From Blautia sp. An249 (GTDB lineage Bacteria > Bacillota > Clostridia > Lachnospirales > Lachnospiraceae): a DNA stretch of 64,000 nt. Below the pieces are notes generated by a model, which searched no databases, was not told the DNA's origin, and worked only from the letters and a program-made list of their open reading frames with translations. The translations under genes were made by a program, and so were the position numbers. The DNA is taken from NCBI RefSeq assembly GCF_002159835.1, contig NZ_NFJL01000010.1:1-64000 (forward strand), read 5' to 3'. Below are positions 1 through 64,000 of the stretch, one piece after another (the first letter of the stretch is position 1; each line of letters starts with the position of its first letter).

Positions 1-18
1 ACATAATATCAGTTATGT
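1..18 (+). repeat. Left inverted repeat arm of the invertible segment
   Basis: ACATAATATCAGTTATGT. It is the exact reverse complement of 198-215. The arm could extend further left, outside the window. Confidence 0.85.
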
Positions 19-115
19 ATTCAATAAAATCCGGGAAATTCTATTTATTTTTGAAATGAGAGACATTTTGAATCAAAATTGGCCTAAAAAACTCCAAAAT
101 GTAAAGAACGGCATA

Positions 116-145
116 TTGACATCCTTTATTAGAAGGGTGTAACAT
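116..145 (+). promoter_or_regulatory. Sigma-A-type promoter of the pilus operon
   Basis: A perfect -35 TTGACA at 116-121 and a -10 TAACAT at 140-145 are separated by 18 bp. The same -10 variant occurs in the liv promoter at 21613. Transcription would start near 152, leaving a leader of about 115 nt that includes the right repeat arm. Confidence 0.6.
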
Positions 146-197
146 AATAGTTACATGAGATATTCAAGAAAAAGTGTGTTTTTCATCAATATTTACA

Positions 198-215
198 ACA
201 TAACTGATATTATGT
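198..215 (-). repeat. Right inverted repeat arm of the invertible segment
   Basis: ACATAACTGATATTATGT, the exact reverse complement of 1-18. It lies 51 bp upstream of the adhesin start codon. Confidence 0.85.
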
Positions 216-266
216 GCTGTTTTCAAAGACAGCAGAAATATCCCTTATTGTTGCAGGAAATCAAGA

Positions 267-3200
267 ATGGGAAGAAAAATGAAAAAGAAAAAGCGGACAA
301 GATTAATAGCATGGATTTTAACTGCAGGACTTTTTATCCAGTCCATTCCTGTTTATGCAGAGAACCAGACTGGAGATACACTAGGAGCAGTGACAGAGAG
401 CGCAGCAGAAGTTCTCACTGAAGAATCCGGGCTAAAAGACCAGCAGACAGAGCAGGAAGTGTTTGCAGGAGATCCTCAGGAAGATATAACAGAGGATAAT
501 TCATCTGTTGTATATGAAGACGGAAAGATTAAGATTTATAATCTGGACCAGCTCCGGGCCATTGGGACCGGGGCGGTACTGACAGATAAAGATCAGGAAA
601 AAGGTTCCTTCGGAACCGGAGAGCCGGTTTTTGCTGACGGAGGTTCTGTGACATACAGCCTGGACGGGGAGTATCAGCTTATGGATGATATTCCCCTGGA
701 AACAGAAAGTATGTGGACCCTTCCGGATGGATTCAGCGGCCGTTTCCTGGGAGAACCGGCGGATGCGTCTGCTCCTCTTTATGAGGAAGAAACGGACAGC
801 ATTTATATTTATCACAATTACCAGCTTCTGACTATCTGTTCTGAAAATGCAGAAGAAGAACCGGTTATGTCCCGGGATATGATCCCTTCGGAGTTTGGCA
901 TGGGGAACCTTCTGTATGCGGACAAAACGTCCCTGTCCGGACAGGAAGAAGGACAGGATTACCTGACTTACGGAAGCAGTCATCACTACATTCTGTCCCA
1001 GAATTTCACAGAACAGATGCCTGAAATGCAGGCGGCTCTTTTAATGGATGATACGGTCTGGCTGGAGGGAGAGGACGCCGGAGGGCGGAGCGTCCCGGGT
1101 CAGGTCTACACAGAGATTGACGGTGAGAAATATATCTTAATAGGAAATGAATCTCAGTTAAGGGCGGTGGGTTCAGGAAACCATGTGACCCCCCGTTTAT
1201 ATATCTATAATCCGCCCGGACTGATCAGCGGAATTTTCGGAGACCATCCTACCTATACCCCGTATTATCCGGGAGATGCGGACCTGGGACTGGAGGCCGT
1301 TCAGGAAGAAGGAGGAACCTCACATCTGGAGGGGTTTACATATGTATCGGATAAAGTAGACCAGAAAGAATATACCTATTATAAAAGCCACGGAAAGTAC
1401 GAACTGGCGGATGTGGATTTAAACGACAATTCTATTTTAAATGGAATTCTGGATCTGGTAGGCGGACTTTTGGGTGTGGTTCTTGCAGGAAAGAGCGAAA
1501 TCTGCGGTGTGGATGAGACGGGACGCCCCAATAAGGACGAGGCCGGTCTTACTCAGTTAAAGCAGGAATATAAGAATCTGATTTATTCTGCAGATGCCAA
1601 TTATATTATTTTCCGTGACATTGACCTTTCCGCAGAAGGGGTGAACTCCAATGAAATGGATGATGAATGGACGCCGCTGCTTCTTTCGGGAAATATGGAA
1701 GGCCAAAAGAACATGGTGGATCATGCGCCGGTTACCATCAGCAACATTTATTACCACCTGGCAGAAGATGAGGAACTGGATCCCACAACCACCAGAGGAA
1801 TCGGGTTCTTCGGATCCATTAGCAACCGTACCGACGAAACGGCCCTGGGCGCCAGCGCAGGAACTACGGTGGTGGAAGACATCCATCTGCAGACAGTGGA
1901 TATTCAGATAGATTCCACAAAGGTAGCGGACGTGGATCCGTCGCTGGTAGAGGCGCTGCTGGGCGCTGTCGGAAGCATTCTGGGAGGTGTCCTCGGTATT
2001 GTAGAAGATCTGGTGGATACACTTCTGGGATGGGCGATTCCGGAACTGGGAAATTTGAAACTGGGAGAGATGCTTCAGGAGCTTCTGACTTTGCAGGGGC
2101 AAAAGAAGGACAATTTCGCAGCGGGAAGTTTTGCCGGCCGGGTCATCGGAGATGTGAAGATCCAGAACTGCACGGCAGAAAATGTCTCCATACGAAGTAT
2201 ATCAGGTATGACAGGTGGTTTCGTGGGATATACGGAAGGAACGGCTAAGTATGATCTGCTTTCTGATGTAGGAGACCTTACGGTGAAGCTTCTGGCTAAC
2301 CTGCTGAACGTGGTGCCGGGTCTGGGACTGGGAGATTTGATTACCTTACTTCTGGATAAGGATATTCCACTGGGACAATTGATTCCCATCGGCTATTACA
2401 ATCCGGTGATCAGCGGATGTCGCGTAACGCTGTCCGGCCAGACCACAGGAAATCCTGCCACCGAATATCACGGTGGATTTGTGGGAGTTCAGATAGCTAC
2501 GAAGATAGAAAACTGTCAGGCGCAGAATGTTAGCCAGGTTCAGGCTTTAAAGGGAGCCGGAGGTTTTGCAGGAATCGCGAGAGATGCAGTGATTGACAGC
2601 CTGCTAAGTGAAGTGGGAGTGGATTTGTATACCTTTGATATTCAGTCTGGACAGACCAACTGCAGTGTCACGGGAACTGCTGTAGTGGTAACTGCAGGAG
2701 AAGAATATGCAGGCGGCTTCAACGGAGCCATGACAAACAGCATCAGCAAAGGCTGCAGCATCACCGGCCTGAAGAAGGTTTCTGCTGCAGAATATGCCGG
2801 AGGCTTTGCCGGCCGGGCGACCATCGGATATGGAACCACCGTGGCAGGAGAAAATGAGATTGAAGGGACTCTTCTTGGTTCGCTGACGCAGTTGATTGCA
2901 GAGGTGGCAGTTCCGGGAAGAGAGGAAGAGTTAAATACCCTTCTCTCTCTGTCAGGTATGACGCCGTCAGAAATCAGAGGCTGCAGCGTTTCCGGAGATC
3001 ATTTTGAAACGTCAGCTACCGGCGATTATGCCGGCGGTCTGACCGGACAGGGAGACGGAGTCAGAATAACGGCCTGGGAAAACAGGAAAACGGAGATTAG
3101 CGGGCTTTCTCAGGTGACGGCAGAAAATTATGCCGGAGGAATTGCGGGAAGCGCAGTAACTGCAAATCCCATCGGTATTTTAAATACAGCAATCGGGATC

Positions 3201-6200
3201 GGCAGCTATCTGCCTTTTGAAGTGTCGGGAGTAAACCTGATCGGCGCCGATCTGAACGTCCATGCAGATAAGAAATATGCGTCCGGCGGTATGGGCCTGA
3301 TTCTGGGAGGAACCATTCAGGAAGTAAGTCTGGAAGAAATCGCTTCCGTAAGCGCGGGTAATTATGCCGGAGGTCTGGCAGGAAGAGCAGGAAGCGGAAG
3401 CCTGGTAAAAGAAGGGGGACTGGATCTCCTGGGCCTTGGCGCAGTAAAAGTGGACAATCTGCTGAATTTAGCAGATGGCGTGCAGATAGGGATTTCTAAT
3501 ACCAGTGTGACAGGAATACAACAGGGTATGACGGTAGACGCAAGCGGAAAGGCAGAACTGACAGATGGGGAATCCATACTGGCAGGCGGCTTTATTTCCG
3601 AAGCAGAAGGCGTGCAGATAGAAAATGCAGAAATTTCCGGACTGAGACAGGTAACGGCTCAAAAGCAGGAAGGGAAAGAAAGTTATGCGGGCGGCTTTAT
3701 CGGAAGGTCTCAGACCGGCGGTCTGGCAGGAATCGCCCAGGAAGGAGAAGACGGTTCTCTGACACTTCCGGGAATCCTGGATGTATCCTCCCTTCTGAAT
3801 TTAGTGCCGTATCTGCTTCCTTCCTATAAGAATTGTCAGGCAGATTTCGTAACAAACGGAGAAAATCCTCAGGTCAAAGGCGTATATGCCGGAGGATTTT
3901 TTGGATATATGCAAAGCGGACAAGTGGAGAACAGCGAAAGCAAACCTTATGGAGTCAGCGGTCTTGAAAAGGTTTCCGGAGAGGCGTACGCCGGAGGTTT
4001 TGCCGGCAAAGCAGATGCCGGTTCCACGGCATCTTCCGACGGGCTGAAGCTGTTGGGCGGCATTCTGGATCTGAACATCGGCGCTCTTCTGAATGTCCTG
4101 GAAGTTTATGTGCCCACCCTTACCTGGGCGGGAGTAGAATCCGCCCCGAAAGGCTTTACCGTATCGGCTTCGGATCCGGACGGAAGCGCCGGAGGATATA
4201 TGGGAAGGGGAAGCGGCGTACAGATAAAGAATTCCGATGTTACCTCTCTGAAACATACAAAGGTAACACCGCCCTCAGACAGTCTGGAATCGGATGAGGG
4301 CAGCAGCTATTTCGGAACAGATTCTTCCTATGCAGTTACAGGAGGAAACTATGCGGGAGGATATATCGGATGTGCCGACATTGGATCTGCAGCTAAGGCA
4401 GGCGGCGGTCTGGGACTGCTGGGAGACAGCATCCGTCTGGATGACGTGCTTTCAGCGTTAGATGTTACTGCAACCAAAATTGAGAATTCTCATGTCACCG
4501 GATGTGTGGGAGGCTACAGTGTACTTGCCGACGGAACCGATGCCGGCGGCAAAGTAATTGGAAAAGCCGGCGGCTACGCAGGAGAGAGTTCCGGTGCACA
4601 GATAAAAAACAGTGATGCAGTTAATTTTGCCTATATTATCGGACGGGAAGAAGCCGGGGGCTTTGCCGGACTTCTGGAACCGGGCGATGTGGCTTCCGTT
4701 CTGGAGGACGGTTCCATATTAAATGGGCTGATTGATGTAAATGACAGTCTGGCAAGTCTTGTACAGTCCTTTATTCCTATTGTAGAAGACTGTCAGGCCA
4801 GTTGTATTCCCTGCGGAGGCGCAGTTCGTGCAGATGGTCAGACAGATGATGACCGAATCCGGGGGATGGCCGGCGGCTACGTGGGATATAACCATGGTGG
4901 CAGAATTCTCGGACAGAACCGGGAATGCGCCGTAATCCGGCTGCGTTCCGTATACGGCGGAGAGTTTGCCGGAGGCTTTACCGGTCTGATGGAAAATGCA
5001 AGTCTGGCAGGCACAGGAAACATCAGCCTGCTGTTCGGGCTGGTAAAGGCAGATAACGTGCTGGGGCTTTTGCAGGCTGTATATCCTACCCAGACCAATA
5101 CGACGGTATACGGACCTCTTCGTATGCTGGATCTGGATATCTGGAATGCCTGGGCACAGACCGTAGGGGCAGGAGGCGTCTACGGAAGCCAGTTCCCTTC
5201 CGAACCGGTAGATACAGAGGAAGAATTACAGGCTCTGATAGAAAAATATGCCTATGGATACAATGTGAAAGCAGGAAGAACGCAGCCGGCAGGAAGAGAA
5301 TACCAGGCCGGAACTTCAGGCGGGTACGTGGGAAGAATGCAGGGCGGCGTTGTTACAGACGCCCATGCCCTGGATGTGAAGGATGTGACAGCATACGAAA
5401 GCGCCGGGGGCTTTGCCGGGGAGATGTTTACAGGCGGAGCGGCAGAGGTAGGAAATGTGGATCTGGCAGGACTGGATTTAACAGGATCGCTGGGAGCAGT
5501 ACAGACCTTTGTTCCGGTGGTGCGAAACAGCAGTGTTTCGGGATACCAGTCCGGAATGTTTGTAAAAGCCTGGGGAAGACCTGAGGGAACTGACGGAAAA
5601 GTGGAAAAGACAGGCTATGCCGGAGGCTATGTAGGCCATATGATTGGCGGACAGATATGGGGAAACTATCAGCCTGAGACAGCAGGAGATACAACGGCCG
5701 CCGTCAGCAGATGCGAAACCAAAAATCTGCGGAGAGTAGACGGTACCAATGCGGTGGGCGGCTTTGCAGGACGGATTGATCCGGGAAGCGCAGCGGCGCT
5801 GGATACAGCCGGCAGCAGCGGCCTTCTGGGAGGTCTTCTGCAGAGTGTAATCGGAACCCCCGGAGACTTACTGTCTGTTTTAAATGCTACCTTATCCACC
5901 ATACGGGCTGCAGATGTGAAGGCCTGGGATCCTTACGGAATCCTCATTAACGGCGTATATCAGGATGAAAACAGAAACACGGCCTATGCCAAAGCGGCCG
6001 GCGGTTTTGCGGGAGAAATTAACGGGGCAGTCATAGGAGAAGAGGGAAAGGGAACATCCGGCGTACAGGTGGAGAACCTCCGCAGTGTTACAGCAGGAGA
6101 ACATGCCGGGGGCTTCTTCGGTCTGGCGGACGTATCCGCAGTTGCCCGGCTTTCAGAAGATGGAACAACTACGATACTGGGAGCCCTTCTGGAACTTGGA

Positions 6201-8183
6201 TCCGTGGATGTGCTGGATGCCTTCCGGACGTATATCTATTCTTCCGGTGTGAAAGGGACAGAGAATTCCGGACTGGAAGTGACTGCCAGAAGAGCAAAGA
6301 AAACCGAGTTTGAAAATAAGCCCGTCTATACAGGAAATGCCGGAGGATTCGGCGGAACCCTGTTAAACGGAACAGTGCTGCAAAGCCGGGTGGAAAATCT
6401 GCGGACTGCAGAGGGAGTCAGCTATGTAGGCGGCTTCATCGGACACCTGGGGAAAAGCGGAACGGTAGATGTGGACAGTCTGGGGATTTTAGACAATCTT
6501 CTGGGTGTGGGTGCCGGAGTTCTGGATGTATTCGGCTCCCATGTAGAGGACTCTTATGTAAGCGGAATGCCGCAGGACGGATTTACGGTTACCAGCCGCA
6601 GCCTGGAAGAAGACAAGTCGGAAATTGCCGGAGGATTCGCCGGATATGCCGATCTTGCAAAACTGGACAACAACCAGGTAACCGGGTTGAAACAGGTGGC
6701 GAGCAATGAGACTGCCGGAGGCTTTGCAGGCAGAACCAGCTTTGCTTACCTGGCGGATATCGATGTGAATTCGCCCCTGGTTAATGGTCTGTTCGATGTG
6801 GTAGCAGAAGTTCTGAAACTTCTTCACCTGGGAGAACTGCAGCAGGGGGATCTGATCCACGTGGGACTGATTGTGGTGAAAGTGGATCTGCTTACGGATG
6901 GAAACCTGGTACAGCTGGATGTGCTGGGGCTGAAGGTAAAGATTTCTCTGGATAAGGACACAGGGGAAGATTATGAGCTGGTCACTGTGGAGATTGGTGA
7001 CAGTAAGATTACCCTACAATGCGACGGAAATGGAAACATTCTGGATGAAGAAGAAGGAAAAAATGAAATAGGGATTTCCCTGATCAAAGCAAACCGTACC
7101 AGAATCAGCGGATGTACGGTAACCGGCGTGGAGCAGGGATATGACGTTTACGGCGGAGGCGCCTGGAATAACCGGAACGGCCAGGGAGACCTGGGCTATG
7201 CCGGAGGCTTTGTGGGTCTGAATGAGGAAGGCCTGCTGAAGAATAATCAGATGTACCTGGCCGATGTGGTGCGTGGTACAAAAGGAATCACCGGGCCTTT
7301 TACCGGCTCTTCTTCCCTGGAATCCAACTGGGATTTCAATACCCTTTCAGGGATTGAAGGGGAAGGAAACCAGTACCGGATTTACCGGGATTTGGATGAG
7401 ACCTTCGGGGAGATTCAGAAGCCGGGAGGGCAGATTCTGCAGGATGAATTTACAGCAGACGGTGAAGCCGGGTGGAATATTTATACCCTTACCCATCTGA
7501 CAGCCGGAAAGACAGAGAAATTTACGGATCTGGAAGACGCGGTAATGGCTGACGGGCAGGGTCAGACAAAAGAATTGAATGCTTATCTGGAAGAGGGGGC
7601 GATGGCAGTTCTGATGGACAATGCTCCCACCGAACCGGGTAAACCCGGAGACGAGGAAATGCCTCCGGATGCCCAGGATCCCTGTGAGGATACGGTGCAG
7701 CTCAGGATTCAGAAGGTGTGGAAAAATGACACCGACAAAGACAGACCGGAAGAAATCGTACTGCACATAACCAGAAGCTACCAGGACAAAGCAGGAGAAA
7801 CCGTGTGGGATGAAGACTTCTTACAGGAAATAACTCTGGAAAAAGCCGACTATCAGTCGGAACACACCTGGGAGAAAATTCTGTCCGGACAGCCCTATAC
7901 GGCTTATTACACCGATGCGGGCGGGGAGAAATACAACTACACCTATTATGTAACGGAAGATTCTCTGCCCGGTTATAAGACTACGGTTTCCTATCAGGGA
8001 ACGTACCACTATACCATGACGATTACAAATACCAGGTATGGACTTGACAGTCTCCTGCCCGGAGCAGGAGGAAGGGGAACCCGATGGATATATATGATAG
8101 GAGCTCTGCTTCTGTCTCTGGCTGCAGCGATGGAGTACAGGAAGAGGAAAGACCAGAGAAAGCAGAATTGCTATAAAGAATAA
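267..8183 (+). CDS. Giant repeat-rich, sortase-anchored surface protein (pilus tip/adhesin candidate)
   Basis: A 2638-aa secreted wall protein. An N-terminal signal peptide (hydrophobic stretch after KKKKRTR, ending near PVYA) is followed by about 2,400 residues in which a motif of the type YAGGFAGRA recurs dozens of times. It is interspersed with segments of the type GLLGLG...VLLNVL and resembles GLUG-type beta-helix repeats. A Cna_B/SpaA-like domain occupies roughly residues 2475-2590, and the C-terminus carries LLPGAGG (2596-2602), a hydrophobic helix and a KRK tail, which is a degenerate LPXTG sorting signal. The start at 267 has AGGAAA six bases upstream; 279 is an alternative. It is first in a pilus operon with a major pilin and sortase, so a tip or accessory pilin is likely. 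Ligand unknown. Confidence 0.85.
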   Translation: MGRKMKKKKRTRLIAWILTAGLFIQSIPVYAENQTGDTLGAVTESAAEVLTEESGLKDQQTEQEVFAGDPQEDITEDNSSVVYEDGKIKIYNLDQLRAIGTGAVLTDKDQEKGSFGTGEPVFADGGSVTYSLDGEYQLMDDIPLETESMWTLPDGFSGRFLGEPADASAPLYEEETDSIYIYHNYQLLTICSENAEEEPVMSRDMIPSEFGMGNLLYADKTSLSGQEEGQDYLTYGSSHHYILSQNFTEQMPEMQAALLMDDTVWLEGEDAGGRSVPGQVYTEIDGEKYILIGNESQLRAVGSGNHVTPRLYIYNPPGLISGIFGDHPTYTPYYPGDADLGLEAVQEEGGTSHLEGFTYVSDKVDQKEYTYYKSHGKYELADVDLNDNSILNGILDLVGGLLGVVLAGKSEICGVDETGRPNKDEAGLTQLKQEYKNLIYSADANYIIFRDIDLSAEGVNSNEMDDEWTPLLLSGNMEGQKNMVDHAPVTISNIYYHLAEDEELDPTTTRGIGFFGSISNRTDETALGASAGTTVVEDIHLQTVDIQIDSTKVADVDPSLVEALLGAVGSILGGVLGIVEDLVDTLLGWAIPELGNLKLGEMLQELLTLQGQKKDNFAAGSFAGRVIGDVKIQNCTAENVSIRSISGMTGGFVGYTEGTAKYDLLSDVGDLTVKLLANLLNVVPGLGLGDLITLLLDKDIPLGQLIPIGYYNPVISGCRVTLSGQTTGNPATEYHGGFVGVQIATKIENCQAQNVSQVQALKGAGGFAGIARDAVIDSLLSEVGVDLYTFDIQSGQTNCSVTGTAVVVTAGEEYAGGFNGAMTNSISKGCSITGLKKVSAAEYAGGFAGRATIGYGTTVAGENEIEGTLLGSLTQLIAEVAVPGREEELNTLLSLSGMTPSEIRGCSVSGDHFETSATGDYAGGLTGQGDGVRITAWENRKTEISGLSQVTAENYAGGIAGSAVTANPIGILNTAIGIGSYLPFEVSGVNLIGADLNVHADKKYASGGMGLILGGTIQEVSLEEIASVSAGNYAGGLAGRAGSGSLVKEGGLDLLGLGAVKVDNLLNLADGVQIGISNTSVTGIQQGMTVDASGKAELTDGESILAGGFISEAEGVQIENAEISGLRQVTAQKQEGKESYAGGFIGRSQTGGLAGIAQEGEDGSLTLPGILDVSSLLNLVPYLLPSYKNCQADFVTNGENPQVKGVYAGGFFGYMQSGQVENSESKPYGVSGLEKVSGEAYAGGFAGKADAGSTASSDGLKLLGGILDLNIGALLNVLEVYVPTLTWAGVESAPKGFTVSASDPDGSAGGYMGRGSGVQIKNSDVTSLKHTKVTPPSDSLESDEGSSYFGTDSSYAVTGGNYAGGYIGCADIGSAAKAGGGLGLLGDSIRLDDVLSALDVTATKIENSHVTGCVGGYSVLADGTDAGGKVIGKAGGYAGESSGAQIKNSDAVNFAYIIGREEAGGFAGLLEPGDVASVLEDGSILNGLIDVNDSLASLVQSFIPIVEDCQASCIPCGGAVRADGQTDDDRIRGMAGGYVGYNHGGRILGQNRECAVIRLRSVYGGEFAGGFTGLMENASLAGTGNISLLFGLVKADNVLGLLQAVYPTQTNTTVYGPLRMLDLDIWNAWAQTVGAGGVYGSQFPSEPVDTEEELQALIEKYAYGYNVKAGRTQPAGREYQAGTSGGYVGRMQGGVVTDAHALDVKDVTAYESAGGFAGEMFTGGAAEVGNVDLAGLDLTGSLGAVQTFVPVVRNSSVSGYQSGMFVKAWGRPEGTDGKVEKTGYAGGYVGHMIGGQIWGNYQPETAGDTTAAVSRCETKNLRRVDGTNAVGGFAGRIDPGSAAALDTAGSSGLLGGLLQSVIGTPGDLLSVLNATLSTIRAADVKAWDPYGILINGVYQDENRNTAYAKAAGGFAGEINGAVIGEEGKGTSGVQVENLRSVTAGEHAGGFFGLADVSAVARLSEDGTTTILGALLELGSVDVLDAFRTYIYSSGVKGTENSGLEVTARRAKKTEFENKPVYTGNAGGFGGTLLNGTVLQSRVENLRTAEGVSYVGGFIGHLGKSGTVDVDSLGILDNLLGVGAGVLDVFGSHVEDSYVSGMPQDGFTVTSRSLEEDKSEIAGGFAGYADLAKLDNNQVTGLKQVASNETAGGFAGRTSFAYLADIDVNSPLVNGLFDVVAEVLKLLHLGELQQGDLIHVGLIVVKVDLLTDGNLVQLDVLGLKVKISLDKDTGEDYELVTVEIGDSKITLQCDGNGNILDEEEGKNEIGISLIKANRTRISGCTVTGVEQGYDVYGGGAWNNRNGQGDLGYAGGFVGLNEEGLLKNNQMYLADVVRGTKGITGPFTGSSSLESNWDFNTLSGIEGEGNQYRIYRDLDETFGEIQKPGGQILQDEFTADGEAGWNIYTLTHLTAGKTEKFTDLEDAVMADGQGQTKELNAYLEEGAMAVLMDNAPTEPGKPGDEEMPPDAQDPCEDTVQLRIQKVWKNDTDKDRPEEIVLHITRSYQDKAGETVWDEDFLQEITLEKADYQSEHTWEKILSGQPYTAYYTDAGGEKYNYTYYVTEDSLPGYKTTVSYQGTYHYTMTITNTRYGLDSLLPGAGGRGTRWIYMIGALLLSLAAAMEYRKRKDQRKQNCYKE

Positions 8184-8203
8184 AAAATAAAGGAGAAGAG
8201 AAA

Positions 8204-9718
8204 ATGAAAAGATTCAAAAAAGCAATGGCGCTGCTGTTATCTGCAGTTATGATGCTTGCCATGAGCGTAACTGCATTTGCAGCACCGGCAGCAGACGGCA
8301 GTCTGACTGTAAACGCAATGGCCGGAGGCAGCCTGACAGGACAGGATATTTACATCTTTAAGCTGTTTGATCTGGAAGAGACCGATCCTGCGGATTATCA
8401 GGTGAATTCCACATATGCAGAGGAATTAAAAGAAGTGTTAAACACCACAAGTACAGACAGTTATGAGCTGTATTCGGAAATTGCTGCACTGGGCGAAGGA
8501 ACAAATGTACAGAACTTTGCCAATGATTTTACGAAAAAGATTATTACAGGAACCGCAATCACAGGAACAGAAAATACAGATTATAAAGTTGGTACAGCCA
8601 CTGCCGCAGGATCCTATACGTTTGAAAATGCAGAAGCAGGATATTATCTGGTTTGGCTTGGAGGATCTGAGACCATTCAGTCTTCCCTGGTAACTGTAAA
8701 CGGAGACACAACTGTCTCCCTGAAATCTGACACGCCGGCGCCGGATAAGGAAGCAGACAAAGCGGATGTACAGATCGGTGATGTTTTTACCTATACCGTA
8801 ACCATGAAGGTTCCGGATATGAGTCTTTATAATCCGGATACCTATGTATTTACATTAAAGGATACCTTAAGCGCAGGTCTTGATTTCGTCAGTGATCTAC
8901 AGGGAACTGCAGTTACCGATAACAAGATACAGGTAACGGTTTCTGTAGGCAGTGAAGCAGGTTCTCCGGTGGAGGCGTCCATTAACGGAAGAGAGATGAC
9001 ACTGGAGTTAGCGGACACTGTAAAAGCAAATCAGGATAAGATCGGACAGGACATTACCGTTACTTATTATGCAAAAGTAAATGAAGACGCAGTTATGGAT
9101 AATACAAGCAACAGCGCGAAACTGGAATACAGCAACAAGCCTGGAACAGAGGAGACCGGAGAATCCATCCCGGATATAGTAAAAACTCCCACCTTCGCAC
9201 TGAATGTACATAAGTTTGAACAGGGAAAAACGGATGAATTTCTGGCAGGCGCATCCTTCCAGCTTCATAAAGATACTGCCGGAGGCACTGTGATTAAAAT
9301 GGCAGCAGAAAGCTCCAACGGCCAGTATGTGGTAGCAGAAGATCAGAACGCAGCAGATTCGACAGATACAGTTATAACTGCAGGAGAAATTGCCGGCGGC
9401 GGCTATAACCTTCAGATCAACGGCCTGGCAGCGGGTACTTATTATCTTGTGGAGACAGGCGCTCCGGAAGGATTTAACACGGCAGCTCCGGTAAAAATCG
9501 AAATTACAAATACTACGGAAGGGGAAACACCTTCTTACAGCATCACGGTGAATGATACCGAGGATGAGGATTTAGTTGTTGACGTTGTCAATAACCGGGG
9601 AACTATTTTACCGGGCACCGGCGGTATGGGTACGGTGATCTTTACCATTGCCGGAATCGTACTGCTTCTGGGCGTGGGCGCAAGCTTCGTTATCAGCAGA
9701 AGACGTAAATCCGCATAA
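8204..9718 (+). CDS. Major pilin, isopeptide-forming, LPGTG-anchored (SpaA/FimA type)
   Basis: 504 aa. A signal peptide ends at AFA (residues 24-26). The middle contains the DVQIGDVFTYTV segment typical of the fimbrial isopeptide (D2) domain. A Cna_B-like domain starts near residue 335 with ALNVHKFEQGK and carries the E-box-like sequence YYLVETGAPEGF. The C-terminus has LPGTGG at about 469, a membrane helix and the tail SRRRKSA. In this family a class C sortase links subunits into a covalent pilus, and the sortase gene follows directly. The start has GGAG nine bases upstream. Length and order match the backbone pilin of Gram-positive pilus loci. Confidence 0.93.
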   Translation: MKRFKKAMALLLSAVMMLAMSVTAFAAPAADGSLTVNAMAGGSLTGQDIYIFKLFDLEETDPADYQVNSTYAEELKEVLNTTSTDSYELYSEIAALGEGTNVQNFANDFTKKIITGTAITGTENTDYKVGTATAAGSYTFENAEAGYYLVWLGGSETIQSSLVTVNGDTTVSLKSDTPAPDKEADKADVQIGDVFTYTVTMKVPDMSLYNPDTYVFTLKDTLSAGLDFVSDLQGTAVTDNKIQVTVSVGSEAGSPVEASINGREMTLELADTVKANQDKIGQDITVTYYAKVNEDAVMDNTSNSAKLEYSNKPGTEETGESIPDIVKTPTFALNVHKFEQGKTDEFLAGASFQLHKDTAGGTVIKMAAESSNGQYVVAEDQNAADSTDTVITAGEIAGGGYNLQINGLAAGTYYLVETGAPEGFNTAAPVKIEITNTTEGETPSYSITVNDTEDEDLVVDVVNNRGTILPGTGGMGTVIFTIAGIVLLLGVGASFVISRRRKSA

Positions 9719-9741
9719 AGCGGGAATAAAAAAGTGAAAGT

Positions 9742-9779
9742 TCCTCCGGGAGCCGGAAACCTTCCGGTTCCCGGGAGGA
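9742..9779 (+). other. Strong intergenic stem-loop between pilin and sortase
   Basis: TCCTCC at 742-747 pairs with GGAGGA at 774-779, GGGA with TCCC, and CCGGAA with TTCCGG around a 3-nt loop, with one bulged base. The stem is GC-rich but has no downstream U-run, so it is not a classical terminator. It may act as an mRNA processing or stability element that keeps pilin mRNA more abundant than sortase mRNA. Confidence 0.6.
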
Positions 9780-9812
9780 TTTCCATAAAAATATAACACC
9801 AGGGAGAAAGCA

Positions 9813-10664
9813 ATGAAGAAAACAAGGATCCTGTTTGATATTATCCGCATTTTTGTCTTTCTGGTTGCTCTCTCCGTGTTGTTATATCCAACGGTAAGCA
9901 ACTATCTCTATGAGAAAAACAGCTCCAGGGCAATCAGCCTTTACGATGAGGCGGCGGCAAAGCTGTCCCGGGAGAGGCGGCAGGCTCTTCTGGAAGAAGC
10001 CAGGGCATACAATGCCCGTCTGGTAGGAAATACCTCCGTTGAAGGAGATACGTTTGAAACCAGTAAAGAAGAAACATCAGCAGAATACAGCCAACTGTTA
10101 AATATGGACAGCAGCGGCATGATGGGATCTGTCATAATCCCTGAAATTGATGAAGAACTTCCTATCTACCATACGACCTCAGAAGCTGTCCTGCAAAAAG
10201 GAGTGGGACATTTCCCATCTTCTTCTCTTCCGGTAGGCGGGGATTCCACTCATGCCGTCCTGACCGGACACCGGGGGCTGCCTTCGAAGAAGCTTTTTAC
10301 AGATCTGGATAAGATAGTGGAAGGCGACGTGTTTTATATCCGTATTCTGGAGGAAACCTTAGCCTATCAGGTGGATCAGATTCTGACGGTACTGCCGCAG
10401 GAGACCCAGGCTTTGCAGATTGAAGAGGGAAAGGACTATGTAACCCTGGTGACCTGCACCCCTTATGCGGTAAATACCCACCGGCTGCTGATCCGTGGTC
10501 ACAGAATTCCGTATGAGGACGCAGAGAAAATTGATCCCCCTCAGATTGATACAGGGCTCAAAATACCATATGAAATTCAGGTTCTGCTGACAGGACTGGG
10601 GGTTCTTGTACTGATTATCATTATCTGGAAAATTTCCGGGAAAGTGAGGAAAAAGAAGAAATGA
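9813..10664 (+). CDS. Class C (pilus-polymerising) sortase
   Basis: 283 aa. An N-terminal membrane helix lies at residues 8-30 and a second at 259-276, the two-helix topology of class C sortases. Catalytic residues are visible: His153 in LTGHRG, Cys215 in TLVTCTPY and Arg224 in NTHRLL. The enzyme cleaves the LPGTG-type signal and joins pilin subunits through a lysine isopeptide bond. It lies between the two pilin genes, and its stop overlaps the next start (ATGA at 10661), so the two are translationally coupled. Confidence 0.95.
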   Translation: MKKTRILFDIIRIFVFLVALSVLLYPTVSNYLYEKNSSRAISLYDEAAAKLSRERRQALLEEARAYNARLVGNTSVEGDTFETSKEETSAEYSQLLNMDSSGMMGSVIIPEIDEELPIYHTTSEAVLQKGVGHFPSSSLPVGGDSTHAVLTGHRGLPSKKLFTDLDKIVEGDVFYIRILEETLAYQVDQILTVLPQETQALQIEEGKDYVTLVTCTPYAVNTHRLLIRGHRIPYEDAEKIDPPQIDTGLKIPYEIQVLLTGLGVLVLIIIIWKISGKVRKKKK

Positions 10665-11401
10665 AAGTAATCATAGGAAAATTGGGGTGGACGGGAATGC
10701 TGCTTACAGTTGTTCTGTTCCTGTCGGCTGTCTCTGTGGCGGCAGACAGTCCAGTCGGTTCCATCACTGTCTTTTACCATGGGGTAACGCCTCAGGAAGA
10801 AAGTATTGCGTTAAGCGGGGCAGAGTTTTCTCTGTATCCTGTCGGCAGTTACGAAGAAGGGAAATGGAATCTAAAGGACGAATTTGCCTCCTGTGGGGTG
10901 TCCCTGACAGACAGCAGCGCCTCTGGAAGATATGAAGCGGCTCAGAAGCTGTACGCCTTTGTACAGAAGCAGCAGACAGAAGGGGTGCAGCAAACCACGA
11001 ACGCCAGTGGCTATGCGGTATTTGAAGGATTAGAGGAGGGTCTTTATCTCCTTGCACCCACAGGGGATGTGACCTTAAGGGAAGGAGTCTTCCGATCCGA
11101 TCCGTTTCTAGCCCAGATTCCGGAAACAGGCGAAGATGGGACACTATCGTATGACATTACTGTGGAACCGAAAAATGAATGGGCAGCAGACAAAGAGGAG
11201 GAAGAGAACCCGGCAGGGGGATTCTCTTCGGCAGGAGTGAAAACTCCGGATACTTCTTCTTCCTCTAAAGGAAGCGTTAAAACGGGAGACAACACTCCGG
11301 TTGGGTTCCTGGCAGGAATCCTGACAGTCAGTACAGCCCTGATATTCTCTGTGCTGATCCTCAGTTACAGAAAAAGCAGAATCGGTCAGAAGAAACTCTG
11401 A
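10661..11401 (+). CDS. Minor pilin-like cell-surface protein
   Basis: 246 aa. A signal peptide (hydrophobic region residues 10-25) is followed by one SpaA-like fold: the segment SIALSGAEFSLYPVG begins the domain and GYAVFEGLEEGLYLLAPTG is its G-strand/E-box region. A Ser/Pro-rich linker follows, then VKTGDNTP, a membrane helix and a basic tail. VKTGD-type ends are common variant sorting signals in Clostridia. It overlaps the sortase stop by 4 nt. It probably forms the base or an accessory subunit of the pilus; which one is not determinable here. Confidence 0.8.
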   Translation: MKVIIGKLGWTGMLLTVVLFLSAVSVAADSPVGSITVFYHGVTPQEESIALSGAEFSLYPVGSYEEGKWNLKDEFASCGVSLTDSSASGRYEAAQKLYAFVQKQQTEGVQQTTNASGYAVFEGLEEGLYLLAPTGDVTLREGVFRSDPFLAQIPETGEDGTLSYDITVEPKNEWAADKEEEENPAGGFSSAGVKTPDTSSSSKGSVKTGDNTPVGFLAGILTVSTALIFSVLILSYRKSRIGQKKL

Positions 11402-11433
11402 AATCTCAACAGAAAGGAAAGGAGCGGACACGT

Positions 11434-12408
11434 ATGCCGATGCATCAGAATTTAACAGGCAGAACCTTTGGGAAACTGAAAGTTCTAAAACGGCTGGATG
11501 AGAAACAGGATCGGTACTATGTCTGGCTGTGCCAGTGCGAGTGTGGAAATATCATTAAGGTAAACACCCGGCGGCTGACCCGGGGAACGGTAACCGACTG
11601 CGGATGTACAGAAAAAAAGACAGCCAGAAACGGCTCGATTGCCGAAGATTTAACCGGCAGACGTTTCGGGAAACTGGTGGCCCTAAGCCGGGCCCAAAAC
11701 CAGAACGGCAGAACCTGTTGGCTGTGCCGGTGCGACTGCGGCAGAGAGAAGATCGTGGCGGCCCATGAATTAAAAGCAGGAAAGACCAAAAGCTGCGGCT
11801 GTGCCCGGATGCAGCGGGGGAAAGGCGTCAGGAACATATATGGGAAGAAATTCGGCAGACTGACTCCTATGTATCCCACAGAGAAAAGAGATCGTAAAGG
11901 GGGTGTTTACTGGCACTGCCGGTGCGACTGCGGAAGGGAAACCGATGTGACAGAGGACGGTCTGGTATGGGGAAACTACCGAAGCTGCGGATGTCTGAAG
12001 CAGGAAATCCAGGAACAGCTTCCGGAACGTCTCCATCATGTGGACGGAACCTGTATAGAAATTCTGGAAAAAAGAAAATACAGGAAAGATAATACCAGTG
12101 GATTCCGGGGAGTCTATCTGACCAAAAACGGAAAGTATAAGACCTGTATCGGCCTGAAACAGACCCGGTACTGGCTTGGCACTTATGAAACCTTTGAAGA
12201 AGCGGTGCGGGTACGAATGGAAGCGGAGAAACTGCTTCACGGAGGATTCTTAAAGGCTTATTACCAATGGAAAGAACAGGCAGAGAAAAATCCCCGGTGG
12301 GAAAAAGAGAATCCCTTTTCCTTCCAGGTGGAAAAAGTCAACGGTGCATTAGCAATTGTCCGGGATACCGGAAAGGAAAAAGAACAAAAAGGAGGGGACG
12401 GTCTGTGA
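11434..12408 (+). CDS. AP2-domain protein with three Cys-rich zinc-type repeats
   Basis: 324 aa, no signal peptide. Three tandem repeats (about residues 7-58, 73-123, 135-187) each begin LTGR/YGKxFGxL and end in paired cysteine motifs: WLCQCECG...DCGC, WLCRCDCG...SCGC and WHCRCDCG...SCGC. Each could bind one zinc. Residues about 210-260 (TSGFRGVY...WLGTYETFEEA) are an AP2/ERF-like DNA-binding domain. Such proteins are usually seen in phages and mobile elements, linked to homing endonucleases. Here it lies 32 bp after the pilin gene, with no obvious terminator between. It may regulate the pilus locus or be a relic of mobile DNA; no nuclease motif (HNH) is visible. Confidence 0.8.
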   Translation: MPMHQNLTGRTFGKLKVLKRLDEKQDRYYVWLCQCECGNIIKVNTRRLTRGTVTDCGCTEKKTARNGSIAEDLTGRRFGKLVALSRAQNQNGRTCWLCRCDCGREKIVAAHELKAGKTKSCGCARMQRGKGVRNIYGKKFGRLTPMYPTEKRDRKGGVYWHCRCDCGRETDVTEDGLVWGNYRSCGCLKQEIQEQLPERLHHVDGTCIEILEKRKYRKDNTSGFRGVYLTKNGKYKTCIGLKQTRYWLGTYETFEEAVRVRMEAEKLLHGGFLKAYYQWKEQAEKNPRWEKENPFSFQVEKVNGALAIVRDTGKEKEQKGGDGL

Positions 12409-12508
12409 AACATAGGAAACGAATTCCGGCATTTACCCGGGAGTTCTCGCTGGAAAATATTTGAAAATAATGGGATATAGTGGTAATAGAAATTTTTCAG
12501 GAGATAAA

Positions 12509-13051
12509 ATGAGAGGAATATTACTATATGACCTGGATCTGCCGGATAGTGAAAGCTGGGTCAGACAGATTCAGGATGCATTAAAAAATACAAAAGATAT
12601 TTCCTCTTTTGAGGAACTGCAGCAAGTCATAAAGGATAAGAAACGTACAGGACTGTCAGCGTTTCGGATTCCCCGCATATTATCGGAAGAGGAGACAGAG
12701 GATAAGGAAAGTATTGTGGTTTCCTGGAAAGGAAATATACAGAAAATTTTATGTCATAAGATTACTTACGTAGAGAGCAATAAACGTACTGTGAAGATTG
12801 TCACCAAAGAAAAAGAATATGTAATTTATATGAAGATGGATTATCTGGAAATGAAGCTGCCGGATTACTTCCTGAGAACTCACCAGAGTTATCTTATTAA
12901 CATGGAATTTGTCCGAAGGTTTTCGACAGAGGGAGTGATACTTTCCGGAGAAAAACTGGAGATACCCATCAGCCGTTCCAGGTATAAAGAGACGAAAAAG
13001 AAATTTGAAGAGTATTATAAGATTGAGGGTGTCCCAAAAGTCATAAAATGA
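12509..13051 (+). CDS. LytTR-family DNA-binding regulator
   Basis: 180 aa from the ATG at 12509, which has AGGAG five bases upstream; a TTG at 12461 would add 16 residues without a ribosome site. The C-terminal 105 residues are a LytTR domain: KILCHKITYVESNKRTVKI, then LPDYFLRTHQSYLINMEFV and IPISRSRYKETKKKF. The N-terminal 65 residues begin MRGILLYDLDLPD, look like a degenerate receiver-type fold and lack a clear phospho-acceptor set. LytTR regulators often control surface and fimbrial genes. Position directly after the pilus genes suggests local control. Confidence 0.85.
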   Translation: MRGILLYDLDLPDSESWVRQIQDALKNTKDISSFEELQQVIKDKKRTGLSAFRIPRILSEEETEDKESIVVSWKGNIQKILCHKITYVESNKRTVKIVTKEKEYVIYMKMDYLEMKLPDYFLRTHQSYLINMEFVRRFSTEGVILSGEKLEIPISRSRYKETKKKFEEYYKIEGVPKVIK

Positions 13052-13054
13052 CTT

Positions 13055-13075
13055 GAAGGGATACCCTTCTTTTGT
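13055..13075 (+). terminator. Weak intrinsic terminator after the LytTR gene
   Basis: AAGGG-ATA-CCCTT followed by CTTTTG. The short five-pair stem and broken U-run make it weak. Confidence 0.4.
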
Positions 13076-13132
13076 ATGGACTTTAGTTTATGGTCAGTAT
13101 CAAAGTTTTTCTGGTTATAACCGTAATAAATA

Positions 13133-13161
13133 TTTATATTTTGGGATTTTTGGAGTATACT
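13133..13161 (+). promoter_or_regulatory. Candidate promoter of the AAA ATPase gene
   Basis: TTTATA at 13133-13138 and TATACT at 13156-13161 with a 17-bp spacer, in an AT-rich gap, close to the GGAGGTGAT ribosome site at 13171. Confidence 0.4.
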
Positions 13162-13183
13162 ATTAAGAATGGAGGTGATACCA

Positions 13184-14395
13184 ATGATTTATAGACCGTT
13201 ATATGTAGATAAAATTATGGCGTATGTGGATACGCCATTTGTAAAAATTCTTACCGGTGTTCGACGCTGTGGCAAGTCTACCATACTTAAGATGATTATG
13301 GAAAAACTTCAAAAGGAAAAAAACGTTCCTGCTGATCGGATTGTCAGTTACCGCTTTGACTCAATGGAATATGAGGATATGACAGCGAAACAGATGTTCT
13401 CAGAATTAAAGGGAAGAATAGGGCAGAGCGGCAAGACCTATTTTTTTCTTGATGAAGTACAGGAAGTTTCAGGCTGGGAGAAAGTAGTAAATTCTCTGTC
13501 CTCGGATTATGATACAGACATCTATGTAACAGGTTCTAACTCTCGTATGATGTCATCTGAAATCTCTACGTATCTGACAGGAAGATATATTTCTTTTCGT
13601 ATTTACACGCTTTCTTTTGAGGAATATCTCACATTTAAGTCGCAATACGATACGGTTGGCGACGTAAAAAAAGAATTTGCAGATTATGTCAGACTTGGTG
13701 GTTTCCCTGTGACTCATCTGAAGAAATATACCCAGGAGGAAGTTTATACGATCGTCCGGGATATTTATAATTCTACAGTGTTTTCAGATATTGTAAGACG
13801 CAGTCAAATACGCAAGATCGATCAGCTTGAGCGAATCGTAAAATATACCTTCAGCAATGTAGGAAATACTTTCTCTGCGAAATCCATATCGGATTATCTC
13901 AAAGCGGAACAAAGAAAGCTTGATAATGAAACAGTTTACAGTTATCTTGAAAAACTGGAAAAGGCATATTTGCTTCACCGCTGTTCCCGTTATGATTTAC
14001 AGGGAAAGGAGATTCTTAAAACTCAGGAAAAGTTTTATCTTGCCGATGTGGCGTTAAGATATAGCGTCCTTGGATATTCAGAGGAAACCGTGGCATCAGG
14101 CCTTGAGAATATTGTTTATTTAGAGTTGTGCCGCAGGGGATATACGGTTTATATCGGTAAATTCGGTGACAGCGAAATAGATTTTGTAGCTGAAAGACAG
14201 AACGAGAAACTGTATGTGCAGGTAACACAGGAAATACGAACAGAAAAAACTGAAAGAAGAGAATATGAAAGACTTTTACAAATCAAAGATAATTATCCGA
14301 AATACGTTTTGAGAACAGATTTATTTGCCGATGGAAATTATGAAGGCATTAAAACCATGCACATAGCAGATTTTCTGCTGAGTAAAAGTTTTTGA
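13184..14395 (+). CDS. AAA ATPase with C-terminal DUF4143 domain
   Basis: 403 aa from the ATG at 13184, which follows a perfect GGAGGTGAT site (13171-13179); the ATG at 13169 would place that site inside the gene. Walker A is GVRRCGKST (residues 25-33), Walker B YFFLDEVQEV. The C-terminal third has the nuclease-like DUF4143 pattern: YLELCRRGYTVYIGKFGDSEIDFVAERQNEKLYVQV. These stand-alone ATPases are scattered among bacteria and archaea; their function is not established. The gene is more AT-rich than its neighbours and sits directly beside a truncated gene, which suggests acquisition. Confidence 0.88.
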   Translation: MIYRPLYVDKIMAYVDTPFVKILTGVRRCGKSTILKMIMEKLQKEKNVPADRIVSYRFDSMEYEDMTAKQMFSELKGRIGQSGKTYFFLDEVQEVSGWEKVVNSLSSDYDTDIYVTGSNSRMMSSEISTYLTGRYISFRIYTLSFEEYLTFKSQYDTVGDVKKEFADYVRLGGFPVTHLKKYTQEEVYTIVRDIYNSTVFSDIVRRSQIRKIDQLERIVKYTFSNVGNTFSAKSISDYLKAEQRKLDNETVYSYLEKLEKAYLLHRCSRYDLQGKEILKTQEKFYLADVALRYSVLGYSEETVASGLENIVYLELCRRGYTVYIGKFGDSEIDFVAERQNEKLYVQVTQEIRTEKTERREYERLLQIKDNYPKYVLRTDLFADGNYEGIKTMHIADFLLSKSF

Positions 14396-14414
14396 TATGA
14401 GATCTGCCTAAAAT

Positions 14415-14990
14415 GTGAGGGCGGACTGGCACTGCGCCCATTGGACAAAGATTATGCAGTATGCGGGAGAATACATAGACATTGCGCGCATGGCGGACGA
14501 CCTTGGGTCTCAGAAAGCGCCTCTTATCAGCCCGGACAATTACCGGGAAGTGGTCATGCCGGCCCATCAGAAAATCGTGAACCATATCCGTTCTTTAAAG
14601 CCGGACATTAAGATTGTATATCACTGTGACGGTTCCATCCGTGAATTTCTTCCGTATTTTATTAAAGATGTGGGCTTTGACTGCTGGAATCCTGTTCAGG
14701 TAAGCGCAGAAGGAATGGACGATACTGCCTGGCTGAAAGAGACCTACGGAGATAAGATTACCTTTTGGGGAGCCGGATGCGACAGCCAGCAGGTAATTGC
14801 AAAATGCACTCCCGATGAGATTCGTGCTGAGGTGCGAAGAAGAATTAATGATCTGGCGGCAGGGGGAGGTTTGATTTTAGGATCTATCCACAATTTACAG
14901 AAAAACGTTCCACCGGAAAACATGGTGGCCTTCTATGACGCGATCTGTGAATACAGCGTAAAGTATTATGAAAACGGAGGTCATGTGTAA
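14415..14990 (+). pseudogene. C-terminal remnant of a uroporphyrinogen-decarboxylase-family methyltransferase
   Basis: 191 codons remain of a family that is normally 330-400 aa. The surviving part covers YIDIARMADDLGSQKAPL, the barrel segment KIVYHCDGSIREFLP, FWGAGCDSQQVI and TPDEIRAEVRRRI...GGLILGSIHN, the substrate-side C-terminal half of the UroD/MtaA-like barrel. The N-terminal half is missing and is not found upstream; the AAA ATPase ends 20 bp before. No ribosome site precedes the first ATG. An intrinsic terminator follows at 15012. Most likely a decayed gene truncated when the ATPase arrived. A distant relative with the same EIRAEVRR motif is intact at 32281. Confidence 0.75.
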
Positions 14991-15011
14991 AGGCTGCACG
15001 ATAAATGAACT

Positions 15012-15041
15012 GGAGGCTTGAATTTTCAAGCCTCCTTTTTG
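15012..15041 (+). terminator. Intrinsic terminator
   Basis: An 11-bp stem, GGAGGCTTGAA with TTCAAGCCTCC, around a TT loop, then TTTTT. It ends the truncated gene and faces the convergent CorC/HlyC gene. Confidence 0.85.
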
Positions 15042-15044
15042 TCT

Positions 15045-16361
15045 TTATTCAGATATTTTTTTCATCCGAACCTGCCGGATGGTATTGCCTTCTGTCTGTT
15101 CCACACAGAACAGATACCCGCAGGCTTCCACCGGTTCCTGTTTCTGCAGGGTGGGAATATATCCTAACTGTTCGATCAGATAGCCGGAAATGGTATCATA
15201 GTCTTCAGATTCCAGTTTCAGACCGAACTGTTCGTTAATTTCGTCAATGGTCAGACTGCCGTCCAAGAGAAACTCATTTTCATTTACCGGAATGACTTCC
15301 GGCGCCACCTCTTCATACTCTTCGTTAATGTCTCCCATGATTTCTTCTACCAGATCTTCGATGGTTACAATTCCGGAGAAACCGCCGTATTCGTCCACCA
15401 GAACTGCCATATGAACCCGGCCGGCCTGCATTTCCCGAAAGAGCTGGGCGGCGTCTTTTTTCTCCGGTACGAAAAAGGGGCTGTGAAGCATCTGACGGAT
15501 TTCCTCTCTGGAAGGTTCGCCCTTTCTCAGGCGGATCATCACGTCTTTCACATGGAGAATGCCCACAATGTTATCAATCTCTTCCTCATATACAGGAATC
15601 CGGGAATGTCTCGTCTGAAGCAGCTCATCCAGAATTTCGTCCAAAGGATCTTCCAGATTAAGAACCACCACTTTCTGACGGGGAACCATAATCTCCCGGG
15701 CATTTTTATCGGAGAAAGAAAATACCGAATCAATCATTTCCTTCTCATTGTCGTCAAAGGTACCGTGTTCATGACCGAGTTTCAGCATGGCCCGAAGCTC
15801 TTCTTCCGTGACAGCCTCTTCCGTATCCTCCGTCTTTAAACGAAGCAGTCTCAGCACCCCTTTGGTAGAGACGGACAAAAGCCGGATAAAGGGTGACAGA
15901 ATAACGGAAATATAATGAATGGGCATCACCGTTACCATACAGAAAGTCTCAGCCTTTTGCAGGGCAATCCGCTTAGGCACCAGCTCTCCGAACACCAGAT
16001 TGAAAAACATAAGTACAAGGGTTACACCGTTATGGGCAATGGCCGAACTGTAAGGGATTTGAAACTGCTCCATCCACTGGGCTAAAACCGGGGAAATTCC
16101 GGCTGCTGCGGACGCACTGGAATAAAAGCCGGCAAAGGTAATCGCCACCTGTATGGTAGAAAGAAATTTCGTGGAATCTTCAAAGAGACTCTGAATGACC
16201 AGAGCTTTCTTATTGCCGTCTTCTGCAAGGGAACGGATGCGGTTCTTATTAACCGATACCACCGCCATCTCTGCTCCGGCAAAAAAAGCGTTCATCAGAG
16301 TAAAGAACAGTAAAAGAAGTAACTGAAAAAGAATAGAGTTACCGTCAGGGTCTGTTTCCAT
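15045..16361 (-). CDS. CorC/HlyC-family membrane protein (DUF21 + CBS pair)
   Basis: 438 aa. Domain order is a four-helix DUF21/CNNM region (starting ILFQLLLLLFFTLMNAFFAGAEMA), two CBS domains (MVPRQKVVVLNLEDPLDEIL...VGILHVKDVM and FFVPEKKDAAQLFREMQ...GIVTIEDLVEEIMGDI) and a CorC_HlyC C-terminal domain (FLLDGSLTIDEINEQFGL). Members are implicated in Mg2+ or other divalent-cation efflux; haemolysin is a historical name. Start taken at 16361, with AGGAGG 13 bases upstream; the longer reading frame to 16430 has no ribosome site. Monocistronic, convergent with the truncated gene. Confidence 0.92.
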   Translation of the reverse strand: METDPDGNSILFQLLLLLFFTLMNAFFAGAEMAVVSVNKNRIRSLAEDGNKKALVIQSLFEDSTKFLSTIQVAITFAGFYSSASAAAGISPVLAQWMEQFQIPYSSAIAHNGVTLVLMFFNLVFGELVPKRIALQKAETFCMVTVMPIHYISVILSPFIRLLSVSTKGVLRLLRLKTEDTEEAVTEEELRAMLKLGHEHGTFDDNEKEMIDSVFSFSDKNAREIMVPRQKVVVLNLEDPLDEILDELLQTRHSRIPVYEEEIDNIVGILHVKDVMIRLRKGEPSREEIRQMLHSPFFVPEKKDAAQLFREMQAGRVHMAVLVDEYGGFSGIVTIEDLVEEIMGDINEEYEEVAPEVIPVNENEFLLDGSLTIDEINEQFGLKLESEDYDTISGYLIEQLGYIPTLQKQEPVEACGYLFCVEQTEGNTIRQVRMKKISE

Positions 16362-16520
16362 AATAAAATAAAATCCTCCTGTTAAATAATTTTTTAGGAG
16401 TAGTATAGCATGGGATTTTAAAAGGCGCAAGTTGAAAATTTTACTGTTTCTGAAACAAATTTACAGGCAGGTATAAAGTAAAATAGAAGAAAGATTACGG
16501 AGATGACAGGGGATGAAATT

Positions 16521-19331
16521 ATGGGAGAAAAAGGAGCATTACTCAAAGAGAGATACCGGTTAGAAACACAGATCCAGGAAGGCGGATTCGGCACGGCTTG
16601 GCTGGCCAGAGATGAGATGCTGAATATATCCGTTGCAGTGAAGGAATACAGCAGTACAGATCCGAAGAGTAAGGAAAAGTTTTTAAAAGAAGCCAGAAAC
16701 CTGGCCAGATTCACACAGGAAGCCGGAATTGTAAACGTCCGGGATTATCTGGAAGAGAACGGAGCCGTGTATCTGGTTATGGAATATCTGGAAGGGCAGG
16801 ATCTGAAATCTTATATTGAAGAGAATGGAACGCTCTCTTTTGAACGGGCGGCCCAACTTCTGTGTCCGGTGATGGATACCCTGATAAAGCTTCACGGGGA
16901 AGGGATTTTACATCGGGACATCAGCCCGGACAACATTCGCGTACTGCCTGACGGCTCTATGAAGCTGCTGGACTTTGGTTCCGCTATTGATATGGAACAG
17001 AGAGAGGGAAAGACAGTTACCGTGACGGTAAAAAAGGGATATGCCCCCTACGAACAGTATATGGACAAATCTCTGCAGGGTCCATGGACAGATGTATACG
17101 CCCTGTGTGCCACCATCTATCAGTGCATTACGGGCAGAACGCCCATGGACAGTCTGCAGCGTTCTTTCCGGGATGAGCTGGAACCTCCTTCCAGACTGGG
17201 AGGGGAGATTTCCCCGTATCAGGAAGAAGTTCTGATGAAAGGGCTGGCCGTCAGGGCAGATCACAGGATCCGGACCGTAGAAGAACTGCAGCAGAGACTG
17301 TTTCAGGAAAGCCCAAGGCCCACGGAATCAGAAAAGCCAAAAGTGACCGTCTCCAGGAAAAGAAGGGCGCAGAGAAAACCTCCGAAATATCGTCGGAAAA
17401 AGACCACCATTGCGGCAGTCCTTCTGGGAGTGATAGGAGGGATAATTCTCTTTTCGGCGGCGGGGATTTCCTATTTTCAAAATCCTTATCGAATCGAAGA
17501 TTCAGACTGGATCGAACTGAGCGAAGAAACCGTCACAGAAAAAATGGTGAAACGCATTGGACGTGATAAGGAAGTCAGGGGGATGCTTCTAAATAAATGC
17601 GTTCTGAATAACGAAACCTTAGAACTCTTTACAGAGCTGGATTCTGTAACCGAGATTCGCCTCAACAACTGTACCGGGTTTACCAGTTTAGAACCTCTGT
17701 CAAAAATGGAAAATCTGGAGTACATCGACTTTTCCCAGATAGAAAACTTTGACGGAAATCAGTATTTTTCCGGAGATTTTTCAGGAATTAAGGAGCTGGC
17801 AGTTACCAGCACAGACTTGGGAAACGGAACTTCCTTTCTGAAAAATTTCCCGGGATTAACCCGACTCTATATGGGAAACTGCAAAGGAGTGGAGGATTTG
17901 GAATTTCTGGGAGGAATGAAAGAGTTGACCAGGCTGTCTTTTTCCAATATGGAACTTGACGGAGTAAAGGCAGACCCGCTTTCGGATTGTACAAAGTTAG
18001 AAGTGGTCAATTACAGTAAAACAGGACTTTCGGATTTAAGCTGGACAGCTTCCTGTAAGAATTTAAGGGAGCTTCAGGCGGACCAGTGTCAAATTGTGGA
18101 TCTGAGTCCCCTGGAAGCCTGTAAAGGACTTACCACCCTTTCCTTAAGCGGGAATCAGATTTCAGACATCAGCAGTCTGAGAGGTTTAAGCGAACTGCTT
18201 ACGGTGGATTTAAGCCAGAATGCTATTTCTGATATTACAGGGATGGAGGGAAAAACCAAGCTGCAGGACTTTGACATCAGTGAAAATCAGGTGGCGGATT
18301 TATCTCCTCTGAAGGACAGCGCCGGCCTTCACATTTTAGATGTAAAGAAAAATAAGCTGACGGAGATAGGAACGGTGGAGAATTTCCCCAAATTGCTTAA
18401 CCTGTACGCAGATCAAAATGAGATCGCAGATCTCACCCCCATAAACGGCTGTAAAGATCTGGCTTACCTGGGAATATCAGAGAATCAGATTTCCTCTTTA
18501 GACGCCTGCCGGGGACTAATAGAGTTAAAGATGCTCTTTGCAGGAAACAACCAGATTTCGTCCATAGATCCCCTGGAAGGATGCACCAATCTGACCAATC
18601 TGGAACTTCAGAATAACCAGATACGGGATCTTTCGGCGCTGGGAAATCAATTCCAGGAGCTGGTGCATTTAAACATTTCCCATAACCGGGCAGCAGATCT
18701 TTCGCCCCTTGCCGACTGTGTTAAACTTTCCGTTTTGGTGGGAGACCATAACGAAATTACCTCTCTGGAAGGGCTGGAGAATAAAAGTTCATTGAAGGCG
18801 GTTGTTTTAAATGATAACCAAATCCGGGAAACAGATCCGCTGGGAAGCTCTTTCAACCAGTTAGTTTATCTGGATCTGGGGAATAATCAGGTTTCTGATA
18901 TTTCGCCGTTAAGTAACCTGACCATGGGAAAAGCAGTGCTGCTTTTAGAAAACAATCAGATTAAAGAGATACAGAGTCTTCCAAGCCACATTGAATACCA
19001 GGCGTTAATACTGTATGGGAATCCCATTGTGGAGTTATCGGCCCTGGAAGCCTTTGAAAAGGTAAACAGCATATGGGATATTTTGTACTTTTCTTATCAG
19101 GCCGGGCAGGACTACACCCTGGTGGGAAATTCCGGCTATAAAGAGAATCTGTATATCGTGGATGCGCCTGTGGAACAGCAGGCCGCTCTGCAAAGGCAGA
19201 TCAAAGAATCCCGAAGCCGGTTCAGCTCGGATCCCAATTTTGTAACGGCACAGGAGGCAGATGCGAATATGGAAGCCTATCGGAAAGAATTATTAAAAAC
19301 CTGGAATGGAGAGAGAGAAGATGAAAAATAA
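16521..19331 (+). CDS. Receptor-like Ser/Thr protein kinase with extracellular leucine-rich repeats
   Basis: 936 aa. The kinase domain (about residues 10-270) has the glycine loop GGFGTAW, VAVKEY lysine, the catalytic loop HRDISPDN, LDFGS and GYAPYEQY. One membrane helix (TIAAVLLGVIGGIILFSAAGISYF) lies near residue 300. The outside part is about 15 leucine-rich repeats of internalin type (for example LSGNQISDISSLRGLSEL). It should sense an extracellular partner and phosphorylate cytoplasmic targets. Start at 16521 is preferred (GGGG seven bases upstream) over 16503. The next gene, which has an FHA phosphothreonine-binding domain, overlaps its stop by 11 nt, so the pair probably works together. 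The kinase domain resembles that of the kinase at 51234. Confidence 0.93.
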   Translation: MGEKGALLKERYRLETQIQEGGFGTAWLARDEMLNISVAVKEYSSTDPKSKEKFLKEARNLARFTQEAGIVNVRDYLEENGAVYLVMEYLEGQDLKSYIEENGTLSFERAAQLLCPVMDTLIKLHGEGILHRDISPDNIRVLPDGSMKLLDFGSAIDMEQREGKTVTVTVKKGYAPYEQYMDKSLQGPWTDVYALCATIYQCITGRTPMDSLQRSFRDELEPPSRLGGEISPYQEEVLMKGLAVRADHRIRTVEELQQRLFQESPRPTESEKPKVTVSRKRRAQRKPPKYRRKKTTIAAVLLGVIGGIILFSAAGISYFQNPYRIEDSDWIELSEETVTEKMVKRIGRDKEVRGMLLNKCVLNNETLELFTELDSVTEIRLNNCTGFTSLEPLSKMENLEYIDFSQIENFDGNQYFSGDFSGIKELAVTSTDLGNGTSFLKNFPGLTRLYMGNCKGVEDLEFLGGMKELTRLSFSNMELDGVKADPLSDCTKLEVVNYSKTGLSDLSWTASCKNLRELQADQCQIVDLSPLEACKGLTTLSLSGNQISDISSLRGLSELLTVDLSQNAISDITGMEGKTKLQDFDISENQVADLSPLKDSAGLHILDVKKNKLTEIGTVENFPKLLNLYADQNEIADLTPINGCKDLAYLGISENQISSLDACRGLIELKMLFAGNNQISSIDPLEGCTNLTNLELQNNQIRDLSALGNQFQELVHLNISHNRAADLSPLADCVKLSVLVGDHNEITSLEGLENKSSLKAVVLNDNQIRETDPLGSSFNQLVYLDLGNNQVSDISPLSNLTMGKAVLLLENNQIKEIQSLPSHIEYQALILYGNPIVELSALEAFEKVNSIWDILYFSYQAGQDYTLVGNSGYKENLYIVDAPVEQQAALQRQIKESRSRFSSDPNFVTAQEADANMEAYRKELLKTWNGEREDEK

Positions 19332-20729
19332 GAAGAAGCCCAGACTGCTTTTCTTTCACCTTTATGGTTATGCAGGAGAGTTTGTCCTGCAGGGCACAAG
19401 CAGTTTCGGGAGAAAAACGGGAGCAGAAGAGACAGATATTGCAGTTCCTTCCGCCGTGGTATCCAGACGGCACGGGGAGTTTACAGAAATTCAGGGGCAG
19501 TGGTTTTACCGGGATCTGGGGAGCAGCAACGGAACCTGGATCAATGGGAAACGTTGTGAAGAGCCGCATCTTCTGAAAGAAGGGGATATTCTGGCTGTGA
19601 CTCCCAGGCGCGGAGAAAATCCGAAACCGGAATTTAAAATGGTATTTCTGAGGAAAGAGGCGCGCCCATGGAGAAAAACCGATTTGACAAAAGAGAATCT
19701 GAAGATAGAAGGAGCTTCTTTTTATAAAGAAAATAATGATCTTTTTGTAATAAATCAGGGAGAGGAAAATCACGTGCGGGTAAACGGCGTCCCGGTTTTG
19801 GGGTGTGTCCGGCTGGAGCCTATGGATCTGATTCAGGCGGGAGACACCTGGTTTTTCTGCCAGGGAGACAGCCTTTGGACAGAAGAGGAGCGCACCTGGA
19901 AGGGAGAGGGAAGAAAGCTGGTTGTGGACATTCAGGAGAAGGCCGTCTGGACCGGTTTCCAGAAGAAGACGCTGTTAAAAGATATTCAGCTGACCATCGA
20001 TCCCGGGGAGTTTGTACTGATATTAGGCGGCTCCGGGGCAGGTAAGACCACTTTTATGAATTCTGTGATGGGGTATGAGAAAGCCACCGGATGTGTCCGG
20101 TACGGAGAGCTGGATCTTTATGAAGAATATGAGAAATTAAAGTACCGTATCGGATTTGTCCCTCAGCAGGATTTGATACGGATTCAGGATACGGTATTTC
20201 ATACTCTGTACAGTGCAGTACAGATGAAAATGCCGGCCGGCGCCTCCCGGGAAGACAGGGAGGAACGTACCCAATGGATTCTGAAGCTGATGGGACTGGA
20301 AAAAGAGAGAGACACTCTGGCAGGGAATCTAAGCGGCGGTCAGAGGAAACGCTTAAGCATCGCTGTGGAACTGGCGGGAAATCCGGAATTATTCTTTTTA
20401 GACGAGCCGGATTCCGGCCTGGATGGGATTATGGCCAGAGGACTGATGGAAAAACTCAGAGCCATTGCAGATATGGGGAAAATGGTTATGGTGATTTCCC
20501 ACAGCCCTGACCGGACGGCAGAGTTATTCACTAAAGTACTGGTACTTGCAAAAACCAGCGGGATAACAGCGGACATCTGGTTTTCTACGGGGGAATTCAG
20601 GAGGCGAAAACCTTTTTCCGTGCCGAATCTCTGGAAGAGATTGTGCAAAGAGTGAACCGGCCTGAAGAAGGAGGCCAGGGGCTGGCAGATGTATATATAG
20701 AAAAAAGAGCGAAGGAAGGGCAGGTGTAG
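19321..20729 (+). pseudogene. FHA-domain ABC transporter ATPase, interrupted by a -1 frameshift
   Basis: The FHA domain (about residues 20-110) shows SFGRKTG, VVSRRHGEF and LGSSNGTWINGK. A second, degenerate FHA-like segment follows, then an ABC domain with GGSGAGKTT, LSGGQRKR and LFFLDEPDSGLDG. The continuous frame ends at 20655 in an unrelated tail after AKTSG. Reading one frame over from about 20562 gives GHLVFYGGIQEAKTFF and a natural end at 20729, four bases before the permease gene. A missing G in the GGG run at 20560-20562 explains it. It may be a real mutation or a sequencing error. The ATP-binding core is complete in the first frame, so some function is possible. The start at 19321 has GGAG eight bases upstream. 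Confidence 0.8.
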
Positions 20730-20732
20730 GAG

Positions 20733-21530
20733 ATGGAAGAACGGCATATTTCCAGAGGCAGACAGACAGGAATCTATACAGGACGGTGTTTTCGGGGATT
20801 TGTAAACGAAAAAGGATGGAAGATATTTATCAGCGTGGTTTTGATTTCCCTTTTAATCTGTATGGTGACAGGAGAGAATACCTTTGTTACCTATCAGGAA
20901 ACCAGAAGCGGCGCCTTTGCCCTGATTTGCGCCTGTATCTGGATCGGGATATTCAATTCCGTGAGAACCATCTGCAGAGAACGGGCAGTTATTAAGAGGG
21001 AACACCGGACGGGCCTGCATATGTCTTCCTATTTAATGGCCCACTGGATCTACGAAGGGGTTCTCAGCCTGGCAGAGGCGGTTGTTGTGACAGGGATTGT
21101 CCGGGTAGCCAGTCACGGACATTTTATCGGAGAGGGTGTGATTTTCTGGCCGTCTCTGGAAATCGGGATTACATTCTTTTTGACAATTTTCAGTGCGGAC
21201 GCTTTGGGGCTTCTGATTTCTTCTATTGTAAAAACAGAGAATACGGCTATGACGGTTATGCCATTTGCCCTGATTATACAGTTAATTATGTCGGGAATGA
21301 TCTTTGATCTGGAAGGGATTCCGGAAATTCTTTCCTATTTTACTATCAGCCGGTGGGGGCTGGCGGCGGTCTGCAGCAGTGCAGATGTAAACTCCATGAG
21401 TTTTACAACACTTTCTGATTATACTTCCACTCCGGAACATCTGCTGTGGCTGTGGATGCTCCTTCTGATCTTTGCTGTTTTCTATGGCTGTCTGGCCGTA
21501 ATCAGCCTGGAATTCGTTGATAAAACCTGA
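20733..21530 (+). CDS. ABC-2 type transporter permease
   Basis: 265 aa with about six membrane helices (for example GWKIFISVVLISLLICMV, FALICACIWIGIFNSV, IGITFFLTIFSADALGLLI, VMPFALIIQLIMSGMIF). The motif RTICRERAVIKREHRTGL is the short cytoplasmic coupling segment of ABCG-like ABC-2 permeases. It is the partner of the FHA-ABC ATPase; in many relatives the two are one polypeptide. Substrate unknown. A likely regulated exporter in the kinase operon. Confidence 0.85.
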   Translation: MEERHISRGRQTGIYTGRCFRGFVNEKGWKIFISVVLISLLICMVTGENTFVTYQETRSGAFALICACIWIGIFNSVRTICRERAVIKREHRTGLHMSSYLMAHWIYEGVLSLAEAVVVTGIVRVASHGHFIGEGVIFWPSLEIGITFFLTIFSADALGLLISSIVKTENTAMTVMPFALIIQLIMSGMIFDLEGIPEILSYFTISRWGLAAVCSSADVNSMSFTTLSDYTSTPEHLLWLWMLLLIFAVFYGCLAVISLEFVDKT

Positions 21531-21589
21531 GAAAATCAGGGGTTATCCTGAAAAAATGAACAAAAAATGAATTTTCTAAAATTTTTGTG

Positions 21590-21618
21590 TTGACAAATTC
21601 TTTGAGCAAGGGTAACAT
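21590..21618 (+). promoter_or_regulatory. liv operon promoter
   Basis: TTGACA at 21590-21595 and TAACAT at 21613-21618, 17 bp apart. The leader is about 35 nt to the AGGAGG of the substrate-binding protein. Confidence 0.7.
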
Positions 21619-21661
21619 TTGGCTATGATGCTATGTTAAAGCGGAAAAGGAGGAAAATTTT

Positions 21662-22843
21662 ATGAAAAAGATAAGACGTGCAACAAGTCTGATACTGGCA
21701 GCAGTTCTTGTAGCCGCATCCCTTACTGCCTGCGGAAGCAAGAGTGAAGAATCCGGCTCATCCAGCTCCGATACTTTTAAAATCGGCGGAATCGGACCAA
21801 CAACAGGAGATGCTGCAGTTTATGGTATTGCGGTAAAAAATGGTATCCAGCTTGCAGTTGACGAAATCAACGAAGCAGGCGGTATTAACGGAAAACAGAT
21901 TGAATATCAGTTTGAGGATGATCAGTCTGATTCAGAAAAATCTGTAAACGCATATAACACCCTGAAAGACTGGGGAATGCAGATGCTGGTAGGAACCGTT
22001 ACTTCCACTCCCTGTACAGCAGTGGTAGAGGAAACTCAGGGAGACAATATGTTCCAGCTCACTCCTTCTGCAACAGCAGTAGAGAGTATCCAGTATGACA
22101 ACGCATTCCGTATGTGCTTCTCTGATCCGAACCAGGGTAAAGCTTCTGCTGATTACATCTCTGAAAACGGATTAGCAGAGAAAGTTGCTGTTATTTATAA
22201 CAGTTCTGACGTATATTCTTCTGGTATTTATCAGAAATTTGCAGAAGAAGCAGGTACAGCCGGACTGGAAATCGTAGCTGCTGAAGCATTTACAGCAGAC
22301 AATAAATCCGACTTTACGGTACAGCTTCAGAAAGCAAAAGATGCAGGCGCTGACCTGGTATTCCTTCCGATTTACTATCAGGAAGCATCTCTGATTCTGG
22401 CTCAGGCAGAGAAGATGGGCTATGCACCTTCTTTCTTCGGCTGTGACGGAATGGACGGACTGCTGTCTCTGGACGGATTTGATACCAGCCTGGCAGAGGG
22501 CGTTATGTTCCTGACTCCATTTACAGCAGATGCAGAGGATGAGATGACTCAGACCTTCGTAGCAGATTTTGAAGCAGCCTTCGGCGATACCCCGATTCAG
22601 TTCGCAGCCGATGCTTATGACTGTGTATATGCAATCAAAGCAGCAGCAGAACAGGCAGAAATTACTCCGGATATGAGTGTATCTGATATGTGTGAAGCCA
22701 TGAAGACCGGTATGACCGAGATTACCATTGACGGTCTTACAGGAAAACAGATCACCTGGGGCGAAGACGGAGAGCCTTCCAAAGAAGCAACAGTAGTAGT
22801 TATTGAAAACGGCGCTTATAAGGTACTGCAGGTAAACGAGTAA
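21662..22843 (+). CDS. livJ: Branched-chain amino-acid ABC transporter substrate-binding lipoprotein
   Basis: 393 aa. A lipoprotein signal with lipobox LTAC places the modified Cys at residue 24; a Ser-rich linker follows. The periplasmic-binding-protein type I fold is seen in FKIGGIGPTTGDAAVYG, GGINGKQIEYQFEDDQSDSEKSV and FQLTPSATAVESI. It delivers branched-chain or related amino acids to the LivHM permeases encoded next. A terminator-like hairpin after it (22870-22907) would give more binding protein than permease, which is usual for such systems. Confidence 0.93.
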   Translation: MKKIRRATSLILAAVLVAASLTACGSKSEESGSSSSDTFKIGGIGPTTGDAAVYGIAVKNGIQLAVDEINEAGGINGKQIEYQFEDDQSDSEKSVNAYNTLKDWGMQMLVGTVTSTPCTAVVEETQGDNMFQLTPSATAVESIQYDNAFRMCFSDPNQGKASADYISENGLAEKVAVIYNSSDVYSSGIYQKFAEEAGTAGLEIVAAEAFTADNKSDFTVQLQKAKDAGADLVFLPIYYQEASLILAQAEKMGYAPSFFGCDGMDGLLSLDGFDTSLAEGVMFLTPFTADAEDEMTQTFVADFEAAFGDTPIQFAADAYDCVYAIKAAAEQAEITPDMSVSDMCEAMKTGMTEITIDGLTGKQITWGEDGEPSKEATVVVIENGAYKVLQVNE

Positions 22844-22869
22844 GCTGTCTGTGACAGAAAGTAAGCGGG

Positions 22870-22907
22870 CGGCAGCATGACAGAAAAGTCATGTTGCCGC
22901 TTATTTT
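22870..22907 (+). terminator. Terminator or attenuator between livJ and livH
   Basis: A 12-bp stem, CGGCAGCATGAC with GTCATGTTGCCG (one wobble), a 6-nt loop, then CTTATTTTA. A new promoter follows at 22913. Confidence 0.75.
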
Positions 22908-22912
22908 ATAAG

Positions 22913-22941
22913 TTGTTTCTTATAAGGCAATGTGCTATAAT
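22913..22941 (+). promoter_or_regulatory. Secondary promoter of livHMGF
   Basis: TTGTTT at 22913-22918 and a perfect TATAAT at 22936-22941 with a 17-bp spacer. Confidence 0.6.
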
Positions 22942-23015
22942 TGCGCACGTACAGCGAAAGTAAAACCGCAGTACAAAAAAGTGATTTACCACAAAAAAGA
23001 TGAGAGGGAATGAGT

Positions 23016-23900
23016 ATGAGCTTTATATCGTATTTGATTAATGGAGTGAGCCTCGGAAGTGTCTATGCAATCATTGCCCTTGGATACACCATGGTTTACG
23101 GTATCGCAAAGATGCTGAACTTCGCCCATGGAGACGTCATTATGATTGGCGCCTATATGGCTTTGGTGGGAATGACACAGGCAGGACTTTCTCCCGTTCT
23201 GGGTGTATTGCTTGCAGTAGTTGTCTGTACCGTACTTGGTGTTCTGATTGAAAGAGTTGCGTACAAGCCTCTGAGAAATGCATCCTCTTCACTGGCGGTT
23301 TTAATTACCGCAATCGGCGTCAGCTACCTTCTGCAGAATGTGGCCCTGCTGATCTTCGGGGCAAACGCCCAGTCTTTCCAGTCTGTAATTAAGTGGAAGG
23401 GTCTTTCTTTCGCCGGAGGAAAACTCAGTATTTCCGGAGAAACCATTGTGACGATTGCAGCCTGTGTGATTATCATGGCTGTGTTAATTACCTTTGTACA
23501 GAAGACAAAACCGGGACAGGCCATGCGCGCCGTATCGGAAGATAAAGGAGCCGCTCAGCTTATGGGAATTAACGTAAACGGAACCATTGCGCTGACATTC
23601 GCCATCGGTTCTGCTCTGGCTGCCATCGCCGGAGTTCTGCTTTGTTCCGCCTATCCGAGCCTGACTCCTTATACGGGAGCAATGCCCGGAATTAAAGCCT
23701 TCGTGGCTGCTGTATTCGGCGGAATCGGATCCATACCGGGAGCGTTTATCGGAGGAATCCTTCTGGGAATTATTGAAATTCTGGGAAAAGCCTATATTTC
23801 CTCTCAGCTTGCAGACGCGATTGTATTTGCGGTTCTGATTATTGTACTTTTGGTGAAACCTACGGGACTGTTAGGAAAGAATATTCAGGAGAAAGTGTAG
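23016..23900 (+). CDS. livH: Branched-chain amino-acid ABC transporter permease LivH
   Basis: 294 aa, about eight membrane helices, with the family signature LGYTMVYGIAKMLNFAHGDV near the N-terminus and GGIGSIPGAFIGGILLG near the C-terminus. It forms the channel with LivM. The ATG at 23016 has GAGGG at proper spacing; 23010 is also in frame. First gene of the tight livHMGF cluster. Confidence 0.95.
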   Translation: MSFISYLINGVSLGSVYAIIALGYTMVYGIAKMLNFAHGDVIMIGAYMALVGMTQAGLSPVLGVLLAVVVCTVLGVLIERVAYKPLRNASSSLAVLITAIGVSYLLQNVALLIFGANAQSFQSVIKWKGLSFAGGKLSISGETIVTIAACVIIMAVLITFVQKTKPGQAMRAVSEDKGAAQLMGINVNGTIALTFAIGSALAAIAGVLLCSAYPSLTPYTGAMPGIKAFVAAVFGGIGSIPGAFIGGILLGIIEILGKAYISSQLADAIVFAVLIIVLLVKPTGLLGKNIQEKV

Positions 23901-23909
23901 GTAGATAGA

Positions 23910-24971
23910 ATGTTGAAGAAAATGAATAAAAAAACACGCAGCAATCTGATTACTTACGCGTTGGTAATCGCAGCATATATTGTAGTACAGCTTCTGATTA
24001 ATACGGGAAGTATTTCCAGTTTGCTGGAAGGACTGATGGTGCCGCTGTGTACCTATGTGATTTTGGCAGTTTCCTTAAACCTGGTAGTGGGTATTCTGGG
24101 AGAATTGAGTTTAGGCCATGCAGGGTTCATGTGTGTGGGAGCGTTCTTCAGTGCGTTTTTCTCAAAATGTATGAAAGATGTGATCCAGGCGGATCTGGTT
24201 CGCTTTCTGTTAGCCCTTCTGGTTGGTATTGCCGTGGCGGCAGTTTTCGGAATTCTCATCGGTATTCCGGTACTGCGTCTGAAAGGAGACTACCTGGCCA
24301 TTGTAACCCTGGCTTTCGGAGAGATTATTAAGAATCTGGTAAACGTTTTATATATCGGAAAAGATTCCAACGGATTCCATTTTTCTACCAAAGACGTTAT
24401 GGCCCTGAATATGGAGCCGGATGGCATGGTAATTCTCAACGGGCCCCAGGGAATTACAGGAACACCCAAAGACGCCACATTTCTCATTGGCGTAATTGTT
24501 ATCCTGATTACCTTTTTCATTATTCTGAATCTGATTGATTCCAGAGACGGACGGGCGATTATGGCTATTCGTGATAACCGGATCGCAGCAGAGTCCATCG
24601 GAATTAACGTGACCAAATATAAACTGATGGCATTTACCATTTCAGCGGCTTTAGCCGGAGCAGCAGGCGTTTTATATGCCCACAATCTGTCCACCTTAAC
24701 GGCAAATACCAATAACTTCGGATATAATATGTCCATTACCATTCTGGTATTCGTAGTTCTGGGCGGAATCGGAAGTATGAGAGGCTCCATGATAGCCGCA
24801 GTGATTCTGACCCTTCTTCCGGAGGTGTTAAGAGGGCTGTCCGACTATCGTATGCTGATTTATGCGATTGTCCTGATTATTATGATGCTGTTCAACTGGG
24901 CGCCAAAGGCGATTGAGTGGAGAGAGAAATATCTTTCTTTCGGTAAAAAGAAAAAGGAGGCTGTGAAATAA
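23910..24971 (+). CDS. livM: Branched-chain amino-acid ABC transporter permease LivM
   Basis: 353 aa, hydrophobic, with LVVGILGELSLGHAGFMCVG and VLGGIGSMRGSMIAAVILT, the LivM signatures, and the EAA-like loop RAIMAIRDNRIAAESIGINV. It pairs with LivH. Its stop shares one base with the start of livG (ATAATGG at 24970), so translation is coupled. Confidence 0.95.
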   Translation: MLKKMNKKTRSNLITYALVIAAYIVVQLLINTGSISSLLEGLMVPLCTYVILAVSLNLVVGILGELSLGHAGFMCVGAFFSAFFSKCMKDVIQADLVRFLLALLVGIAVAAVFGILIGIPVLRLKGDYLAIVTLAFGEIIKNLVNVLYIGKDSNGFHFSTKDVMALNMEPDGMVILNGPQGITGTPKDATFLIGVIVILITFFIILNLIDSRDGRAIMAIRDNRIAAESIGINVTKYKLMAFTISAALAGAAGVLYAHNLSTLTANTNNFGYNMSITILVFVVLGGIGSMRGSMIAAVILTLLPEVLRGLSDYRMLIYAIVLIIMMLFNWAPKAIEWREKYLSFGKKKKEAVK

Positions 24972-25732
24972 TGGCGGCTTTATTAGACGTAAAGAATCTT
25001 GGGATTTCCTTCGGCGGCCTCCGGGCGGTAAACGGTTTTGACATTACCATTGAAAAAGAAGAGCTGTATGGTCTGATCGGCCCCAACGGCGCCGGGAAAA
25101 CCACAGTGTTTAACCTTCTTACAGGAGTATACCGTCCAGATACCGGAAAAGTGCTGCTGGATGGAGAAGATATAACAGGAAAGAAGATTATCGATATAAG
25201 TAAGGCCGGTATCGCGAGAACGTTCCAGAATATCCGTCTGTTTAAGAAGATGAGCGTGCTGGATAACGTAAAGGCCGGTCTGCATAACAACCATCATTAT
25301 TCTACCGTAGAAGGGATTTTAAGACTTCCCAGATACCGCAAAGTGGAAAAAGAGATGGATGAAAAGGCCATGGACCTTCTGAAAGTTTTTGATTTGGATT
25401 CTGTGGCGGATTATCAGGCGGCGAATCTGCCTTATGGACAGCAGAGAAAGCTGGAGATTGCCAGAGCGCTTGCTACGGATCCGAAACTGCTTCTGCTGGA
25501 TGAACCGGCAGCGGGTATGAACCCCAACGAGACAGAAGAATTAATGGATATGATCCGGTTTGTAAGAGAACAGTTTCATATGACCATTCTTCTGATTGAA
25601 CATGATATGAAGCTGGTAAGCGGAATCTGCGAGAAACTGACAGTTCTGAACTTCGGAGAAGTGCTTGCACAGGGAACTACAGATAAAGTGCTCAACGATC
25701 CGCAGGTTATCACAGCATATCTGGGAGAATAG
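24971..25732 (+). CDS. livG: Branched-chain amino-acid ABC transporter ATP-binding protein LivG
   Basis: 253 aa. Walker A is GPNGAGKTT, the signature is the atypical LPYGQQRKLEIARAL characteristic of LivG, and Walker B is LLLLDEPAAGMNP. The C-terminal BCA-type tail VLAQGTTDKVLNDPQVITAYLGE is conserved. Energises LivHM with LivF. Confidence 0.96.
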   Translation: MAALLDVKNLGISFGGLRAVNGFDITIEKEELYGLIGPNGAGKTTVFNLLTGVYRPDTGKVLLDGEDITGKKIIDISKAGIARTFQNIRLFKKMSVLDNVKAGLHNNHHYSTVEGILRLPRYRKVEKEMDEKAMDLLKVFDLDSVADYQAANLPYGQQRKLEIARALATDPKLLLLDEPAAGMNPNETEELMDMIRFVREQFHMTILLIEHDMKLVSGICEKLTVLNFGEVLAQGTTDKVLNDPQVITAYLGE

Positions 25733-25744
25733 GAGGAAACGGTT

Positions 25745-26455
25745 ATGGCGATGCTGGAAGTCAAAGATTTAGAAGTATATTACGGAGTGATTCAGGCCAT
25801 AAAAGGAGTCTCTTTCCAGGTGAATAAAGGAGAGGTTATTGCCCTGATCGGAGCGAACGGAGCCGGCAAGACAACGATTCTTCATACGATTACCGGGCTG
25901 CTGTCTCCCAAAAAAGGTTCGGTTATGTTCGAGGGCACAGATATTACGAAAGTGCCGGCCCATAAGATTGTATCTATGGGAATGGCCCATGTGCCGGAAG
26001 GAAGACGTGTATTTGCAGACCTCAGTGTTTACGAGAACCTGAAAATGGGAGCGTACACCCGCAAAGACAAGGCGGAGATAGAGGAGAGCCTGAAGCAGAT
26101 TTATGAGAGATTTCCCCGTCTGGAAGAGCGAAAGAACCAGATGGCCGGAACCTTAAGCGGCGGAGAACAGCAGATGCTGGCTATGGGACGGGCGTTAATG
26201 TCCAGACCCCAGATCATTTTAATGGACGAACCGTCCATGGGACTTTCTCCTATCCTGGTAAACGAGATTTTTAACATTATTGAATCCGTAAGCAAAAGCG
26301 GTACCACGGTTTTACTGGTGGAACAGAATGCGAAGAAAGCCCTTTCCATTGCGGACAGAGCCTATGTTCTGGAAACCGGAAATATCGTGATGGAAGGAAA
26401 AGCAAAAGATTTACTGGAAGATGACTCTATAAAGAAAGCATATTTAGGAGAATAG
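25745..26455 (+). CDS. livF: Branched-chain amino-acid ABC transporter ATP-binding protein LivF
   Basis: 236 aa. Walker A GANGAGKTT, signature LSGGEQQMLAMGRALM, Walker B IILMDEPSMGLSP. It begins MLEVKDLEVYYGVIQAIKGVSF, typical of LivF. 12 bp after livG with AGGAGG upstream. Confidence 0.96.
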   Translation: MAMLEVKDLEVYYGVIQAIKGVSFQVNKGEVIALIGANGAGKTTILHTITGLLSPKKGSVMFEGTDITKVPAHKIVSMGMAHVPEGRRVFADLSVYENLKMGAYTRKDKAEIEESLKQIYERFPRLEERKNQMAGTLSGGEQQMLAMGRALMSRPQIILMDEPSMGLSPILVNEIFNIIESVSKSGTTVLLVEQNAKKALSIADRAYVLETGNIVMEGKAKDLLEDDSIKKAYLGE

Positions 26456-26466
26456 GGGGACGTCTT

Positions 26467-27087
26467 ATGAAAAATGTTGTTATTACCATTGCAAGGCAGT
26501 ACGGAAGCGGAGGAAAGACCATAGCGGCTATGCTGGCCAAAGATTTGGGAGTTCACTGCTACAGCACGGAAATACTGAGAATGGCATCTGAAGACAGCGG
26601 AATCAATGAGCGGCTCTTTGGAATGTCTGATGAGAAAGTGCGTCATGCAGGTTTCTTCCGGCTTTTAAAACGTCCTTATGAGGGAGAACTGCTCCCGCCG
26701 GAAAGCAGTGATTTTGTCTCCGATGATAATCTGTTTAACTACCAGGCCAAAATCATTAAAGAACTGGCCCAGAAGGAGTCCTGTGTGATTATAGGGCGGT
26801 GCGCAGATTATATTTTAAAAGACTATCCCAATGTTTTGAGTATTTTCATTCATGCAGATGAAAAATTCTGTCTGGAAAGGGCAATGGAACGCCACAGCAT
26901 GACGGAACGGGAAATGAAGAAATACATAGAGAAGACAGATAAATACCGGGCGGATTTCTACCGGTACCATACCGGTCATGAATGGACAGACGCAAGAAAT
27001 TATGATCTATGTCTGGACAGCGGAAAACTGGGATTTGAAAAATGCGTAGAAGAAATCAAAGCCTACGCAGACATACGGTTTAAATAA
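26467..27087 (+). CDS. Cytidylate-kinase-like protein
   Basis: 206 aa. It begins VVITIARQYGSGGKTIAAMLA, a P-loop of the cytidylate-kinase-like family (AAA_26), and continues with CVIIGRCADYILKDYPNVLSIFIHA, the core strand region. Members of this family are distinct from true CMP kinase and their substrate is not known. It lies 11 bp after livF, with a terminator following, so it is the last gene of the liv transcript. No link to amino-acid transport is evident. Confidence 0.88.
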   Translation: MKNVVITIARQYGSGGKTIAAMLAKDLGVHCYSTEILRMASEDSGINERLFGMSDEKVRHAGFFRLLKRPYEGELLPPESSDFVSDDNLFNYQAKIIKELAQKESCVIIGRCADYILKDYPNVLSIFIHADEKFCLERAMERHSMTEREMKKYIEKTDKYRADFYRYHTGHEWTDARNYDLCLDSGKLGFEKCVEEIKAYADIRFK

Positions 27088-27090
27088 AAT

Positions 27091-27141
27091 ACAGGCCCTG
27101 GGAAAAACGGTTTCGTTTTTCCCAGGGCCTGTATTTTTTTT
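27091..27141 (+). terminator. Strong intrinsic terminator of the liv operon
   Basis: A stem of 19 pairs beginning ACAGGCCCTGGGAAAAACG, closed by GTTT, its exact complement ending at 27132, then a run of eight T after one A. Confidence 0.92.
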
Positions 27142-27304
27142 ACTTTTTTAAAATTTTTGGTTTACAAATTGCGAAGAGAATACTTTTTATCTTATAGGGG
27201 GAGTTTCGTCTGGTAAAAGGGAAGAGATTCCCACGGATATATTGTGTTATTGTACAAAAGCGAACAGAAAAAAGTGTTCATACTGCTGAATTTGCAAAAG
27301 AGAA
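27142..27304. other. Intergenic stretch before the rbs promoter
   Basis: AT-rich, with no plausible gene on either strand. A small hairpin GGGAAGAGATTCCC near 27222 is the only structure seen. Confidence 0.5.
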
Positions 27305-27333
27305 TTGACAGATGCAGGTGTAGCTTATATAAT
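27305..27333 (+). promoter_or_regulatory. Consensus promoter of the rbs operon
   Basis: Perfect TTGACA (27305-27310), 17-bp spacer, perfect TATAAT (27328-27333). Transcription should start near 27340, only a few bases before operator 1. A promoter this strong needs the repression the operators imply. Confidence 0.9.
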
Positions 27334-27347
27334 GAATACAACAGATA

Positions 27348-27361
27348 TGAAACCGGTTTCA
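27348..27361. promoter_or_regulatory. LacI-family operator 1 of rbs
   Basis: TGAAACCGGTTTCA, a perfect 14-bp palindrome with the central CG of LacI/RbsR-type operators, just downstream of the predicted transcription start. Confidence 0.85.
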
Positions 27362-27368
27362 AATACAG

Positions 27369-27390
27369 AACCTCAAAAGAGGTTTTTATT
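27369..27390 (+). promoter_or_regulatory. Small terminator-like hairpin in the rbs leader
   Basis: AACCTC-AAAA-GAGGTT followed by TTTATT, between the two operators. The six-pair stem with a U-rich tail could be a weak attenuator. Confidence 0.4.
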
Positions 27391-27401
27391 TAAAGCTGAT
27401 A

Positions 27402-27415
27402 TGAAACCGGTTTCA
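27402..27415. promoter_or_regulatory. LacI-family operator 2 of rbs
   Basis: An identical TGAAACCGGTTTCA, 54 bp from operator 1 (about five helical turns, same face of DNA), which would suit cooperative binding or looping. It lies just before the rbsK ribosome site. The regulator gene is not in the window. Confidence 0.85.
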
Positions 27416-27437
27416 ACGAGGAAAGGAGTAGGCAAAT

Positions 27438-28334
27438 ATGAAACTTGCAGTTGTAGGAAGTATCAACATGGATATGACTGTAACGGCCGAACGAATTCCA
27501 CAGAAAGGCGAGACGTTAAAGGGAGACAGAATCAGCTACATTCCTGGAGGAAAGGGAGCCAATCAGGCAGTAGCAATGGCAAAGCTGGGTGCGGAAGTTG
27601 AAATGTTCGGCTGCGTGGGGGATGACAGCAACGGAAAGGCAATGCTTGATAATCTGAGAAAATCCGGCGTAAAGACAGACCATATCCGGGTCCTGAAAGA
27701 GGTACCCACAGGAATCGCCATGATTACCGTCGGAGACAACGACAATACGATTGTGGTAGTTGCAGGAGCAAACGGGGAAGTAGACAAAGACTATGTGGAC
27801 AGCATTAAAGAGGAACTGAAAACTTATGATATGGTAGTACTCCAGCATGAGATTCCCCTGGAAACCGTCCATTATGTGGTAGAACTGTGCGCTGCAGAAA
27901 ACATTCCGGTTGTTTTAAATCCGGCGCCGGCAGCAGAAGTTCCCATGGAGATTATTGAGAAGGTAAGTTACCTTACCCCTAACGAACATGAAGCAGTTCT
28001 GATTTTCGGAGAGGGAAGCAGCACCGAAGAACTGCTGAAGCAGTATCCGGAAAAACTGGTGATTACCCAGGGATCCAGAGGGGTTTCCACCTGTCTGAAA
28101 AGCGGTGAAGTGCTGACAGTTCCTGCCAGAAAGGCCAATGTGGCAGATACCACAGGGGCAGGGGATACCTTAAACGGAGCTTTTTCCGTTCAGATTGCGG
28201 GCGGCGCAGGGATGAAAGATGCTCTGACCTATGCCAATGTTGCAGCCAGCCTATCTACTGAGAAATTCGGGGCTCAGAGCGGTATGCCGACGGCAGAAGA
28301 GGTTGAGGAAGCGATAAGGAGGCTGAAAGGGTGA
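27438..28334 (+). CDS. rbsK: Ribokinase
   Basis: 298 aa PfkB-family sugar kinase. N-terminal MKLAVVGSINMDMTVTAERI and GGKGANQAVAMAKLG are the ribokinase PfkB-1 signature; DTTGAGDTLNGAFSV is PfkB signature 2 with the catalytic Asp in GAGD. Phosphorylates D-ribose to ribose 5-phosphate. First gene of the rbs operon; its stop overlaps the GTG start of rbsD. Confidence 0.95.
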   Translation: MKLAVVGSINMDMTVTAERIPQKGETLKGDRISYIPGGKGANQAVAMAKLGAEVEMFGCVGDDSNGKAMLDNLRKSGVKTDHIRVLKEVPTGIAMITVGDNDNTIVVVAGANGEVDKDYVDSIKEELKTYDMVVLQHEIPLETVHYVVELCAAENIPVVLNPAPAAEVPMEIIEKVSYLTPNEHEAVLIFGEGSSTEELLKQYPEKLVITQGSRGVSTCLKSGEVLTVPARKANVADTTGAGDTLNGAFSVQIAGGAGMKDALTYANVAASLSTEKFGAQSGMPTAEEVEEAIRRLKG

Positions 28335-28741
28335 AGAAAAACGGGGTTTTAAACAGTGACATTTCACGGGTGCTTTCTTATATGGGACATACGGATCGGA
28401 TTTGTATCGGGGACTGCGGACTGCCGATCCCCGAAGAGACAGAAAGAATCGACCTGGCTGTAAAATTCGGACAACCATCTTTTCTGGAGGTATTTCAGGT
28501 GGTTTGCGGGGATATGAAAGTGGAGAAGATTATTCTTGCAGAAGAGATAAAGGAGAAGAATCCAGAGGTTTTAAAGGAGATTCTGGCTTATTTTGAAGCG
28601 GAGAAGGACATGAAGCCGGAAGTTGTCTTTGTATCCCATGCGGAACTAAAGCAGTGTACGAAAGAGTGCGCGGCCGTTATCCGTACAGGAGAGACAACGC
28701 CTTATGCCAATATTATTTTACAGTCTGGCTGTATTTTCTAA
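28331..28741 (+). CDS. rbsD: D-ribose pyranase
   Basis: 136 aa with a GTG start that overlaps the rbsK stop by 4 nt. MKKNGVLNSDISRVLSYMGHTD carries the catalytic-site HTD region; RICIGDCGLPIPE and the C-terminal RTGETTPYANIILQSG are RbsD/FucU signatures. It converts the pyranose to the furanose forms of ribose used by the kinase. Confidence 0.95.
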   Translation: MKKNGVLNSDISRVLSYMGHTDRICIGDCGLPIPEETERIDLAVKFGQPSFLEVFQVVCGDMKVEKIILAEEIKEKNPEVLKEILAYFEAEKDMKPEVVFVSHAELKQCTKECAAVIRTGETTPYANIILQSGCIF

Positions 28742-28756
28742 AAAGGAGGGTGTAAC

Positions 28757-30247
28757 ATGCAGATTGAGATGCGGGGAATTGACAAATCCTTCGGGGGCAA
28801 TGCGGTTCTCAAAAGCGCCGGTTTTCTACTGGATCACGGAGAAATCCACGCATTAATGGGGGAAAACGGAGCCGGAAAGTCCACCCTGATGAAGATTTTA
28901 ACAGGGGTTTATACGAAGGATGCCGGAACGGTTATCGTAGACGGTCAGGAAGTATGCTACAAAAATGCTCAGGAAGCAGAAAGAGCGGGGATCGTCTTTA
29001 TCCACCAGGAATTAAATGTACTGTTTGATCTGACAGTAGAAGAAAACATGTTCCTGGGAAAAGAAATTAAGAACCGGTTCGGAGTCTGCAACAAGAAAGA
29101 AATGCAGAAACAGGTGAGAGCGATTCTGGATCGTCTGGGGGTAAAAATCGATCCGAATCAGAAGATGAGCGAATTGTCTGTAGGACAGCAGCAGATGATT
29201 GAAATTGCCAAAGCGTTAATGGTGGATGCCCAGGTAATTATCATGGACGAACCCACAGCAGCCTTAACACAGAGCGAGACAGAAGTGCTGTTCCAGGTGG
29301 TAAATTCTCTCAGGGAGAAAGGGGTTTCCATCGTCTATATCTCTCACCGTATGGAAGAAATTTTCGAGCTGTGCGACCGGATCACGGTATTGAGGGACGG
29401 TACCTACATAGATACAAAGAGAATTAAAGATACGGATATGAACGACGTGGTCCGTATGATGATTGGACGTGAAATCGGAGAGCGGTATCCGCTCAGAGAT
29501 ACAAAGATTGGAAAAACTGTCTTTGAGGTGAAGGATTTAACCTGCCCGGGGGTATTTCAGAACGTATCTTTCCAGGTTCATGCCGGGGAAGTTTTAGGTG
29601 TGGCAGGTTTAATGGGTGCAGGCAGAACAGAAATTATGCAGGCCATCTTTGGCAACATGCCCCATGTGACAGGGCATATTTACATTGATGGCAAAGAAGT
29701 GCAGAACAAAAATCCTCAGCAGGCCATAAAAAATGGGGTAGGCTTTATTACTGAGGACAGAAAAGTCGAGGGACTGATGCTGGAAGAAAGCATTATGAAA
29801 AATATTTCCCTTGCAAACCTGGGCCGTATTTCCAAAAACGGGGTGTTACAGAAGAAAGCGGAACAGGATCTGGTAAAACAGGGAATCGAAGAGCTGCACA
29901 TCAAATGTTTCGGACCGGATCATGAATGTACGAATTTAAGCGGAGGAAACCAGCAGAAAGTTGTTTTTGCCAAATGGATTTATACCAATCCGAAGGTTTT
30001 AATTCTGGATGAGCCTACACGTGGCGTAGACATCGGGGCAAAAAAAGAAATTTACAGTATAATCAATGAACTTGCTGCAAAAGGAGTGGCCGTGATTATG
30101 GTTTCTTCCGAGCTGCCGGAAGTTTTGGGGATGGCAGATCGGATTATGGTAGTAAGAGAAGGACTCGTCAGGGGTATTTTGAGTAAAGAAGAAGCAAACC
30201 AGGAGAATGTAATGATTCTGGCAACGGGAGGGAATCTAAATGAATAA
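28757..30247 (+). CDS. rbsA: Ribose ABC transporter ATP-binding protein
   Basis: 496 aa tandem-ABC ATPase. The N-terminal half has GENGAGKST (residues 35-43), LSVGQQQMIEIAKAL and VIIMDEPTAALT. The C-terminal half has the degenerate Walker A GLMGAGRTE, LSGGNQQKVVFAKW and LILDEPTRGVDIG, the usual asymmetry in this family. Its end overlaps rbsC by 8 nt. Confidence 0.96.
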   Translation: MQIEMRGIDKSFGGNAVLKSAGFLLDHGEIHALMGENGAGKSTLMKILTGVYTKDAGTVIVDGQEVCYKNAQEAERAGIVFIHQELNVLFDLTVEENMFLGKEIKNRFGVCNKKEMQKQVRAILDRLGVKIDPNQKMSELSVGQQQMIEIAKALMVDAQVIIMDEPTAALTQSETEVLFQVVNSLREKGVSIVYISHRMEEIFELCDRITVLRDGTYIDTKRIKDTDMNDVVRMMIGREIGERYPLRDTKIGKTVFEVKDLTCPGVFQNVSFQVHAGEVLGVAGLMGAGRTEIMQAIFGNMPHVTGHIYIDGKEVQNKNPQQAIKNGVGFITEDRKVEGLMLEESIMKNISLANLGRISKNGVLQKKAEQDLVKQGIEELHIKCFGPDHECTNLSGGNQQKVVFAKWIYTNPKVLILDEPTRGVDIGAKKEIYSIINELAAKGVAVIMVSSELPEVLGMADRIMVVREGLVRGILSKEEANQENVMILATGGNLNE

Positions 30248-31175
30248 TAAGAAAGCAATGAATCGGATACAAGACCTTGGGGCACTGATCGCCCTGGTGC
30301 TTTTAGTAATTGTAATTGGAATTATCAGTCCGGAGTTCAGGACAGTAGGCAACTTTTTATCACTGCTTCGGCAGTCTTCCATTAACGGTCTGATTGCCTT
30401 TGGTATGACCTGTGTCATCCTGACCGGCGGCATCGATTTGTCGGTAGGCTCGGTACTGGCGCTGTCCACAGCTCTCTGTGCAGGTATGATTTCCGGCGGT
30501 GTGCCAGTGGGACTGGCCATGATTCTGGCTCTGGTAATCGGTACAGGTCTGGGCGCTGTCAGCGGCGTACTGGTAACCACAGGAAGATTACAGCCATTTA
30601 TCGCAACCCTTGTTACAATGACTGTTTACCGCGGACTGACTATGATTTACATGGATGGAAAACCGATTTCCGATTTGGGCGACAGTTTTACACTGAAATT
30701 AATCGGAAAAGGAAACTTCTATCACATTCCCATTGCAGTTATTTTATTCCTTGTAATCTTCGGAATCTTTATGTTCATCCTGGAGAAAACCACTTTCGGA
30801 AGAAGAATCTACGCAACAGGAAGTAACTGGATGGCTTCGAAACTGGCAGGTGTCAACATCAGCCGTACCAAACTGGCCGTATATGCCATTTCCGGATGTA
30901 TGGCAGCATTATCCGGTCTGATTCTGCTCTCCCGTCTGAATTCCGCACAGCCGAACCTGGGCGACGGATATGAACTGGACGCTATCGCAGCAGTAGCCCT
31001 TGGCGGAACCAGTATGAACGGCGGACGCGGCCGGATCTGGGGAACTTTTGTAGGTGTTTTAATTATTGCAGTACTGAACAACGGTCTGAATATCCTGGGC
31101 GTATCTTCCTACTATCAGGATGTGGTAAAGGGAATCGTTATTCTTATCGCAGTACTGTCTGACCGGAAACGTTAA
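30240..31175 (+). CDS. rbsC: Ribose ABC transporter permease
   Basis: 311 aa, eight to ten membrane helices. Family signatures are FGMTCVILTGGIDLSVGSVLALS and AIAAVALGGTSMNGGRGRIWGT. Homodimeric channel partner of RbsA. Confidence 0.95.
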   Translation: MNNKKAMNRIQDLGALIALVLLVIVIGIISPEFRTVGNFLSLLRQSSINGLIAFGMTCVILTGGIDLSVGSVLALSTALCAGMISGGVPVGLAMILALVIGTGLGAVSGVLVTTGRLQPFIATLVTMTVYRGLTMIYMDGKPISDLGDSFTLKLIGKGNFYHIPIAVILFLVIFGIFMFILEKTTFGRRIYATGSNWMASKLAGVNISRTKLAVYAISGCMAALSGLILLSRLNSAQPNLGDGYELDAIAAVALGGTSMNGGRGRIWGTFVGVLIIAVLNNGLNILGVSSYYQDVVKGIVILIAVLSDRKR

Positions 31176-31190
31176 AAGGAGGAAATGGAA

Positions 31191-32114
31191 ATGAAGATAA
31201 AAAAATTAGCAGGCCTGTTACTGGCCGCAGTGATGGTTTTCTCTTTGGCAGGCTGTAACGCCATTACCATTGACGGAGAAGACAACGGGGCACAGGGCGG
31301 AGAAAACACCGGAAACGGAAGCATTGGATTTTCTGTTTCCACACAGAACAACCCTTTCTTCGTAACATTAAACGAAGGGGCACAGAAGAAAGCCGATGAA
31401 GAAGGCGCTGAATTAATCGTTGTAGATGCAGGAGACGATGCGGCAAAACAGACCAGTGATATTGAAGACCTGATTTCAAAGAATATCAGCGTTCTGATTG
31501 TAAATCCGGTAGACTCCGATGCAGTGGCTCCGGCAGTTAAAGACGCCATTTCCAGAGGAATTAAAGTAATTTCCGTAGACCGTGTGGTAAACGGAGTAGA
31601 AGTGGACTGTTCCATTGCCTCTGACAACGTGGAAGGTGCAAAGATGGCTACCGAATATCTGGTAAGCCTGGTCGGTGAAGGTGCGAAAGTAGCGGAGCTG
31701 GAAGGTGTTCCGGGGGCCAGCGCAACCATTGACCGTGGAGAAGGCTTCCATGCAGTAGCAGATGAACAGCTTGATGTGGTATCGAAACAGACAGCCAACT
31801 TCGAGCGTTCCGAAGGCATGACTGTAATGGAAAACATGCTGCAGGCAAATGCAGACATTCAGGGCGTATTCGCTCATAATGATGAGATGGCTCTGGGAGC
31901 TGTGGAAGCAGTTGGAAACAGAGATGTTGTAGTGGTAGGTTTCGATGCCACAGATGACGCTCTGGCAGAAATTGAAAAAGGCAGAATGGCAGCCACCGTT
32001 GCCCAGAAACCGGATTTGATGGGAGAGACAGCCGTTGAAACAGCCCTGAAGCTGGTAAACGGAGAAAGCGTTGAAAAAGAAATCCCTGTAGAAGTAGAAT
32101 TAATTACAAAATAA
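31191..32114 (+). CDS. rbsB: Ribose ABC transporter substrate-binding lipoprotein
   Basis: 307 aa from the ATG at 31191 (AGGAGG at eight bases). A lipoprotein signal with lipobox LAGC gives Cys22. The mature part shows the sugar-binding fold: GSIGFSVSTQNNPFFVTLNEGA, VLIVNPVDSDAVAPAV, VISVDRVVNGV and GVFAHNDEMALGAVEA. Last gene of rbsKDACB. High similarity to the ribose/galactose-type family makes ribose the likely ligand given rbsK and rbsD. Confidence 0.95.
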   Translation: MKIKKLAGLLLAAVMVFSLAGCNAITIDGEDNGAQGGENTGNGSIGFSVSTQNNPFFVTLNEGAQKKADEEGAELIVVDAGDDAAKQTSDIEDLISKNISVLIVNPVDSDAVAPAVKDAISRGIKVISVDRVVNGVEVDCSIASDNVEGAKMATEYLVSLVGEGAKVAELEGVPGASATIDRGEGFHAVADEQLDVVSKQTANFERSEGMTVMENMLQANADIQGVFAHNDEMALGAVEAVGNRDVVVVGFDATDDALAEIEKGRMAATVAQKPDLMGETAVETALKLVNGESVEKEIPVEVELITK

Positions 32115-32120
32115 AAAGAA

Positions 32121-32157
32121 TTGCCGCACGGGGTCCAGAAGAGAACCTGTGCGGCAA
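32121..32157 (+). terminator. Stem-loop after rbsB
   Basis: TTGCCGCAC (32121-32129) pairs perfectly with GTGCGGCAA (32149-32157). No U-run follows, so it may be a 3' stabilising hairpin rather than an efficient terminator. Confidence 0.5.
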
Positions 32158-32188
32158 AATGTCAATTTATTAACTAATTAATTATATG

Positions 32189-32216
32189 TTGACTGAAAAA
32201 CCTTCGATGATATAAT
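32189..32216 (+). promoter_or_regulatory. Promoter of the UroD-family gene
   Basis: TTGACT at 32189-32194 and TATAAT at 32211-32216, 16-bp spacer. Confidence 0.65.
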
Positions 32217-32235
32217 GGAATTATCAAAATAAAAA

Positions 32236-32259
32236 CGGCAGATTCTGCCGGTTTTATTA
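32236..32259 (+). promoter_or_regulatory. Terminator-like hairpin in the leader of the UroD-family gene
   Basis: CGGCAG-ATT-CTGCCG followed by GTTTTATTAT, between promoter and start codon. It would act as an attenuator if real. No recognisable riboswitch aptamer fits in the roughly 15 nt before it. Confidence 0.4.
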
Positions 32260-32280
32260 TAAAAATGCGGAGGTAAATAT

Positions 32281-33279
32281 ATGAGTGCGGCAAAAGATAT
32301 TTTATTGGAATTACTGAAAAAGGACGGAAAACCGGAGAGACTTCTGAAGGAATATGAACCCTTTGAGATGATCATGAACGATCCGTTAAATCAATTCTGC
32401 AGAGGCAACAGGCAGAAGGGCAAGACTACATATGACAGGTGGGGGACCTGTATTATGTTTCCGGAAGACGCTCCGGGCCCTATGCCTCACGTAACGGAAG
32501 ACAATAAGGTTTGTCCGGATGTAACCGAATGGAGAAATTATGTAAAGGTGCCAGATCTGGTGGCCAACTGCAGTGAAGGCTGGGAAGCGGCTCTGGAGCT
32601 GAAGGAAGAGATTCATAAAAAAGGCCAGCTGGCCATGGGATTTATGGGAACGGGAATTTTCGAGCAGTGCCATTATCTGATGGGATTTGAAGACACCCTG
32701 GTCAATCTTCTGGCAGAACCGGATGATATGCATGAACTGGTAGATGCCATTGCAGAATACCGCTTTACTTATGCAAAACTTCTGGTGGATAATCTTCATC
32801 CGGATGCAATCTTATCCCATGACGACTGGGGAGCTAAAACCAGTTTATTTATGAATCCGGATACCTGGAGAGAATATTTTAAAGAGCCGTACAGAAAGAT
32901 CTACGGCTATATGAGAGACAATGGAGTCATTGTGGTACACCATGCAGACTCCTATTGCGAACCGATTGCAGAGGATATGGCAGAAGTGGGAGTACAGATC
33001 TGGCAGGGAGTTCTGCCTTCCAACGACATTGTGGCAATGCAGAAGAAACTGGACGGAAAAATGGTGTTTATGGGCGGTATCGACGCGGCGAAAGTAGACC
33101 GTGCAGATTCCTCCGAGGAAGAGATCCGGGCAGAAGTAAGACGTGCATGCGAAACTTACGCTCCGGGCGGACATTTCATCCCATGTCTGACCTATGGACT
33201 GAAAGACTCCGGAATCTTCCCTGGTGTGGATAGAATTATTGAGGATGAAGTAGAACGTTACAATCAGGAACACGCATAA
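32281..33279 (+). CDS. Uroporphyrinogen-decarboxylase-family protein (methyltransferase-like)
   Basis: 332 aa TIM-barrel protein of the UroD/MtaA/CmuA superfamily. Visible motifs: DRWGTCIMFPEDAPGPMPHV, AILSHDDWGAKTSLFMNP, VVHHADSYCEPIAEDMAEV, FMGGIDAAKVDR and EEEIRAEVRRACETYAPGGHFIP. The His and Cys residues of HHADSYC lie where zinc-binding methyltransferases hold their metal. In Clostridia these are more often corrinoid- or demethylation-related than haem enzymes; substrate unknown. Single gene with its own promoter and terminator. Shares the EIRAEVRR motif with the truncated gene at 14415. Confidence 0.88.
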   Translation: MSAAKDILLELLKKDGKPERLLKEYEPFEMIMNDPLNQFCRGNRQKGKTTYDRWGTCIMFPEDAPGPMPHVTEDNKVCPDVTEWRNYVKVPDLVANCSEGWEAALELKEEIHKKGQLAMGFMGTGIFEQCHYLMGFEDTLVNLLAEPDDMHELVDAIAEYRFTYAKLLVDNLHPDAILSHDDWGAKTSLFMNPDTWREYFKEPYRKIYGYMRDNGVIVVHHADSYCEPIAEDMAEVGVQIWQGVLPSNDIVAMQKKLDGKMVFMGGIDAAKVDRADSSEEEIRAEVRRACETYAPGGHFIPCLTYGLKDSGIFPGVDRIIEDEVERYNQEHA

Positions 33280-33300
33280 AAGCAAAGTGAAAGAATCAGA

Positions 33301-33345
33301 GGGGGTTCCAGGAGCTGTCAGGCTTTTGGAATCCCCCTTCTTTTT
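33301..33345 (+). terminator. Intrinsic terminator
   Basis: GGGGGTTCCA pairs with TGGAATCCCCC at the other end of the loop, then TTCTTTTT. It ends the UroD-family gene. Confidence 0.85.
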
Positions 33346-33358
33346 ATGTGGCATTCTG

Positions 33359-34879
33359 TTACAGAGATGAAATTACGGAGGCTAATTGCCGATCCCAGAG
33401 ATCAGTCTGCAGAAAGGCCTGGATTTTCTCCCACAAAGGGACGTTGCAGGCAGTTATAAAAGATTTGCCTCCTTCATGGGAAGCAAGCTCCGTAAAGAAT
33501 AAAGCCTGTTCCTCCTGGCTGGAAAAAGCAGTTTCAAACAGGGGAAGAATTCTCTCTATAAGAATGAGAATCTGTTTCTCTTTCTGAAGGAGGAGGTTTT
33601 GTTTTTCCTTTAAATGCCGGTTAAGCTGCTCCTTCATTTCCTCTTCGCTGCGTACCCGGTTTCCCTTTAAAGAACTGAGAGAGTCCTGCAGAAACAAAAG
33701 CGCCGCTTTTTTCTGTTCCTGCTCAGAGGTCTTTAAAGTGCCTAACTTTAACTGAATCTGAAAGGCCCTTTCCTGCTCTTTCAGGAAGGTTTCCAGAGCA
33801 GCCAGAGGAGAAGTCCCGGGAGCCTCTTTTCGTATACGCCAGAAGGTCTGCATCAGATTTTCCAGCAGGGTGAGAATCCGCCGCTCTTTTTCCCAGTCTT
33901 CCATTAAGGAGAGAAGACGGGAAGAAATCCACTGGATACAGGAGAAGCGTTCATCCATCTGCCAGTTCTTTATCAGTTCCGGGAACGATGCGGCTTTCTC
34001 CTGAGAAAAAGTCTCCCCGAAGAGAGCATCCAGAAAGGACTGGTTTTTCAGTTTTTCCATGGTCTGATAATAAGAATAGAAATCATCGGCAATTTCCCTG
34101 CAGGGGAGAAATTCCATAAGAAAAGAGCGGGTAATGGGAAGGTTCATATTCTCATAGCTTTTCAGCAGAACCGAAAGATCCTCCCAGCCCCGGGCAGTTA
34201 CAAAGCGTTTCGTCTCCAGATCCGGATCGATATAATAAAAATGATCCGGCCGGCAGGAAAGGTAGGAACGGATGGAAGGATGAACCCCCTCTTTTCGTGC
34301 GTAATTCTGCCAGGAAGGAAGATTCGGCTCAATGGTGATCTGACGCACCCGATCCAAGGTGACCATGTCGAAGTCCCGGACAGATTTATTATATTCTCTG
34401 GGATTTCCCGCGGCAGCCAGAACCCAGCCCTCGGGTACCAGATGACAACCGAAAGCCTTGTTCTGCAGAAACTGAAGCATAGTGGGAGCCAGTGTTTCGG
34501 AAACACAGTTGATTTCATCTAAAAAGAGGATTCCTTCTTTCTTTCCTGTGATCTCCATAGATTCATAGACGGAAGCGATCATCTCGCTCATGGTATATTC
34601 GGTGACCGTATATTCTTTCCCGCCGAAGATCCGCTTCTCAATCAGAGGAAGTCCCACGGCACTTTGTCGGGTATGGTGAGTCATGGTATAGGAAACCAGT
34701 CCGATGCCGCATTCACTGGCGGCCTGAGCCATGACAGCCGTCTTGCCGATCCCGGGAGGTCCCATAAGCAGCAGAGGCCGCTGGCGGATACGGGGGATGC
34801 AATAGGAACCATCCTCTCGTTTTTCTGTATAGGCTTTTACTGTATGTATAATTTCTTCTTTCGCTTCCTGGATATTCAT
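33359..34879 (-). CDS. MoxR-type AAA+ ATPase
   Basis: 506 aa. Walker A GPPGIGKTA, Walker B ILFLDEINCV, sensor-1 VLAAAGNP and the arginine-finger region DRVRQITIEP mark a MoxR-type AAA+. The C-terminal half is helical and charged (for example KEQERAFQIQLKLGTLK) and longer than usual for MoxR proteins. The start at 34879 (AGGAG seven bases upstream) overlaps the stop of the VWA gene as ATGA, so the pair is translationally coupled. MoxR-VWA pairs act as chaperone or metal-insertion machines on client proteins; the client here is unknown. Confidence 0.9.
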   Translation of the reverse strand: MNIQEAKEEIIHTVKAYTEKREDGSYCIPRIRQRPLLLMGPPGIGKTAVMAQAASECGIGLVSYTMTHHTRQSAVGLPLIEKRIFGGKEYTVTEYTMSEMIASVYESMEITGKKEGILFLDEINCVSETLAPTMLQFLQNKAFGCHLVPEGWVLAAAGNPREYNKSVRDFDMVTLDRVRQITIEPNLPSWQNYARKEGVHPSIRSYLSCRPDHFYYIDPDLETKRFVTARGWEDLSVLLKSYENMNLPITRSFLMEFLPCREIADDFYSYYQTMEKLKNQSFLDALFGETFSQEKAASFPELIKNWQMDERFSCIQWISSRLLSLMEDWEKERRILTLLENLMQTFWRIRKEAPGTSPLAALETFLKEQERAFQIQLKLGTLKTSEQEQKKAALLFLQDSLSSLKGNRVRSEEEMKEQLNRHLKEKQNLLLQKEKQILILIERILPLFETAFSSQEEQALFFTELASHEGGKSFITACNVPLWEKIQAFLQTDLWDRQLASVISSL

Positions 34880-36405
34880 ACAAGGCTCCTTTCCCACGTT
34901 TGTTCCTTCTTCTGTGAAAGAGACAGATTTAAATTTAACTGAAAGGCCCAGGGAGGGACTTTCCCTTTCTGGAGACGGCGGTTTAAAAAGACGAAGGCAG
35001 TTTCATAATCCGGGGGAGCAGAGGGATAGATTCCGTCGCCGTCAGTGAAATAAATAAGACCTTTTAAATCCTGGATTTTCCTTTGTTTTCGCAGGGTTTC
35101 CACCAGATCAAAAACAGGCCTGAAATCAGTTCCCCCGAATCCCTGTACCCGGAAAGAGGAAGTCATCTGGTTCCACTGCCGGAGGCTGGTAATACAGGCA
35201 TAGCCCTGAATCATGGAATCGCATTGAATCAGATGCACCTTCATCTTCTGGAAAAAGTTCTCCTGACTGCTTAGGATCTGTCCCGTTTCTTCTAAGAACC
35301 GTTTCACAATTTCTCCCCGGCAGGAACCGGAGGTGTCAATGGCAATGACCAGTTCTTTTAATTTATAACATTCAGAGTATTCCAGAGGTTCCAGAAATAC
35401 CAGATTCTCGTAGTAAGTCCGGCTGAAGGTATAAGGAATATAATCGAAACTGTCAAAGTCCAGACAGACCTCTTCCCCCGGTTGGGCATAGCGGGAGAGG
35501 AAACGCCGGTAATCGTACTCCGGTCTGGCCTGCAGAGAAAAAGAGACTCCGGATGAGCCGGAAGTTTTCCCCCGGTGTTTTCCCTCATAGCCGGCCTTCA
35601 GGGAAGCCTGATTCCGGCGGGACCTCCAGCAGGAGGCAAGAGCGAGCAGACAACGGGGTTCCCGCAGGGCAGTTCTCCAGTACCGGTGGGAGTCTTTCTG
35701 AAAGAGGGAGGGCCAGTCGGAAAAGACTTCCGGGTGTTCAGAAAGCCAGCCGCAGAGACTTTGGACGGTGAAAAGGGGAAGTTCTTCTGTCAGGCGGCGG
35801 AGAATCTGAGCCCTGGTCTCCCGGTTCTGTTCTTCTTTTAACGCGTCTGGACGCTCCAGATACCGTTTAATACGTTCTTCGAGAGACGGACTGAGGAACC
35901 GGGGGAAATAACGATCCATCAGGTGATAAACATAGAGATCACAGGCCAGATCCCAGACTTTTGCCACTTCCTTTGAGGGAGGAAGGAAATGAAGGAAGAG
36001 GCAGTGCAGAACCATATGTAAAAAGACTTCCGGGGAGGGGAAACGGGAATAGTAGAGACGTTCCCCGTCCGTTCCCGCAGGCGCCTGTTCTTTTAGGCAG
36101 GGCTTCAGAGAGGAGAACGCCGATGCAAGCCCCGGATACTGACGGATAAACAGAAGACGCAGGGAAGACCATTGGGAAAGAATCTGTCCCGGGAGACCGC
36201 CCCGGTCTGTCTCCTGCTTCAGAAGTTTCCGGGCAGGTCCTTTCCGGTTGTGCAGATAGTTTCGGCAGGCTTCTCTTTCTGACCAGTGAGGCCCGTCCTT
36301 TACAAGGAGACCATAAAGAGCAATATCCAGACAGATTGCGGACTGGCCGGAAGATTGAAATTTTGTGTATAAAATAGAAAATTCTTCATGAGAGATAGAA
36401 TCCAT
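34876..36405 (-). CDS. VWA-like protein (DUF2201/CoxE type), MoxR partner
   Basis: 509 aa from the ATG at 36405 (AGGAGG five bases upstream). The C-terminal third holds a von Willebrand A-like domain: ELVIAIDTSGSCRGEIV gives the DxSxS metal site, FGGTDFRPVFDLVE the MIDAS Thr/Asp region and GLIYFTDGDGIYPSAPP the last Asp. The N-terminal 330 residues are helical and resemble the metallopeptidase-like region of DUF2201 proteins. First gene of the VWA-MoxR operon, divergent from the secreted protein at 36583. Confidence 0.88.
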   Translation of the reverse strand: MDSISHEEFSILYTKFQSSGQSAICLDIALYGLLVKDGPHWSEREACRNYLHNRKGPARKLLKQETDRGGLPGQILSQWSSLRLLFIRQYPGLASAFSSLKPCLKEQAPAGTDGERLYYSRFPSPEVFLHMVLHCLFLHFLPPSKEVAKVWDLACDLYVYHLMDRYFPRFLSPSLEERIKRYLERPDALKEEQNRETRAQILRRLTEELPLFTVQSLCGWLSEHPEVFSDWPSLFQKDSHRYWRTALREPRCLLALASCWRSRRNQASLKAGYEGKHRGKTSGSSGVSFSLQARPEYDYRRFLSRYAQPGEEVCLDFDSFDYIPYTFSRTYYENLVFLEPLEYSECYKLKELVIAIDTSGSCRGEIVKRFLEETGQILSSQENFFQKMKVHLIQCDSMIQGYACITSLRQWNQMTSSFRVQGFGGTDFRPVFDLVETLRKQRKIQDLKGLIYFTDGDGIYPSAPPDYETAFVFLNRRLQKGKVPPWAFQLNLNLSLSQKKEQTWERSLV

Positions 36406-36519
36406 CAGAACCTCCTGCAATCAAAACAAACGAAAATCATGCTGTACTTAGCTATATTTTAGAACAGGGAAAAAGGATTTGACAAGTCTTCGTTTCAGAG
36501 AAATTTTACAAATCCTTCC

Positions 36520-36548
36520 TTGAGAAGATGGCGTGAGTGGACTATAAT
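36520..36548 (+). promoter_or_regulatory. Promoter of the secreted Fn3 protein gene
   Basis: TTGAGA at 36520-36525, 17-bp spacer, TATAAT at 36543-36548. Confidence 0.65.
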
Positions 36549-36582
36549 GAAATATGAGATTACATATATAGGAGGCATGAAA

Positions 36583-38748
36583 ATGAGAAAGAAATGGATG
36601 GCGCTGGGGCTTGCCGGATTACTGGCGGTAAGCATGCCGGTAACGTCACTGGCTTCTGCTCTGACTCTTTCCGAACAGGAATGTCTGGAAGAAGAAACCG
36701 TGTCTGAACTGACAGAGGAAGAGGAAATTGCGGAAGAAGCGGAAGAGATTTCCGGGAATTCACAAGAAGATGACCAGGTGACGGATGATGTGGAAATAAG
36801 TGATACCTGTGAAGAGGGAGAACCCGCCGCACAGCTTTATCAGGAAGAGGAATCTCTGGTACAGAGCCGAAACACTATGGGAACCGCCCAGAGCATTTCT
36901 TTCGGAAAAAAGGTAATCGGAAGTATTTCTGAAAGCCAAAGCAAGAAATATTATCTGTTTACGCTGCCCTCATCGGGAAAAATCAATATCAATGCATTTA
37001 TTCAGATTACCCATAATTATCTCAGCAATGTACGTATTCTGGATTCTTCAGGAGAAGAACTCTGGAATCAGAGTACCTATTCGTATTCCAGCGATGGAAG
37101 CTGTGTGATAAACGATGCTGTGGATTTGACGAAAGGCTCCTATTACTTTCTGGTAGACGGCAGCGGCCATGATTCGGGAAGTTATAACTTTACGTTAAAC
37201 TTTACCTCTGCAGGAGAGTCCCTTACAGAGACAGGATACGGAAATAATAATACTATGGCGACTGCGGATGCGGTAAGCCTGGGGACGACCTATAAAGGCC
37301 AGCTTGCAGAAAACGATCACGCGGACTACTATCGTTTTACCCTCCCCTCTTCCGGAAAACTGAACGTTCACATTGTCACAGAGATAAGCCGGATGTATGT
37401 TACTTATTTCAACATTATTGATTCCCAGGGAAAAAGTATCTGGGACAGTAACCCATATCTGGAGATTACCAATGAGTCCCTGGATCTGACAAAAGGAACG
37501 TACTATTTCTATGTGGAAAACGGCTATGATACGGGCAATTATCAGTTTAAACTTGCATTTACCAGCGCCAACGAAAGTTTCAGTGAGTCCGGAGACGGCA
37601 ACAATAACAGTATGCAGACGGCAGACGCTATCAATCTGAACGTGGTATACAGGGGGCAGATTGCCAGAAATGACAGAAAAGATTTCTATAAATTTACGCT
37701 GACAAATACAAGTTCGGTGAGATTTTCCGCTACTTCCTGGCTGGACAATGTTACTTATGGAGTGTATAACGAAGCGGGCCAGGAGATATGGAGTGACGGT
37801 TTTCATTTAAAAGACGACAAGACGGGAACCAATTATTCATACAAAAACCTGAGCCTGAAGGCAGGTACTTACTACCTGTATGTAGGGGAAGGAACTTATA
37901 CGGGAAACTACAGCATTAAGGTCGCTGTAAACGTACCAACAGTAACCTTAAAGAGAGTGGCGGCAGTGGACGCCCACAGCATTCAGGTGACCTGGAATCA
38001 GGCCACAGGAGCCACAGGATACCGTGTTTACCGGAAAACAGCGTCCACCGGATGGACCGGAATCGGGGATACCACCGCTACTTCCTATACGGATACAAAC
38101 GCTGTGCCGGGTCAGTACTATTATTACACGGTGAAGGCTTATGTGGGAAGCGCATTAAGCAGCAGCTACAAATCCAGTGTAAAGATTTGTACAACCATAG
38201 GGACTCCGACTCTTACCGGACTGACAAAAACCGCCAACAGCGGTCTGAAACTCAGCTGGAATAAGGTAGCGGGAGCATCCGGATACTATGTATACCGGAA
38301 AGTACCGGGAGGAAGCTGGACGAAACTAAAAGGCCAGACAGCTGCCACCTATACAGATACTTCCGTCCAGGTGGGAACCACCTATGCATATACGGTCAGA
38401 GCGGCGGTAAATATGGGCGGAAAGCAGTATCTAAGCGGCTATAATAAAACAGGTCTTTCCGGTTCACCGGATTTAGCCACTCCGAAACTGACAAGCCTGG
38501 CGAAAACAGGAAGCAATACCTTACGTCTGACCTGGGAGAAAGTACCACAGGCGTCAGGATATTATGTATACCGGAAAGTGCCGGGAGGAAGCTGGACGAA
38601 ACTAAAAGGCCAGACAGCCACCACCTATACGGACACCACAGTAAAGGCGGGAACCACCTATACTTATACGGTCAGAGCAGCGCTGAATAAAGGCAGCAAA
38701 CAGTACTTAAGCAGCTATGACAAGACAGGACTTTCAGCGAAGCCGTAA
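36583..38748 (+). CDS. Secreted protein with pre-peptidase-like repeats and three fibronectin III-like domains
   Basis: 721 aa from the ATG at 36583 (GGAGG seven bases upstream). Signal peptide MRKKWMALGLAGLLAVSMPV to about residue 27, then a very acidic Glu-rich linker. Three repeats of about 115 aa follow, with the pattern TADAVSLGTTYKGQLAENDH and ADYYRFTLPSSGKLNV, the bacterial pre-peptidase C-terminal (PPC) fold. Then come three Fn3-like domains with nearly identical segments GYYVYRKVPGGSWTKLKGQT. No sorting signal is seen, so it is released or held non-covalently. It may bind carbohydrate or wall; no catalytic domain is present. Confidence 0.85.
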   Translation: MRKKWMALGLAGLLAVSMPVTSLASALTLSEQECLEEETVSELTEEEEIAEEAEEISGNSQEDDQVTDDVEISDTCEEGEPAAQLYQEEESLVQSRNTMGTAQSISFGKKVIGSISESQSKKYYLFTLPSSGKININAFIQITHNYLSNVRILDSSGEELWNQSTYSYSSDGSCVINDAVDLTKGSYYFLVDGSGHDSGSYNFTLNFTSAGESLTETGYGNNNTMATADAVSLGTTYKGQLAENDHADYYRFTLPSSGKLNVHIVTEISRMYVTYFNIIDSQGKSIWDSNPYLEITNESLDLTKGTYYFYVENGYDTGNYQFKLAFTSANESFSESGDGNNNSMQTADAINLNVVYRGQIARNDRKDFYKFTLTNTSSVRFSATSWLDNVTYGVYNEAGQEIWSDGFHLKDDKTGTNYSYKNLSLKAGTYYLYVGEGTYTGNYSIKVAVNVPTVTLKRVAAVDAHSIQVTWNQATGATGYRVYRKTASTGWTGIGDTTATSYTDTNAVPGQYYYYTVKAYVGSALSSSYKSSVKICTTIGTPTLTGLTKTANSGLKLSWNKVAGASGYYVYRKVPGGSWTKLKGQTAATYTDTSVQVGTTYAYTVRAAVNMGGKQYLSGYNKTGLSGSPDLATPKLTSLAKTGSNTLRLTWEKVPQASGYYVYRKVPGGSWTKLKGQTATTYTDTTVKAGTTYTYTVRAALNKGSKQYLSSYDKTGLSAKP

Positions 38749-38775
38749 AGAGTCTGAATGATAAGAAAAAATAGA

Positions 38776-38816
38776 ACGAGTATCTTCCCGGATGAAAAGG
38801 GAAGGTACTCGTTTTT
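38776..38816 (+). terminator. Intrinsic terminator
   Basis: ACGAGTA plus an inner CTTCCC pair with GGGAAG and TACTCGT, then TTTTT. Confidence 0.88.
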
Positions 38817-38829
38817 ACGTAACATATAT

Positions 38830-39174
38830 TTATTCCCCGGTATTTTGGAATTCTTTTCTTAATACCTCATGGGGAGGTTCTATTTCCCTGGCAATGGTAT
38901 GTTCAGTCAGTTCGGATAAACTTTTTATCTTTGCATTGATGATAGGCCGCATGCAGTTGGGCACATGTTCCTGATGGGCCCGGTGAATGGCCACGCATTC
39001 CTTACAGTTTCCATGGTAGCGGCAGGCTTTCTTACAAGGGCAGTGATCCTCGTCTTTATACGCTTCTCTGAAAGCGGCGGCGAATTCTTCCTGAAGCCGC
39101 AGGCCCTCCTGGCGGTTTCCTTTATGAAACTGTTCCATGGCGTCTAATTCTTTCTGATTCTTTTCAATTATCAT
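38830..39174 (-). CDS. Small Cys/His-rich protein, probably metal-binding
   Basis: 114 aa from the ATG at 39174 (GGAG nine bases upstream). The N-terminal half is a charged helix; the middle has CPCKKACRYHGNCKECVAIH followed by HQEHVPNC, a dense Cys/His cluster that could hold one or two zinc ions. Similar small proteins are common and unstudied in Lachnospiraceae. No function can be assigned. Confidence 0.75.
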   Translation of the reverse strand: MIIEKNQKELDAMEQFHKGNRQEGLRLQEEFAAAFREAYKDEDHCPCKKACRYHGNCKECVAIHRAHQEHVPNCMRPIINAKIKSLSELTEHTIAREIEPPHEVLRKEFQNTGE

Positions 39175-39260
39175 TGGTTTATTCTCCTTTTTGAATGTCA
39201 TCTGAAAGTTTTTCAGTTAAATGATAACAGCTATTGACAGAAATAACAATGGAAACTGCC

Positions 39261-39289
39261 TAGATAACAAGAGAACGATATGGTATAAT
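39261..39289 (+). promoter_or_regulatory. Possible promoter of the polysaccharide genes
   Basis: A perfect TATAAT at 39284-39289 with a weak -35 TAGATA 17 bp upstream. A good TTGACA at 39234 has no matching -10. Confidence 0.35.
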
Positions 39290-39384
39290 TCCTCATTATA
39301 AAGAAAACCAAAGAAAGAAGATAGACGGTACCGATAGATTGGGTTATAATAAATTATTAAGTTTGTTGAAATGAGGGAGTTAAA

Positions 39385-40737
39385 TTGAGTAAAAGAGAAG
39401 ATTACAAGCGGACAATCGTCTTTTGTCTGGCGAGTATTGTCATTATCGCCCAGGCGCTTGTCTTTGCCTATATCTGGTATGATCATTACAGGGAATTGAT
39501 TTTCCAGCCATTCTGGAGAAAGGGAAACTGGGTGCTGATTCTTCTGTATGCCCTGATTAACCTGCTTTTTTCCAAAATGTACGGCGGATTAAAGGTGGGC
39601 TATCTGAAGCGGATTGACGTGATTTATTCGCTGGTACTGGCCACCATATGCACCAATGTGGTTGTTTATTTTCAGATTACCCTGATTAACCGGTGGTTTC
39701 TGGATCCCAGAAGACTGATTGAGGCAACCTTCATTGATATTGTAATTATTATTGCATGGACCTTTGGTTCTCAGTATATTTATTCCAAACTGTACGGAGC
39801 CAGGAAGCTTCTGGTCATTTACGGAGACCGGGATCCCCATGATCTGATTCAGAAAATGAACGCCCGCAAGGATAAATATGACATCAGCAGAAAGGTTCAT
39901 ATTTCCCTTGGGGAAAAAGAGATCTATAAAATTATGAAGGAATATGAAGGGGTCATCATCTGGGATTTACCCTCTCAGATTCGGAACCAATATCTGAAAT
40001 ATTGTTTCGCCCACTCCATCCGGTGCTATGTAACCCCTAAGATTTCAGATGTCATCCTGACAGGAACGGACCGGATTCATTTGTTCGACACCCCTTTGTT
40101 AATGTCCAGGAACATGGGACTTTCAGCAGAGCAGCGGTTTGTAAAGAGAAGTATGGATCTGGTGATTTCCGGGATTGGAATTATTATTTCCTCCCCGATT
40201 ATGCTGATAGTTGCCCTGGCAGTCAAGCTTTACGACAAAGGGCCGGTATTCTACCGTCAGGAGAGGCTGACCTTTAAGGGGAAACCGTTTAAAATTTTCA
40301 AGTTCCGGAGCATGTGCGTAGACTCGGAGAAAAACGGCGCCCGGCTGGCGTCCAAACATGATTCACGGATTACTCCGGTAGGCCATGTAATCCGGAATCT
40401 GCATCTGGACGAGCTGCCTCAGCTTTTTAATGTATTTCTGGGAGATATGTCTCTGGTGGGGCCGCGGCCGGAACGTAAAGAAATCATGAGAGAATACCAA
40501 AGAGAGATCCCTGAGTTCTATTACCGTCTGAAGGTAAAGGCCGGACTGACCGGTTATGCACAGGTATATGGGAAATACAATACAACGCCTTATGATAAGC
40601 TGAAGCTGGATTTGTTTTATATAGAGAACTATTCGGTGCTTCTGGATATTAAGCTGATCTTTATGACTGTGAAAATCTTTTTCCAGAAGGAAACTTCAGA
40701 AGGCGTAGATGACGATCAGAAAAATGCACTGAAGTAG
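39385..40737 (+). CDS. Polyprenyl-phosphate glycosyl-1-phosphate transferase (exopolysaccharide initiation)
   Basis: 450 aa with a TTG start after GAGGGAG. Four or five N-terminal membrane helices, a soluble middle region, then the bacterial sugar transferase domain: KRSMDLVISGIGIIISSPIM membrane anchor, YRQERLTFKGKPFKIFKFRS, LHLDELPQLFNVFLGDMSLV and GPRPERKEI. Transfers a sugar phosphate to undecaprenyl phosphate to begin a surface glycan repeat unit. First of three glycan genes. Confidence 0.93.
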   Translation: MSKREDYKRTIVFCLASIVIIAQALVFAYIWYDHYRELIFQPFWRKGNWVLILLYALINLLFSKMYGGLKVGYLKRIDVIYSLVLATICTNVVVYFQITLINRWFLDPRRLIEATFIDIVIIIAWTFGSQYIYSKLYGARKLLVIYGDRDPHDLIQKMNARKDKYDISRKVHISLGEKEIYKIMKEYEGVIIWDLPSQIRNQYLKYCFAHSIRCYVTPKISDVILTGTDRIHLFDTPLLMSRNMGLSAEQRFVKRSMDLVISGIGIIISSPIMLIVALAVKLYDKGPVFYRQERLTFKGKPFKIFKFRSMCVDSEKNGARLASKHDSRITPVGHVIRNLHLDELPQLFNVFLGDMSLVGPRPERKEIMREYQREIPEFYYRLKVKAGLTGYAQVYGKYNTTPYDKLKLDLFYIENYSVLLDIKLIFMTVKIFFQKETSEGVDDDQKNALK

Positions 40738-40757
40738 AAGGAAAGAGGAGAAACTAT

Positions 40758-41573
40758 ATGGAGGCTTATTCGGTATTAATGTCCGTATACAGGAAAGAAA
40801 ATCCCTCCTATCTTGAGAAAAGCATAGAAAGTATGCTGAAGCAGACAGCAGAGCCGTCAGATTTTGTTCTGGTCTGCGACGGCCCTTTAACGGAAGAACT
40901 GGACGCAGTGGTTGAAAAAGTAAAAGAAGAAAGGCCGGATCTGTTCCAGATTATCCGTCTGCCCCAGTGCGGCGGCCTGGGAAATGCTTTAAATACAGGA
41001 ATCAAGTACTGCAGATATGATTTGATAGCCCGAATGGACAGCGATGACATCAGTCTGCCGGATCGCTGCCAGAAACAATTGAAATGTCTGGAAGACTCTA
41101 AAACAGATATGGTAAGCGGAACGTTGCTGGAGTTCGAGGGAGATATTTCCCGGATCCGATCCAGACGGGTACTCCCGGAAACATCCGGGGAGATCCGCAG
41201 ATTTGCCAGACGCAGAAATCCTTTTAACCATCCCTGCATCATGTACCGGAAAAAGGCAGTAGAGGACGCAGGGGGCTATCGTCACTGCCCCTGGTTTGAA
41301 GACTACGATTTGTGGACCCGTATGCTGATGAACGGTTCAGAAGGATATAACCTGCAGGAACCCTTACTGTATATGCGGGCCGGAGACGGGATGTACAGCC
41401 GCAGAGGAGGGCTGGAATATGCCAGAAAAGCAGTGGTATTCCGCTACCGGCTGATGCGGAAGGGTTTTTCCAGACCAACGGACTTTATTATTTCAGCGGC
41501 GGGACAGATCTGCGTTTCTTTAATGCCCAACCAGTTAAGAAAAAAATTCTATAAGAAAGCGCTTCGGAAATAG
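40758..41573 (+). CDS. Family 2 glycosyltransferase
   Basis: 271 aa GT-A fold. YSVLMSVYRKENPSYLEKSI at the N-terminus, GLGNALNTGIKYCRYDLIAR and the nucleotide-sugar/metal motif MDSDD are typical of GT2. ED motif in WFEDYDLWTRML. It adds a sugar in the surface polysaccharide pathway begun by the preceding gene. Confidence 0.93.
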   Translation: MEAYSVLMSVYRKENPSYLEKSIESMLKQTAEPSDFVLVCDGPLTEELDAVVEKVKEERPDLFQIIRLPQCGGLGNALNTGIKYCRYDLIARMDSDDISLPDRCQKQLKCLEDSKTDMVSGTLLEFEGDISRIRSRRVLPETSGEIRRFARRRNPFNHPCIMYRKKAVEDAGGYRHCPWFEDYDLWTRMLMNGSEGYNLQEPLLYMRAGDGMYSRRGGLEYARKAVVFRYRLMRKGFSRPTDFIISAAGQICVSLMPNQLRKKFYKKALRK

Positions 41574-41584
41574 GAGAGAGAAGG

Positions 41585-42475
41585 ATGTATCAGGTAACAG
41601 GAGAACAGTTAAAGCAACTGCAGAGAAAAAATCTGGAGATGGCCGTATATTTCAGTGAATTCTGTAAAAAACACAGGCTGACCTGTTACTTATGCGGGGG
41701 CGGCTGTATCGGGGCTGTCCGGCATAAAGGGTTTATCCCCTGGGATGATGATCTGGATTTTATGATGCCCCGGGAAAGCTATGAAAAACTTCTGAAAATC
41801 TGGAAGAAAGAGGCCGATTCCCATTATGTACTATTTGATTCTTCCAGAGAACTGGTGGATCATAATAATAAGGCCACTATCCGGGACAGCCGGACCACCT
41901 TAATTAAGACATATCAGCAGGAGCTGGACATTTGTCATGGAACCGTTCTGGACATATTTCCCATAGACGGATGTCCCTCTTCCTCCTTTAAAAGAAAACA
42001 GCAGTTGTTCTGGACCCTGGTTTACCAGCTTTTCCGCTCCCAGGTGGTGCCGGTGCGAAGGGGAAAGAAGATGGAGATTCTGGCTTCGGCAGCGCTGCTT
42101 GCCGTTCCTTTCCGGGGGCTTCGCTACAGACTGTGGAAATTCGCAGAGAAACAGATGAGCAAGTATCCCATCCCGGAATGTAAGTACATCACTGAATTGT
42201 GCGCCGGAGCTTATATGAAGAACAGATACCCGAAAGAATGGTTTGAAAAGGCGGTGTACCTGCCTTTTGAGGACTGTGAAATGCCTGTGCCCCAGGGCTA
42301 TGACGGTTATCTGAAAACCGCTTACGGAGATTACATGAAGGTTCCGGAAAAAGAGGATCAGATTACCCATATGGAAGAAGTCGTTTTCATGGATTTAGAG
42401 AACGGATATGAAAAGTACCGGGGCGTGTACTACTGCACAGGAAAGAAAACCGGATTTTTACAGAAAGCGAGATAA
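41585..42475 (+). CDS. LicD-family phosphotransferase
   Basis: 296 aa. The LicD signature is clear: YLCGGGCIGAVRHKGFIPWD and DDLDFMMPRESYEKL, with the conserved DDD metal site. LicD proteins transfer phosphocholine or related phosphodiester groups onto surface glycans. Follows the GT2 gene by 11 bp. The donor here is unknown; no licABC genes are in the window. Confidence 0.92.
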   Translation: MYQVTGEQLKQLQRKNLEMAVYFSEFCKKHRLTCYLCGGGCIGAVRHKGFIPWDDDLDFMMPRESYEKLLKIWKKEADSHYVLFDSSRELVDHNNKATIRDSRTTLIKTYQQELDICHGTVLDIFPIDGCPSSSFKRKQQLFWTLVYQLFRSQVVPVRRGKKMEILASAALLAVPFRGLRYRLWKFAEKQMSKYPIPECKYITELCAGAYMKNRYPKEWFEKAVYLPFEDCEMPVPQGYDGYLKTAYGDYMKVPEKEDQITHMEEVVFMDLENGYEKYRGVYYCTGKKTGFLQKAR

Positions 42476-42482
42476 AAGAAGA

Positions 42483-42530
42483 GGGTATTGCTCAGTCATC
42501 TAAGGGGATGATTGCTCAATACCCTTTTTA
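42483..42530 (+). terminator. Intrinsic terminator of the glycan operon
   Basis: GGGTATTG and CAATACCC form the outer stem with an inner TCAT/ATGA pairing, then TTTTT. It lies between convergent genes and could work in both directions. Confidence 0.85.
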
Positions 42531-42534
42531 AAAT

Positions 42535-43326
42535 TTATATCAGGTGGAAATGTTCCAGCGCATGGTAAATTCCATCGTCCAGAATATCTGTCGTCTGGTA
42601 AGAACAATAGGGGAGGATCTCTTTATTTGAATTTCCCATGGCAATGCTGTTGGGAACGTATTTCAGCATAGGAAGATCGTTTGGGCTGTCTCCGATGACG
42701 TAACAGTTTTCCAGAGGAATGGACAGCTTTTCCGTGAGAAGCTGAATTCCCGTGGCCTTTGAAAACTGCCGGGGAATTACCTCTCCCACATTTTCTTCAT
42801 GGGAAATATATTCAAACTGATCTTTTATAAAGTTAAAAAAGGAAGTTCGATCACAGTTGTCATCCATGAAGACCATAAATTTATCAAAATGCAGGGAAGA
42901 ATTATTCTCAATATTTCCCAGATCGCTTCCATTAGAACGAAGTCTCAGGGTTTCCTGTTCCTGACAGTAAACCGGAGACTGGGTATCGAATAAAAGGGCG
43001 CTGTTTTCTTCAAAAAAAGCCCGTATTCTGCATTTTCTCAAAAGGAGAATAATTTCTTTGCACAGGGCATGGGGAATGGTATAAGAAAACAGAGTTTCAT
43101 TATGAAAGTATACATGGGTTCCACAGCCGCAGACAAATCCGTCAAAGCCGATATTTTTTATCTGTTCCGGAATAAAGAACAGAGTCCGTCCGGAATTAAT
43201 AAAGGTATAATGCCCATTTTTCTGAGCCATATGGATTGCTTCAATGGCGCTTTCAGGGACAAAGTGATCCGGCGGAGGAGTAAGTAATGTTCCGTCAATA
43301 TCAAAGAAAATCATTTTTCTATCCAT
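42535..43326 (-). CDS. HAD-family phosphatase, Cof type
   Basis: 263 aa. Motif I DIDGTLLTPP with the nucleophile Asp, motif II SGRT, and the C-terminal GDSPNDLPMLKYVPNSIAMG are the Cof/type IIB HAD signatures. Likely dephosphorylates a sugar phosphate or nucleotide. GAGGTGAATTC upstream is a good ribosome site. Confidence 0.93.
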   Translation of the reverse strand: MDRKMIFFDIDGTLLTPPPDHFVPESAIEAIHMAQKNGHYTFINSGRTLFFIPEQIKNIGFDGFVCGCGTHVYFHNETLFSYTIPHALCKEIILLLRKCRIRAFFEENSALLFDTQSPVYCQEQETLRLRSNGSDLGNIENNSSLHFDKFMVFMDDNCDRTSFFNFIKDQFEYISHEENVGEVIPRQFSKATGIQLLTEKLSIPLENCYVIGDSPNDLPMLKYVPNSIAMGNSNKEILPYCSYQTTDILDDGIYHALEHFHLI

Positions 43327-43418
43327 GAATTCACCTCTTTCTACTTATTTTTACACCAGAAAATATTCTAACATGAAAAAAACAGGGAATCAATGAAAAA
43401 CCTGTGCAGGATATATAC

Positions 43419-43447
43419 TTGACATCAAATCTGAATTGTACTAGAGT
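43419..43447 (+). promoter_or_regulatory. Promoter of the YczE-like gene
   Basis: Perfect TTGACA (43419-43424), 17-bp spacer, TAGAGT (43442-43447). Confidence 0.6.
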
Positions 43448-43466
43448 AAATTTCAGTGACAGATGA

Positions 43467-43511
43467 TACCCTCTCTTTACCGGCCGTGTGTGCTCTTGTA
43501 AAGAGAGGGTA
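43467..43511 (+). promoter_or_regulatory. 14-bp perfect inverted repeat in the leader of the YczE-like gene
   Basis: TACCCTCTCTTTAC (43467-43480) and its exact complement (43498-43511) around a 17-nt loop, just downstream of the promoter and upstream of the ribosome site. Not followed by a U-run. It may be an operator or a structured 5' leader. Confidence 0.65.
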
Positions 43512-43529
43512 AAGAAAGGCAGGATGATA

Positions 43530-44183
43530 ATGAATAAGAAACAGTATGCAGTGCGGTGTGCTCTTTATTTGCTGGGGGTGATTGTTCTGGCCCTTGGAAT
43601 CGTATTAAATACAAAGACACAGCTTGGTGTGTCTCCCATCATTTCTATTCCCAATAATATCGCGGTTATCTGGAATTGGAATCTGGGTGCGGTTACATTT
43701 CTGTTTTATACTCTCTGTGTGGGAATGGAATTTCTTCTGGCTTATAAGAAATGCAGTGTGTTTACTTTGCTGCAGATTCCCATGAGCCTGGTTACCAGCT
43801 GTTTTATAAACTTTTTTAATCAGAGATTAAATTTTGACACCAGTACGTATACCATGCGTTTTCTGGTACTGGCGGCAGCAATCGTTATTACAGGAATCGG
43901 AGCGGCGACGATGGTAAATATGCAGATGATTCCCAATCCCGCCGATGCGCTGGCAAATGTGATTGGCCAGAAAATCCACCGGGATATGGGATTTGGAAAA
44001 AATGTATTTGATATTTCCTGTTTTACCATTTCCTGTATCATCGGGCTGCTCTTTGTTCACCGGATTGTAGGAATCGGGGCAGGAACGGTGATTGCGGTTA
44101 TTTTAACAGGACGCGTGATTGCTCTTTTTAACCGGTTGTTTAAGAAAAATATGCAGCGTGCCGCGGGAATTGCTGTATCTTAA
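43530..44183 (+). CDS. YczE/YitT-like integral membrane protein (DUF6198 type)
   Basis: 217 aa, about five to six membrane helices. LGIVLNTKTQLGVSPIISIP, GIGAATMVNMQMIPNPADAL and GIGAGTVIAVILTGRVI are the conserved Gly/Pro-rich loops of the YczE family. Function unknown; sometimes linked to antibiotic regulation. Start at 43530 chosen for its AGG spacing; 43524 is possible. Followed at 15 bp by the redox-like gene below. Confidence 0.8.
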   Translation: MNKKQYAVRCALYLLGVIVLALGIVLNTKTQLGVSPIISIPNNIAVIWNWNLGAVTFLFYTLCVGMEFLLAYKKCSVFTLLQIPMSLVTSCFINFFNQRLNFDTSTYTMRFLVLAAAIVITGIGAATMVNMQMIPNPADALANVIGQKIHRDMGFGKNVFDISCFTISCIIGLLFVHRIVGIGAGTVIAVILTGRVIALFNRLFKKNMQRAAGIAVS

Positions 44184-44197
44184 AAGGAGGAAAGAAA

Positions 44198-44608
44198 ATG
44201 GAATCAAGAGTGGAACAGGCCATCGAAAGACATAAAAGAGGCTTTAACTGTGCACAGGCAGTGGCCTGCACGTATTGTGATTTGGCAGGAGTCAGCGAAG
44301 ACGTTATGTTTCGGATGATGGAAGGATTCGGAGCGGGAATGGGCGCCATGGAATGTACCTGCGGAGCTGTTTCCGGAGCAGTTGCTGTGGCAGGAATGAA
44401 AAACAGCAATGGAAGGGATCTGGCCAACAGTAAGGGGAAGACCTATCAGTTATCCAGGAAAATTACCAACGAGTTTCGGGAGAAAAACGGAAGTACGGTC
44501 TGTAAAGACTTAAAAGGAGTGGAAACAAAACAGGTTCTTCGTTCCTGCGACGGGTGTATTGCCGATGCTGCAGAGCTGGTAGAGAAAATTCTGTTTACAC
44601 AGGAATAG
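44198..44608 (+). CDS. C_GCAxxG_C_C family putative redox protein
   Basis: 136 aa. The defining motif is present: FNCAQAV, then ECTCGAVSGAVAVAG, and late cysteines VCKDLKG and CDGCIADAAELVE. Family members are thought to bind a metal or act in redox chemistry. Co-directional with the YczE-like gene. Confidence 0.88.
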   Translation: MESRVEQAIERHKRGFNCAQAVACTYCDLAGVSEDVMFRMMEGFGAGMGAMECTCGAVSGAVAVAGMKNSNGRDLANSKGKTYQLSRKITNEFREKNGSTVCKDLKGVETKQVLRSCDGCIADAAELVEKILFTQE

Positions 44609-44611
44609 AAA

Positions 44612-44641
44612 TTCATATAGGGAATCTCAGGCGCATACACT
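44612..44641 (+). promoter_or_regulatory. Sigma-E-type promoter of spoIIID
   Basis: TTCATATA (44612-44619), 14-bp spacer, CATACACT (44634-44641). The Bacillus sigma-E consensus is close to GTCATATT, 14 bp, CATACACT, so the -10 is perfect and the -35 nearly so. It fits the mother-cell expression of spoIIID known in Bacillus. Confidence 0.8.
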
Positions 44642-44669
44642 GTAGAAACAGCGTTTTTGGGGGAATACC

Positions 44670-44837
44670 TTGAAAGATTATATAGAAGAGCGGGCAGTTG
44701 AGATTGCAAATTATATTATTGAGACGAAAGCGACGGTGAGGCAGACCGCCAAGAAGTTCGGAATCAGCAAAAGTACGGTACATATGGTTGTAACAAAACA
44801 GAACGGTTTCATTAAAAGGACTATTTCCTTAAGGTAA
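44670..44837 (+). CDS. spoIIID: spoIIID, 5' portion (residues 1-38), interrupted
   Basis: TTG start with GGGGG about six bases upstream. The first 38 codons read MKDYIEERAVEIANYIIE, then ATVRQTAKKFGISKSTVH, the SpoIIID N-terminus up to the recognition helix of its helix-turn-helix. From 44784 the frame enters the inserted element and ends after 17 foreign residues at 44837, giving a 55-aa product that lacks half of the DNA-binding motif. The missing 52 codons are at 55149-55307. Joined at the shared TACATA, the two halves make a 90-aa protein of normal SpoIIID length. SpoIIID is the mother-cell DNA-binding regulator acting between sigma-E and sigma-K. Not a decayed gene: both halves are intact. 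Confidence 0.93.
   Translation: MKDYIEERAVEIANYIIETKATVRQTAKKFGISKSTVHMVVTKQNGFIKRTISLR
44779..44784 (+). other. attL core of the spoIIID element
   Basis: TACATA, shared with 55144-55149. The central CA (44781-44782) is the likely crossover dinucleotide of a serine recombinase. To its right, TATGGTTGT forms one arm of the palindrome whose other arm ends the element at 55137-55145. Confidence 0.8.
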
Positions 44838-44847
44838 TTCATACAAA
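44818..44847 (+). promoter_or_regulatory. Candidate sigma-E promoter of the recombinase genes
   Basis: GGACTATT (44818-44825), 14-bp spacer, CATACAAA (44840-44847). Each hexamer region differs from the sigma-E consensus at one position, and the spacing equals that of the spoIIID promoter. It lies inside the element, 34 bp before the first ORF. Confidence 0.65.
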
Positions 44848-44880
44848 TGAAAAAAGAGCCGGGAAAGCAGTGAAATTTGT

Positions 44881-45024
44881 ATGAAAGAGGAAAAGAAACT
44901 GGTTTTTCAATTTCATAATCCCAATACGGACGAAGATACGATCCGAATATTGATGCAGGTGTTTTGTGAGAAAAACCGAAGCAAGGCGGAGAAATATCTT
45001 CAGGAAAGGGGGCGGCGGCAATGA
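44881..45024 (+). CDS. 47-aa protein preceding the recombinase; directionality-factor candidate
   Basis: Begins MKEEKKLVFQFHNPNTDE and ends YLQERGRRQ. It is small and charged with a predicted helix in the middle (DTIRILMQVFCEKNRSKAEK). The stop overlaps the recombinase start as ATGA (45021-45024), so translation is coupled. Small proteins beside serine integrases, such as SprB of SPbeta, act as excision factors. That role here is only inferred from size and position. The ribosome site is weak, so the exact start is uncertain. Confidence 0.65.
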   Translation: MKEEKKLVFQFHNPNTDEDTIRILMQVFCEKNRSKAEKYLQERGRRQ

Positions 45025-46514
45025 GGGTGGCCGCCTACTGCCGGGTATCCACAGATAAAACCGATCAGATGAACAGCCTGGAAACACAGAAAAAGTTTTT
45101 TCTGGAGTTTACCCGGAGAAATCAGTATCAACTGGCAGATCTGTATGCAGATGAAGGAATTTCCGGAACAAAGATTAAGAACCGGAAGGAATTTCAAAGA
45201 CTGATGGAAGACGCCGGGAAGGGTCTGTTTGATATGGTTGCAGTAAAAGATATTTCCAGATTCGCCAGAAACACAGTAGACTTTCTGCAGAGTATCCGTA
45301 CCCTGAAAGGACTGGGAATTGAGACCACGTTTTTAACTGCCAACATGACAGTACTTGGAAACTCGGAATTCGTCCTTACCATATTCGGAGCCCTGGCCCA
45401 GGAGGAAAGCGCTAATACCTCCAAAAGAGTGAAGTTCGGGAAAAAGATGAATGCACAAAAAGGTCGGGTTCCCAATCTGGTATACGGCTATGATAAGACG
45501 CCGGGAGACTATTTTCATCTTCAGATCAACCTTCAGGAAGCCTTTCAGGTACGGAGAATTTATGACTGGTATGAGAAAGAGGGATACGGAGCCGGGAAAA
45601 TCGCCGGACTTTTAAATGCCAGAGGGTATCAGACCAAGCGGGGCTGTCAGTGGAGCCAGAACGCGGTCTGCCGTATCCTGACCAATCCCCTTTATACCGG
45701 CAAGGTCATTAACGGGAAAGAAGAGGTGGCGGATTTCCTTACAGGAGCCAGGGTGGAGAAAGAACAGGAAGAGTGGATGGTGGCCCAAAGGCCGGAATTA
45801 AAGATCATTGAACCGTCTCAGTTTGAGCGGGTGCAGGAGATTCTCTGCCGGCGCAGGGAAACCTTTCAGACAGACAGGAAACGTCACAGCAGCCGCTATC
45901 TGTTCAGCACCCTCATTCAGTGTAAAGAATGCGGATGGTCTTACCGGAGAATCCAGAGGACTTACAAAAATACGTATGTCCGCTGGACTTGTTCCGGAAG
46001 AAGCCAAAACGGGGTGAAAAGCTGCCATAATCATGTGACCGTGGACGAGACTGTTTTAATACAGGAAATCCAGGACTATTTCATTCATTTACTGGAGAGA
46101 CAAGGTGTAAAAATCCGGGAAATCCGAAAAGAAATGGAAAAACAACTATCCCTGCAGAAAACAGAAAAAGAAGAGGAAAAGCAGTGGGTGTTTCATCTGA
46201 GAAAGCTGGAAAAAAGGCGGGAAAAATACAGAGAAATGTTTCTGGAAGATCTGATAGAAAAGGAGGAGCTGAGACAAAGGACGGAAACAATCGGGGAAGA
46301 GATTCGGGAGCTGAAGGAGAAGATAGGAGCTCTGCACCCGGGAGAAGGAACGAAGGAACAAATCCGGCAGATTCTGAAGGAACAATTTCAGGAACTGCGG
46401 GATTTTCTTTCCTTTGAGGAACTGGGAAACGGACAGATAAAACAACTGGTGGAAAAAATAGAAATTGACGGGGAGGGCAGGGTACAGATCTATCTGAAAA
46501 AGGCAAAGCTGTGA
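45021..46514 (+). CDS. Large serine recombinase (SpoIVCA/CisA type) of the spoIIID element
   Basis: 497 aa. The resolvase catalytic domain begins RVAAYCRVSTDKTDQMNSLE with nucleophile Ser10 and includes ISRFARNTVDFLQSI. The recombinase domain follows (GYGAGKIAGLLNARGYQTKR, NPLYTGKVINGKEEV), then a zinc ribbon with CKECGWSYRR...WTCSGR...SCHN and a long coiled coil (about 365-460) typical of the DNA-bridging part of large serine integrases. It should recombine the two TACATA-core sites. Size and position just inside the left end match SpoIVCA in skin. Its promoter looks like sigma-E, which would limit excision to the mother cell. Confidence 0.95.
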   Translation: MRVAAYCRVSTDKTDQMNSLETQKKFFLEFTRRNQYQLADLYADEGISGTKIKNRKEFQRLMEDAGKGLFDMVAVKDISRFARNTVDFLQSIRTLKGLGIETTFLTANMTVLGNSEFVLTIFGALAQEESANTSKRVKFGKKMNAQKGRVPNLVYGYDKTPGDYFHLQINLQEAFQVRRIYDWYEKEGYGAGKIAGLLNARGYQTKRGCQWSQNAVCRILTNPLYTGKVINGKEEVADFLTGARVEKEQEEWMVAQRPELKIIEPSQFERVQEILCRRRETFQTDRKRHSSRYLFSTLIQCKECGWSYRRIQRTYKNTYVRWTCSGRSQNGVKSCHNHVTVDETVLIQEIQDYFIHLLERQGVKIREIRKEMEKQLSLQKTEKEEEKQWVFHLRKLEKRREKYREMFLEDLIEKEELRQRTETIGEEIRELKEKIGALHPGEGTKEQIRQILKEQFQELRDFLSFEELGNGQIKQLVEKIEIDGEGRVQIYLKKAKL

Positions 46515-46550
46515 TATACTGATAAAAAGAATGTTGGGCGGTGAGAATAC

Positions 46551-47570
46551 ATGGGATTTTATATTGTACATAATGATCTTGTTGAAATGGAGACAGACGC
46601 CATCGTAAACGCGGCCAATTCTCATCTGGAACGGGGCGGAGGCGTATGCGGAGCCATTTTCCGGGCGGCAGGACCCGAAAAGCTGCAGGAGGAATGCAGA
46701 AAGAAAGCGCCCTGTCCTGTGGGACAGGCAGTACTGACAAAGGGATACGGTCTGAAGGCAAAATACATTATTCATGCGGTAGGCCCCATATGGAAGGGCG
46801 GCGCACAGGGGGAAAGAACCTATCTGGAGAGCGCATACCGCAATGCGCTGAACCTTGCCCGAAAACAGGGATGCCAGTCCATCGCCTTTCCCCTTATCTC
46901 CAGCGGTATTTACGGCTATCCGAAAAAAGAAGCCCTGGAAATCGCTGTAAAAGAATGCAGAGCCTTTCTGGAGAATCAGGAGATGGAAATCTACCTGGTT
47001 GTTTTAGACCGGACGGTGGTGGAGTTAAGCGAACATCTTTACGGAAAAATCCGGCATTATATTGACACGTATTATACGGGAAACAGAGACAGACGGAGAG
47101 AAGAAAGCACTTCTTTTGAGCAGATATATGCATCTTCCCCTGAGTCTCTCTGTACGGCTTTGCCAAAGGAGACGGACAAGCCATCCCCCAGGGGAATCAA
47201 AAGGAGTCTGGAACAGTTATTAAAAAGAAAAGGCGAGACCTTCCAGGAGATGCTCTTTCGCCTGATTGATGAAAGAGGCTTTACCGATGTGCAGGTTTAT
47301 AAAAGAGCCAATATGGATCGGAAACTGTTTTCCAAAATCCGCAGCAGGAAAGACTATACGCCCAGAAAGTCAACGGTACTGTCTCTGGCGGTAGCGCTTA
47401 AGCTGTCTTTGGACGAGACGGTGGATCTGCTGGGAAAAGCAGGCTACAGCCTGACCGATCATCTGAAATCGGATATTATCCTTCGTTACTTTCTGGAAAA
47501 CAGAATCTATGACATTGACCAGATAAACGAAGCCTTATTCTGCTTTGGAGAGTCTCTTCTGGGACTGTAA
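46551..47570 (+). CDS. Macro-domain protein with C-terminal helical domain
   Basis: 339 aa. Residues 1-165 are a macro domain: DAIVNAANSHLERGGGVCGA is the ADP-ribose loop, SIAFPLISSGIYGYPKKEAL the second binding loop. Such domains bind or hydrolyse ADP-ribose and its protein adducts. Residues 210-339 form a separate helical domain, beginning SLEQLLKRKGETFQEMLFRL, with STVLSLAVALKLSLDETVDL and LLGKAGYSL, resembling an XRE-like helix-turn-helix. It recurs in other macro proteins of Clostridia. Inside the spoIIID element, 36 bp after the recombinase. A role in reversing ADP-ribosylation is likely; the matching transferase is not seen nearby. Confidence 0.9.
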   Translation: MGFYIVHNDLVEMETDAIVNAANSHLERGGGVCGAIFRAAGPEKLQEECRKKAPCPVGQAVLTKGYGLKAKYIIHAVGPIWKGGAQGERTYLESAYRNALNLARKQGCQSIAFPLISSGIYGYPKKEALEIAVKECRAFLENQEMEIYLVVLDRTVVELSEHLYGKIRHYIDTYYTGNRDRRREESTSFEQIYASSPESLCTALPKETDKPSPRGIKRSLEQLLKRKGETFQEMLFRLIDERGFTDVQVYKRANMDRKLFSKIRSRKDYTPRKSTVLSLAVALKLSLDETVDLLGKAGYSLTDHLKSDIILRYFLENRIYDIDQINEALFCFGESLLGL

Positions 47571-47594
47571 ATGTCGCCCGGGATGCGACCAAAG

Positions 47595-47648
47595 TCTTCG
47601 TTTCCTCTGCTAATATAAAGGCAGAAAGGAAAAAGGAGGAAACGAAGA
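47595..47648 (+). promoter_or_regulatory. Inverted repeat sequestering the VWA gene ribosome site
   Basis: TCTTCGTTTCCTC (47595-47607) is the exact complement of 47636-47648, which covers the GGAGG ribosome site and the A of the start codon. A nested CTGC/GCAG pair shortens the loop. In RNA this would hide the start of the VWA gene. Confidence 0.6.
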
Positions 47649-48328
47649 TGAAGAAACGGACGGAACTGGTTTTTATTATAGACAGGAGCGGCTCCATGTG
47701 TGGGCTGGAGACAGACACCATAGGCGGCTTTAACGGAATGCTGGAGAAGCAGAAGAAGGAACCGGGCGAGGCCTTTGTAACAACGGTTTTATTCGATGAT
47801 CAATATGAGAGGATACATCAGAGAGTTCCCATCCATAAGGTACGGCCCCTCACGGCCAGAGAGTATTATGTGAGAGGATGTACGGCCCTTCTGGACGCAG
47901 TGGGCAGAACCATCCAATATATGATTTCTGTTCAGAGAAACCTGGAGGAAGAGGAGCGGGCAGATCAGGTAATCTTTGTGATTACCACAGACGGATATGA
48001 AAATGCCAGCCGGGAATATACCTATAGTCGGATCCAGAAGATGATTACCCATGAGAAAGAAAAATACGGCTGGGAGTTTCTCTTCCTGGGCGCAAACATG
48101 GATGCGGAAATGGAAGCGGGAAAGTTCGGCATCGGCCGGGATCGGGCGGTGACCTACTGCAATGACAGCCAGGGAGTACAGGCCAACTATGAAGCCATGA
48201 CCGTGGCGGTCAGCCAGATGCGGTGCAGTTCGGCTTCTGTAGGAAGCCAATGGAAATCGGCAGTGGAAAAGGACAGAGAGAAACGCCGGAAAAAGGCAAG
48301 AAAAATTTTTGGGAAATTCAGAGAGTAA
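47648..48328 (+). CDS. VWA-domain protein (TerY-like)
   Basis: 226 aa, one von Willebrand A domain filling the protein. ELVFIIDRSGSMCGLETDT supplies the DxSxS metal site, VRGCTALLDAVGRTI the Thr, and QVIFVITTDGYENAS the third loop. Soluble, without signal peptide. Stand-alone VWA proteins of this type occur in tellurite/stress-response loci together with kinases. Located after the macro-domain gene within the spoIIID element. Confidence 0.88.
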   Translation: MKKRTELVFIIDRSGSMCGLETDTIGGFNGMLEKQKKEPGEAFVTTVLFDDQYERIHQRVPIHKVRPLTAREYYVRGCTALLDAVGRTIQYMISVQRNLEEEERADQVIFVITTDGYENASREYTYSRIQKMITHEKEKYGWEFLFLGANMDAEMEAGKFGIGRDRAVTYCNDSQGVQANYEAMTVAVSQMRCSSASVGSQWKSAVEKDREKRRKKARKIFGKFRE

Positions 48329-48422
48329 TCTCCTTTTGAAAACAAAATTACAATTCTGGTTTTGTAGAATGAATACATCAAAAGAAAACAAACAGGAATT
48401 GAATCAAGAGGAGGAAATAGAG

Positions 48423-49817
48423 ATGAAAAAGAAGTTATGGAAATCAACAATTTGCGGAGCAGCGGCTCTTTTACTTGCAGGATTTTGTTTTCCGCCCCAG
48501 ACAGCCTGGGCAGGTATGGGAAATTACAATTTTGTATCCATTGAAGGAGGAACTGTCGACAGCATTACAGTAAACGGAGTGACTGTAGAGGCCAAATACC
48601 GTCCCTATGACAGCAGTGTAAATACGGATACCACATATAGCTGCGCGGCTTTTGTAAAACGGTTTTACAGTGAAGTATACGGAAGGAACGTTTCCGGGCT
48701 GCTGTCCACCACTTCTGTTCCGGCCATCGACTCCGGAAGTTTTAAAGAGACCATATCCCCAAAGGTGGGAGATATTGTCCGGGATAATGAGAGTGTGCAC
48801 TGGGCCATTGTAAAAGAGGTAAATCAAAATATTGTAACCGTTATCCAGCAGAATGCCTGGGATAGTTCTTATACAAAAGCCTGGGTGGGGGCTATGGTGG
48901 AAAACGGAGATTCCCAGTATACCTTCTTTACCTGGGACGGAAATACGGCTTCCGCTGCTCCCACTGCAGGAAACTATACCATTCACTATCAGGAGCCCCA
49001 GATTCAGGAGACAACAGCCGTGCTCTCTGCCAAAGTGGATAATCCCGGCCGGGTAAACGTAAGCCAGGTGGGATGTTATCTGTGGGATGCCCAGGATAAC
49101 TTAATTAAGAGACATGTGGAGGACTGCCGGCGTCCGGAAAGCCGGTTCAATATGTGGTATGATGTACAGGGAGAGCTGGGGATTGCGCTTACAGCAGGAA
49201 CTACTTACAAATACCAGTTCTTCGTTATACAGGACGGAAAAGAATATCCGGGAACCATTCAGACCTTTACCACAGCGGGAGCCGCTCCTGTAAAAACAGA
49301 GGCAGATACGAAAGGCCAGATCGAAGGAGCGCCTGTTTCCACAGAAGCCACAGATCATGTGACGGTAACAGATGATGAAATACAAAGAACGATCGGCAAG
49401 GTTCGTGAAATTTACGGATGGGAAAAGAAGTATGTGGATGAAAGTCTGCAGGGACAGTCTTATCTGGTGCAGATTAATACCAAAGGCGAAGTGGATTATT
49501 TCTCGGTAGATACGTTAATGGAGCGCCCTGCCTCTCTGGTTTTAACCATTGAAAATGACCGTGTGGTGAAATCCCAGTGGATATATGAATATTCCAGTGG
49601 TTCTGAGGCGGCTTTTGCGGCCAGCCAGGATCTGTATCAGCAGATTTGCAAAGCGGCGGACGGGAGAATCAGCGGGGAGAAGACCAGCCTTTGCAAAGAT
49701 GTGGATAATATGACGACCACCTATAAAGATAAACTGGAAATTGTAAGAGACAAAAACGGAGAGAAACCGTACGTATCCATTACAGTATTAAGCGCTTTTC
49801 AGGACATAATAGGATAA
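48423..49817 (+). CDS. Secreted CHAP/NlpC-like protein
   Basis: 464 aa from the ATG at 48423 (AGGAGG upstream). Signal peptide MKKKLWKSTICGAAALLLAG ending near AWA. An amidase-like domain follows with candidate catalytic Cys in DTTYSCAAFVKRFYSEVYG and His in VGDIVRDNESVHWAIVKEV, the CHAP/NlpC pattern. A central beta-rich, Fn3-like region and a C-terminal DUF-like region (DDEIQRTIGKVREIYGWEKK) make up the rest. It may cut peptidoglycan or act on another peptide. Last rightward gene of the element; ends at a bidirectional terminator. Confidence 0.78.
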   Translation: MKKKLWKSTICGAAALLLAGFCFPPQTAWAGMGNYNFVSIEGGTVDSITVNGVTVEAKYRPYDSSVNTDTTYSCAAFVKRFYSEVYGRNVSGLLSTTSVPAIDSGSFKETISPKVGDIVRDNESVHWAIVKEVNQNIVTVIQQNAWDSSYTKAWVGAMVENGDSQYTFFTWDGNTASAAPTAGNYTIHYQEPQIQETTAVLSAKVDNPGRVNVSQVGCYLWDAQDNLIKRHVEDCRRPESRFNMWYDVQGELGIALTAGTTYKYQFFVIQDGKEYPGTIQTFTTAGAAPVKTEADTKGQIEGAPVSTEATDHVTVTDDEIQRTIGKVREIYGWEKKYVDESLQGQSYLVQINTKGEVDYFSVDTLMERPASLVLTIENDRVVKSQWIYEYSSGSEAAFAASQDLYQQICKAADGRISGEKTSLCKDVDNMTTTYKDKLEIVRDKNGEKPYVSITVLSAFQDIIG

Positions 49818-49827
49818 GGTAAAGTTG

Positions 49828-49867
49828 TATGGGCGCGAACTGCTTCAGTTCACGCCCATAATTTTTT
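49828..49867 (+). terminator. Bidirectional terminator at the meeting point of the element's two operons
   Basis: A 15-bp stem, TATGGGCGCGAACTG with its complement (one mismatch), loop CTT, then ATTTTTT. It lies between the convergent CHAP-like and 455-aa genes and overlaps the 3' end of the latter. Confidence 0.85.
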
Positions 49868-51212
49868 CATATTCCTGCCGGTAGTTCTTGGAATCCTTGT
49901 ACATATTATAGAAAAAGAAATTTTCTTCTTTTTCCGCATAACGGGTCACCTCTTCCATCAGTAGATCCTCCGGATCGGGGCAGGTAAGATACTGATAAAT
50001 AAACTGATCAAAGGCATTTTGGTTCACCAGCTTTGAAAAACCACATTCCAGAAGGATGTCATCCAGCCGTTGGGGAGTTACCTGAAACTCTTCATTAAGA
50101 GAGCTGGAACGGGCGAAAAACAAAAGGAAACAGATAAAAGTAGTACGATCCAAATCCAGGGCGCCCTTGATATACTTGCGGACCGTATTTTCTCCGGAAC
50201 GGTTTCTCTGATAGCCCCGATCCGTGCTGTCCAGAGAATAGATCTGATCCAGTTTTTCCTCTTCTTTCTGCATTTGCTGAATTTTCAGAGAAAGCACCTC
50301 TTCATCACTCAATCCCCTTAAATGAGAGTCATAATGACGCAGCGACTCTGCCAGCCGTTTCTTCTGATGGTCTGGGAGATGTTTCAGATCCCCATAGGAT
50401 TCCAGAAGGACTTCCAGCCAGTCCAGAGATACATAGCCGAAATAGAAATAATTGAAATTATCGAAAATCTCCCGGCAGGAAATGCCTGTCTGAGACAGGA
50501 AGTCCCGAACCTGGGTATCCTCCATTTTCTTTCGTTTCAGCTGAGTAAGACCTTTAAAGACAGAAAGCTCCGCCAGGGCCTCCCCGGAATCTGCAGCCGA
50601 ACGGCGGGCGGTCAGATAGCCTTCGACCTTGTCCGTCAGGTAAAAGTAGAGATATTTGCAGAAATAATACCTGGTTTTTTCCCTTACAGGACTAAAGGAA
50701 TGAAGATTCGCATTCAGAAACTGACGGAAATCTTCCTGGGTATTGCCAATCTGTGAAATCTGATATTCCATAACCCGGGTTAAATGCTCCGTCCGCAGAA
50801 GGTGGGCGTCCTCCCGGGAATTCTCCGACAGATACCGTTCCAGTTCCTGCAGGGTGATCTGTTTGCTGAAATATGGATCCTCCTCTTTAGACTGGTCAAA
50901 CATGGATTTACAAATATCCTGGAGTTTGCGCCATTCCTCATAAGAAACATGGTGCAAAAAAGCAAAAACCAGGCTGGCTTCCCAGAGACTTCTGGAGTAT
51001 AACTGGGCGCAGCCCTCCTGGAGAAGCTTTTCGTTTAACTGCTCCAGGGTCTCTCCCTTTAAAAAGGCCAGTGCAATCAGACGGTAACGCAGAGGCACTT
51101 TTTTCATAACGCCAGTGTTTCTGGACATACATTCGTCCAGCATCTGATCCCCTAAAGGAGCGTCCAGAACATCCTGTATCATTTTATCAAAAACAGAAGC
51201 TGCTTTCGTCAT
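49845..51212 (-). CDS. Unknown helical protein of the spoIIID element
   Basis: 455 aa, no signal peptide or membrane helix, rich in Leu, Glu, Arg and aromatic residues and probably all-helical. No catalytic motif is recognised. The C-terminal region (RKYIKGALDLDRTTFICFLL, then FQVTPQRLDDILLECGFSKL and FDQFIYQYL) resembles in layout the C-terminal helical domain of the macro-domain protein at 46551. It follows the kinase gene by 21 bp with its own AAAGGA site, so it is the end of a three-gene operon and a possible kinase substrate or adaptor. Function not assigned. Confidence 0.75.
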   Translation of the reverse strand: MTKAASVFDKMIQDVLDAPLGDQMLDECMSRNTGVMKKVPLRYRLIALAFLKGETLEQLNEKLLQEGCAQLYSRSLWEASLVFAFLHHVSYEEWRKLQDICKSMFDQSKEEDPYFSKQITLQELERYLSENSREDAHLLRTEHLTRVMEYQISQIGNTQEDFRQFLNANLHSFSPVREKTRYYFCKYLYFYLTDKVEGYLTARRSAADSGEALAELSVFKGLTQLKRKKMEDTQVRDFLSQTGISCREIFDNFNYFYFGYVSLDWLEVLLESYGDLKHLPDHQKKRLAESLRHYDSHLRGLSDEEVLSLKIQQMQKEEEKLDQIYSLDSTDRGYQRNRSGENTVRKYIKGALDLDRTTFICFLLFFARSSSLNEEFQVTPQRLDDILLECGFSKLVNQNAFDQFIYQYLTCPDPEDLLMEEVTRYAEKEENFFFYNMYKDSKNYRQEYEKIMGVN

Positions 51213-51233
51213 AAGATCAATCCTTTCCCTGTT

Positions 51234-54053
51234 TTAGTTGGTATAGAAATTAAAATCTTCACTTACCGCAAAAGGCTGATAGAAACTGTCTGTCTTTAAT
51301 TGTTCCATCAGTTCCTCCTGCTTTGCTTTTGCCAGTTTCTTTCCCATATAAACAGTCATTGTGGGCGTATAATCACTGTAGAGAGAAAAATAGACGGAGA
51401 GATCCTCTCCCGGTTCAATCTGATCCGTATCCATTCGGAAGTTTACAGAACGGTAATACCCGTCCTGCAGATTGCAGGTCTGGTAAAGCTGTTTTACCGT
51501 TTCCAGAAAATCCTCCACAAGGTGTTCGTCATAAGGAAAAGGCAGGGTCACAGTCAGAGAATCCTTATTTCCTGCCTCATCCACAGATATGGAAGCGTCC
51601 AGTTTCTCAGCCTCCTGCTCTATCTGTTCCAGACGGGGACTTTCCAGAATCTCATAAGATTCCAGGTCAACCCCCATATCCAGAAGGGACTGGCTGTCGG
51701 TAAAGCTGGCATGTTCCAGCGTATAGTAGCTGCTGTTTGTGGTCTCGCAGGCCATAGTATATAAAAACTGACGCATATTTTCCGGTTTCAGGCGGGAAGT
51801 ATCCCAGAGAAAATCAGAAAATGTAAAGAATCCATTGGAAATTTCCTCCGTTAAAGGAAACTCTGCGATTTTAAAGCTGTTGCCTACCAGCAGGTAGAGA
51901 GAGTCTCTCTGGTTCTGGAGGGTCTTTTGAGTCCGTTCCAGAATGGATTCTTTTTCATATTCACTGGCTGCCTGAATCTCCCAGTGATAAGAGGGATTTG
52001 TTTTTTCCACAAAGGTAAAATCCTCTCCCAGAGAGTAGGTCCTCAGGGACTGGATGGTATTTCCCATATCAGAAATGGATAAATCCTTTTCTGTCAGCAT
52101 ATACAGAAGATCCAGATACAAATCTTCCCGGGAAAGCTTCAGGGTGATGTAATGTTCCTGGAAAGAGGAAATTCCAAAGGCATAGGGAATCTCCAGAGTA
52201 TCCAGAAGGGTTTTAAAATCAGAAACCGTATTATACCACTGTCCGTTTGGCATATCCTGGCTGCCGGAAGAACAGGAGTATTCCACATAAACAGCAGGGT
52301 CTGCAAGGTCTTCTTCATTCACCTGATTTTCTCCGGCAATCATGGAGGTATCCACATCCTCCCAGGTGGAAGGCGGAATATAGGAATAGGCCAGCCGGTT
52401 TTCGTAAGGCTCATGGGTCAGTTCATAGGCCAGCAGCCGGTAAAAGGCCGGGGACTGAACGGCTCCTGTCAGATAAAAGGTACGATAATCCTCTTCATAA
52501 AAGGTATAAATGGAATACCAGCCTAAGGATCCCGAATAAGAAGTTTCTCCGTTCCAGGAAAGATCCAGATAGAGCCCAAGGGAAGTTCCCGGGTTTTCCT
52601 TCACATAGTCCCGGAGCTTATCGGCTGCTTCTTTCGTTAAAGTAAATTCCAGATAGGAATAATCTCCTGTCTCAGGAAGAGAGGCGTCCGAGCGGGAAAC
52701 GCCTTCCAGTACCCCCTGTTTCACCTGAGCCTTCTCCACATCCCGGGCAGAAAGGGAAAAATCATTGAGGGAAGGTTTGCCTGGCTTGGCCAGACAGAGG
52801 TTTATAAATTCCCAGAGTTCCATGGCAGTTCCGTATGGGGAGCTGCTGTTTTGCACAACAGCCCCATAGGAGTCTGCCGGCATCACCACAGAGACATCCC
52901 CGTTCTTCTTTCGGGAGAGAATATAATTGTCTTCTCCTGTCAGAACCTGGATTCTCTCTTCTAAAATTTCCAGATCCTGCTCATATTCCTTTTGGGAGCT
53001 TTCCTTTGGCCTGGAGAAAGCCAGCGTCATAGTTTCCACTCCCCGGAATTTAAACTCTGCCAGATGCGCCTGATAATACCAGAACCCGGCGCCGGCCAGA
53101 ACACAGAAAAAGCAGAATACAGAGGCAATTCTTATCAGCCATTTCCTGCGGATTTCTCTGGGATCCACTTCCCGGATAATCTCCCGTACAGCTTCCATAA
53201 AAGCATCCATGTTCTGATAGCGGGAAGAAATCTCCAGGGAAAGCCCCTTCATAAGAATCTTTTCCAGAGCCGGATCCATGGAAATACCTAAAGCGCCTGG
53301 TGTCTTCAGCTCATCATGGAGCATCCGCTGAAAGGCATCTTCCGGCGGATTTTTCGTAATACAGAAATAGAGGACGCCGCAGAGGGCGTAAATATCTGTC
53401 CAAGGCCCCAGCCGTCCGTGCCGGTCATACTGCTCGCAGGGAGCATAGCCGCCCTTTAAGACGATGGAACGTGTCTTCTCAGAAAGGAGAGAGAAATCCC
53501 TGGCAGCCCCGAAATCAATTAAAGTCAGGGTCTGATCCGTTCCCAGAATCAGATTGTCGGGACTGATGTCCCGGTGAATAATGCCGTAACTGTGAATTTT
53601 CTTCAAAGTTTCCATAAAAGGAAGCATAAGGCGAAAGGCCTCCCCGGGATCCATGGGGCCATTTTGCTCCACATATTTTTTCAGGGTCTGGCCTTCCAGA
53701 AAGTCCATCACAATATAAGCCGTCTGGTTTTCTTCAAAATAATCCCGGATATGCACGATTCCCGGTTCCCGGGAAAAATCCCGGATAATACGGGCTTCCT
53801 TCAGAAACCGTTTCTTCTGGTGTTCATAATCCTCTCTGCCGTCTTTCTGAAACAGGACCACCTCATTGGTTACCGAGCAGTCCCGCCGGACGTAATCTCT
53901 CCAGAAAAACTCCTTGATGGCAACTTTTTCCTCCTGGTGCAGACAGACTCCCGAATAGGTAATTCCGAAGCCTCCCTCGCCAATCACTTCTTCAATCCGG
54001 TAACGTTCATCCAGTATGGTACCGGGCTTTAAATGATAAATTTCTGTTTTCAC
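51234..54053 (-). CDS. Receptor-like Ser/Thr protein kinase of the spoIIID element
   Basis: 939 aa from the GTG at 54053 (GGGGG upstream); a TTG at 54068 is less likely. Kinase domain residues about 12-275: GEGGFGITYSG, VAIKEFF, HRDISPDNLIL, LIDFGAARDF and GGYAPCEQY. One membrane helix (IRIASVFCFFCVLAGAGFWYY) near residue 315. The outside 600 residues have no recognised domain (not leucine-rich repeats). The kinase part, including GPWTDIYALCGVLYFCIT, closely matches the kinase at 16521 (GPWTDVYALCATIYQCIT). Middle gene of the leftward operon of the element. Confidence 0.92.
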   Translation of the reverse strand: MKTEIYHLKPGTILDERYRIEEVIGEGGFGITYSGVCLHQEEKVAIKEFFWRDYVRRDCSVTNEVVLFQKDGREDYEHQKKRFLKEARIIRDFSREPGIVHIRDYFEENQTAYIVMDFLEGQTLKKYVEQNGPMDPGEAFRLMLPFMETLKKIHSYGIIHRDISPDNLILGTDQTLTLIDFGAARDFSLLSEKTRSIVLKGGYAPCEQYDRHGRLGPWTDIYALCGVLYFCITKNPPEDAFQRMLHDELKTPGALGISMDPALEKILMKGLSLEISSRYQNMDAFMEAVREIIREVDPREIRRKWLIRIASVFCFFCVLAGAGFWYYQAHLAEFKFRGVETMTLAFSRPKESSQKEYEQDLEILEERIQVLTGEDNYILSRKKNGDVSVVMPADSYGAVVQNSSSPYGTAMELWEFINLCLAKPGKPSLNDFSLSARDVEKAQVKQGVLEGVSRSDASLPETGDYSYLEFTLTKEAADKLRDYVKENPGTSLGLYLDLSWNGETSYSGSLGWYSIYTFYEEDYRTFYLTGAVQSPAFYRLLAYELTHEPYENRLAYSYIPPSTWEDVDTSMIAGENQVNEEDLADPAVYVEYSCSSGSQDMPNGQWYNTVSDFKTLLDTLEIPYAFGISSFQEHYITLKLSREDLYLDLLYMLTEKDLSISDMGNTIQSLRTYSLGEDFTFVEKTNPSYHWEIQAASEYEKESILERTQKTLQNQRDSLYLLVGNSFKIAEFPLTEEISNGFFTFSDFLWDTSRLKPENMRQFLYTMACETTNSSYYTLEHASFTDSQSLLDMGVDLESYEILESPRLEQIEQEAEKLDASISVDEAGNKDSLTVTLPFPYDEHLVEDFLETVKQLYQTCNLQDGYYRSVNFRMDTDQIEPGEDLSVYFSLYSDYTPTMTVYMGKKLAKAKQEELMEQLKTDSFYQPFAVSEDFNFYTN

Positions 54054-54098
54054 ATTCTTCCCCCGCAAATCTGTTTTTATAAATATGAAAGCCCGGCT

Positions 54099-55040
54099 TT
54101 AATCCCGCCCGCTCTTTCTCTCCAGAAGATCCCGGATCTGCTTTAACTCCTCTGCATACTTGTGGGAAAAAGCCGTGGGGTTGCGGTGCAGAATCCGAAA
54201 AGCCCGTTTATAAGACTTCGTTGTACGCATCCCCATATTCTTAAATTCCTGTTCAATCTGTCCCTTCAGCTTTAACAGCTCTTCCTTCTTATCCAGTACG
54301 GCAAGCTCATTCACCTTTTCTGCAAGCGTCTTCAAAAGCATTCTTCTGCGGCTGCGCTGTTCTTCCAGAGCCTGCTCAAAGGCATCCTTTCTGGAAAGAC
54401 GTTTTTGTTCCTGGGTTTTCTGATATTGCTGGAGCTCATCCTCCACAATGGCAGTAACCACTTCCAGCCGTTTCTGCAGACGGCGGATGGTCTGGTTGCT
54501 TTCGCTTAAAGTTTCCAGAGTTTCCTTCAGATCCATTGCCTCGTTGAAGGACTGGGTTAAGTCCACCGCAAAAATCAGGGTAAGGAGAATGGATAAAATT
54601 TCAGCAATAAAAGGAGGAATCCAGAGAATTCCCGTCTCCACAGGGGGATGCACCAGTTTCACAAGGAGAAGAGAGAAAAATCCCCATCCAATGGACACCC
54701 CAAGACAAATATGTCCGTTTAAATTAAATTTATTATTACTGTAATCCCAGTAGCGGACGCGGAACAGTTTCTCCATTCCCGCTCCGGTAAAATACTCCAG
54801 TATGGTTGCTCCGGTCATGCCAAAGACAAAGATCAGAATCAGATTGTCCCGCACGCCCATAGTACACAGCAAAACGCAAATGGCGCCGGTTCCATAAATG
54901 GGCAGGAAAGGGCCGTGGAGAAATCCCCGGTTTACCCACCGCTTTTTTCGCACTGAAACATAGCAGGATTCCCAGATCCATCCCACAAAGCAGTAGAAAA
55001 AGAAAAAAAGAACCCATTGACTTATGGTATACTGAAACAT
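54099..55040 (-). CDS. CmpB-like membrane protein with coiled-coil tail
   Basis: 313 aa. The N-terminal 165 residues hold about five membrane helices with FFYCFVGWIWESCYVSVRKK, NRGFLHGPFLPIYGTGAI and DYSNNKFNLNGHICLGVSI, the signature of the putative ABC-transporter-type CmpB family (PF06541). The C-terminal half is a charged coiled coil (for example SNQTIRRLQKRLEVVTAIVE) followed by a basic tail. No ATPase partner is present, so transport is doubtful. First gene of the leftward operon; starts about 100 bp inside the right end of the element. Confidence 0.85.
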   Translation of the reverse strand: MFQYTISQWVLFFFFYCFVGWIWESCYVSVRKKRWVNRGFLHGPFLPIYGTGAICVLLCTMGVRDNLILIFVFGMTGATILEYFTGAGMEKLFRVRYWDYSNNKFNLNGHICLGVSIGWGFFSLLLVKLVHPPVETGILWIPPFIAEILSILLTLIFAVDLTQSFNEAMDLKETLETLSESNQTIRRLQKRLEVVTAIVEDELQQYQKTQEQKRLSRKDAFEQALEEQRSRRRMLLKTLAEKVNELAVLDKKEELLKLKGQIEQEFKNMGMRTTKSYKRAFRILHRNPTAFSHKYAEELKQIRDLLERKSGRD

Positions 55041-55136
55041 TTCACAAATCCTCCCCGGTTAAGTTAGGGCAATTATATCATGAGCGGCGAAAAAAAGAAA
55101 TGACTTCTGTCTGCCAGGCGGCCCTCCCAATTAGCG

Positions 55137-55149
55137 ACAACCATACATA
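55137..55149 (+). other. attR core of the spoIIID element
   Basis: ACAACCATA-CA-TA. ACAACCATA (55137-55145) is the exact inverted repeat of TATGGTTGT at 44783-44791. Circularised, the element would carry the 20-bp palindrome ACAACCATA-CA-TATGGTTGT. The core TACATA is 55144-55149. Confidence 0.8.
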
Positions 55150-55307
55150 AAGACGTTACAGAACGCCTTTTACAGCTAAATCCCTCCCTTGCAAAACAGG
55201 CCAGGCAGGTATTGGATTTAAATAAACAGGAACGGCATATTCGGGGAGGGATGGCAACCCGGAAAAAATATATGGGAATGAATCTGGGACGCTCCAGAAG
55301 AGTGTGA
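55149..55307 (+). CDS. spoIIID: spoIIID, 3' portion (residues 39-90), interrupted
   Basis: 52 codons plus stop with no start of their own: KDVTERLLQLNPSLAKQARQ, VLDLNKQERHIRGGMATRKK, then YMGMNLGRSRRV. This is the recognition-helix end and C-terminal region of SpoIIID; KDVTERL directly continues STVH of the 5' portion, and HIRGG with ATRKKY is the family signature. There is no frameshift or internal stop. A terminator follows at 55314. It can only be translated after excision of the element. Confidence 0.92.
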   Translation, partial: KDVTERLLQLNPSLAKQARQVLDLNKQERHIRGGMATRKKYMGMNLGRSRRV

Positions 55308-55313
55308 AAAAGA

Positions 55314-55362
55314 GAGGAAGAGCGGCGGAGGATGAGACTCCATGGGCTTTTCCTCCTTTTTA
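55314..55362 (+). terminator. Intrinsic terminator of spoIIID
   Basis: GAGGAAGAGC pairs with GCTTTTCCTC (one G-T wobble), followed by CTTTTTAT. Its presence seven bases after the 3' portion shows the original gene end is preserved. Confidence 0.75.
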
Positions 55363-55498
55363 TGTAAGAAAATCCGGCGCAAAAGAAAGAAAATTTGGGC
55401 AGATTTTATCTTGCCCGGCAAAAGGGTCAGATTTATACTGAAACTAACGGGAGATACCATGGGTCATGTATTTCCAAAAGAGAAAGAGGGGACTTCAT

Positions 55499-56854
55499 TT
55501 GAGAAGAAAAAACGAGATTAAGGGGAATTATTTATTCAGCAACCGAGATTTAAAAAGACTGATTATCCCATTAGTGGTAGAACAGTTTCTGGCTATTTTT
55601 GTAGGACTGGCAGATTCCATTATGGTATCTTCCGTCGGCGAGGCGGCCGTCTCAGCCGTTTCTCTGATTGATACCATCATGGTTCTGCTGATAAATATTT
55701 TCACAGCTTTAGCCACAGGAGGCGCTATTGTGGCCGGCCAGGCCATAGGCAGGAAAAATCAGAAAGACGGCTGTGAGGCAGAAGAACAGCTCTTATTATT
55801 TTCCACCCTGTTTTCTGTCTGTATCATGGCATTGATGTATTGCCTGAGAGGTTTTATCCTCCATGTAGTATTCGGTAATATTGAGCCGGAAGTAATGAAC
55901 AACTGCAACACCTATTTTCTGATAGTAACCGCATCGATTCCATTTCTGGCAATGTATAATTCCGGGGCCGCCGTACACCGGGCCATGGGGGACTCCAAGA
56001 CGCCTATGCTGATGTCACTGGTTATGAACGGCATGAATCTGGCAGGAAACGCCGTCCTGCTGTACGGGTTGGGATGGGGAATTGAAGGAGCCGCAATCCC
56101 GACTACCCTTTCCAGAGCTTTTGCCGGGATCTGGATGGTCTGCTGTATGTGTAACCGGAAGAAACAGCTTCACATTCGCTCCATCTGGAAAATCCGTCCC
56201 AAAGGAGCTGTGCTAAAGAAAATCCTGCATCTGGGGATTCCCTACAGTCTGGAAAACAGCATGTTCCAGCTGGGGAAAATTCTGGTTCTCAGCCTGGTAT
56301 CCAGCTTCGGGACAACCTCTATCGCCGCCAACGCCGTAGCAAACAATGTCTGCAACTTTGCCATCATCATCGGAATGTCCATGAATTATGCATTATCCGC
56401 AGTCAGCGCCCAATGCGTGGGCGCCGGGGACTACAGTCAGGTCCGTTATTATACAAAACGGTTGATGAAATACTCCTATGCCGGCCTGGTTTTCATGAAT
56501 GTGCTGATAATAGCCGCGCTGCCTCTGATCATCCGGGTCTATAATCTCTCCCAGGAAACGGGAGTACTGGCAGATAAAATAATAACGTATCATGCCATCT
56601 GCGCGGTTCTGATCTGGGCCGTTGCCTTTACCCTGCCAAACACCCTGCGCGCAGCCAACGACGTGGCTTTCTGCATGTGGGTTTCCATGGCATCCATGTG
56701 GATATTCCGCATTGGCTTCAGCTTCGTACTGGCCAAATACCTGGGAATGGGCGTGTTCGGCGTCTGGGTGGCCATGACCATAGACTGGCTTGTACGGGCT
56801 GCGGTTTTTCTTTTCCGTTACCGGGGAAAACGCTGGGAAAGGAAAAAAATATAG
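55499..56854 (+). CDS. MATE-family multidrug/cation efflux protein
   Basis: 451 aa from a TTG at 55499 (AGAGGGG seven bases upstream); an in-frame ATG at 55466 would add 11 residues. Twelve membrane helices. The two MatE halves are visible at LIIPLVVEQFLAIFVGLADS and ILHLGIPYSLENSMFQLGKI, with GDSKTPMLMSLVMNGMNL in between. Exports drugs or other compounds using a Na+ or H+ gradient. Substrate not predictable. Confidence 0.92.
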   Translation: MRRKNEIKGNYLFSNRDLKRLIIPLVVEQFLAIFVGLADSIMVSSVGEAAVSAVSLIDTIMVLLINIFTALATGGAIVAGQAIGRKNQKDGCEAEEQLLLFSTLFSVCIMALMYCLRGFILHVVFGNIEPEVMNNCNTYFLIVTASIPFLAMYNSGAAVHRAMGDSKTPMLMSLVMNGMNLAGNAVLLYGLGWGIEGAAIPTTLSRAFAGIWMVCCMCNRKKQLHIRSIWKIRPKGAVLKKILHLGIPYSLENSMFQLGKILVLSLVSSFGTTSIAANAVANNVCNFAIIIGMSMNYALSAVSAQCVGAGDYSQVRYYTKRLMKYSYAGLVFMNVLIIAALPLIIRVYNLSQETGVLADKIITYHAICAVLIWAVAFTLPNTLRAANDVAFCMWVSMASMWIFRIGFSFVLAKYLGMGVFGVWVAMTIDWLVRAAVFLFRYRGKRWERKKI

Positions 56855-56922
56855 AGAAAAGGAATTGTAAATACAGGGCGGCTCCTTTATAATGAAGGAA
56901 TAATAACATGAGGAGGAAAACA

Positions 56923-58467
56923 ATGGATAGAGAAACAGTCATTGTATTAGATTTTGGCGGACAGTATAATCAGTTAATTGCGCGCCGTGTCAGAGAGTGC
57001 AACGTTTATTGCGAGATTTACTCCTATAGAACCAGTATAGAAAAAATTAAAGAAATTCATCCGAAAGGAATTATTTTCACAGGAGGCCCCAATAGCTGCT
57101 ATGAGGCAGATTCTCCCACTTATACAAAGGAGATTTTCCAACTGGGCATTCCCATCCTGGGTATCTGCTACGGCTCCCAGCTTATGATGCATCTGCTGGG
57201 CGGTACCGTGGAGACAGCTCCTGTCCGTGAATACGGAAAAATTGAAGTAACTGTAGATACCACATCGAAACTGTTCCAGGATGTATCAGAGAAAACCATT
57301 TGCTGGATGAGCCACAACGACTATATCTCCAAAGTGGCTCCCGGTTTCCGAATCTCTGCCCATACAGCAGACTGCCCGGCAGCCGCAATGGAAGATACAG
57401 AGAGAAACCTGTATGCGACCCAGTTCCATCCGGAAGTACTCCACACAAAGGAAGGAAAGAAAATGCTTTCCAACTTCGTTTATCAGGTGTGCGGATGCTC
57501 CGGCGACTGGAAAATGGATTCCTTCGTAGAAGAATCCATCCAGGCAATCCGTAAAAAAGTAGGAGACGGGAAAGTGCTCTGCGCCTTATCCGGCGGGGTG
57601 GACTCCTCCGTGGCAGCCGTTATGCTGTCAAAGGCAGTAGGAAACCAGCTTACCTGCGTCTTCGTGGATCACGGCCTTCTCCGCAAAAACGAAGGGGACG
57701 AGGTAGAAGCCGTCTTCGGCCCGGAAGGTCCCTACGACTTAAACTTCATCCGCGTCAACGCCCAGGAACGTTTCTACAGCAAACTGAAAGGCGTGGAAGA
57801 TCCGGAAAAGAAGAGAAAAATTATCGGTGAAGAATTTATCCGTGTCTTTGAAGAAGAAGCCAAAAAGATTGGCCAGGTAGATTTCCTGGTGCAGGGAACC
57901 ATCTATCCGGACGTGGTAGAAAGCGGCGTTGGCGGTGAATCTACGGTCATTAAATCCCACCACAATGTGGGCGGTCTTCCTGACTATGTAGACTTTAAGG
58001 AGATTATTGAGCCCCTCCGCGACCTGTTTAAGGACGAGGTTCGTCAGGCCGGCCTGGAGCTTGGCATTCCGGAATACCTGGTATTTCGTCAGCCTTTCCC
58101 CGGCCCGGGACTGGGCATCCGTATCATTGGAGAAGTAACGGCAGAAAAGGTGCAGATGGTACAGGATGCAGACGCCATCTGGCGGGAAGAAATCGCAAAA
58201 GCCGGATGGGACAAAAAGGTCAACCAGTATTTTGCCGCCCTGACCAATATGCGCTCCGTGGGCGTCATGGGCGACGAAAGAACTTATGATTACGCCATCG
58301 CCCTGCGCGCGGTAACCACGACAGACTTCATGACTGCAGAAAGCGCGGAGATACCGTGGGAGATTATCGGAAAAGTAACCAGCCGGATAGTAAATGAAGT
58401 AAAACATATCAATCGGGTAATGTATGACTGTACCGGGAAACCACCTGCGACGATAGAGTTCGAATAA
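56923..58467 (+). CDS. guaA: GMP synthase (glutamine-hydrolysing)
   Basis: 514 aa from the ATG at 56923 (AGGAGG six bases upstream). Class I glutamine amidotransferase domain with the nucleophile Cys82 in [11 protein letters not shown] and the His/Glu in [14 protein letters not shown] pyrophosphatase P-loop [14 protein letters not shown]-terminal GMP synthase dimerisation domain ending PPATIEFE. Converts XMP, glutamine and ATP to GMP. The 3' end of guaA is a frequent integration site for mobile elements, and an integrase gene lies 84 bp downstream here. Confidence 0.97.
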
Positions 58468-58472
58468 TTAGC

Positions 58473-58517
58473 AAATCCCGAGAACCCTTGTAAATAGAGG
58501 GCTCCCGGGATTTCTTA
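58473..58517 (+). terminator. Intrinsic terminator after guaA
   Basis: AAATCCCG pairs with CGGGATTT, with a further GA-CCCT/AGGG-TC pairing inside, followed by TTTCTTATG. Confidence 0.8.
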
Positions 58518-58551
58518 TGCTGTTTTGATGTTAACGTGATGTTAAAAAGTT

Positions 58552-60054
58552 CTATTTTCCAGATATTCCATATATTTTTTCGTATTTAGGAATGGTCGTT
58601 TCAACGATAAAAACATCAAGATCTTTCAGGCTGCCGTTCTGAAGTTCGCATGAGGAAATGGCATCTGAGAACATGGCGAGAAGAAAATCACGAAGATCTT
58701 CTGCCGGCTTAAATGTAGATATGATCCTGACGATCGTATCTCCAAAAGCGATCCAGTCCAGATATGTTTCAAGTTTGTATCCATAAATCGAGTCCGTTGT
58801 TATATCAATCCCGTATTTCCTGAAGATGGACTGATTATTTTTTCGGATATGCTCATTTCCGTGAGATTCAGCTGCGGCCAATATCCCCGTGCTGGCGGGC
58901 CCCAATGGAGATCCGGGAACGGGAATGGCGTGTTGGGTCTCTGGAATAATGAGCTCACTTTCCGTTTCGTACGCTTCTTTCTGCATTAACATTTCAATGT
59001 CTTTGGCCAGCTCCTCATCTGCCCCGGGATAAAGATGAAAATAGGTATCCCACGTTGTCTTAATGGATTCGTGGCCGAGCCGGCGGGAGATCTCCTCAAT
59101 CGGTTTTCCCATGTTAATGAGCATCGCAACGTGGCTATGCCTTAAATCATGGACCCGAATGTCCGTATCTCCGGACCGTTTGATCATGCGCTTGAATTCG
59201 CTATATAGTCCGCCCTTCTTAAAATAGAAGATCCGTTCATCCGGATCAAGCTGCATGCTGTCAATATATTCAAGCACTTCTTTATGCAGAGATACGGGTA
59301 TGGTTACCCTTCGGATGCTCCGCTTCGTCTTGGGCGTTAAGAAATATTCGACTCCGTCCACAACGGCGTAGTTCTTATTTATATCAATAACGGGCTCTTC
59401 TCTTGGAACATCCTCCGGGGTGATGGCCAGAGCCTCGCCTTCCCTCGCTCCTGTGTAGAATAGAATTTTAAAAATGATACGATACGAAGGCTTTTGCTCG
59501 AATAGCATGGCGTGCTCAAACTGATCCGGCGTCCAGAAATTCATTTCCGCCGCATGGCTCTCTCCGATACTGCCTGCTATGTAACAGGGATTTATCCGCA
59601 GGCGGTAGTATTTTACTGCATAATTAAATATGGACGATAGCTGCGAATTTATTGTATGCAGATATGTCTCGGCGTATGGTTTTCCTTTTTCATCCCTATA
59701 ATCGATAAGGGAATTCTGCCATCTGCGGACCAGATCGGCGTCAATATCACATATCCGTCGGGATCCGAAGAAAGGGAGCAGCTTCTTTTCTATTATGTAC
59801 CTCTTCCCTTTCAGTGTTGTGAGTTTTAGGCGGCTCTCCATATCTTCAAGATAATTTTTTGCAAGAGAAGAGAACTGTATGGTCGGCTCCTTTGAAAAAC
59901 GGTCTAAAAAGCTGTACTCATATTCCCTGGCAGCACCTTTCGTATCGAAACCTCTCTTACATTTGTGCTTCTTCTGGCCGAGCCAGTCTGTGTAATAAAA
60001 ATTTGCATACCATTTCGTCTTCCCATCGGCTGTCTGATATTTGTATGCGGGCAT
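58552..60054 (-). CDS. int: Tyrosine-type site-specific integrase
   Basis: 500 aa from the ATG at 60054 (AGGAG seven bases upstream). An N-terminal arm-binding domain (AYKYQTADGKTKWYANFYYT), a SAM-like core-binding domain, then the catalytic domain with Arg204 (YTGAREGEAL), His302 and Arg305 (HDLRHSH), His328 (RRLGHES) and Tyr338 (TWDTYFHLY). About 130 residues follow the usual end, with TESELIIPETQHAIPVPGSP linking to a helical region of unknown role; ordinary phage integrases of this group stop near 370-390 aa. Its position indicates guaA as the attachment gene. Confidence 0.94.
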   Translation of the reverse strand: MPAYKYQTADGKTKWYANFYYTDWLGQKKHKCKRGFDTKGAAREYEYSFLDRFSKEPTIQFSSLAKNYLEDMESRLKLTTLKGKRYIIEKKLLPFFGSRRICDIDADLVRRWQNSLIDYRDEKGKPYAETYLHTINSQLSSIFNYAVKYYRLRINPCYIAGSIGESHAAEMNFWTPDQFEHAMLFEQKPSYRIIFKILFYTGAREGEALAITPEDVPREEPVIDINKNYAVVDGVEYFLTPKTKRSIRRVTIPVSLHKEVLEYIDSMQLDPDERIFYFKKGGLYSEFKRMIKRSGDTDIRVHDLRHSHVAMLINMGKPIEEISRRLGHESIKTTWDTYFHLYPGADEELAKDIEMLMQKEAYETESELIIPETQHAIPVPGSPLGPASTGILAAAESHGNEHIRKNNQSIFRKYGIDITTDSIYGYKLETYLDWIAFGDTIVRIISTFKPAEDLRDFLLAMFSDAISSCELQNGSLKDLDVFIVETTIPKYEKIYGISGK

Positions 60055-60079
60055 AATCAATCTCCTTGTCGCATAAGAT

Positions 60080-60108
60080 TTGACAAATAGCCCCCGAATG
60101 TATATAAT
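60080..60108 (+). promoter_or_regulatory. Consensus promoter of the predicted antisense RNA
   Basis: Perfect TTGACA (60080-60085), 17 bp, perfect TATAAT (60103-60108), pointing toward the toxin gene's 3' end. Confidence 0.85.
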
Positions 60109-60130
60109 GTACTTAACAAGGGAACCGTTG
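60101..60130 (+). repeat. Left arm of a 30-bp inverted repeat flanking the toxin module
   Basis: 27 of 30 bases match the reverse complement of 60340-60369. The arm contains the antisense promoter's -10 and the first part of its RNA. Confidence 0.8.
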
Positions 60131-60217
60131 GTCAGTGTACACCTGACCGCCGGGAAAATAAGTACTATAAAAGAAATAGCGCCTTACTTTACCAGAGCAG
60201 GGGCGCTATTTTTTGTG
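60115..60217 (+). ncRNA. Predicted antisense RNA antitoxin (about 100 nt)
   Basis: From a consensus promoter to an intrinsic terminator (AAATAGCGCC at 60174 with GGCGCTATTT at 60202, then a T-run). No convincing ORF with a ribosome site. It overlaps the 3' end of the convergent toxin mRNA by about 50 nt, the arrangement of type I systems such as txpA/RatA. Confidence 0.6.
60174..60217. terminator. Bidirectional terminator shared by toxin and antisense RNA
   Basis: A perfect 10-bp stem AAATAGCGCC/GGCGCTATTT with an 18-nt loop. T-rich on the right for plus-strand RNA and, read leftward, TTTCTTTTA for the toxin mRNA. Confidence 0.8.
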
Positions 60218-60295
60218 CTTAATTATCGTTACGACAAGGGTAATTACAGCACAAAGCATGATGACAAACGTAAACAAGTCACTGTATGTAACCAT
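60206..60295 (-). CDS. Small holin-like toxin, type I candidate
   Basis: 29 aa: MVTYSDLFTFVIMLCAVITL followed by VVTIIKHKK. One membrane helix and a basic C-terminus, matching the putative holin-like toxin family. Strong AGGAGG (60305-60310) nine bases upstream. Its own TATAAT lies at 60362-60367, so the leader is about 60 nt. The stop codon is inside the shared terminator stem. The short length, antisense RNA and mobile-element setting fit a type I toxin that depolarises the membrane when unchecked; toxicity is inferred. Confidence 0.75.
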   Translation of the reverse strand: MVTYSDLFTFVIMLCAVITLVVTIIKHKK

Positions 60296-60339
60296 AAGCA
60301 CCAGCCTCCTTTCTTTCGTCCGGCGGCTGCATAGCACCT

Positions 60340-60369
60340 CAACGGTTCCCCGGTTAAGTACATTATATT
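60340..60369 (-). repeat. Right arm of the 30-bp inverted repeat, with toxin promoter -10
   Basis: Matches the left arm at 27 of 30 positions in inverted orientation. On the minus strand it gives TATAAT (60367-60362) with AAGACA 15 bp upstream, a plausible toxin promoter. Both RNAs would start with nearly the same 20 nt. Confidence 0.7.
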
Positions 60370-60377
60370 TTCAGAGG

Positions 60378-60929
60378 TTATCTGTCTTTGAAATCTTCCA
60401 AGGCGCCCATCAGCAAACGCCGCCCGGTTTTTGACATTGTTCTATAGTATAGAACAATGTCCTCTTCGTCTTCGGAAGAGATGATCGTCGGATACGGGAC
60501 GCTTCCTATCAGGAAGTCTATGGAAGTATTCAGGAATCTTGAAATCCGGGCCAATGTTCCGATGTTCGGCGTAACGGATCCGTCCAGGATGTCGGCCGCT
60601 TCTTCTGGCGTGATATCTACCGCCTCGGCGAACGACTCTATCCTGACGGATGCCTGATCGAGCAGATCTGAAATCCGGGCGCCGATATACGGCATCGTTG
60701 TTTCTGGATCCAATGCAATCCATTGGGATTTCGATTTTCCTAATAAATAATCTGAAGGAACATGGAAATATTCCGATATCTTTTTCAAGACAGCGGCGGA
60801 GGGATTAGTGTATCCCCTTTCTATATTCGATATTACCTGCCCCGAACAGCCGGCATAATCACCCAGCTGCAACTGGGTGGCGCCGGACTCCAGACGGAGC
60901 TCTTTTATTTTCTCTCCAACTTTACTCAT
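60378..60929 (-). CDS. XRE-family repressor with two helix-turn-helix regions
   Basis: 183 aa. First HTH residues 6-62: IKELRLESGATQLQLGDYAG, SGQVISNIERGYTNPSAAVL. A second, XRE-like region at about 88-143: SFAEAVDITPEEAADILDGS and PNIGTLARISRFLNTSIDFL. No peptidase or RecA-cleavage motif, so not a LexA/CI-type self-cleaving repressor. AGGTGATCTC upstream is a good site. Likely lysogeny or element-maintenance regulator. Confidence 0.88.
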   Translation of the reverse strand: MSKVGEKIKELRLESGATQLQLGDYAGCSGQVISNIERGYTNPSAAVLKKISEYFHVPSDYLLGKSKSQWIALDPETTMPYIGARISDLLDQASVRIESFAEAVDITPEEAADILDGSVTPNIGTLARISRFLNTSIDFLIGSVPYPTIISSEDEEDIVLYYRTMSKTGRRLLMGALEDFKDR

Positions 60930-60952
60930 GAGATCACCTGCAGTAGAAATGG

Positions 60953-61378
60953 CTATTTTTTAAGAAGGTTCCCAAAAGCGATTTTCCATTCCTCTCGCTT
61001 TGTAAAATAAAAATTATATTTTAGCCCGTCCACTGTATTAATCATTATTGTTTTGCTAATCCCTTGCTTCCCGTCTTCTATTGATAAAATCTGACTTATC
61101 GGAATATCAAATTCAAAGTCTCCCTTAGTAAGATTAACAAATGCGCCGAGAACAAAGGTTTTCGGGAGGCTGTGCTTCATATAAATAAAACGCTTATTGG
61201 TAAGTAAAGCGCTTCCGTTCTGAACAAAAAACGCATTTTTCACCCTGTTACAAAGTCCTGACATTATAATTTTTTCCTGATCATCTGATGGGTTGTTGAT
61301 TGGACAACCACAGCGCGGACAAGCGGCGGCTTTGTCCGAAATTTCATTGCCGCATTCTGGGCATTTTATTAAACTCAT
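60953..61378 (-). CDS. Zinc-ribbon protein with PH-like domain
   Basis: 141 aa. An N-terminal zinc ribbon, IKCPECGNEISDKAAACPRC and GCPI, supplies four cysteines. The remainder (SALLTNKRFIYMKHSL, FDIPISQILSIEDGKQGISK, YNFYFTKREEWKIAFGNLL) has the strand pattern of a bacterial PH/GRAM-like domain. Such small proteins are common accessory genes in Firmicutes phages; role unknown. Confidence 0.82.
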   Translation of the reverse strand: MSLIKCPECGNEISDKAAACPRCGCPINNPSDDQEKIIMSGLCNRVKNAFFVQNGSALLTNKRFIYMKHSLPKTFVLGAFVNLTKGDFEFDIPISQILSIEDGKQGISKTIMINTVDGLKYNFYFTKREEWKIAFGNLLKK

Positions 61379-61422
61379 ATCTTTTTATTCCTTTCTACCC
61401 CTCCGGTACCACTCGAAGGGGA

Positions 61423-61773
61423 TTATTTTGCCTCTCTCAATTTTTCTGGGCTATCTGCATCCCGGAGGATCCCCTTAATATACCCCTTTAATTCCCCCTT
61501 AAACTCCAACTGAGCATCTCTCGGGAGTCGATGAATCAAAGAAAGCCATTCGGCATCTTCGGCAGAGAGCGCCGTTGATTTTTCTCTTCCGTAAACTAAA
61601 TAGTCTAAAGAAACATCAAAATGTTCAGAAAAACGCACCAAAGCTTCTCCGCTTGGTAATTTTCCCGCCTTCCAATTTGCCATAGATCCCTTACTCATCC
61701 CAAGGTTTGTAATTAAAGTAGTAGGCTTAATTCCGGCGTTTTCGCACAGTTTCAACAATTGATCGTAAAACAA
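61423..61773 (-). CDS. XRE-family transcriptional repressor
   Basis: 116 aa from a TTG at 61773, five bases after AAAGGAG. The HTH is LLKLCENAGIKPTTLITNLG and SKGSMANWKAGKLPSGEALV, followed by FSEHFDVSLDYLVYGREKST, the typical XRE end. The C-terminal 45 residues are helical (EDAEWLSLIHRLPRDAQLEF). It lies just left of an operator-promoter region (61804-61845) and probably represses it. Confidence 0.87.
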   Translation of the reverse strand: MFYDQLLKLCENAGIKPTTLITNLGMSKGSMANWKAGKLPSGEALVRFSEHFDVSLDYLVYGREKSTALSAEDAEWLSLIHRLPRDAQLEFKGELKGYIKGILRDADSPEKLREAK

Positions 61774-61803
61774 AAAGACTCCTTTCCATAAAAGTTCAAT
61801 AAA

Positions 61804-61845
61804 ATGCACAAAAGTATTGACAAGTGCATTTTAATGCACTATTAT
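61804..61845 (+). promoter_or_regulatory. Rightward promoter with repressor operator
   Basis: TTGACA (61817-61822), 17 bp, TATTAT (61840-61845). The palindrome GTGCAT-TTTA-ATGCAC fills the spacer, and an extra ATGCAC half-site lies at 61804-61809. On the other strand TTGTCA and TATTGA form a weaker leftward promoter for the XRE gene, so one operator could switch both directions. Confidence 0.65.
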
Positions 61846-61922
61846 TAAACTGTAATAACCAAATGTTTAAAACATTTTTGAAAAAAAGAGTGACGGAAAT
61901 CACCCAAGGTATAGCTGATTAA

Positions 61923-62135
61923 TTAGTCTGCTTCGGACAAGAGAGCCTTATTGTTTTCTTCGATCATAACAGAAACGGCTCTGATTACGGCTTCGGCAGA
62001 AGCTTGCAAAATCGAAGCGTCGTTCAAAGAAACACCGCTGTTTTCGATATCGGACAGAATTTTACGGTTGGCGCTGGAAAACTCTGACAATCCGATACGC
62101 TGCAGCTGTTCCGACCATGAGGACAGGCTATTCAT
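61923..62135 (-). CDS. Small protein of unknown function in the switch region
   Basis: 70 aa, acidic and helical (SWSEQLQRIGLSEFSSANRK; LNDASILQASAEAVIRAVSV). AGGAG eight bases upstream and its own promoter at 62175-62203 support it as a real gene. No known motif. It lies between the repressor and the rightward genes, where phages encode anti-repressors and similar small switch proteins. Confidence 0.68.
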   Translation of the reverse strand: MNSLSSWSEQLQRIGLSEFSSANRKILSDIENSGVSLNDASILQASAEAVIRAVSVMIEENNKALLSEAD

Positions 62136-62174
62136 ATGAGTTACTCCTTTCTGTGATTGCTAACGTATACCGTT

Positions 62175-62203
62175 ATTCTAAAGCACTATCAAACAAATGT
62201 AAA
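62175..62203 (-). promoter_or_regulatory. Leftward promoter of the 70-aa gene
   Basis: On the minus strand TTTACA (62203-62198), 17 bp, TAGAAT (62180-62175). The -35 lies within the operator palindrome. Confidence 0.65.
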
Positions 62204-62218
62204 CAACAAATGTTTACA
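62198..62218. promoter_or_regulatory. Operator palindrome
   Basis: TGTAAACA-ACAAA-TGTTTACA, perfect 8-bp arms. It covers the -35 of the leftward promoter and lies 20 bp before the start of the rightward HTH gene, the place of an auto-regulated operator. Confidence 0.65.
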
Positions 62219-62238
62219 AATTGACTGGAGGTGAAATT

Positions 62239-62448
62239 GTGAAACGAACTTTGCCGACGTGGTGTAAAGAAGTAAAGAAGTCGATGATTGATGATGATCT
62301 CAATGTGACTGAACTCGCAGAGCGTGTAGGGTTAAGCAGGAACTACGTTTCTGGAGTAGTAAACGGCCGTGTATATGCGCCGGAGATCGCAAAGATAATC
62401 AGCAAAGATCGCAACATCACAGTTCCTTATACGGAAAATATCGTTTGA
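62239..62448 (+). CDS. Small Cro-like helix-turn-helix protein
   Basis: 69 aa with a GTG start, four bases after GGAGGTGA. LNVTELAERVGLSRNYVSGV and VNGRVYAPEIAKIISK form an XRE/lambda-type HTH. First rightward gene of the switch region, so Cro-like in position. Confidence 0.82.
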   Translation: MKRTLPTWCKEVKKSMIDDDLNVTELAERVGLSRNYVSGVVNGRVYAPEIAKIISKDRNITVPYTENIV

Positions 62449-62480
62449 TTACATTGTATCGGACAGAGGAGGATAGATAA

Positions 62481-62957
62481 ATGGGAAAACATATAACAAA
62501 AGCAGCCGGAAATGTCTTCGCTGAAGCACGATACCATGCGGCTGCGTTCAATGACCGCCTGTTCAGCCGGGAAGGGGCATCTGAGGAACTTGGAATAGAC
62601 AGGAGCCGGTTGGCAAGGATCGAACTTGGAAGCAAAAATCCGTTTCCTGATGAGGTGCTTATGATGTCGGACATTTACAGTGCCCCGGAGTTAAAAAATT
62701 ACTACTGCAAGCATATGTGCCCGCTCGGTAAAGACTTTCCGGAAGTGAAAGCGGAAGGCCTTGACAGGATCAGCGTAAAAGCCCTGTCATCTTTTCGGAA
62801 GATCTCGGCCGCAAAGGAGCTGCTTCTGGACATTACCGAAGATGGAATTATTACGGAAGACGAAAAGGGAGATTTAACAAAGGTCATTGAGACACTTGAT
62901 GAAGTAAGCAAGATAGCGCAGAGTTTAAGGATTTGGGCAGAGAAAAATCTGGAATAA
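62481..62957 (+). CDS. Phage-type HTH protein
   Basis: 158 aa. An N-terminal HTH (FSREGASEELGIDRSRLARI, ELGSKNPFPDEVLMMSDIY) is followed by KHMCPLGKDFPEV, a pattern shared by Firmicutes phage XRE proteins, and a helical C-terminus. Likely a regulator or DNA-binding accessory protein. Confidence 0.82.
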   Translation: MGKHITKAAGNVFAEARYHAAAFNDRLFSREGASEELGIDRSRLARIELGSKNPFPDEVLMMSDIYSAPELKNYYCKHMCPLGKDFPEVKAEGLDRISVKALSSFRKISAAKELLLDITEDGIITEDEKGDLTKVIETLDEVSKIAQSLRIWAEKNLE

Positions 62958-62970
62958 AGGAGGCGTCGGC

Positions 62971-63186
62971 ATGCCAAATGGAGTATTAAAGGAAATTACG
63001 CCAGATGACAGGTCTTATTATATGGCAAGCGACATCACAGCGCTGCTCGGCATAAGCAAGTCTAAAGCGTACGACATGATCCGCACAATGAGGAAGGAAT
63101 GTATTGATGCCGGAAAACTTACCAAAGCATATCCGATCGGACGCATTCCCAAGAAGTATTTTGATGAATACTGCATGATCAACTGA
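62971..63186 (+). CDS. Small HTH protein, excisionase-like
   Basis: 71 aa. YYMASDITALLGISKSKAYD then MIRTMRKEC and IGRIPKKYFDEYC give a MerR/Xis-like winged HTH. In phages this size is typical of excisionases or transcription regulators. Which of the two is undetermined. Confidence 0.8.
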   Translation: MPNGVLKEITPDDRSYYMASDITALLGISKSKAYDMIRTMRKECIDAGKLTKAYPIGRIPKKYFDEYCMIN

Positions 63187-63202
63187 GGAGGTGAACAGGA
63201 AG

Positions 63203-63370
63203 ATGTATGCGTATATTTGTCCTGACTGCGGTTGTTACCTTGATCCGGGTGAGAGATGCGACTGTGGAGAGGAAAGAGAGCGCGAAAAGGAAAAATCAGC
63301 AGAAATTTTGAAGATGCTGAAAGTAGAGAAAAGCGGTCAGATGAAGATCGAGTTTAAGGAGGCAATATGA
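63203..63370 (+). CDS. 55-aa zinc-ribbon-like protein
   Basis: MYAYICPDCGCYLDPGERCD then CGEERER: cysteines at 6, 9, 11, 19 and 21 suit a zinc site; the rest is a charged helix. GAGGAGGTGA lies upstream, and the stop overlaps the next start (ATGA at 63367). Confidence 0.75.
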   Translation: MYAYICPDCGCYLDPGERCDCGEEREREKEKSAEILKMLKVEKSGQMKIEFKEAI

Positions 63371-63723
63371 AGTATTTAAGACTTTACGATTTAAGAAATG
63401 AAACGGTGACGGTAATCCCGTATTCAAGAACCCCGCTGACAGCTGCACGGACACCACGGGATTCCGAGGCTAAGAAAAGAAAGGTGGGAAGACGTATAAT
63501 CCGGTGGGTAAAACACGCCGCTTTAGCAGTGGCAGAGTTTGCCGTATCACTTGCATCCGGACTGATTTTTCTTCAAATCATATCTGAGCGGTTACGGGAA
63601 ATCAGGGGGTATGATGCCGTTGGAAGTGAATACTTTGCGGCGGCATTCATTTCGGTGTTCGTGTTCTGTATCGTGGACTATATCTTAGAAGTGGTGAGGG
63701 AGTGGTTATGGACAAGAAGATGA
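63367..63723 (+). CDS. Small membrane protein of the mobile element
   Basis: 118 aa. Two membrane helices: ALAVAEFAVSLASGLIFLQI and FAAAFISVFVFCIVDYILEV, with a basic N-terminal part (KKRKVGRR). Translationally coupled to the preceding gene. Function unknown. Confidence 0.75.
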   Translation: MKYLRLYDLRNETVTVIPYSRTPLTAARTPRDSEAKKRKVGRRIIRWVKHAALAVAEFAVSLASGLIFLQIISERLREIRGYDAVGSEYFAAAFISVFVFCIVDYILEVVREWLWTRR

Positions 63724-63950
63724 TCGAGGAGATGATGGGGCTGGAAATTCCGCAGGAAACTTATGAAAGAGCGGTTGAAGCTGCAAATAGAAAGCTTCAA
63801 TCAATAATCCAGCGTTTTGGCGATTGCAACGGCGTTAGACGGACACCGGGCTATCTGGCTAAATTAGTGATTGAAGCTGTCAAGTCAGAACTTTTAACGA
63901 AATATACACTGGCACGGGCTTTCGCCGATCGTGAGCATACGTTTTATTAA
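63708..63950 (+). CDS. Small hypothetical protein
   Basis: 80 aa from the ATG at 63708 (GAGGGAG five bases upstream), overlapping the previous gene by 16 nt. Helical and charged: MDKKMIEEMMGLEIPQETYE, GYLAKLVIEAVKSELLTKYT. No known motif. Confidence 0.7.
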   Translation: MDKKMIEEMMGLEIPQETYERAVEAANRKLQSIIQRFGDCNGVRRTPGYLAKLVIEAVKSELLTKYTLARAFADREHTFY

Positions 63951-63990
63951 AAGCAACTCTATTTTAGCATGAGAAAGAGAGGAAATCAAT

Positions 63991-64000
63991 ATGAAAGATA
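63991..64000 (+). CDS. Start of a further gene, cut by the window end
   Basis: ATGAAAGATA, preceded by GAGAGGAAATCAAT, a good ribosome site. Only three codons are visible. Confidence 0.5.

Follow-up and report, generated by a model that had tools for sequence, protein, structure and literature searches.

A recombinase element splits the sporulation gene spoIIID of Blautia sp. An249 and has counterparts at the same codon in related bacteria

In Blautia sp. An249 the sporulation gene spoIIID is divided into two parts by an element that encodes a large serine recombinase. Dozens of related bacteria have their spoIIID interrupted at this very codon, and such elements recur in many genera. The element probably leaves its attB site in spoIIID in the mother cell under the control of sigma-E, by which the gene would be rebuilt.

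RESULTS

Organization of the split gene

SpoIIID is the regulator that stands between sigma-E and sigma-K in the mother-cell cascade. In the window, the stretch of 64,000 nucleotides that was analysed, its gene is broken at the codons TVH/KD. Both parts are intact, in the right order and in one orientation, which bears out the preliminary description of a spoIIID gene split by an element of about 10.4 kb. The features of the region are as follows.

44613..44641, + strand: sigma-E-like promoter of spoIIID (-35 TCATATA at 44613, N14, -10 CATACACT at 44634)
44670..44784, + strand: spoIIID 5' part (TTG start at 44670; residues 1-38 with the core)
44779..44784, + strand: attL core TACATA, followed by the right att arm of the element, TATGGTTGTAAC...
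44819..44847, + strand: predicted sigma-E-like promoter of the 47-aa gene and the recombinase gene, GACTATT-N14-CATACAAA
44881..45024, + strand: 47-aa protein, predicted recombination directionality factor, with homologues in the element loci of relatives
45021..46514, + strand: large serine recombinase, 497 aa (Resolvase, Recombinase and Zn ribbon domains)
46551..47570, + strand: cargo, macro-domain protein
47648..48328, + strand: cargo, VWA-like protein (weak match)
48309..49817, + strand: cargo, 502-aa ORF, no family recognised
49845..51212, - strand: cargo, 455-aa ORF, no family recognised
51234..54068, - strand: cargo, Ser/Thr protein kinase
54099..55040, - strand: cargo, CmpB-like protein (PF06541)
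55115..55149, + strand: left att arm and attR core TACATA (55144-55149); the arm reads QAALPISDNHT followed by a stop
55150..55307, + strand: spoIIID 3' part (stop TGA)

The hexamer TACATA, which had been noticed at both junctions, is indeed present at 44779-44784 and 55144-55149, and the element measures 10,365 bp from core to core. Joining the two parts in silico at this hexamer restored an uninterrupted reading frame of 90 aa, in which SKSTVHKDVTERL is continuous, as had been proposed; unexcised, the 5' frame continues to 44837 and yields 55 aa. The promoter claimed upstream of spoIIID was also found. It matches 13 of the 14 positions of the sigma-E consensus, here that of Bacillus, and this score is reached nowhere else in the 64 kb, both strands included. 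A strict scan of positions 54900-55600 gave no terminator of the kind described behind the gene.

The draft genome (3.94 Mb, 68 contigs, 99.91% complete) was searched with the PF12116 profile for the second intact spoIIID that would have spoken against the proposal. The two halves, both above the cut-off, were the only matches. The dN/dS of the two parts relative to the nearest intact relative was 0.048. The SigK/SigE-type matches of this genome fall under the TIGR02846 cut-off, as they do in 63 of the 64 Blautia genomes, so the identity of sigK among them is ambiguous.

Attachment sites and recombinase

The circle junction (attP) predicted from the two ends of the element is a 9-bp perfect inverted repeat about a central CA. 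The attP sites of serine integrases likewise consist of an inverted repeat about a central dinucleotide, and the chance of a perfect 9-bp repeat exactly at the predicted centre is about 4^-9. The corresponding arms in Marasmitruncus and Pelosinus measure 15 bp and 21 bp. In the window, the left outer att arm resembles the right one less than in relatives, and the reading of the left arm resembles the C-terminal tails of relatives' recombinases. Neither the exact attP of the window nor a degenerate pattern of the family had any match in viral contigs. The degenerate pattern was too strict, since a search with the recombinase later detected phage contigs, from three metagenome records, in which a relative bears the unsplit attP.

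The recombinase gene is free of stops and retains the conserved AYCRVSTD start with its serine. The three domains confirm that a serine recombinase lies within the element and, together with the symmetry of attP, place it among the large serine recombinases. Its best database names were CcrB and XisF, both far under the cut-offs; it matches a phage integrase family and sits alone on a long branch. A Pfam analysis of the recombinase and cargo ORFs, seven in all, and a PHROGs analysis of four window ORFs recognised no phage structural or lysis genes, and no relaxase or transfer genes were recognised in the window element.

The gene for the 47-aa protein precedes the recombinase gene and overlaps its start by ATGA. 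The protein gave no PDB or Pfam family above the cut-off and no PDB fold match, and no PDB sequence scored under E 0.16; it is predicted to be a directionality factor. The sequence GACTATT-N14-CATACAAA in front of it is a predicted sigma-E promoter, agreeing with the Bacillus consensus at 12 of 14 positions and being one of four such sites on both strands; relatives have a counterpart before their small gene.

As in a skin-type element, the only copy of spoIIID is split, the ORF is restored at a shared core, and a site-specific recombinase is encoded.

Split spoIIID genes in related bacteria

The Blautia set comprised 64 genomes, of which 25 had an intact spoIIID, 13 a split one and 26 none. 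Among the 38 with the gene, it was whole in 25, present as two halves in 11 and represented by the 3' half only in 2. The recombinase was encoded, in one copy each, by 12 of the 64 genomes, all of them split, and was absent from the 25 genomes with intact spoIIID (E <= 1e-90). Of the loci rebuilt by script, 33 of 34 restored SpoIIID at the same codon. The G160 locus departs from this pattern; its codon does not fit, and its recombinase is only 23% identical. Three further loci were irregular: G187 holds the 3' half only, the halves of G146 are cut elsewhere, and G064 contains internal stops.

Selection constrains the split halves just as it does intact genes (dN/dS 0.006-0.12 across 11 split Blautia); a low dN/dS is also expected after recent insertion. 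A spoIVA match above the cut-off was obtained in 13/13 split, 21/25 intact and 3/26 spoIIID-less Blautia genomes, and the gene was full-length in all 13 split ones. Outside Blautia, Marasmitruncus massiliensis P3646T, which is described as spore-forming, has a split spoIIID as its sole copy.

An intact spoIIID between the C_GCAxxG and MATE genes, as suggested for relatives, was not encountered, the synteny of the locus not being conserved. In the flanks of about 1.5 kb at the 25 Blautia loci with intact spoIIID, the C_GCAxxG protein was never found, and the MATE query matched at one locus, at only 25% identity.

Relatives of the element

The preliminary description had treated the element as a single case. 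The split itself stood, whereas its uniqueness did not: comparison of the loci indicates that spoIIID is a recurrent integration site, an attachment gene, of one recombinase clade in other species also. The members of this clade include a phage, mobilizable elements with relaxase or primase-like genes (a relaxase in the G056 element) and small elements. Near-identical elements were found in different Blautia species, which together with the phage and mobilizable relatives argues that recent transfer is common. The faecal phage record MT838016.1 was considered as an excised circle and rejected, as it contains the 3' half of spoIIID and is thus an integrated form. P0122-P0124 were discarded as closer than the 62% relatives because their higher scores arose only from internal duplications. 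A plasmid collection contained no match at E 1e-60.

Of 41 oriented element loci, the window included, 36 encode a small protein of 47-80 aa, which is likely a directionality factor. Sigma-E-like scores of at least 11 occurred 5' of the small gene in 16/36 loci (about 4 expected) and 5' of the recombinase gene in 5/41 (about 4.6 expected); these scores rest on the Bacillus consensus, and the relatives' small-gene promoters mostly read CATAG as against CATACA. The window element is an unusual member of the clade: its recombinase gene lies at the 5' end, where a sigma-E-like promoter precedes it, and no mobility gene was recognised.

DISCUSSION

We infer that excision takes place during sporulation. 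Sigma-E would switch on the directionality factor and the recombinase in the mother cell, and the recombinase would remove the element precisely from the attB site, so that the gene becomes whole there while the forespore retains the element. The order would be sigma-E, excision, SpoIIID and then the sigma-K genes. As SpoIIID is the product of the interrupted gene, the trigger would have to be sigma-E without SpoIIID.

The proposed likeness to skin in sigK is supported by the anatomy, the symmetry of attP, the absence of an intact copy, the retained sporulation genes and the recurrence of the split. In skin (B. subtilis spoIVCA; C. difficile CD1231/CD1234) an element with a serine recombinase also splits a mother-cell regulator, and in B. 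subtilis the recombinase gene directly follows the 5' part and is read in the same direction, an arrangement that the window shares (PMC10747680, PMC5025042). The same papers describe a small directionality factor under sigma-E control for C. difficile skin. The window element differs in its target, which lies one step higher than sigK. Excision of C. difficile skin requires sigma-E and SpoIIID (PMC5025042), whereas dependence on SpoIIID is impossible for the window element.

The gin element in gerE of Bacillus cereus ATCC10987 is similar: a non-prophage element with the serine recombinase GirC and the 42-aa factor GirX splits a mother-cell transcription factor gene (PMC5595907). It differs in its 28.6 kb, its three recombinases and the action of gerE after sigma-K. 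SP-beta in spsM, vfbin in spoVFB, vrin in spoVR and yin in yabG are likewise recombinase elements in sporulation genes other than spoIIID, and yin is reported as unique to one strain (PMC4191935, PMC10747680), in contrast to the spoIIID elements of many genera. The earlier remark that no described case in spoIIID was known agrees with text searches of open-access literature on spoIIID and sporulation elements, which gave no report of such an element among the matches listed.

Alternatively, spoIIID may be merely an attachment site whose interruption inactivates the gene, so that normal spores are not formed and excision serves transfer only, free of developmental control. The mobilizable and phage relatives and the near-identical elements of different Blautia species would suit this explanation, as would the statement of a review that most Blautia strains are sporeless (PMC7872077). 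We consider it unlikely in view of the full-length spoIVA in 13/13 split genomes as against its presence in 3/26 spoIIID-less ones, the constrained and intact halves, the sigma-E-like promoter of the small gene, the window element's want of a recognised mobility gene and the spore-forming M. massiliensis P3646T. A spore-forming carrier is nevertheless no proof of excision, because C. difficile can form spores to some degree without SpoIIID (PMC5025042).

It is much less probable that the window element is a fossil with dead recombinase or sites, SpoIIID being dispensable or replaced and the split neutral. The long branch of the recombinase and the less well preserved left outer arm could be so explained; no excision was seen in 13 contigs, and the joined protein was not found. 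Against this stand the stop-free recombinase with its three domains and serine, the perfect 9-bp inner att arms, the intact 47-aa gene and the intact spoIIID parts with their low dN/dS. An artefact of assembly or binning is scarcely credible even for a 68-contig draft, since the recombinase cluster was reported on 13 contigs and other species show the same architecture on single large contigs (G008, 3.5 Mb; G016, 3.7 Mb; G062, 4.7 Mb), and the att arms match at the two junctions.

Beyond excision under sigma-E control, we lean towards the broader view that spoIIID is a dedicated home of a mobilome of phages, mobilizable elements and pared-down residents with a sigma-E excision cue, the window form being domesticated. 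For one serine recombinase clade with its own family of small directionality factors, the signal to excise would come from the sigma-E programme of a mother cell that is itself doomed. In the window form, factor and recombinase would stand together behind a sigma-E promoter. In a third of the spoIIID-bearing Blautia, SpoIIID would therefore exist only after rearrangement, which gives a timer dependent on sigma-E only that acts one level higher than the well-known switch at sigK.

If SpoIIID is indeed made only after excision, many gut Firmicutes have in their mother-cell cascade a checkpoint at the DNA level that is higher than those named in the literature cited here and, unlike the excision of C. 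difficile skin, independent of SpoIIID. This would also explain why spoIIID can seem to be lost from anaerobes of the gut in which other sporulation genes persist. The element also provides a new pair of recombinase and attB with a candidate directionality factor, and its recurrence suggests that mobile DNA has repeatedly used a terminally differentiating cell as a safe way out.

The interrupted spoIIID gene

The preliminary description had claimed that spoIIID is split in Blautia sp. An249 and that joining the halves restores SpoIIID, and both claims held. The 5' part begins at 44670 and reaches a core TACATA (44779-44784), the 3' part lies behind a second TACATA (55144-55149) and its TGA ends at 55307; the insert measures 10,365 bp from core to core. 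The core-joined product has 90 residues, with SKSTVHKDVTERL uninterrupted. When the whole genome was searched for a second spoIIID (68 contigs, 3.94 Mb, 99.91% complete), the two halves were the only matches. The element contains the following genes.

44881-45024, small-protein ORF of 47 aa (predicted recombination directionality factor), leftmost in the element, stop overlapping the recombinase start
45021-46514, large serine recombinase, 497 aa
Rightward of the recombinase, in order: macro-domain protein, VWA-like protein, 502-aa ORF
Opposite strand, in order: 455-aa protein, Ser/Thr kinase, CmpB-like protein

No relaxase, transfer or phage structural genes were recognised in the element with Pfam (seven ORFs) and PHROGs (four ORFs), and its GC content was 46.6% versus 45.5-45.6% in the flanks. 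In most relatives the recombinase gene adjoins the spoIIID 3' half, unlike in the window. Since the right end of the window element keeps QAALPISDNHT*, resembling the C-terminal tails of the relatives' recombinases, its gene order may have been permuted.

The Ser/Thr kinase inside the element (51234-54068) resembles PD-T4-6 kinase models; a second large Ser/Thr kinase, with leucine-rich repeats, lies outside it (16503-19331). In the spoIIID element of another Blautia (locus L036, genome G027; 4529-11108) Wadjet-type defence genes (JetA, JetC and JetD matches) were present between the small gene and the recombinase, and the G001 element encodes a DzbA-like protein at the matching position. Defence genes may be carried as cargo at this spot. 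Immediately 3' of guaA in the window (58552-60929), an HTH regulator and a minus-strand, 502-aa phage integrase of the tyrosine type probably mark the end of a different integrated element.

Attachment sites

The right end of the window element, read into its left end, gave the circle junction ACAACCATA-CA-TATGGTTGT. This predicted attP is a perfect 9-bp inverted repeat with CA at its centre; serine-recombinase attP sites are described as symmetric repeats flanking a central dinucleotide (PMC5595907). The attP sites rebuilt likewise for Marasmitruncus massiliensis and a Pelosinus MAG had perfect arms of 15 and 21 bp, respectively, each with a 10-bp spacer. The inner arms were less even in many other elements, and among 30 rebuilt loci the 9-bp run occurred only in the window and L080. 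An outer arm pair, ACCGTTCTA...TAGAACGGT, was seen by eye in many relatives; in the window its right arm was better preserved than the left. The att arm just inside attL (44789-44797, TGTAACAAA) is close to TGTAACAAT, the SpoIIID box upstream of C. difficile CD1234 (PMC5025042), and is possibly a recombinase arm and nothing more.

Three IMG/VR contigs (L195-L197), identical across the 1.6 kb compared and perhaps a single phage, carried a 59% identical recombinase whose gene leads into an attP that is unsplit and has 9-bp arms on either side of CA. Genes for PhoH, NrdD and endolysin were found close to this recombinase, and the complete records, possibly fragments, contained no spoIIID match. 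The recombinase frame continues across attP with the tail CTYRSNKIERLIWRIK, while in integrated relatives it ends at the core and takes the final base of TAA from spoIIID. By sequence, these contigs confirm the attP geometry predicted for the clade, but not excision of the window element.

Distribution of split spoIIID

SpoIIID exceeded the cut-off in 38 of 64 Blautia genomes, at full length in 25, as two halves in 11 (on one contig in 9, on two in 2) and as a 3' half alone in 2. In an evenly sampled family-wide draw (248 genomes, at least 95% complete) it did so in 158, of which 140 had a full-length match and 18 partial matches alone. Sixteen of these 18 were re-inspected, the other two being G000 and G015; the split lay at the common codon in 14, and no such agreement was established for G064, G146, G160 and G187. 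SpoIIID was restored between [VI]H and KD in 33 of 34 rebuilt loci (29/30 and 4/4), with G160 as the exception. Both halves lay on one piece in 23 of the 34, with elements of 3.5-17.7 kb, and on different contigs in nine (G061, G042, G081, G154, G160, G200, Anaerobacterium, Pelosinus and Pseudoflavonifractor). The halves were about 75 kb apart in G138 and about 125 kb in Marasmitruncus. Eight genomes were reached via loci, and all had spoIIID in halves and no intact match; they include B. glucerasea (G001), Pseudoflavonifractor phocaeensis, Schaedlerella arabinosiphila, M. massiliensis, Anaerobacterium chartisolvens and the Pelosinus MAG.

A class-wide draw showed two partial and no full-length SpoIIID matches in genomes of several other families, for example G354, G363, G365, G423, G542, G559 and G580, as possible extra splits. 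At locus L046 (G031; about 1594-2180) an intact spoIIID is preceded, at a distance of about 350 bp, by a second copy of the 5' part that ends in an attL-like junction; it may be a 5' end delivered by an element or a scar left by one.

The recombinase clade

The recombinase was present at E <= 1e-90 in 12 of 64 Blautia genomes, one copy each (interrupted by a contig end in G041), and spoIIID was split in all 12. Among at least 80 loci from a contig search, at least 32 had 53-61% identity (L077-L108), and a spoIIID 3' half lay within the stretch examined in 30 of 32 (not L085 and L097). Three loci at 47-49% comprised L111 and L112, with a 3' half, and L110, with one beyond that stretch. The remaining 45 listed loci (L109, L113-L156) yielded a convincing spoIIID piece in fragment L121 alone.

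In a tree of 60 recombinases, that of the window formed a lone long branch. Because this tree needs seven changes of the Blautia label, at least three of them forced by well-supported branches, it indicates that spoIIID elements entered Blautia more than once. One element was mostly common to five Blautia species (protein identity 94-100%). The spoIIID halves in G160 (L171, L172), where the crossover is displaced by a few bases, and G187 (L173) occur with recombinases merely 23-28% identical to that of the window; a separate recombinase family may thus also target spoIIID.

The small protein and its promoter

Of 41 element loci that could be oriented, counting the window, 36 encode homologues of the small protein (consensus KLNYRFHNPN); none was found in G036, G097, G262, L099 and L105. 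Aligned (24 sequences), the homologues were 24-43% identical to the window copy. The AlphaFold model has an extended start followed by two helices (mean pLDDT 89.6) and gave no match in the PDB. In several relatives the small gene is kilobases away from the recombinase, whereas the two overlap in the window.

The sigma-E consensus is KMATATT, N13-15, CATACANT. At 12 or more of 14 positions it was matched by four sites on both window strands: the spoIIID promoter (13), a site 41 bp 5' of the 47-aa gene (12) and two more. Scores of at least 11 occurred ahead of the small gene in 16 of 36 loci (about 4 expected) and ahead of the recombinase in 5 of 41 (about 4.6 expected), the loci in both counts being related and not independent. 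When the best CATA per region was taken as anchor (N14), [GT][AC][AC]TATT, a pattern relaxed post hoc, was met at 6-7 of 7 positions in 27 of 36 loci; column counts were made without six near-duplicates, and G189 was blank. The -10 of the small-gene site is CATACA in the window versus CATAG in most relatives. No sigma-70-type site was present in window 44300-45300. We infer that the small-gene site is a sigma-E promoter and that the protein acts as a directionality factor. For C. difficile skin and SP-beta, a mother-cell-controlled small factor and a constitutive recombinase are described (PMC5595907, PMC5025042).

Sporulation capacity and predicted excision

SpoIVA exceeded the cut-off in 13/13 Blautia genomes with split, 21/25 with intact and 3/26 without spoIIID. 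SpoVA-family genes were found in G000, G001, Schaedlerella and Marasmitruncus. The An249 genome has two unsplit SigK/SigE-type genes; they score under the TIGR02846 cut-off, as such genes do in 63 of 64 genomes. M. massiliensis P3646T is described as spore-forming, with spores in micrographs (PMC9584879), but Blautia strains are mostly sporeless according to a review (PMC7872077). The joined spoIIID of 11 split Blautia had dN/dS values of 0.006-0.12 versus the nearest intact relative. Median pN/pS was similar across pair types, at 0.168 for intact-intact (300 pairs), 0.171 for split-intact (275) and 0.160 for split-split pairs (55).

The recombinase cluster P0121 had 18 members on 13 contigs, and its next full-length relatives without internal duplication were 62% identical. 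None of the 120 SpoIIID matches listed was identical to the joined product, although the 90% clusters might conceal one; the best had about 90% identity at 88-89% query coverage. Cluster P0121 and the lack of a joined SpoIIID among the matches listed fit an element that stays put during growth; they fit a fossil just as well.

Elements that interrupt sporulation genes have been described in sigK, spsM, spoVFB, spoVR, gerE and yabG (PMC10747680, PMC4191935, PMC5595907). Searches of open-access literature revealed none in spoIIID, which on that literature is a novel target for a known principle. The principle is identical, but the target stands higher in the cascade, the recombinase and small-protein families are the element's own, and recurrence is broad. 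If the element is active, the small factor and the recombinase, presumably made under sigma-E in the mother cell, would recombine attL with attR, and the circle would depart. Its loss, which sporulation would then need, would rebuild spoIIID, so that SpoIIID is made and the sigma-K genes are able to follow, while the element would be retained in the forespore.
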